Shown here piece after piece: positions 1 through 20,645 of a stretch of 20,645 bases of DNA; the first letter of the stretch is position 1, and the number at the start of each line of letters is the position of its first letter. The stretch is taken from the IMG/VR virus record IMGVR_UViG_3300042892_001735, positions 1-20,645 of that record. One strand, 5' to 3'. The notes below the pieces were generated by a model. It saw only the letters and a program-made list of their open reading frames with translations, did not search any database and had not been told where the DNA came from. The position numbers and the translations under genes are program-made. This stretch comes from a virus.

Positions 1-1
1 T

Positions 2-3000
2 GACAAACTCAGCAGATCTATTGGTACTAGTATTGTATTAAATGAAGAATGGGCGTTCCGTGTAGGACAACTAGGCGGTGTTGATCAACTAACCGAAATT
101 GAAATTCAATTAATTAAAAAAGATTTAACATTAAATCCTCAGTCAATATTAATAACTGATTCGAAGCCCGAGTCAACAGCCGATCAAATTTACAGAATTG
201 TTAGATCTGATTTTACTGTTGAGCCTCTGCCATATACTTCAGGTATAAATCCCGTATCACAAGATCTATTACCAATCAAGACAGCAGGATATGTAAAAAC
301 CAATCACGTTAATCGGACCATTAAAGATAAACTAGCACTAGGTTCTCTCGACATAACCGAATTCCAAGAAAACGATCATGTATGGTTAACCTTTAATAAC
401 GGATCATGGACAGTATTAAGATTTAATGAGTCGATGAATTTAGCAGTAACTGATGCTGTAAGAACAGACGACACAGTATTGTTAACTTTAACAAGAAGAC
501 ATGATCTACAAATAGATGATTATGTTGGCTTAAAAATTGTTAATCTCACAGGATTCTTTAAAATAATAGAAACTGATGTGAATACAATAACTGTAGAATC
601 TACAGCTACATCGGATCCGGAGATTGATCCTAGCTCTTTTTCTAACGTTTATCTTTTCACTAACAGCAGATTTTCTAATTACGCAGACATAGATCCTAGC
701 CACATGGCTTTGTTGAAATCTGGTTCTAAATTATGGATTGATGTAAATGAAGATGGAAATTGGGAAGTTGTAGAAAAGAACAAACAGTATTCATACAAGT
801 CAATTACAGACTTTGGAGTATCTACGCCAAGCGGGACAGGACACAAAGTAATATATGATGACAATTTAAAACAATCGTTAGTAAGCATACCAGGCGCCGG
901 CTATGTTATATCTTACACAGAAGCCCCATCTCAACTATCCTTAAAACAGATTATCGCACCACCTACCGGATTTGAATCTAATGTATTGGGATCGTTTGGT
1001 AATGACATGGCTGTTAGTCCCGACAGCAGATGGTTGATAGTTGGATCTCCAGGTGCTACTGCTGCAAGTAATTACAAAGGTAATTTTAATGTAAGTGCAA
1101 GTTATCTTGCAGATGACATTGTCCTCTATGCTGGAAAACTATGGAAAGCGTTAACTGACAATACCGGTGATGGTAGTACTATTGATCTAGATTCCAATGA
1201 TTGGGAACCGGCAGTCATTCTTTCTCCTTCTACAACTGGAAGGCATCCAGGGTATACTGGACAGGGTATGATATCGATTTATGAATACTCTAATCAGCAA
1301 TGGGAATTGAGAAATTCGTTTGTAAGCCCTAGACCAGAAAATGGCGAAAACTTTGGATCTAAAATCTCCATTGGTGTAAGCAGTGGCATATATTATATGG
1401 CTGTTTCGGCTCCAGGGTCTTTAGACAACCGAGGTCGAGTATACCTGTATACATATGACGGCAGTGAATGGAAACATTTAGAAAATTCAAATTATGCAGG
1501 AATTTATGATCAGACCGGCGATACATATTATCCAGAAGGATCTATAGTATGGCATAATGGAAATCTTTGGCAATCTCTACAAGACTCTAGTGGGGACGGC
1601 AGTACTATAACTGTTGAATCTGCCGGGTGGAGAAAGATAGATCCAGTATCTACACAAACATCGTTGCCTACAAACGTGGCGTTGGATGATGATGGATCTA
1701 CACTAGCATTAGGTATGCTCAGCGAAACACAGTTGGCCGAATTAATCAAGCAGGACGATTTGTTTGGATCCAGCATGGCAATGAGTCGAGATGGCAGCAT
1801 ATTAGCTATCGGATCGCCTAACAGTGACGGACAATATTTTGAAAATTACAGAGGTGTGTGGAGACCGGATATTGAATACATTGAAGGCGATGTTGTTAAA
1901 TTTGAAGATGTGTATCACAGACTAGTTGATAGCAGAATTGATCAAGCAGTTGACTCTACAATTAGAAGTTTCAACGAAGAGCCAGTTGGGCTTCCTTGGG
2001 AAAATGTGGGTGATAGTTCTGCAGAATCTTCAGGAAAAGTTTACATATATCAAAGAAATTCTTATGGTTTCTATGATTTATCGCAGACTATAAATTCAGA
2101 AGCCATGCCATATATTAATGATCTCGAGTCTGGCGAAACATACATAAGTTCTGGAGATCAGTTAGGTTGGGCATTGGATTTAGATTACAGCGGTACAACT
2201 TTAGTAATAGCAAGTCCTAAAGCAGATGTTAATTTTCAAAATCAGGGATCAGTTTATGTTCTTAAAACAGACGGATATGCGCCTGTTGAATATAGACTAA
2301 AACAAAGACTTGAAAGTTTTGAACAATATCCTAACGAGTACTTTGGACAAAGTGTTGTAATCAGTCCAGATACTTCTAAGATAATTGTCGGCGCTAAAAA
2401 TTCTCCGTATGTTTCTTTCACTAGAATTGATTCTACACAAGGCACCTCGTTCGATCAAGGTAAAACAAAATTCTCTGATAGAAAAGGATCTAGCGGATCT
2501 GCTTACATATTTGAAAGAAAATCAGATATATATTTCTTATCCGAAAAACTAGAAGCTGAGTTTTCTCCTTTTGAATCTTTTGGATACAGCATAGATTGTA
2601 GCAATTCTGCGATACTAGTAGGATCTCCTGACTATATTTCACCAGCGCCACATTTGGCAATACTATCATATGACGGTCCAAAAACCGGAATCGCTCGACT
2701 ATTCAAGAAAGATCCGTCGTTGAATTCTTTAGAACTTTTATCGGTTCAGGAACCGATAGTTGATATCGCTAAGATCAAAAGCATTGCTCTATATGACAAT
2801 GTCAATAATAGAAAAATACAAGATGTTGATTACATAGATAATGCTAAATTAAAAATTCTTAATATTGCAGAACAAGAACTTAAATTTAAAACAGTTTATG
2901 ATCCCGCAGTATACTCAATTGGCACAGATGCAGTTGTTGTGGATCCTAGAACAGCTTGGGCAGAAAAGAATGTCGGAGCTCTGTGGTGGAATCTATCAAC

Positions 3001-6000
3001 AGCAAAATGGAAATATTACGAACAAGGTGATCTATCATACAGAGTCGGCCATTGGAATTCTTTAGCAGAAGGTGCGAGCATAGATATCTACGAATGGGTA
3101 GAATCATTATTGCTTCCATCTGAATGGGCATCGGTAGCAGACACCAACGAAGGATTAGCCGAAGGAATCAGCGGCCAACCTTTATATCCTAACAACGATG
3201 TTTACACAGTTAAGGAATTATATAGCTCAGCTACAGGATTAGCTACCGGTACATTATATTACTACTGGGTTAAGAATAAGGTAAATCCTCCGGAAGGTAT
3301 GGCTAGTAGAAGAATTTCTGCTGCATCTGTTTCTTCTTATATAAGCAATCCTGGAGGCTCTGGAGTCGCATTTATATCTCTCTTAGGAGCAGATAAATTT
3401 TTAGCATATAATTTTAATTCAGTGATCTCTACAGATACTGCATTAATAAACATTCAGTATCACAAAAATAATAAAAATTTAAATCCTATTCACAACGAAT
3501 ATCAATTGTTGACCGAAGGGGTTGAGGATAGTCTTCCTTCTCTAAAATTAGAAAACAAATGGATTGACAGTTTGGTCGGAACTGATGTGGCTGGTAATAG
3601 AGTACCCGATCCTGCATTGCCAGCTAAACAAGCACACGGTGTAAATTATCGACCAAGACAAGGTATGTTTATTAACAGGATTCCTGTTCTTAAAACAGTG
3701 ATCGAAAATACTAATACCATACTGCAAAAGGAACCATTTGCAGATATTATTGATTTTACTAATTTAAATCTAGCAGACGAAGTTCCGTCTTCTGAATTAA
3801 ATCTCTACGATATCGAAATAGATACCTACATTGATTTAGAGAATGTTGGTACAGCAAGAACAAGAAAAGCAGTATTAAGAGCCAACATTGTTGATGGTTC
3901 AATTGATACTATTGATGTGCTAGTTTCTGGATTTGGATATAAGAAAATTCCTCCAGTGATAATTGACGGAAACGGAATTGGAGCAAAAGCTGAAGTTTCT
4001 ATAGATAGCCAAGGCAGAGTTATATCTGCAACAGTGTTGGCTAGAGGAAGAAAATATAGTTCTGCTCTAGCATCAATTAGAAACTTTTCAGTATTGGTCA
4101 AAAGTGATTCCACTTTAGACAATAATTGGAGTATCTATTCTTGGGATGACGAGCGTCAAGTTTTTTACAGAAGTCAATCGCAATCGTTTGATACTAAAAA
4201 ATACTGGTATAAAACTCATTGGTGGAAAACCGGGTACAGCGATAAGTCTCGAATAATTAAAGAAATTATCAGTGTTTACCAAGAACCCACAGTCTCGGTA
4301 TCTATTGGAGATCGATTGCGTATAAAAGAATATTCAAACGGCGGATGGGCAGTCTTTGAAAAGGTAGCAAACACCGGTGAGTTCCTAGATAGATATACGA
4401 TGGTTGGTAGAGAGCTAGGTACTATACAGTTAAATGCTTCTTTATATAATACTGCATTATCCGGAATAGGTTTTGATAATGACAATTCGTTTGATTTAAA
4501 TTCATACGATTTAGAAAATTCTAAAGAATTAAGAAATATATTAAAGGCAGTTAAGGAAGATATCTTCATAGGCAACTATGCAGTTGAATGGAATGGATTG
4601 TTCTTTTCATCTATTAGATATGTATTCACTGAACAGCAATACGTTGACTGGGCATTTAAAACCAGCTTCTTAAATGCAATACACAATGTTGGAGATCTAA
4701 GTCATCCAACAGTGAATTATAAGAATGACAATCTATCCAGCTTCCAAGATTATATAAACGAAGTAAAACCATATAGAACAACAATCAGAGAATATGTAAG
4801 TAGGTATGATTCTTTAGATAATTCAAACACAGCAGTAGCTGACTTTGACCTGCCGCCGACATACTCTACTACTGAAGGTAAAATTGTAACTATACAAAGC
4901 AACAGCGGAGAGTTATCACAATATCCGTGGAAGTGGTGGGCAGATAATAACGGGTATTCGGTAGTAGCTATTGAAATTGCTGATGCCGGAGCCGATTATA
5001 GAGAGCCGCCGAGGGTGGTAATTACTGGATCAGGAACTGGCGCCACAGCACAGGCTTATATTTCTAATGGAGCTGTTTCTGGAATTAGGATGATTACCAC
5101 AGGTACTGGATATAGTTCGGCTCCGATAGTTTCGTTGGTAGGCGGAAATGGTGCTAGTACATCAATAGCTAGAGCGGTGGCGATTTTAGGTGATTCAAAA
5201 GTTCGAACTTTTGATCTTGCAATTAAATTTGACAGGATCACAAAAGATGGATTGTACACAAAATTTTTACAAACTGAGCCGACAATTACATCTACAGGTG
5301 AAACAGCAGTATTTGATCTCTCTTATGCTCCTACTAGAGATAAGAGTAAAATTACCATCTTAAGAAATAATCAATTGGTGTTGCGAAATGAATACGATAT
5401 CAATCTTTACAAATCTTCAACAGATACATATGGATTATTAAAAGGCAAACTAATTTTTAAATTGCCTCCCGCAAAAGATGATATTATTAACATTGTCTAC
5501 GAAAAAAATGACGATCTATTAGATGCAGTTAATAGAATACAAAAATATTATGCACCTCAGAGCGGAATGAAAGGCAACGAGTTAGGCCAGTTAATGACCG
5601 GTATAGATTTTGGTGGAGTTCAAATACAAGGAACAACATTTGAAGTAACTGGTGGATGGGATGCATTGCCTTGGTTCACTGACAATTGGGACAGTGTGGA
5701 AAGTTCTGCAGATTACTATGTTGTTTGCGATGGTAGTACAGAAGAAATAACATTGCCTTTCATACCGTTATCCGGACAGGAAATAACAATTTACATACGC
5801 AGAGTAGGTGAAGCGATTCCTCGAGATATCGAAAACCTACAATATACACAAGAAACTCCTGCGCCAGCAACTGTGAGAATTGACGATCCGAACTATTCTG
5901 ACAATTGGGATAGTACTAGTGCTGTAAACCCAGCAGCTCAGATGCCAACATTTGTGGGAGACGGATCAACCATTGTTGTAGAAATTGGAAGATATATTAA

Positions 6001-8266
6001 TACCCTCCCAGGCGATATATTGATATTCCGTCCTATCGAAAGCGATGGATCTGTAACAATAACCGATCCTAATCTAGTAGATACAAATCTCAGCGGCGGT
6101 ACGTTAAGTGCTATGAGCGGAGCATATTCCACAGCTACTGGACTATCCTCACAAGATATCTCTATAGATGGCGATAAATTTATCAGTCCGGATCAAGTGC
6201 CTGCACCAGAAGAAAATATTCCTGGACAAGTATTAGATAGTGTAAGCATCAAAGTATATAACAATACTCCTAGTGGTGCTGCTCCAATACTTACAAACAT
6301 TATAATTTCTAATGGCCAGGTAAAAAACTTTGACATCGGAACAAATATTATTAAATCGTCATCAGTTATAGTGTACGTTGATAAACAACAACGAGTACTA
6401 GGCAGCGGACCCGACGATTACTCTATTAATTTTTATACAAATCAAATTGAATTTGTAAATGCTCCGATAGAAAATTCTATAATCGAATTAATCTCAATTG
6501 GATTAGGAGGTTTAGAAATTTTAGATTACCAGGAATTTACAGCAGACGGAGACACTGACTTATTTTTAACAAATGCAAACTACGAGTCCACTAGCACAAT
6601 ATTAGTTACTGTTAACGGAAATGAGACAAATGTTGGATTTGAGGACAGCACAGACGTTGTTGACACTCCTGGAAAAACTCTGGTTAGATTTGGAACTAAG
6701 CCTATTTTTGCAGACAAGATCAAAATAGTATGTCTCGGAGCAAGTGCAGACGTAGACAGTTCCGAACTAGCAGTTGTTCGAATTAATCAACAGACTATCT
6801 ACCATGACGGATCAACAGTAAGTTATGATCTTGATAATTTTGTAAATTTAGAAAGAGCAGCAGCTATATCTTCTATGATAGTAGAAGTTAATGATAGAGC
6901 TCTAAAAAGCGTAGATACCACATATGTTATCTACGACGGAATTACTAGTCAGTTTACATTAGGAACAGACCCAGTTGAATCGGCAGGCGCAATCTTAGTC
7001 AGCAATATCAAAGTGTTTATTAACGATGAGTTAAAAACATTTATTCAAGACTATAATTATGATGGAACGACTAAGTCTTTATCAATAAACGAATCAATAC
7101 TATCAGTTGGCGATATTATCAAGATCGAAAATGATTTTAGGGCAGAATATTCTATATCCGGAAGCAACATCATTATTGCAGATTCGATATTATCTACTTT
7201 ACAAAAGAACGACGACAGCACATTAAAAGATAAGATTAAAGTAACATGGTTCAGCGAATATCCTTCAATGAACTTGGTGTCAGACGAGTATGTTGGTGGA
7301 AAAGTCCAATACCAATTAGCACATGTTCCGTTGGGAGTTGAATACGTATGGGTATATAAAAATGGTGTTAGATTAACTCAAGATCAGGATTATTACGTTT
7401 CCTTATTGCGAGGAGTGATTTATTTAACATCACCCTCTACAGAAAATGATCTGATAAAAATAATATTATTTGGATCTAATACATTTAAGCTACCTAGCGC
7501 TTTTGAAATTCACAAAGATATGTTGAATATCTATCATTTCAAACGATATTCTAAGGGCACTGTAAAACTAGCCACTACGTTAAATTACTATGATCAAACA
7601 ATAACAGTTGACAACGGAGATGTGTTAGGTGAGCCAATATCTTCTAAAAACATTCCAGGGGTTGTACAAATCAATGGGGAAAAGATAGAATACATGGTAA
7701 AGGTCGGAAATACATTGAGCCAATTAAGAAGAGGCAGTTTTGGAACACCAATCGCAGAGTCATACTCTGCAGGTAATTATGTAGTCGACATCGGAACTCA
7801 TGAAACTATTCCGTACAATGAAACCCAAGAAAGAGAAGATTTCGTCAGCGACGGAAGCTCTACTATAATCGGTCCGTTGAGTTTTGTACCAATTAAAGCT
7901 ACTAGAAATTCGTGGGAACGTGTTTCGATTCCAGAATCGTATGGACCATGCGATCAGATAGAGGTATTTGTTGCAGGACGTCGATTGAGGAAAAATCCAA
8001 TTGATCTATATAACGAGGATTCTGGAGCTAGCAGCCCTGCCGCAGATATTACATCAGAAGCAGAATTTGCAGTTGACGGAACAACTTCGTACTTTAGACT
8101 AACTTCGGCAGTTCCGGCAGGAACTAGAATATCTGTTATTAGAAAAACAGGAAAAACATGGTATGAAAGATCGGAGACAACCGCCAGCAGAGGCATTACA
8201 CTGCTGGAAAATGACACACCGATTGCTAATTTCATAGCACAAAAGACAACGAAACTACCAGAATAA
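2..8266 (+). CDS. Giant virion structural protein (baseplate/tail-associated), 5' partial
   Basis: The frame that contains the first ATG at 434 is open back to base 2, so the true start is upstream; 2754 codons are visible (numbered here from base 2). Codons about 330-910 hold at least six FG-GAP-like blades (FGNDMAVSPDS, FGSKISI, FGSSMAMSRDGS, LGWALDLDYSG, FGQSVVISPDT, FGYSIDCS, each followed by a GSP or ASP turn and GxVYIY-like strands), which suggests a beta-propeller. Three CBM5/12-like inserts interrupt it (nt 1085-1215, 1500-1650, 1839-2015). Next come a YYYWVKNK block (nt 3250-3800), two G-x-GY/PPxV repeat units (nt 3805-4075 and 4960-5190), a VKPYRTTIREYVSRY segment (about nt 4760-4815), DNWDS blocks, and repeated beta-modules with VNG/KNGVRL and DYY strands. 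Near the end lies an INGEKIEY...LRRGSFGT block. From memory this block order matches giant structural proteins of T4-like cyanophages and pelagic myoviruses. A location at the baseplate or tail periphery, perhaps in a gp7- or gp10-like role, is inference. I see no enzyme motif. Confidence 0.85.
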   Translation, partial: DKLSRSIGTSIVLNEEWAFRVGQLGGVDQLTEIEIQLIKKDLTLNPQSILITDSKPESTADQIYRIVRSDFTVEPLPYTSGINPVSQDLLPIKTAGYVKTNHVNRTIKDKLALGSLDITEFQENDHVWLTFNNGSWTVLRFNESMNLAVTDAVRTDDTVLLTLTRRHDLQIDDYVGLKIVNLTGFFKIIETDVNTITVESTATSDPEIDPSSFSNVYLFTNSRFSNYADIDPSHMALLKSGSKLWIDVNEDGNWEVVEKNKQYSYKSITDFGVSTPSGTGHKVIYDDNLKQSLVSIPGAGYVISYTEAPSQLSLKQIIAPPTGFESNVLGSFGNDMAVSPDSRWLIVGSPGATAASNYKGNFNVSASYLADDIVLYAGKLWKALTDNTGDGSTIDLDSNDWEPAVILSPSTTGRHPGYTGQGMISIYEYSNQQWELRNSFVSPRPENGENFGSKISIGVSSGIYYMAVSAPGSLDNRGRVYLYTYDGSEWKHLENSNYAGIYDQTGDTYYPEGSIVWHNGNLWQSLQDSSGDGSTITVESAGWRKIDPVSTQTSLPTNVALDDDGSTLALGMLSETQLAELIKQDDLFGSSMAMSRDGSILAIGSPNSDGQYFENYRGVWRPDIEYIEGDVVKFEDVYHRLVDSRIDQAVDSTIRSFNEEPVGLPWENVGDSSAESSGKVYIYQRNSYGFYDLSQTINSEAMPYINDLESGETYISSGDQLGWALDLDYSGTTLVIASPKADVNFQNQGSVYVLKTDGYAPVEYRLKQRLESFEQYPNEYFGQSVVISPDTSKIIVGAKNSPYVSFTRIDSTQGTSFDQGKTKFSDRKGSSGSAYIFERKSDIYFLSEKLEAEFSPFESFGYSIDCSNSAILVGSPDYISPAPHLAILSYDGPKTGIARLFKKDPSLNSLELLSVQEPIVDIAKIKSIALYDNVNNRKIQDVDYIDNAKLKILNIAEQELKFKTVYDPAVYSIGTDAVVVDPRTAWAEKNVGALWWNLSTAKWKYYEQGDLSYRVGHWNSLAEGASIDIYEWVESLLLPSEWASVADTNEGLAEGISGQPLYPNNDVYTVKELYSSATGLATGTLYYYWVKNKVNPPEGMASRRISAASVSSYISNPGGSGVAFISLLGADKFLAYNFNSVISTDTALINIQYHKNNKNLNPIHNEYQLLTEGVEDSLPSLKLENKWIDSLVGTDVAGNRVPDPALPAKQAHGVNYRPRQGMFINRIPVLKTVIENTNTILQKEPFADIIDFTNLNLADEVPSSELNLYDIEIDTYIDLENVGTARTRKAVLRANIVDGSIDTIDVLVSGFGYKKIPPVIIDGNGIGAKAEVSIDSQGRVISATVLARGRKYSSALASIRNFSVLVKSDSTLDNNWSIYSWDDERQVFYRSQSQSFDTKKYWYKTHWWKTGYSDKSRIIKEIISVYQEPTVSVSIGDRLRIKEYSNGGWAVFEKVANTGEFLDRYTMVGRELGTIQLNASLYNTALSGIGFDNDNSFDLNSYDLENSKELRNILKAVKEDIFIGNYAVEWNGLFFSSIRYVFTEQQYVDWAFKTSFLNAIHNVGDLSHPTVNYKNDNLSSFQDYINEVKPYRTTIREYVSRYDSLDNSNTAVADFDLPPTYSTTEGKIVTIQSNSGELSQYPWKWWADNNGYSVVAIEIADAGADYREPPRVVITGSGTGATAQAYISNGAVSGIRMITTGTGYSSAPIVSLVGGNGASTSIARAVAILGDSKVRTFDLAIKFDRITKDGLYTKFLQTEPTITSTGETAVFDLSYAPTRDKSKITILRNNQLVLRNEYDINLYKSSTDTYGLLKGKLIFKLPPAKDDIINIVYEKNDDLLDAVNRIQKYYAPQSGMKGNELGQLMTGIDFGGVQIQGTTFEVTGGWDALPWFTDNWDSVESSADYYVVCDGSTEEITLPFIPLSGQEITIYIRRVGEAIPRDIENLQYTQETPAPATVRIDDPNYSDNWDSTSAVNPAAQMPTFVGDGSTIVVEIGRYINTLPGDILIFRPIESDGSVTITDPNLVDTNLSGGTLSAMSGAYSTATGLSSQDISIDGDKFISPDQVPAPEENIPGQVLDSVSIKVYNNTPSGAAPILTNIIISNGQVKNFDIGTNIIKSSSVIVYVDKQQRVLGSGPDDYSINFYTNQIEFVNAPIENSIIELISIGLGGLEILDYQEFTADGDTDLFLTNANYESTSTILVTVNGNETNVGFEDSTDVVDTPGKTLVRFGTKPIFADKIKIVCLGASADVDSSELAVVRINQQTIYHDGSTVSYDLDNFVNLERAAAISSMIVEVNDRALKSVDTTYVIYDGITSQFTLGTDPVESAGAILVSNIKVFINDELKTFIQDYNYDGTTKSLSINESILSVGDIIKIENDFRAEYSISGSNIIIADSILSTLQKNDDSTLKDKIKVTWFSEYPSMNLVSDEYVGGKVQYQLAHVPLGVEYVWVYKNGVRLTQDQDYYVSLLRGVIYLTSPSTENDLIKIILFGSNTFKLPSAFEIHKDMLNIYHFKRYSKGTVKLATTLNYYDQTITVDNGDVLGEPISSKNIPGVVQINGEKIEYMVKVGNTLSQLRRGSFGTPIAESYSAGNYVVDIGTHETIPYNETQEREDFVSDGSSTIIGPLSFVPIKATRNSWERVSIPESYGPCDQIEVFVAGRRLRKNPIDLYNEDSGASSPAADITSEAEFAVDGTTSYFRLTSAVPAGTRISVIRKTGKTWYERSETTASRGITLLENDTPIANFIAQKTTKLPE
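2739..2758. repeat. Short inverted repeat inside the giant gene
   Basis: Nine-base arms TATCGGTTC (2739-2747) and GAACCGATA (2750-2758) are exact reverse complements separated by AG. The element lies in the coding sequence just after the last propeller blade (codons for LSVQEPIV). With short loops allowed, about one such 9-base dyad is expected by chance in 20 kb, so a function is not implied. Confidence 0.5.
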
Positions 8267-8269
8267 ATA
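8262..8269 (+). promoter_or_regulatory. T4-type late promoter (NATAAATA) ahead of the fibre cluster
   Basis: AATAAATA overlaps the stop codon of the giant gene. NATAAATA is the accepted late-promoter form in T4-like cyanophages (T4 itself uses TATAAATA, read by the gp55 late sigma factor). The 11 bases GAATAAATACA recur exactly at 15509-15519 ahead of another gene. The motif ends 26 bases before the ATG at 8296, close to the 23- and 27-base spacing of the other two copies in this window. Transcription is predicted to begin near 8275 and to cover 8296-15505. Confidence 0.7.
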
Positions 8270-8285
8270 CACATATGGAATCACA

Positions 8286-8290
8286 AGAGA
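8286..8290 (+). promoter_or_regulatory. Weak Shine-Dalgarno AGAGA that favours the 8296 start
   Basis: AGAGA lies 5 bases before the ATG at 8296. No Shine-Dalgarno-like sequence precedes the upstream in-frame ATG at 8275. If the late promoter at 8262 is used, the mRNA would begin at about 8275, leaving that first ATG with no leader. Confidence 0.4.
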
Positions 8291-8295
8291 CTAAC

Positions 8296-8928
8296 ATGCC
8301 AGAAAACAAAGATCATAATACTAGACCAAATGAAACAGGTGGCTTTCATTTCGAGGGCCATATTAAAATTTGGTATCCAGAAACTGGAGAAATTGCCGTT
8401 GATAAGAGAAACGCCATTCACTATGAAAACATGAGTGTTGCTATGGTACAGAGTTTGAGTAATCAAGGACAAGGTACAGTCTATCAAATGGTATTCGGAA
8501 CCGGCGGAACTATTGTAGATCCCACAGGATTAATTACATATCTTACTCCGAATACTGTAGGTATTAATACCAGTTTGTATAACCAAACATACACAAAGGT
8601 AGTGGATCAGAATGCCGCAGCAAATGCTGATCCTGTTAGAAACAAAATGGAAGTCCGACATATAAGTGGTGCTACTTACAGCGATATCTTAATCAGCTGT
8701 TTATTAGATTATGGCGAACCTATCGATCAAGAAGCATTTGATAATTCTGCAGACCTTAGCGGAAATTTTGTGTTTGACGAGCTAGGATTAAAAAGCTATA
8801 ACCCGTCGGGCGAAGGAAAATTGCTTACACACGTTATTTTCCATCCTGTACAAAAAAGTCTAAACAGATTATTACAGATCGATTATACGATTCGTGTACA
8901 GAGCTTAACTGGTTTCACAGAGGTATAA
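8296..8928 (+). CDS. Conserved marine T4-like phage structural protein, function unknown
   Basis: The protein has 210 residues from MPENKDHN. An in-frame ATG at 8275 would add seven residues. I prefer 8296 because AGAGA precedes it and because the distance from the late promoter then matches the other promoters in the window. The sequence FHFEGHIKIWYPETGEI, followed by VDKRNAIHYENMSVAMVQSL, YLTPNTVG, NKMEVRHISGATYSDI, FDELGLKS and LTHVIFHPVQKSLNR, fits, from memory, a family found beside tail-fibre genes in T4-like cyanophages and pelagic myoviruses. It is rich in predicted beta strands and has no signal peptide, membrane segment or catalytic motif. Its position between the giant protein and the fibre array suggests a baseplate or fibre-attachment part, but that is inference from context. 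The next gene starts three bases after its stop. Confidence 0.75.
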   Translation: MPENKDHNTRPNETGGFHFEGHIKIWYPETGEIAVDKRNAIHYENMSVAMVQSLSNQGQGTVYQMVFGTGGTIVDPTGLITYLTPNTVGINTSLYNQTYTKVVDQNAAANADPVRNKMEVRHISGATYSDILISCLLDYGEPIDQEAFDNSADLSGNFVFDELGLKSYNPSGEGKLLTHVIFHPVQKSLNRLLQIDYTIRVQSLTGFTEV

Positions 8929-8931
8929 TAG

Positions 8932-11055
8932 ATGCCATATATTGTTAATTTTACAGATAGCGACAACAAAACACCGATAACGGTTTTTGACAACACGTCT
9001 AATACCAGTACCAGTCTAACATTTCCAGGTAGAAACGTTACTGGATACGGTCAAATTATAGCTGAAAACTTTTTATCTCTTTTAGAAAATTTCGCCAGTG
9101 CCAGTCAACCAGTCAATCCTACAGAAGGACAACTGTGGTATGATAGTATCAATGGTATCATGCAGGTCTGGGACGGAACAAATTGGAAAGCTGCGTCAAA
9201 CATACAAAAGTCTGCAACAGAACCCAGCGTAGAAAATTCTAAAGTAGGTGAATTGTGGGTAGATACTACCAATCAGCAATTACGTATATACACAGGTACT
9301 CGATGGATTTTAGTTGGTCCGAGTGAAAGTTCTATAGACGGTTTAAGATATGGTCCGGCAGTAGAAAAAGTAGCAGACAGCGATAACATAGACCGATCTA
9401 TTTTGATTTTCTATCTGGCAGATATTCCTGTGGTAATTTTTAGCAAAGACAGTTTTACTCCTAAAATTGGTATTGCTGGATTTACACTAATCAAAGCGGG
9501 TATGAATGTTAACATTCCCGGCGATCCGGCATCTATCGCAGAATTTGAAGGAGGATTCCTTCCTAAGCTATACGGAACAGCGCAAAATGCAGATGCATTA
9601 AATGTTAGTGGTGTTGAAATCGCTGCTGGAAAATTCTTAAGATCAGACTATCCTAATTCTACAGAATTTGGTTTGCGCATTATCAACAACAGTGGTATAA
9701 CTCTTGGTGTAGATGGAACTTTCAATATTTCAAATACATCTACGGCTGCAAAAATTTACAACTCTGCCCCTGGTAGCTCTTTAGATTTGCAGGTAAACAG
9801 GAACGGCATAGCAAGTACTATATTGCGAATCTTAGATGATAAAGTTGGTATCAATACAGACACGCCAGACCAAGCATTGGACGTAGATGGTAATATTGGA
9901 TTAAACGGTTCATTGATAATATCCAATGCTACTGAGAGCACCAATCTAAGCAATGGTAGTATTATAACTGCTGGTGGGGTATCAATAGCAAAGAATTTAT
10001 TAATAGGCACAGATCTAACAGTAACAGGTGTTACTCAAACAGCAAACATTCAACCTAGACTCACAGATACGTATGACTCTGGTACGGGATTAAAGCGTTG
10101 GAAAACAGTTAGAGCAAAATCAATTATCGCTGATGAGATCGAAGGAGTATTAAACGGAAATATTAACGGAAATGCTAATACTGCTACTAACCTTAAAAAT
10201 GTTACAACTTTTCAAATTGTAGGCGACGTTATTAGTCCGACTGTGCAGTTTGACGGACAGATAGGTAGCTACAATAAAACGTTCACTACATCGCTGACAG
10301 CTAATATTATTAAAGGCAAGGACGAACCGTTTCCGAACGTTTCCAAGAAAACAGATTATATCCTATCCTACAGATCCAGTGCTGAGACTGCGACCAACTC
10401 CGGATTATTAAAACAAACACGAGATGCGTTTGTAGGCGATCTCGGACTGCCGATTGGAGCGATGCTACCATATGCTGGTGCTAATGCTCCAGACGGATTT
10501 TTATTCTGCGACGGATCAGAAGTTGAAAGATCAAAATTTCCAGATTTGTATGATGTAATTGGATCCACGTATAACGGAACAACGGCGTTGTTGGGCGTAA
10601 ACACATTTAAACTACCAGACTTGCGAGGCAGATTTGCTCTCGGCAAAGATAACATGGATAACAATGGAACAGTTCCAACATTATTAGGCGGCTATGTAGA
10701 TGCCGGCGGCGGAACCGCATCGCGTGTTCCTGATACCAAAGCACAGACACTAGGTGGTGATGCAGGGCAGAGTTCTACAAGTTTGACACTGGCTAACATT
10801 CCAGATCATGATCATAGTTTGCAAAATGCTGGCGTTCAGTATTCTGCCATTAAGGTAGACACTGCAATTACTTCGGGAGCAACACCAGGTCTCGGACCAA
10901 CAGCTCCTGGCCAGGCACAGTATCTAAATTCATCAGGACCAGTTAAAAAACCGGATATTACCTTTGCATTAGGTCAGCCAATTGGTATAATGAATCCATT
11001 TCTAACAATCAATTATATTATTAGATCTGGACCACCTGCATTTATTACAACATAA
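8932..11055 (+). CDS. Tail fibre paralogue A with C-terminal Tail Collar domain
   Basis: The protein has 707 residues; AGAGG at 8919-8923 sits 8 bases before the ATG. Residues 1 to about 205 form the domain shared with the genes at 11069, 13003 and 15541: MPYIVNFTD, GRNVTGYGQ, ENFLSLLENFA, GQLWYD, VWDGTNWK, RWILVGP and KDSFTPKIGIAGF. The shaft contains GINTDTPDQALDVDG (about 304), an LKRWKTVRA strand (about 387) and GNINGNANTAT. From about residue 504 (GLPIGAMLPYAGANAPDGF, then LFCDG, FKLPDLRGRF and a closing NPFLTINYIIRSG) it has a phage Tail Collar domain as in T4 gp12 and related short fibres. H626-D627-H628 in NIPDHDHS is an HxH motif, which in T4-type fibres binds metal. The likely role is receptor binding or host-surface anchoring, with the N-terminus mounted on the virion. 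A trimeric state is expected for the family but is not visible in the sequence. Confidence 0.88.
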   Translation: MPYIVNFTDSDNKTPITVFDNTSNTSTSLTFPGRNVTGYGQIIAENFLSLLENFASASQPVNPTEGQLWYDSINGIMQVWDGTNWKAASNIQKSATEPSVENSKVGELWVDTTNQQLRIYTGTRWILVGPSESSIDGLRYGPAVEKVADSDNIDRSILIFYLADIPVVIFSKDSFTPKIGIAGFTLIKAGMNVNIPGDPASIAEFEGGFLPKLYGTAQNADALNVSGVEIAAGKFLRSDYPNSTEFGLRIINNSGITLGVDGTFNISNTSTAAKIYNSAPGSSLDLQVNRNGIASTILRILDDKVGINTDTPDQALDVDGNIGLNGSLIISNATESTNLSNGSIITAGGVSIAKNLLIGTDLTVTGVTQTANIQPRLTDTYDSGTGLKRWKTVRAKSIIADEIEGVLNGNINGNANTATNLKNVTTFQIVGDVISPTVQFDGQIGSYNKTFTTSLTANIIKGKDEPFPNVSKKTDYILSYRSSAETATNSGLLKQTRDAFVGDLGLPIGAMLPYAGANAPDGFLFCDGSEVERSKFPDLYDVIGSTYNGTTALLGVNTFKLPDLRGRFALGKDNMDNNGTVPTLLGGYVDAGGGTASRVPDTKAQTLGGDAGQSSTSLTLANIPDHDHSLQNAGVQYSAIKVDTAITSGATPGLGPTAPGQAQYLNSSGPVKKPDITFALGQPIGIMNPFLTINYIIRSGPPAFITT

Positions 11056-11068
11056 TTAGAGCAAACAT

Positions 11069-12982
11069 ATGGCATATCAGATTAATAAAACAGACGGGTC
11101 GATAGTTTCTACGGTGGCAGATGGTCAGGTAGATCAGCTGTCTACCGATTTAACATTGATTGGAAAAAATTACAGCGGGTTCGGCGAAGCGTTAAATGAA
11201 AATTTTATCAAATTGCTGGAGAACTTTGCTGGAACAACTAGACCATCTAAACCAATTAGGGGACAAGTGTGGTTTGATTCGTCCGAATTAAAATTAAAAG
11301 TATACAGCGGAAGTGAATTCCTTCCAGTTAGCTCAGCAACGATATCCAGTACACAGCCGTCATCTCTAGGAGTTGGTGATTTGTGGTTTAATGATATTGA
11401 TAGACAGTTGTATTTCTTTGATGGTACAAACACAATTTTATTAGGTCCGGATTATTCAACAAGTCAGGGTGTTAGCGGACTACGGGTAGTTAGTCTTTTA
11501 GATACACTCAATCAAACTCGAGTGATCACAGGATTGTATAACAACGGAATACTATTAGGTATATTCGCCAAAGATAGCTTTGCACCTAAAAATGCCATAG
11601 ACGGTTTCTCTGGCAGCATTATTCCGGGATTCAACGCTGGTAATTTGGCCGGGATCAAGTTTAATGTAACTTGTACTAATTCGGAGCAATTAGGCGGAAC
11701 AGTCGCTACTACGTATGTTAGAAAAGATACTTCAAATGCCATAGACGGACAATTACGAATCACAACAGATTTGGGATTAGTAGTCGGTTCCGCTGGACAG
11801 GCAAACTTAACAGTATCTAGTGGTGATGTATTGCTATCTAATGCTGCTTCAGATAAAAATATTGTTTTTAATGTAAGACGAGGTATTGCTGAAGAAACTG
11901 CATTTGAAATCAAAACAGCAACTAGGGTAGTTCAATTCTATGAGGGGTTGCCCTCAAGTATTGTGGGGTTTGGTGGTGATGTTGAAATCACAGGAAATCT
12001 TACAGTCCAAGGAACTACAACAACAATCAACACAGCTAACATCTCTGTAGAAGATAAAAGCATAACACTAGCAAGATCAACAGGAATAACTCCCACAGAT
12101 GCAAATGCTGCAACAGGCGGAATAATTCTACAAGGAGCATCGAGCCATGTATTTCTTTGGCATGATGTTGGTCAAGCGTTAACGGCATCATCCGGAGCAG
12201 CGTTATCTGAAGGATACAACGATGGCATACCAGCGTTAGCTAGTCAAGCATGGAATAGTTCTGAGCACATCAACTTAGCTAGTGGAAAAGAATTTAAAAT
12301 TGACGGAGTTACGGTTATATCCGGAAATTCGTTAGGTATTGGAATCACAAGTATTCCAGGTGTAACTAGTTTTGGCGCACAAACTTCACTAACTGTTGAT
12401 AACATATTTGTTGATGGTTCTACTATACAAGTAACTGCATCAAACACAGACTTAACATTGGCCATTAATGGAACCGGAACATTAAATCTAGGAAATAAAA
12501 AGATCACTAATGTTGCAGATCCAACTGCTGGCCAACATGCTGCGACTAAAGAATATGCAGATAACACCGTTGAAACCCGACCAGTTATTTTAAGTATCGA
12601 TTTATCTGATGGTAAACCTAATAGCTATATTATTAATAGTATTCTAAACGGTCCAGCGACCCCCGGCGGAATTGGTGTAGCTCCTGATCCGAATACCGCC
12701 GCAGCAAGAACAGAAACTGCATATTACAGATCTGGAACGATTGCTAAGATATTATGTAATATCATCGTAAATGGTTCTACGAGTTTAGACATCAATCCAT
12801 TGATAAGTCAAAGCACATCAACTTTCACGACACCAACAGGCACTGCTCCGGCAGTTACTAACGTTGCTATTTCTTCTGCTACCGTATCGGCAGCATCGAT
12901 ATCAACAACAAGAATTATTAAAACTTTTCAAATAGTGGCAGGAGCATGGACACATGTTTCAGATACACTATTGCCACCATAA
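11069..12982 (+). CDS. Tail fibre paralogue B with ATKEYAD stalk motif
   Basis: The protein has 637 residues. A weak AGAG (11058-11061) lies 7 bases before the ATG, and the start aligns with MAYQVDK and MPYTINK of the paralogues. Residues 1 to about 200 are the common fibre domain (GKNYSGFGE, NENFIKLLENFA, GQVWFD, GDLWFND, ILLGPD, KDSFAPKNAIDGF). Residues about 311-335 carry LTVQGTTTTINTANISVEDK, a segment widespread in phage fibre shafts. Residues about 478-500 carry KITNVADPTAGQHAATKEYAD, the usual fibre motif before a C-terminal tip. The last 135 or so residues (PVILSIDLSDG to SDTLLPP) are Ser/Thr/Ala-rich and not recognised; they are probably the receptor-binding tip. The gene lies 13 bases after the previous stop, in the same transcription unit. 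Confidence 0.85.
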   Translation: MAYQINKTDGSIVSTVADGQVDQLSTDLTLIGKNYSGFGEALNENFIKLLENFAGTTRPSKPIRGQVWFDSSELKLKVYSGSEFLPVSSATISSTQPSSLGVGDLWFNDIDRQLYFFDGTNTILLGPDYSTSQGVSGLRVVSLLDTLNQTRVITGLYNNGILLGIFAKDSFAPKNAIDGFSGSIIPGFNAGNLAGIKFNVTCTNSEQLGGTVATTYVRKDTSNAIDGQLRITTDLGLVVGSAGQANLTVSSGDVLLSNAASDKNIVFNVRRGIAEETAFEIKTATRVVQFYEGLPSSIVGFGGDVEITGNLTVQGTTTTINTANISVEDKSITLARSTGITPTDANAATGGIILQGASSHVFLWHDVGQALTASSGAALSEGYNDGIPALASQAWNSSEHINLASGKEFKIDGVTVISGNSLGIGITSIPGVTSFGAQTSLTVDNIFVDGSTIQVTASNTDLTLAINGTGTLNLGNKKITNVADPTAGQHAATKEYADNTVETRPVILSIDLSDGKPNSYIINSILNGPATPGGIGVAPDPNTAAARTETAYYRSGTIAKILCNIIVNGSTSLDINPLISQSTSTFTTPTGTAPAVTNVAISSATVSAASISTTRIIKTFQIVAGAWTHVSDTLLPP

Positions 12983-13002
12983 TGAGACCAGGAGCGGTTT
13001 AA

Positions 13003-15144
13003 ATGCCTTATACAATTAACAAATACAGCGGCGTAGAATTAGTAGTCCTCGATGACGGGACTATTGACACGACTACGAGCTTGGGATTAGTTGGAAGAAA
13101 CTATGTTGGAAACGGAGAAACTCAGAACGAAAATTTTGTGTTTCTACTAGAAAATTTTGCCAACGATACTCCACCGGCGAGGCCGCTCAGCGGACAGACA
13201 TGGTTTAATACAGATAATAATTTATTGCATGCCTATGACGGAACTAAATGGATAGTTGTGGGGTCTGCTGTAGTTTCGGAGACCCCACCCGACGGTCCTC
13301 CAGGTGGCGCCTTCTGGTTTAAATCTCCGACAAATAGCTTACATGTATATAATGGAGATCGATGGGTATTTATAGGACCAGAAAATGCCGAAGGGTTCGG
13401 CGAAACAAGAACTAGGTCCGGAACACTGATTGATTCTGATGGCAATACTAATCCTGTTATATTTTTAACAGTAGATGATACAGTATTAGGGATTATATCT
13501 AATAAAGCATTCACTCCAGCAGTAGGTAATTCAATTTCCGGATTTAGTAGTTTGGCAATCGGGTTGACGATGTCAACTTCTGCAGGCATTAAATCAAACT
13601 TAACTGGTCGTGCAGATAGAGCAACAAGATTAGAAACAACAAGATTAATAAATGGCATTGGGTTTGACGGACAAACAGATATAACAATAAAATCATCTAC
13701 TACAAATTATCTCACCAAAGGTGCGTATATACTAGGAGATAATTTTGATGGATCTGCGCCGTCGACTTGGGCAGTTGACGCAACTCCCTCTAATGTCATA
13801 GGTAAAGTTGTAGCAAGAAATAGTGAAGGCGGGTTTTCAGCCAGTACTATAACAGCTAATTTCATAGGTAATCTAACAGGCAACGTGACAGCAGTATCTG
13901 GAACAAGTTCGTTTGATGTCATAACAGCCAACAATTTTATCGGAGCTACGTTATCTGGAAATGCATTTTCTGCCACGCAATTACAAACACCAAGAACTAT
14001 AAATGGTGTTTTGTTTAATGGAACTGAAAATATAACAGTGGCCGCTAATGCACAGACATTAATTGGTACTTATATTGCTAACACAGTCTTAACATCCAAC
14101 CTTCAACAAGTCGGAACATTGAATTCTTTAAATGTTGCTGATGCTGGTATCACATTGGGTGTAGGAAGCTCGTTGAGAATTTTAGTTGATTCGTCAACTC
14201 CGACTATCAGATCCTTTACTGGAACATTAAATTTTGATATGGGTGAGACTGGACCGGATGTTTCATTTGTTAATTCTGCTAGATCCCTAGCATTAGGCGG
14301 CCCAAATGCTCCAGCTATAATCGGAGACAACACCACCAATCTAGGAATTACTGGATATAAATTTAATAATATCTATGCCAACAATTTCTTAGGAAATGCA
14401 ACCACAGCGACTTCGGCAACCACAGCAACAAACATAGCAGGTGGCGGCGCAGGTGCAATACCATATCAAACAGCAATCGGTACAACTGCGCTTCTACCAG
14501 TAGGTACAACTGGACAGGTTTTAAAAGCCGGATCCGGAAACACTATCCAATGGGAAAATCAAATTTTCTCTAATCTAACAAAGAAAACATCAGACAGTTA
14601 TTTGGTGTTAACCACAGTTGGGGGAGATGTTAGTTCTTATAATACACAGATAGCTACCACTATCTCTGTAGATGCAACATCAGCAAGCACAGCAAATAAA
14701 GTAGTTGCTAGAGATTCAACAGGCGGATTTAGTGCCACTAACATAACTGCGACATTACTTGGAAACGCTACATCTGCTACTAGGCTACAAACCGCGTATA
14801 CTATTAACGGTGTACCGTTTGATGGTACTGGAAACATAACAATATCTACCAACTACACAATAATCTCCGGAGCTAACTACAGCACCGCTGGATTTACTAA
14901 CCAAGTAGGCAGTTTCAATAACGGAGCCAACTTTTTTGATGTATTTCCTCCGTCTGGTAAATCCATGGGTAATATTGTGGCATTTATACCTTCCATTCAT
15001 GTAATACATTTTGCAGGTGGAGTAAACGGAGACGATTCATTGAGATGTACATATTCATATCTTAGCGATAGAATACGAGTTTATGTGCAAAACACAGAGC
15101 AACGATCAACACCAGCAGCCAATTGGCTAGCGGTATGGAGTTAA
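13003..15144 (+). CDS. Tail fibre paralogue C with INGxxFDG repeats and FDVFPPSG tip
   Basis: The protein has 713 residues; AGGAG at 12990-12994 is 8 bases before the ATG. Residues 1 to about 205 are the common fibre domain (GRNYVGNGE, NENFVFLLENFA, GQTWFN, YDGTKWIVVG, RWVFIGPE, NKAFTPAVGNSISGF). The shaft holds three copies of a tail-fibre repeat: LINGIGFDGQTDITI (about 216), TINGVLFNGTENITV (about 333) and TINGVPFDGTGNITI (about 601). It also has two copies of a VVAR(N/D)S-GGFSA unit (about 269 and 567), GNLTGNVT, and alanine/threonine-rich turns (TTATSATTATNIAG). The C-terminal 80 residues (VGSFNNGANFFDVFPPSG, VIHFAGGVNGDDSLRC, RIRVYVQNTEQR, ANWLAVWS) match, from memory, a tip domain common in cyanophage fibres. 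The likely role is receptor binding. The chaperone-like gene follows immediately, so this fibre is its best candidate client. Confidence 0.87.
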   Translation: MPYTINKYSGVELVVLDDGTIDTTTSLGLVGRNYVGNGETQNENFVFLLENFANDTPPARPLSGQTWFNTDNNLLHAYDGTKWIVVGSAVVSETPPDGPPGGAFWFKSPTNSLHVYNGDRWVFIGPENAEGFGETRTRSGTLIDSDGNTNPVIFLTVDDTVLGIISNKAFTPAVGNSISGFSSLAIGLTMSTSAGIKSNLTGRADRATRLETTRLINGIGFDGQTDITIKSSTTNYLTKGAYILGDNFDGSAPSTWAVDATPSNVIGKVVARNSEGGFSASTITANFIGNLTGNVTAVSGTSSFDVITANNFIGATLSGNAFSATQLQTPRTINGVLFNGTENITVAANAQTLIGTYIANTVLTSNLQQVGTLNSLNVADAGITLGVGSSLRILVDSSTPTIRSFTGTLNFDMGETGPDVSFVNSARSLALGGPNAPAIIGDNTTNLGITGYKFNNIYANNFLGNATTATSATTATNIAGGGAGAIPYQTAIGTTALLPVGTTGQVLKAGSGNTIQWENQIFSNLTKKTSDSYLVLTTVGGDVSSYNTQIATTISVDATSASTANKVVARDSTGGFSATNITATLLGNATSATRLQTAYTINGVPFDGTGNITISTNYTIISGANYSTAGFTNQVGSFNNGANFFDVFPPSGKSMGNIVAFIPSIHVIHFAGGVNGDDSLRCTYSYLSDRIRVYVQNTEQRSTPAANWLAVWS
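13258..13288 (+). repeat. Perfect 9-bp hairpin within fibre C coding sequence
   Basis: GTGGGGTCT (13258-13266) and AGACCCCAC (13280-13288) are exact reverse complements around a 13-base loop. Six of nine pairs are G-C, which is strong for this AT-rich DNA. The hairpin covers the codons linking the two W-type motifs of the common N-terminal domain (VVGSAVVSETPP). No U-tract follows, so it is not a standard terminator. Confidence 0.5.
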
Positions 15145-15148
15145 AAAT

Positions 15149-15505
15149 ATGTACTACGTTTGTATAGAAGATAATAAAGTAATTAATATATTAAATTATA
15201 ATCCATCAGTACCTTCTACGGTATTGATTAAAACTATATCTGATCAGGATTTTCAAAAAATCATGGATCAAACCCACGTCTATGATGTTTCGACAAGCTC
15301 TGTAGTTGCTGTCGCTGCTGAAATACTCAGTCATCGAGAAATTGAACTGCAAAATGGTATAGAATTAGAGTTTTTGAGATCGACGGATTGGAAAGTTTTA
15401 AGGCATCTCAGACAAAAATCACTGGGAATTACTCCTAGTTTGACAGACTCACAATACTTAGAATTAGAAAGATTACGAGATGCTGCTGCGTCCCGTATAG
15501 TTTAA
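15149..15505 (+). CDS. Putative tail-fibre assembly chaperone (Tfa-like)
   Basis: The protein has 118 residues. TGGAG at 15136-15140, inside the end of fibre C, is 8 bases before the ATG; only four bases separate the stop of fibre C from this start, which suggests coupling. The N-terminal half (MYYVCIEDNKVINILNY) looks like a short beta domain. The C-terminal half has a long helix (AEILSHREIELQNGIELEFL) followed by RSTDWKVLRHLRQKSLG, SLTDSQYLELERLRDAA. The pattern of a TDW motif, then LT-x-x-x-YLxLxxxRxxA, is typical of small fibre-assembly or fibre-associated proteins of tailed phages (Tfa and DUF4376-type). Such proteins bind fibre tips and help trimers fold. The family assignment rests on this motif and on position; it could instead be a structural adaptor. 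It is the only gene of this kind among four fibre paralogues. Confidence 0.65.
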   Translation: MYYVCIEDNKVINILNYNPSVPSTVLIKTISDQDFQKIMDQTHVYDVSTSSVVAVAAEILSHREIELQNGIELEFLRSTDWKVLRHLRQKSLGITPSLTDSQYLELERLRDAAASRIV

Positions 15506-15509
15506 AGCG

Positions 15510-15517
15510 AATAAATA
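15510..15517 (+). promoter_or_regulatory. T4-type late promoter (NATAAATA) ahead of fibre D
   Basis: AATAAATA lies in the 35-base gap between the chaperone-like gene and fibre D. The surrounding 11 bases, GAATAAATACA (15509-15519), are identical to those at 8261-8271. Transcription is expected to begin about 6-7 bases downstream, leaving a short leader with GGAG at 15530-15533 and the ATG at 15541. This gives 15541-20285 its own late transcript. Confidence 0.75.
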
Positions 15518-15540
15518 CAAGAACCGGGCGGAGTTAACAC

Positions 15541-17331
15541 ATGGCATACCAAGTAGATAAATTTAATGGAACATTTTTAGTATCAGTCGAAGACGGTACT
15601 ATTGACACAACTACGGATTTACGATTCGTAGGTAAAAACTATGCAGGATACGGTGAAGTACAGAACGAAAATTTCTTACATTTACTAGAAAATTTTGCAA
15701 ATACCAGTGCACCGCCTAAGAAAATTTCGGGTCAAATATGGTATGACAGCGGAAATAAAAAACTAAAATTCTATGATGGTTCTAAATTCAAGGTAGCTAG
15801 CGGAGCTGAAGTAAGCTCTACTGCGCCTAGCGGATTAGGAACAGGTGAATTTTGGTGGGATAGTTCAGCACAACAGCTTTATACATGGTCGGGCACAGAG
15901 TTCGTATTAGTCGGACCAGAAGCTAGTCCGGAACTAGGAGCTTCGGTGGTTAGTGCAGTGGTAGTTAAAGACTCTCTGAACAACAACCACTCAATAATGA
16001 AACTGATTACCGGCGGTAAAACCATTGCAGTGGTCAGTCCAGACGCATTTACACTCAACAGCACAGTGAATCCTATCGAAGATTTTACCTTGATCAAGAA
16101 AGGTATCACTATAGCAAAGACCAACTCCGTGGGGGTTTCTAGTGATGACTATGTCTATTGGGGAACAGCATCAAATGCACTTAAACTAGGTGGCGTTGAC
16201 GCTGCTAATTTTGTGCAAAAAGGCGCCATTGTTTTTGACAACGAAATTGGTTTCAAAGACCCAGGACTGCAAGTTGGAGATGGCAATGATCTAAGAATCC
16301 GTGTAGAAAACGGAGATGAAGTTATTGTTGAAAATAGGTTAGGCAATGATATTATATTTAGAATAACAGTAGCTGAAGGTACTGACGAACGAGATGTTGC
16401 TATAATGACTGCTAACGGAGTTGTTCCGGGCAGCAATAATTCGTTTAATCTAGGTACTGCGCTGTTAAGATGGAACACTGTGTACGCAGGTACATTTAAT
16501 GGCAATCTAACAGGCAATGTAACTGGTGATATTACTGGAGTACATACCGGAAATCTTAGAGCAACTGATACCACACTAATGATCAATGCAGCCACTAAGC
16601 AGATAGGTTATGATGGTGCTACAATTAGAGGAAACTTGTTCGGAGCAGTTGATGGAAATTTAAATGGTACAGCATCAAATTCCAGTAAATTAACTAACTA
16701 TTCTCCATCGATCAGCATACCAGCCGGCGAAGTCAGCATTCCTATTAGAGATTCTTCAGGCGATTTATATGCAAACAACTTCTATGGTGTTGCTAGTAAA
16801 TCAGAAAGATTAAGAATAAACAATGCTGCCACCGACGATGCATGGAATTCAGCATCGGCTAGTACACAATACAGGTCAGCAAAGACCACAGCAACACCCT
16901 ACAGCATAGCAGCCAGAGATGCTAGCGGAAACATGGAAGCTAATTTGTTCCAAGGTACTGCTACCGCAGCTCAATACGCTGACTTAGCTGAAAAGTATCT
17001 ACCAGATGCGGAATACGCTGCTGGCACAGTTATGATTATTGGCGGCGAAAAAGAAGTTACTGCAAGTACATGGGGTAAACGAGCGATCGGGGTAATTAGT
17101 ACCAATCCAGCTTACATGATGAACAAGGATTTAGAAGGTGGCGTTTACGTTGCTCTAAAAGGTCGTGTTCCAGTTAAGGTAATCGGTTCTGTTAAAAAAG
17201 GAGATAATCTAATAGCTGCCAATGACGGATGTGCCACAGTGGGGGTGCATCATTCAAGCGAAGTATTTGCCATTGCATTAGAAAGCAATAGCGATACAGG
17301 TACAAAATTAGTAGAAGCGGTGATTTTATAA
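15541..17331 (+). CDS. Tail fibre paralogue D with ADLAEKY C-terminal domain
   Basis: The protein has 596 residues; GGAG at 15530-15533 is 7 bases before the ATG. Residues 1 to about 200 are the common fibre domain (GKNYAGYGE, NENFLHLLENFA, GQIWYD, GEFWWDS, FVLVGPE, PDAFTLNST). The shaft has LRWNTVYAGTFNGN and the repeat GNLTGNVTGDITG (about 310-335). Residues about 480-596 begin with ADLAEKYLPDAEYAAGTVM and continue GGEKEVT, KRAIGVISTNPAYMMN, LKGRVPVKVIG and KKGDNLIAANDGCATVG. From memory this block ends many marine phage fibres. It resembles the C-terminal domains of phage fibres that assist trimer folding, some of which cut themselves off, but I cannot name catalytic residues, so any autoproteolysis is speculation. 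The next gene starts directly after the stop codon. Confidence 0.85.
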   Translation: MAYQVDKFNGTFLVSVEDGTIDTTTDLRFVGKNYAGYGEVQNENFLHLLENFANTSAPPKKISGQIWYDSGNKKLKFYDGSKFKVASGAEVSSTAPSGLGTGEFWWDSSAQQLYTWSGTEFVLVGPEASPELGASVVSAVVVKDSLNNNHSIMKLITGGKTIAVVSPDAFTLNSTVNPIEDFTLIKKGITIAKTNSVGVSSDDYVYWGTASNALKLGGVDAANFVQKGAIVFDNEIGFKDPGLQVGDGNDLRIRVENGDEVIVENRLGNDIIFRITVAEGTDERDVAIMTANGVVPGSNNSFNLGTALLRWNTVYAGTFNGNLTGNVTGDITGVHTGNLRATDTTLMINAATKQIGYDGATIRGNLFGAVDGNLNGTASNSSKLTNYSPSISIPAGEVSIPIRDSSGDLYANNFYGVASKSERLRINNAATDDAWNSASASTQYRSAKTTATPYSIAARDASGNMEANLFQGTATAAQYADLAEKYLPDAEYAAGTVMIIGGEKEVTASTWGKRAIGVISTNPAYMMNKDLEGGVYVALKGRVPVKVIGSVKKGDNLIAANDGCATVGVHHSSEVFAIALESNSDTGTKLVEAVIL

Positions 17332-18258
17332 ATGACTACCGGAGCCCAAATTGCTGCTACGCAGTATAACAGCATACGCAACCAAATTATAGATGTCCTA
17401 GGTTCCGGTTCAGGAAATCGAGGATACGGGCAGACTATACAAAGTGCCGCTGTGTTTTCGGGAAATATAATAACCAAAGCACAGTGGGAAGCTTTACGCT
17501 ACGATCTTTTTAATATAAAAGTACATCAAGATGGAGTCGCTCCTAATCTAGCCGAAGTTGCACCAGCACCAGCCGCGATTCGATATGGTGCAGGTCATCC
17601 TAATTTTAATTTTGAGTTTGTGGCAACTAATGCCACAGCGAACAGATTTAACATAGGCAACGGCCAATCTATTTTATCTACTAAAGCCACTAGAACTTTC
17701 AGTACTAGCTGGTCGGTATCGGCCACCACAGAGCTCACAGTTAGTTTTGCTACAGCCGATGATGCTAGATACTTTTTTAATAGTGGCGGCAAGATAAGAT
17801 TTACCAGCACTAGGACTGACGGTTCTGCAACTTCGCAGAACAATGCATGGACTAATACACTAAGCCAAGCAGGAACACAGAGCTTTGGCGCTAACACACC
17901 TCTTAACATCAATTTTTATACGTTGACCAACACCTACACCGGCGGTGAATTTTACCAATTAAACAACAGTACACCGTATTCCGCTAACTATTATCAGATA
18001 GCTGCCAAGTGTGATGTTCCAAATAATTCAGTGGGTGGTGCTACAGTATTAACATTTAGGATTACATGGAAAGATGACTATGTAGACCCGGATGTGATTT
18101 CTGGATTTCCAGCTGGAACTAATCCAGCATCGGGAGTAGTCGACGGGACACTGAGTCTTATAGTGGAAGAATTAAAAGCATCAGGTAGTCTACAACCCAC
18201 AGGATCATTTACAATATCTAGTCCAATATATAGTCTAGCAGTGATTTCAGCGACATAA
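17332..18258 (+). CDS. Virion/fibre-associated protein with YNxIRxxIxxVLGSGSGxxGYGQ domain
   Basis: The protein has 308 residues. The ATG abuts the stop of fibre D (TAAATG), with GGTGA at 17319-17323 as a Shine-Dalgarno 8 bases before it, so translation is probably coupled. The N-terminal segment (YNSIRNQIIDVLGSGSGNRG, then YGQTIQS and ITKAQWEALRYDL) is helical and followed by beta-rich sequence with FFNSGGKIRFTST, a QNNAWTNTLSQAGTQSF stretch and GTLSLIVEELKASG. The whole protein is paralogous to residues about 370-672 of the next gene. From memory this domain recurs in structural proteins of T4-like cyanophages and pelagic myoviruses. No enzyme motif is visible. Being cotranscribed with fibres suggests an accessory fibre or adhesin role. 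The function is unknown. Confidence 0.75.
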   Translation: MTTGAQIAATQYNSIRNQIIDVLGSGSGNRGYGQTIQSAAVFSGNIITKAQWEALRYDLFNIKVHQDGVAPNLAEVAPAPAAIRYGAGHPNFNFEFVATNATANRFNIGNGQSILSTKATRTFSTSWSVSATTELTVSFATADDARYFFNSGGKIRFTSTRTDGSATSQNNAWTNTLSQAGTQSFGANTPLNINFYTLTNTYTGGEFYQLNNSTPYSANYYQIAAKCDVPNNSVGGATVLTFRITWKDDYVDPDVISGFPAGTNPASGVVDGTLSLIVEELKASGSLQPTGSFTISSPIYSLAVISAT

Positions 18259-18266
18259 GTAGTCAT

Positions 18267-20285
18267 ATGCCACTTAATACAGTAACGTTTACTTCATCAA
18301 CCACATGGACTGTTCCTAACGGAGTATATCTCATAAACGAGTTATTTCTTGTTGGCGGTGGCGGTGCGGGCGGCTCTGCCGCTATGTCTGGCGGTGGTGG
18401 CGGTGGACAGATACTACTAACTACTAATTATTTAACAACTGCTGGTTCCAGTATATCAGTTACAGTTGGATCCGGTGGTATTGCAAGTTCTGGGGCTTCT
18501 GGAACTAGCACAGTATTTGGCACATTAACTGCCGGTAGCGGAAGTAATGGTCAAACTCTTGGTATCAGTGGTATTGCTGGAGGAGCGAGCGGATCGGTTG
18601 CAGGCGGTTCTGGATTTTATTCCGGAGTTCAAAGTCCAGGAGATGGCGTTGATCGATATCAAGGTGGCGGCGGCGGCGGCGCCGGATTAGTTTCGGGATC
18701 ACTATCTTCTCCTGGACAGGTTGGAAGGAATGCGGGAGATTATCCAGGCGCTGGCGGAAACGGTTATCTATTGCCTTGGAATTCTACGTATTATGGCGGT
18801 GGTGGCGGAGGAGGAGCTACTCGTGTTACCACAATAGGCAGTATAGGTATAGGTTCGGCTTCTGGTGGAGCCGGCGGCGGGGGGGCTGGCGGAGTAGCTT
18901 CCAACGGCGGAGTCTCTGGTGTTCCAAATACTGGTGGAGGCGGAGGAGGTAGTGGTGGATTTGGATCCTCCCCAGGGCCAGGCGGAAATGGCGGAAACGG
19001 TATTGTTATCATACGATACTGGGACCCTACATACAAGATCACTCCAACTCCAGGCGAAGCAGAAACTAATTCTATAACATTAACATTAAGAACAACCGGC
19101 GTAACAAATGGCGCAGTGATTCCTTTTACAGTTTCTGGTGTTGGTGTGTCAGCAGCTGATTTTACACCTGCATCTACTAGCGGTAATTTCACAGTGTCAA
19201 GTTCAGACGGCGGATTCAACGGAGTAGCTACTACTACCATAACACTGGCATCTGATTCTGCCACCGAAGGCAACGAGGAAGTTACAGTTTCTTTGGTCAA
19301 CGGATTGGCCACATGTTCATTTTTAATTGGAGATTTTTCTAGAGCTGCTCCTGCTAGTATTACGGATACCACTATACAGATCCAAAATTATAATAATATC
19401 AGAGACAAGATCGTTGCTGTGCTAGGATCGGGATCTTCAAATTCTGGGTACGGACAGTCCATATACAGTTCGGCAGTATCATTGGGGCAGAAGATTGGTA
19501 TCTCTGAATGGAATCGTTTAAAATTTGATATCATCAATGCTTGGACACACATCTACGGAACTACTCCAGGGTTAGTAACAATTTTAGAAAATGATATCAT
19601 AAGAGCAGGAGTTTCTGCATATCCGTTCGTGCAATATGATTCTTACGCCAATGCCATAACAGCAGCTCGAGGCAAGCGTCCTGCAGTTGGACAATTCATT
19701 ACAGTTAGCAAAGGTTCTCAAAGAAGAACAGGAAGTTTTGTTAACCAATTAAATTGTATCATTACTGTGAGTTTCGCTTCAGCAGCAGCAGCTCGATCCT
19801 TTTTCAACTCCGGCGGCGAAATACGAATTCAATCCATATTTGCCGGCAGTTCGGGAACCTCACAAAATAACTCCTGGCAGAGTGTGTTAAGCACAGCTGG
19901 CCAACAGGCATTTGGTGGATTTATTCCAGTACAAGGCACAGGCACATTAGACGGCAAGAATTTTTACAGATGCACCACAATTTTCCAAGAATGGTACAGA
20001 GCTCAAAGTACCAATTCGTATGCTGCCAACAATTATATATTGTCTGCACGTACTCCCGCAGTGGCTAACAATAGCGGAGGAACTGCTACTACCTTAGAAC
20101 TATACGTCCAATTGTTTGACGATCATACTGGTATATCAGCCGGCCCGGATGCCGTAGACGGTATATTGGATGTATTCGTTGAGACATTAGAAGCCACTGG
20201 AACCATGCAGCCCTCGGGCGCAGGACTAGGAAACTTCACAGTAGCTTCCCCTAGCATCTCAATTGGAACTATAACTGGCAGTTAA
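18267..20285 (+). CDS. Glycine-rich adhesin with Calx-beta-like domain and paralogous C-terminus
   Basis: The protein has 672 residues. There is no clear Shine-Dalgarno; the start is 8 bases after the previous stop, so reinitiation is likely. Residues 1-255 match the layout of the Gly_rich_2-type domain: an opening VTFTSSTTWTVPNGV, a core LFLVGGGGAGG, many poly-Gly runs, and a closing GGNGIVIIRYW. Gly-rich domains of this kind occur in phage adhesins; in T-even-like gp38 adhesins, poly-Gly runs pack as a stack topped by variable receptor-binding loops. Residues about 257-355 (PTPGEAETNSITLTLRTTG, AADFTPASTSG, SATEGNEEVTVSLVNG) look like a Calx-beta-type beta sandwich. Residues about 370-672 repeat the domain of the previous gene (YNNIRDKIVAVLGSGSSNSG, YGQSIYSS, FFNSGGEIRIQS). 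The likely role is a host-surface adhesin, by domain content and context. The DNA of the Gly-rich part is much more GC-rich than its neighbours because of GGN codons. Confidence 0.82.
   Translation: MPLNTVTFTSSTTWTVPNGVYLINELFLVGGGGAGGSAAMSGGGGGGQILLTTNYLTTAGSSISVTVGSGGIASSGASGTSTVFGTLTAGSGSNGQTLGISGIAGGASGSVAGGSGFYSGVQSPGDGVDRYQGGGGGGAGLVSGSLSSPGQVGRNAGDYPGAGGNGYLLPWNSTYYGGGGGGGATRVTTIGSIGIGSASGGAGGGGAGGVASNGGVSGVPNTGGGGGGSGGFGSSPGPGGNGGNGIVIIRYWDPTYKITPTPGEAETNSITLTLRTTGVTNGAVIPFTVSGVGVSAADFTPASTSGNFTVSSSDGGFNGVATTTITLASDSATEGNEEVTVSLVNGLATCSFLIGDFSRAAPASITDTTIQIQNYNNIRDKIVAVLGSGSSNSGYGQSIYSSAVSLGQKIGISEWNRLKFDIINAWTHIYGTTPGLVTILENDIIRAGVSAYPFVQYDSYANAITAARGKRPAVGQFITVSKGSQRRTGSFVNQLNCIITVSFASAAAARSFFNSGGEIRIQSIFAGSSGTSQNNSWQSVLSTAGQQAFGGFIPVQGTGTLDGKNFYRCTTIFQEWYRAQSTNSYAANNYILSARTPAVANNSGGTATTLELYVQLFDDHTGISAGPDAVDGILDVFVETLEATGTMQPSGAGLGNFTVASPSISIGTITGS
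18879..18885 (+). repeat. Seven-G homopolymer in the adhesin gene
   Basis: A run of seven G residues lies within the codons GGC GGG GGG GCT of the glycine-rich domain. It is the longest G run I noticed in the window. Slippage here would shift the frame and remove the Calx-beta-like and C-terminal domains. No variant is visible in this sequence, so phase variation is only a possibility. Confidence 0.45.
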
Positions 20286-20301
20286 TTTTCTCGTGGAAAC
20301 C

Positions 20302-20323
20302 TAGCACTATAAATAAAGTGCTA
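20302..20323. promoter_or_regulatory. Hairpin enclosing the late promoter
   Basis: TAGCACT (20302-20308) and AGTGCTA (20317-20323) are perfect 7-base inverted arms around an 8-base AT-only loop, ATAAATAA. The late promoter lies almost wholly in the loop. In RNA from upstream the stem could form but is not followed by a U-tract, so an ordinary terminator is unlikely. A regulatory dyad or RNA-processing site is possible. Confidence 0.5.
20308..20315 (+). promoter_or_regulatory. T4-type late promoter TATAAATA
   Basis: This is an exact match to the T4 late consensus, in the 57-base gap after the adhesin gene. It ends 27 bases before the ATG at 20343, with AGGAG at 20332-20336 in between. It should drive the last gene of the window independently of the fibre unit. 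Confidence 0.8.
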
Positions 20324-20342
20324 TGTTAATCAGGAGAATTTT

Positions 20343-20645
20343 ATGGAAGAGCAATTAAAAAAAGCTCTGGATTTTTCAAACTATCGCCAAGCATTTTCAA
20401 TCCAAAGAAAGACATTAAAAGAAAAAGCTGATGCCAATTTAACGTTTGGTATCAATGGCGGCATTTTTAAAATCGACAGAGAGTTGATCACATTTATTCA
20501 AATGCTGATCGATCAAGGACGGACGTCGGGTGTTCCGCTACTTGACATCAATGAGACTCCGATACTAATCGAAGATGTGCAGTCTTTTCGAGATCAGATA
20601 CTCGATAGATATTTTTCTGCTACCTTGGAATATTTTGAACAATAT
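20343..20645 (+). CDS. Conserved small phage protein of unknown function, 3' partial
   Basis: The frame is open from the ATG to the right edge, giving 101 codons with no stop. AGGAG at 20332-20336 is 6 bases before the ATG, and an exact late promoter lies just upstream. The sequence begins MEEQLKKALDFSNYRQAFSI and continues LTFGINGGIFKIDRELITFI, LIDQGRTSGVPLLD, NETPILIEDVQSFRDQILDR and YFSATLEYF. It looks like a small alpha/beta cytoplasmic protein with charged helices. From memory, similar proteins of about 100-120 residues sit near structural genes in T4-like marine phages; no function is known to me. The end, and possibly further domains, lie outside the window. Confidence 0.75.
   Translation, partial: MEEQLKKALDFSNYRQAFSIQRKTLKEKADANLTFGINGGIFKIDRELITFIQMLIDQGRTSGVPLLDINETPILIEDVQSFRDQILDRYFSATLEYFEQY

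What the first reader, a model, noticed from the sequence alone, without database searches (positions are those of the whole stretch)
8932..17331. Four paralogous fibres with one shared mount and four different tips
The genes at 8932, 11069, 13003 and 15541 share about 200 N-terminal residues (GxNxxGxGE, ENFxxLLENFA, GQxWxD, a repeated W-x-D/G strand, VGPE and FTP-x-x-GF) and then diverge completely. Their C-termini are a Tail Collar domain, an unrecognised tip after ATKEYAD, an FDVFPPSG tip and an ADLAEKY domain. This looks like successive duplication with tip replacement, giving a set of receptor-binding proteins that may compete for, or occupy separate, sites on the baseplate.
Basis: partly seen in the sequence, partly recalled or inferred. 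Interest (0 to 1): 0.6.

Follow-up and report, generated by a model that had tools for sequence, protein, structure and literature searches.

The report
Four phage fibres, one swappable tip
An uncultured T4-like phage carries four tail-fibre genes built on one shared base; across dozens of relatives three of them always keep the same tip while the third repeatedly exchanges its tip together with its helper gene, so probably only that fibre changes which bacteria are recognised.

Summary
In detail: genes at 8932, 11069, 13003 and 15541 (A-D) share a homologous N-terminal mount and end in four different tips. In relatives from IMG/VR the set A-B-C-D is fixed in number and order (57 of 57 long loci, plus 15 more divergent ones) and each mount forms its own clade, so the duplications are old. 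Tips are inherited intact in A (57/57), B (63/63) and D (74/75; the exception is a broken ORF). Only C swaps. Its tip comes in seven unrelated families, each paired one-to-one with a particular C-D intergenic cassette. Close relatives with 91-96% identical mounts share 12% identity in the C tip. DNA similarity resumes within 45 bp of the D start in all pairs tested, and the A+B+D tree needs at least 10 tip changes. In the window the cassette is one tail-fibre-assembly-like gene (15149-15505). D's 'ADLAEKY domain' belongs to the phi29 gp12 / Peptidase_G2 self-chaperone family and is probably not a receptor tip. A's tip resembles the T4 short tail fibre. The best reading is a baseplate with three constant fibres and one exchange slot. 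Adsorption roles are inferred, not tested.

The parts
8932..11055 (+). Fibre A: mount about 8932-9501, shaft, Tail Collar / T4 gp12-like tip about 10456-11052; constant in relatives
11069..12982 (+). Fibre B: mount about 11069-11638, tip of unknown family after ATKEYAD (about 12548-12979); constant in relatives
13003..15144 (+). Fibre C: mount about 13003-13572, shaft, exchangeable tip about 14839-15141 (family T0; model resembles H-type lectins and pyocin/phage fibre tips)
15149..15505 (+). Tail-fibre-assembly-like gene (118 aa), cognate partner of the T0 tip; found in 24/24 T0 loci and 0/45 others
15506..15541 (+). Right edge of the exchanged cassette: DNA similarity between loci with different C tips resumes within 45 bp upstream of the D start codon
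15541..17331 (+). Fibre D: mount about 15541-16110; C-terminal Peptidase_G2 / phi29 gp12-type intramolecular chaperone domain about 16951-17328; constant
8275..8928 (+). 217-aa conserved protein next to the mount genes (phrog_11259; 41-57% identical in PA5oct, Vibrio phage 2.275.O, Atu_ph07 and Phosso); its PA5oct homologue is annotated ESI-MS/MS
2..8266 (+). 3' part of a giant virion structural gene in the T4 gp7 position (4,733 aa in relative G001); runs off the left end of the window
17332..18258 (+). E: 308-aa protein following D; homologue of PA5oct gp360 (annotated ESI-MS/MS)
18267..20285 (+). F: C-terminal half paralogous to E (36% identity), with an added glycine-rich N-terminal part that most relatives lack

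Best explanation
The locus is the distal baseplate/fibre module of an uncultured T4-like myovirus of the broad Atu_ph07 / Phosso / PA5oct type. Four ancient paralogues, A-D, each carry the same kind of N-terminal mount, presumably for the baseplate wedge. A, B and D are constant parts: A ends in a T4 gp12-like collar domain, B in an unknown tip, and D in a phi29 gp12-like intramolecular chaperone. C is the single exchange slot. Recombination replaces the distal half of C together with the chaperone cassette behind it, and the join falls just before D. C is therefore the likely host-range adhesin, and the gene at 15149-15505 is the assembly helper of the window's T0 tip. SHOWN here: paralogy, fixed order, old duplications, C-only exchange, one-to-one pairing of tip and cassette, and the breakpoint. 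INFERRED: baseplate attachment, receptor binding by C, chaperone action, and the functions of A, B and D.
For: Mounts homologous. 57/57 long loci carry exactly A-B-C-D, and every gene best-matches its positional orthologue. 15 divergent loci agree. Mount tree: A 98/95, B 100/99, D 99/99, C 74/57 support. Tip families: A 1 of 57, B 1 of 63, D 1 of 74 intact, C 7 of 69; gap lengths fall in one class per C family. Different-type pairs: A/B/D tips 55-64% identical, C tip 12%. C-type on the A+B+D tree: at least 10 changes against 5 minimum. Cassette ORFs: T0 chaperone 24/24 against 0/45; T1/T2 ORFs 31/31. C end plus gap aligns in 0 of 393 different-type pairs and covers 70% on average in same-type pairs. 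Similarity resumes at -45 to 0 bp of the D start in 387 pairs. T0 tip also occurs in Cellulophaga, Winogradskyella and cyanophages, with an annotated tail assembly chaperone next to it in S-8S55. C-tip model nearest to H-type lectins and R-pyocin fibre tips, weak E-values. PA5oct homologues annotated ESI-MS/MS. T4-like baseplate order upstream.
Against: No structure or virion data exist for this clade. The mount shows no detectable profile similarity to T4 gp9, gp10, gp11 or gp12, and its nearest fold (CBA120 TSP4-N) is not significant (E 0.5), so baseplate attachment rests on synteny and PA5oct. The C-tip fold match has E 0.06. Sampling kept the 80 best of at least 590 relatives, all close to D's mount. 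The distant locus L116 has only three mount genes, with new tips on its A-like and B-like genes, so A and B are constant only within this clade.
Confidence: 0.8

Rival explanations
1. All four are equivalent receptor-binding proteins, each swapping its tip and together giving a multivalent host range, as in the Ackermannviridae tailspike set.
For: Four paralogues with a shared N-terminal region and four different tips in the window; known precedent in Ackermannviridae (PMC8432352). In the distant locus L116 the A-like and B-like genes carry other tips.
Against: Within the sampled clade A, B and D tips are one family each, 55-64% identical even between loci whose C tips are unrelated.
Confidence: 0.1
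2. The four genes are recent tandem duplicates whose tips are shuffled among themselves (A<->B<->C<->D) by recombination between the shared mounts.
For: Shared mounts offer homology; the T3 C tip is in the same family as the D tip (50% identity, E 2e-42).
Against: Mounts form four clades. C-type T3 tips and D tips also form separate clades (D 100/96), so there is no recent D-to-C copying in the sample. The other C tip families match unrelated phages or nothing, not A, B or D as a whole tip.
Confidence: 0.06
3. C's variable end is not an adhesin but a decoy or structural cap evolving neutrally, or the variation is a metagenome assembly artefact.
For: No functional data; contigs are metagenomic.
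Against: Discrete tip families recur with the same cassettes in many independent samples; at least 10 changes on the tree; T0 tip residues are strongly conserved within type (29 of 101 invariant over 20 sequences), and the tip occurs at fibre ends of unrelated phages.
Confidence: 0.04

Closest known systems
Jumbo phages Sinorhizobium Phosso, Agrobacterium Atu_ph07, Pseudomonas PA5oct, Vibrio 2.275.O (homologous locus)
   Same: Same order of giant virion structural gene, ~200-aa protein and mount gene(s); Phosso, Atu_ph07 and PA5oct also carry the D-type C-terminal domain
   Different: They show one (Phosso, Atu_ph07, Vibrio) or two (PA5oct gp358, gp359) mount genes, not four; no C exchange slot was seen there
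Ackermannviridae TSP1-4 (CBA120, Kuttervirus)
   Same: Several receptor-binding proteins per virion, with conserved N-terminal regions and swappable C-terminal modules (PMC8432352, PMC8825819)
   Different: There TSP1-4 all diversify (33, 25, 16 and 23 subtypes) and tips move between TSPs; here only one of four varies. Homology of the mount to the XD domains was not shown
Fibre-plus-chaperone modules (T4 gp37/gp38, Mu S/U, Alteromonas V22/A5)
   Same: Distal fibre exchanged with a helper encoded directly downstream; the same module occurs in unrelated phage families (PMC10579305, PMC7289586)
   Different: Here the module is slotted into one specific member of a four-paralogue set while its neighbours stay constant, and some cassettes also hold an oxygenase-like ORF
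T4 gp9-gp10-gp11-gp12 baseplate periphery
   Same: Same position downstream of the gp25/gp6/gp7-like genes; A's tip is similar to gp12
   Different: The mount profile shows no similarity to gp9, gp10, gp11 or gp12
Peptidase_G2 / phi29 gp12 intramolecular chaperone
   Same: D's C-terminal domain passes the Pfam cut-off (26.4 against 25); YADLAEKY aligns on phi29 gp12 WSDFAEYF
   Different: The residue before the aligned Asp is Ala, not Ser; whether D is cleaved is unknown

Membership tests
Tail fibre with exchangeable tip and cognate chaperone (gene C plus 15149-15505) | Helper gene directly downstream of the fibre, same strand | tested here: met
   15149-15505 starts 4 bp after C ends
Tail fibre with exchangeable tip and cognate chaperone (gene C plus 15149-15505) | Helper belongs to a tail-fibre-assembly family | tested here: met
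   Homologue in L012: phrog_188 tail fiber assembly, E 1e-6; window copy: phrog_8716, E 5e-7; the similarity is weak
Tail fibre with exchangeable tip and cognate chaperone (gene C plus 15149-15505) | Tip and helper are inherited and exchanged together | tested here: met
   24/24 against 0/45; gap classes; 0 of 393 different-type pairs align there
Tail fibre with exchangeable tip and cognate chaperone (gene C plus 15149-15505) | Helper needed for folding of the fibre; tip binds the host | not testable with these tools
   Needs co-expression and binding assays
T4 gp12 short tail fibre (gene A) | Tail Collar domain at the tip | tested here: met
   PF07484, 67 bits against cut-off 24; T4 gp12 structure 1ocy E 5e-4
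T4 gp12 short tail fibre (gene A) | gp12-like N-terminal part | tested here: not met
   Mount profile against T4 gp12: probability 0.1%
T4 gp10 / CBA120 TSP4-N XD-domain mount | Sequence-profile similarity to gp10 | tested here: not met
   hhalign probability 0.4%
T4 gp10 / CBA120 TSP4-N XD-domain mount | XD-type fold | tested here: inconclusive
   Foldseek best hit is CBA120 TSP4-N but E 0.5, TM 0.21
Ackermannviridae-like multi-RBP complex | Several RBPs per genome with conserved N-terminal regions | tested here: met
   Four mounts
Ackermannviridae-like multi-RBP complex | C-terminal modules diversify in all members | tested here: not met
   Only C
Peptidase_G2 intramolecular chaperone (end of gene D) | Passes the Pfam curated cut-off | tested here: met
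   Tip alone 26.4 bits against 25; 25 of 30 members match at E<=0.01. The full protein scored 21.2, below cut-off
Peptidase_G2 intramolecular chaperone (end of gene D) | Ser-Asp autocleavage site with nearby Glu | tested here: inconclusive
   Asp and Glu invariant in 30 sequences, Ser replaced by Ala; the site residues in phi29 gp12 are from own knowledge

The most novel reading that the evidence does not exclude
The baseplate has a dedicated exchange slot (fibre C) beside three constant paralogues, and in about half of the loci (T1 and T2 tips) the exchanged cassette also carries a 2OG-Fe(II) oxygenase-like enzyme that modifies the new tip after translation. Host-range change would then mean acquiring tip, folding helper and modifying enzyme as one unit.
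Probability: 0.2. Interest if true: 0.7.

Novelty: new variant of a known kind. Interest (0 to 1): 0.5.

Why it matters
Phages with several fibres are usually assumed to diversify all of them. Here comparative data single out one of four homologous fibres as the variable one, with a precise replaceable unit (distal C plus its cassette, ending at the D start). That predicts from sequence alone which protein sets host range in a large, uncultured group of T4-like phages. The tip/cassette typing gives a simple marker for linking these viruses to hosts, and the oxygenase-bearing cassettes raise a testable question about tip modification.

Tried and rejected
Megablast of the whole window against 50,697 phage records gave nothing. 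A mount profile against PDB sequences gave no hit, and against T4 gp9, gp10, gp11 and gp12 nothing. Foldseek of the mount model (pLDDT 78, pTM 0.44) was not significant. B's tip has no match in known phages, and the window chaperone has no tblastn match there. A sheath search (PF04984) in five related contigs was negative, so the myovirus assignment rests on the baseplate genes read in G001 and on the isolates. The C-tip profile against the PDB gave only chance hits. Promoter and terminator scans were at shuffle level. Considered and rejected: recent duplication, tip copying from D to C, and exchange at all four positions.
Full report
WHAT IS THERE. The window is a 20,645-bp IMG/VR virus record. 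The four ORFs are at the stated coordinates and are homologous to one another: BLASTP E 3e-29 to 4e-53, with 40 invariant columns over about the first 190 residues. Their last 110 residues are unrelated. The order is: the 3' part of a giant virion gene, a 217-aa protein, A, B, C, a 118-aa gene, D, E, F.

WHERE IT BELONGS. tblastn with the C mount finds Sinorhizobium phage Phosso, Agrobacterium phage Atu_ph07, PA5oct-like Pseudomonas phages and a Vibrio phage. All keep the order giant virion structural gene, ~200-aa protein, mount gene(s). The 217-aa protein is 41-57% identical in these phages. PA5oct gp355, gp357, gp358, gp359 and gp360 are annotated 'ESI-MS/MS', so homologues of these parts are annotated as detected by mass spectrometry. 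A 195-kb relative (G001) places gp53-, gp5-, gp25-, gp6- and gp7-like genes upstream, read here from sequence. This is the order of the T4 baseplate genes, where gp9-gp12 follow gp6-gp8.

FOUR FIXED POSITIONS. A scan with D's mount gave at least 590 relatives; the 80 best were kept. Every locus long enough to show it, 57 of 57 including the window, has exactly four mount genes in the order A-B-C-D, each best matching its positional orthologue. A second scan from the most divergent member gave 15 more four-gene loci and one distant locus (L116) with three. In a tree of mounts, A, B, C and D are each one clade, well supported for A, B and D and weakly for C. The duplications are therefore old, not successive recent events.

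ONLY C EXCHANGES ITS TIP. Clustering the last 110 residues gives one family for A (57 sequences), one for B (63), one for D (74 plus one broken ORF) and seven for C (24, 19, 12, 10, 2, 1, 1). Between loci with different C types, A, B and D tips are 55-64% identical while C tips are 12% identical, no more than expected for unrelated sequence. The closest case, L018 against L041, has mounts of A, B and D at 91-96% identity, the D tip at 85% and the C tip at 12%. On a tree of A+B+D for 33 dereplicated loci, C type needs at least 10 changes where 5 would suffice for six types inherited once each.

THE EXCHANGED UNIT. Each C family has its own C-D spacing class: 385-401, 963-984, 1472-1477, 34-62, 50, 479 and 253 bp. 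Each has its own cassette content. The window's chaperone-like gene is in 24/24 T0 loci and 0/45 others; two ORF families are shared by all 31 T1 and T2 loci and by no others; a third is only in T2. The end of C plus the gap never aligns between different types (0 of 393 pairs) but covers 70% on average within types. DNA similarity resumes 0-45 bp before the D start in all 387 measurable pairs; the left edge is diffuse, typically between codons 320 and 590 of C. The unit is therefore 'distal C plus its helper cassette'.

WHAT THE TIPS ARE. A: Tail Collar domain, similar to T4 gp12. C (T0): found at fibre ends of Cellulophaga, Winogradskyella and Synechococcus phages. In S-8S55 the next gene is annotated as a tail assembly chaperone. 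The AlphaFold2 model (pLDDT 85) is a beta-sandwich nearest to H-type lectins and R-pyocin or phage fibre tips, but E-values are weak (0.06 and above). D: the ADLAEKY domain passes the Peptidase_G2 cut-off when scanned alone, and its profile finds phi29 gp12 and the Dpo31 chaperone domain. It is therefore best read as an intramolecular chaperone, cleaved or not, rather than a receptor tip. The T3 C tip is a related domain (50% identity) that forms its own clade beside D's; T3 is also the C tip of the L086-like clade. One plausible history is that C and D once shared this domain and that external cassettes later replaced it in C; this is inference. T3 and T4 cassettes, whose tips are G2-like and collar-like, have no ORF in the gap, while other types bring a separate gene. 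This fits the published view that separate fibre chaperones resemble built-in ones (PMC10579305).

HOW IT PROBABLY WORKS. Inference from the above and from known phage biology: four homologous mounts seat four different trimeric fibres on the baseplate periphery. A, B and D do jobs that do not depend on host strain. C carries the variable adhesin, whose folding helper must match, which is why the two travel together and why the join falls before D.

OXYGENASE-LIKE ORF. In T1 and T2 loci (31/31; 0/38 others) the gap also holds an ORF with an HxD motif in a 2OG-Fe(II)-oxygenase-like context. One copy gives a sub-threshold PF13532 match, and PHROGs names the family 'DNA endonuclease', so the assignment is uncertain. 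In cyanophage S-8S55, genes annotated as 2OG-Fe(II) oxygenases flank the related tip. The window itself has none.

COMPARISON AND NOVELTY. Modular tips, cognate chaperones and multiple fibres on shared N-terminal domains are all known (PMC8432352, PMC10579305, PMC7289586, PMC10253068). What differs is that one position of four ancient paralogues is the only exchange slot in this clade, with a replaceable unit defined at base-pair scale on its right side. I rate it a new variant of a known kind.

LIMITS. No host is known. Loci are metagenomic and were selected by similarity to D's mount. The mount's fold and its attachment point are unresolved. In the distant locus L116 the A-like and B-like genes carry other tips, so constancy of A and B holds for this clade only.

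Noticed in passing
window 17332-20285: E and F are a second paralogous pair (36% identity). F carries an extra ~360-aa N-terminal part with a glycine-rich domain; most relatives have F without it (about 290-340 aa) and a few have other long additions on E or F.
   Followed up: partly
L025:8878-9495, L015:9027-9524 and the equivalent gap in all T1/T2 loci: Oxygenase-like ORF with an HxD motif that co-travels with T1 and T2 C tips; PHROGs calls the family 'DNA endonuclease', Pfam gives a sub-threshold 2OG-Fe(II) match.
   Followed up: partly
window 2-8266: Giant structural gene cut by the window edge: reading frame open to base 2, 4,733 aa in G001; contains FG-GAP repeats and a CBM_5_12 chitin-binding-type module.
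   Followed up: partly
L116:7989-14935: Distant relative with three mount genes: A-like and B-like genes with unrelated tips, and a D-like gene with the D tip; no C.
   Followed up: partly
L040:10001-10642 and L102:3678-5297: Single broken D ORF (L040) and single broken B ORF (L102) in otherwise intact sets; could be frameshift, mutation or sequencing error.
   Followed up: no
L096:8203-9405 (Campylobacter phage CPt10): The D-type C-terminal domain also occurs in Campylobacter Firehammervirus genomes, in genes between gp25-like and sheath genes.
   Followed up: no
L005, L008 and G001 downstream of the fibre genes: Radical SAM genes are annotated downstream of the fibre module in Phosso and Atu_ph07; in G001 two ORFs at about 49514-51708 look similar by eye, alongside glycosyltransferase-like ORFs.
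   Followed up: no
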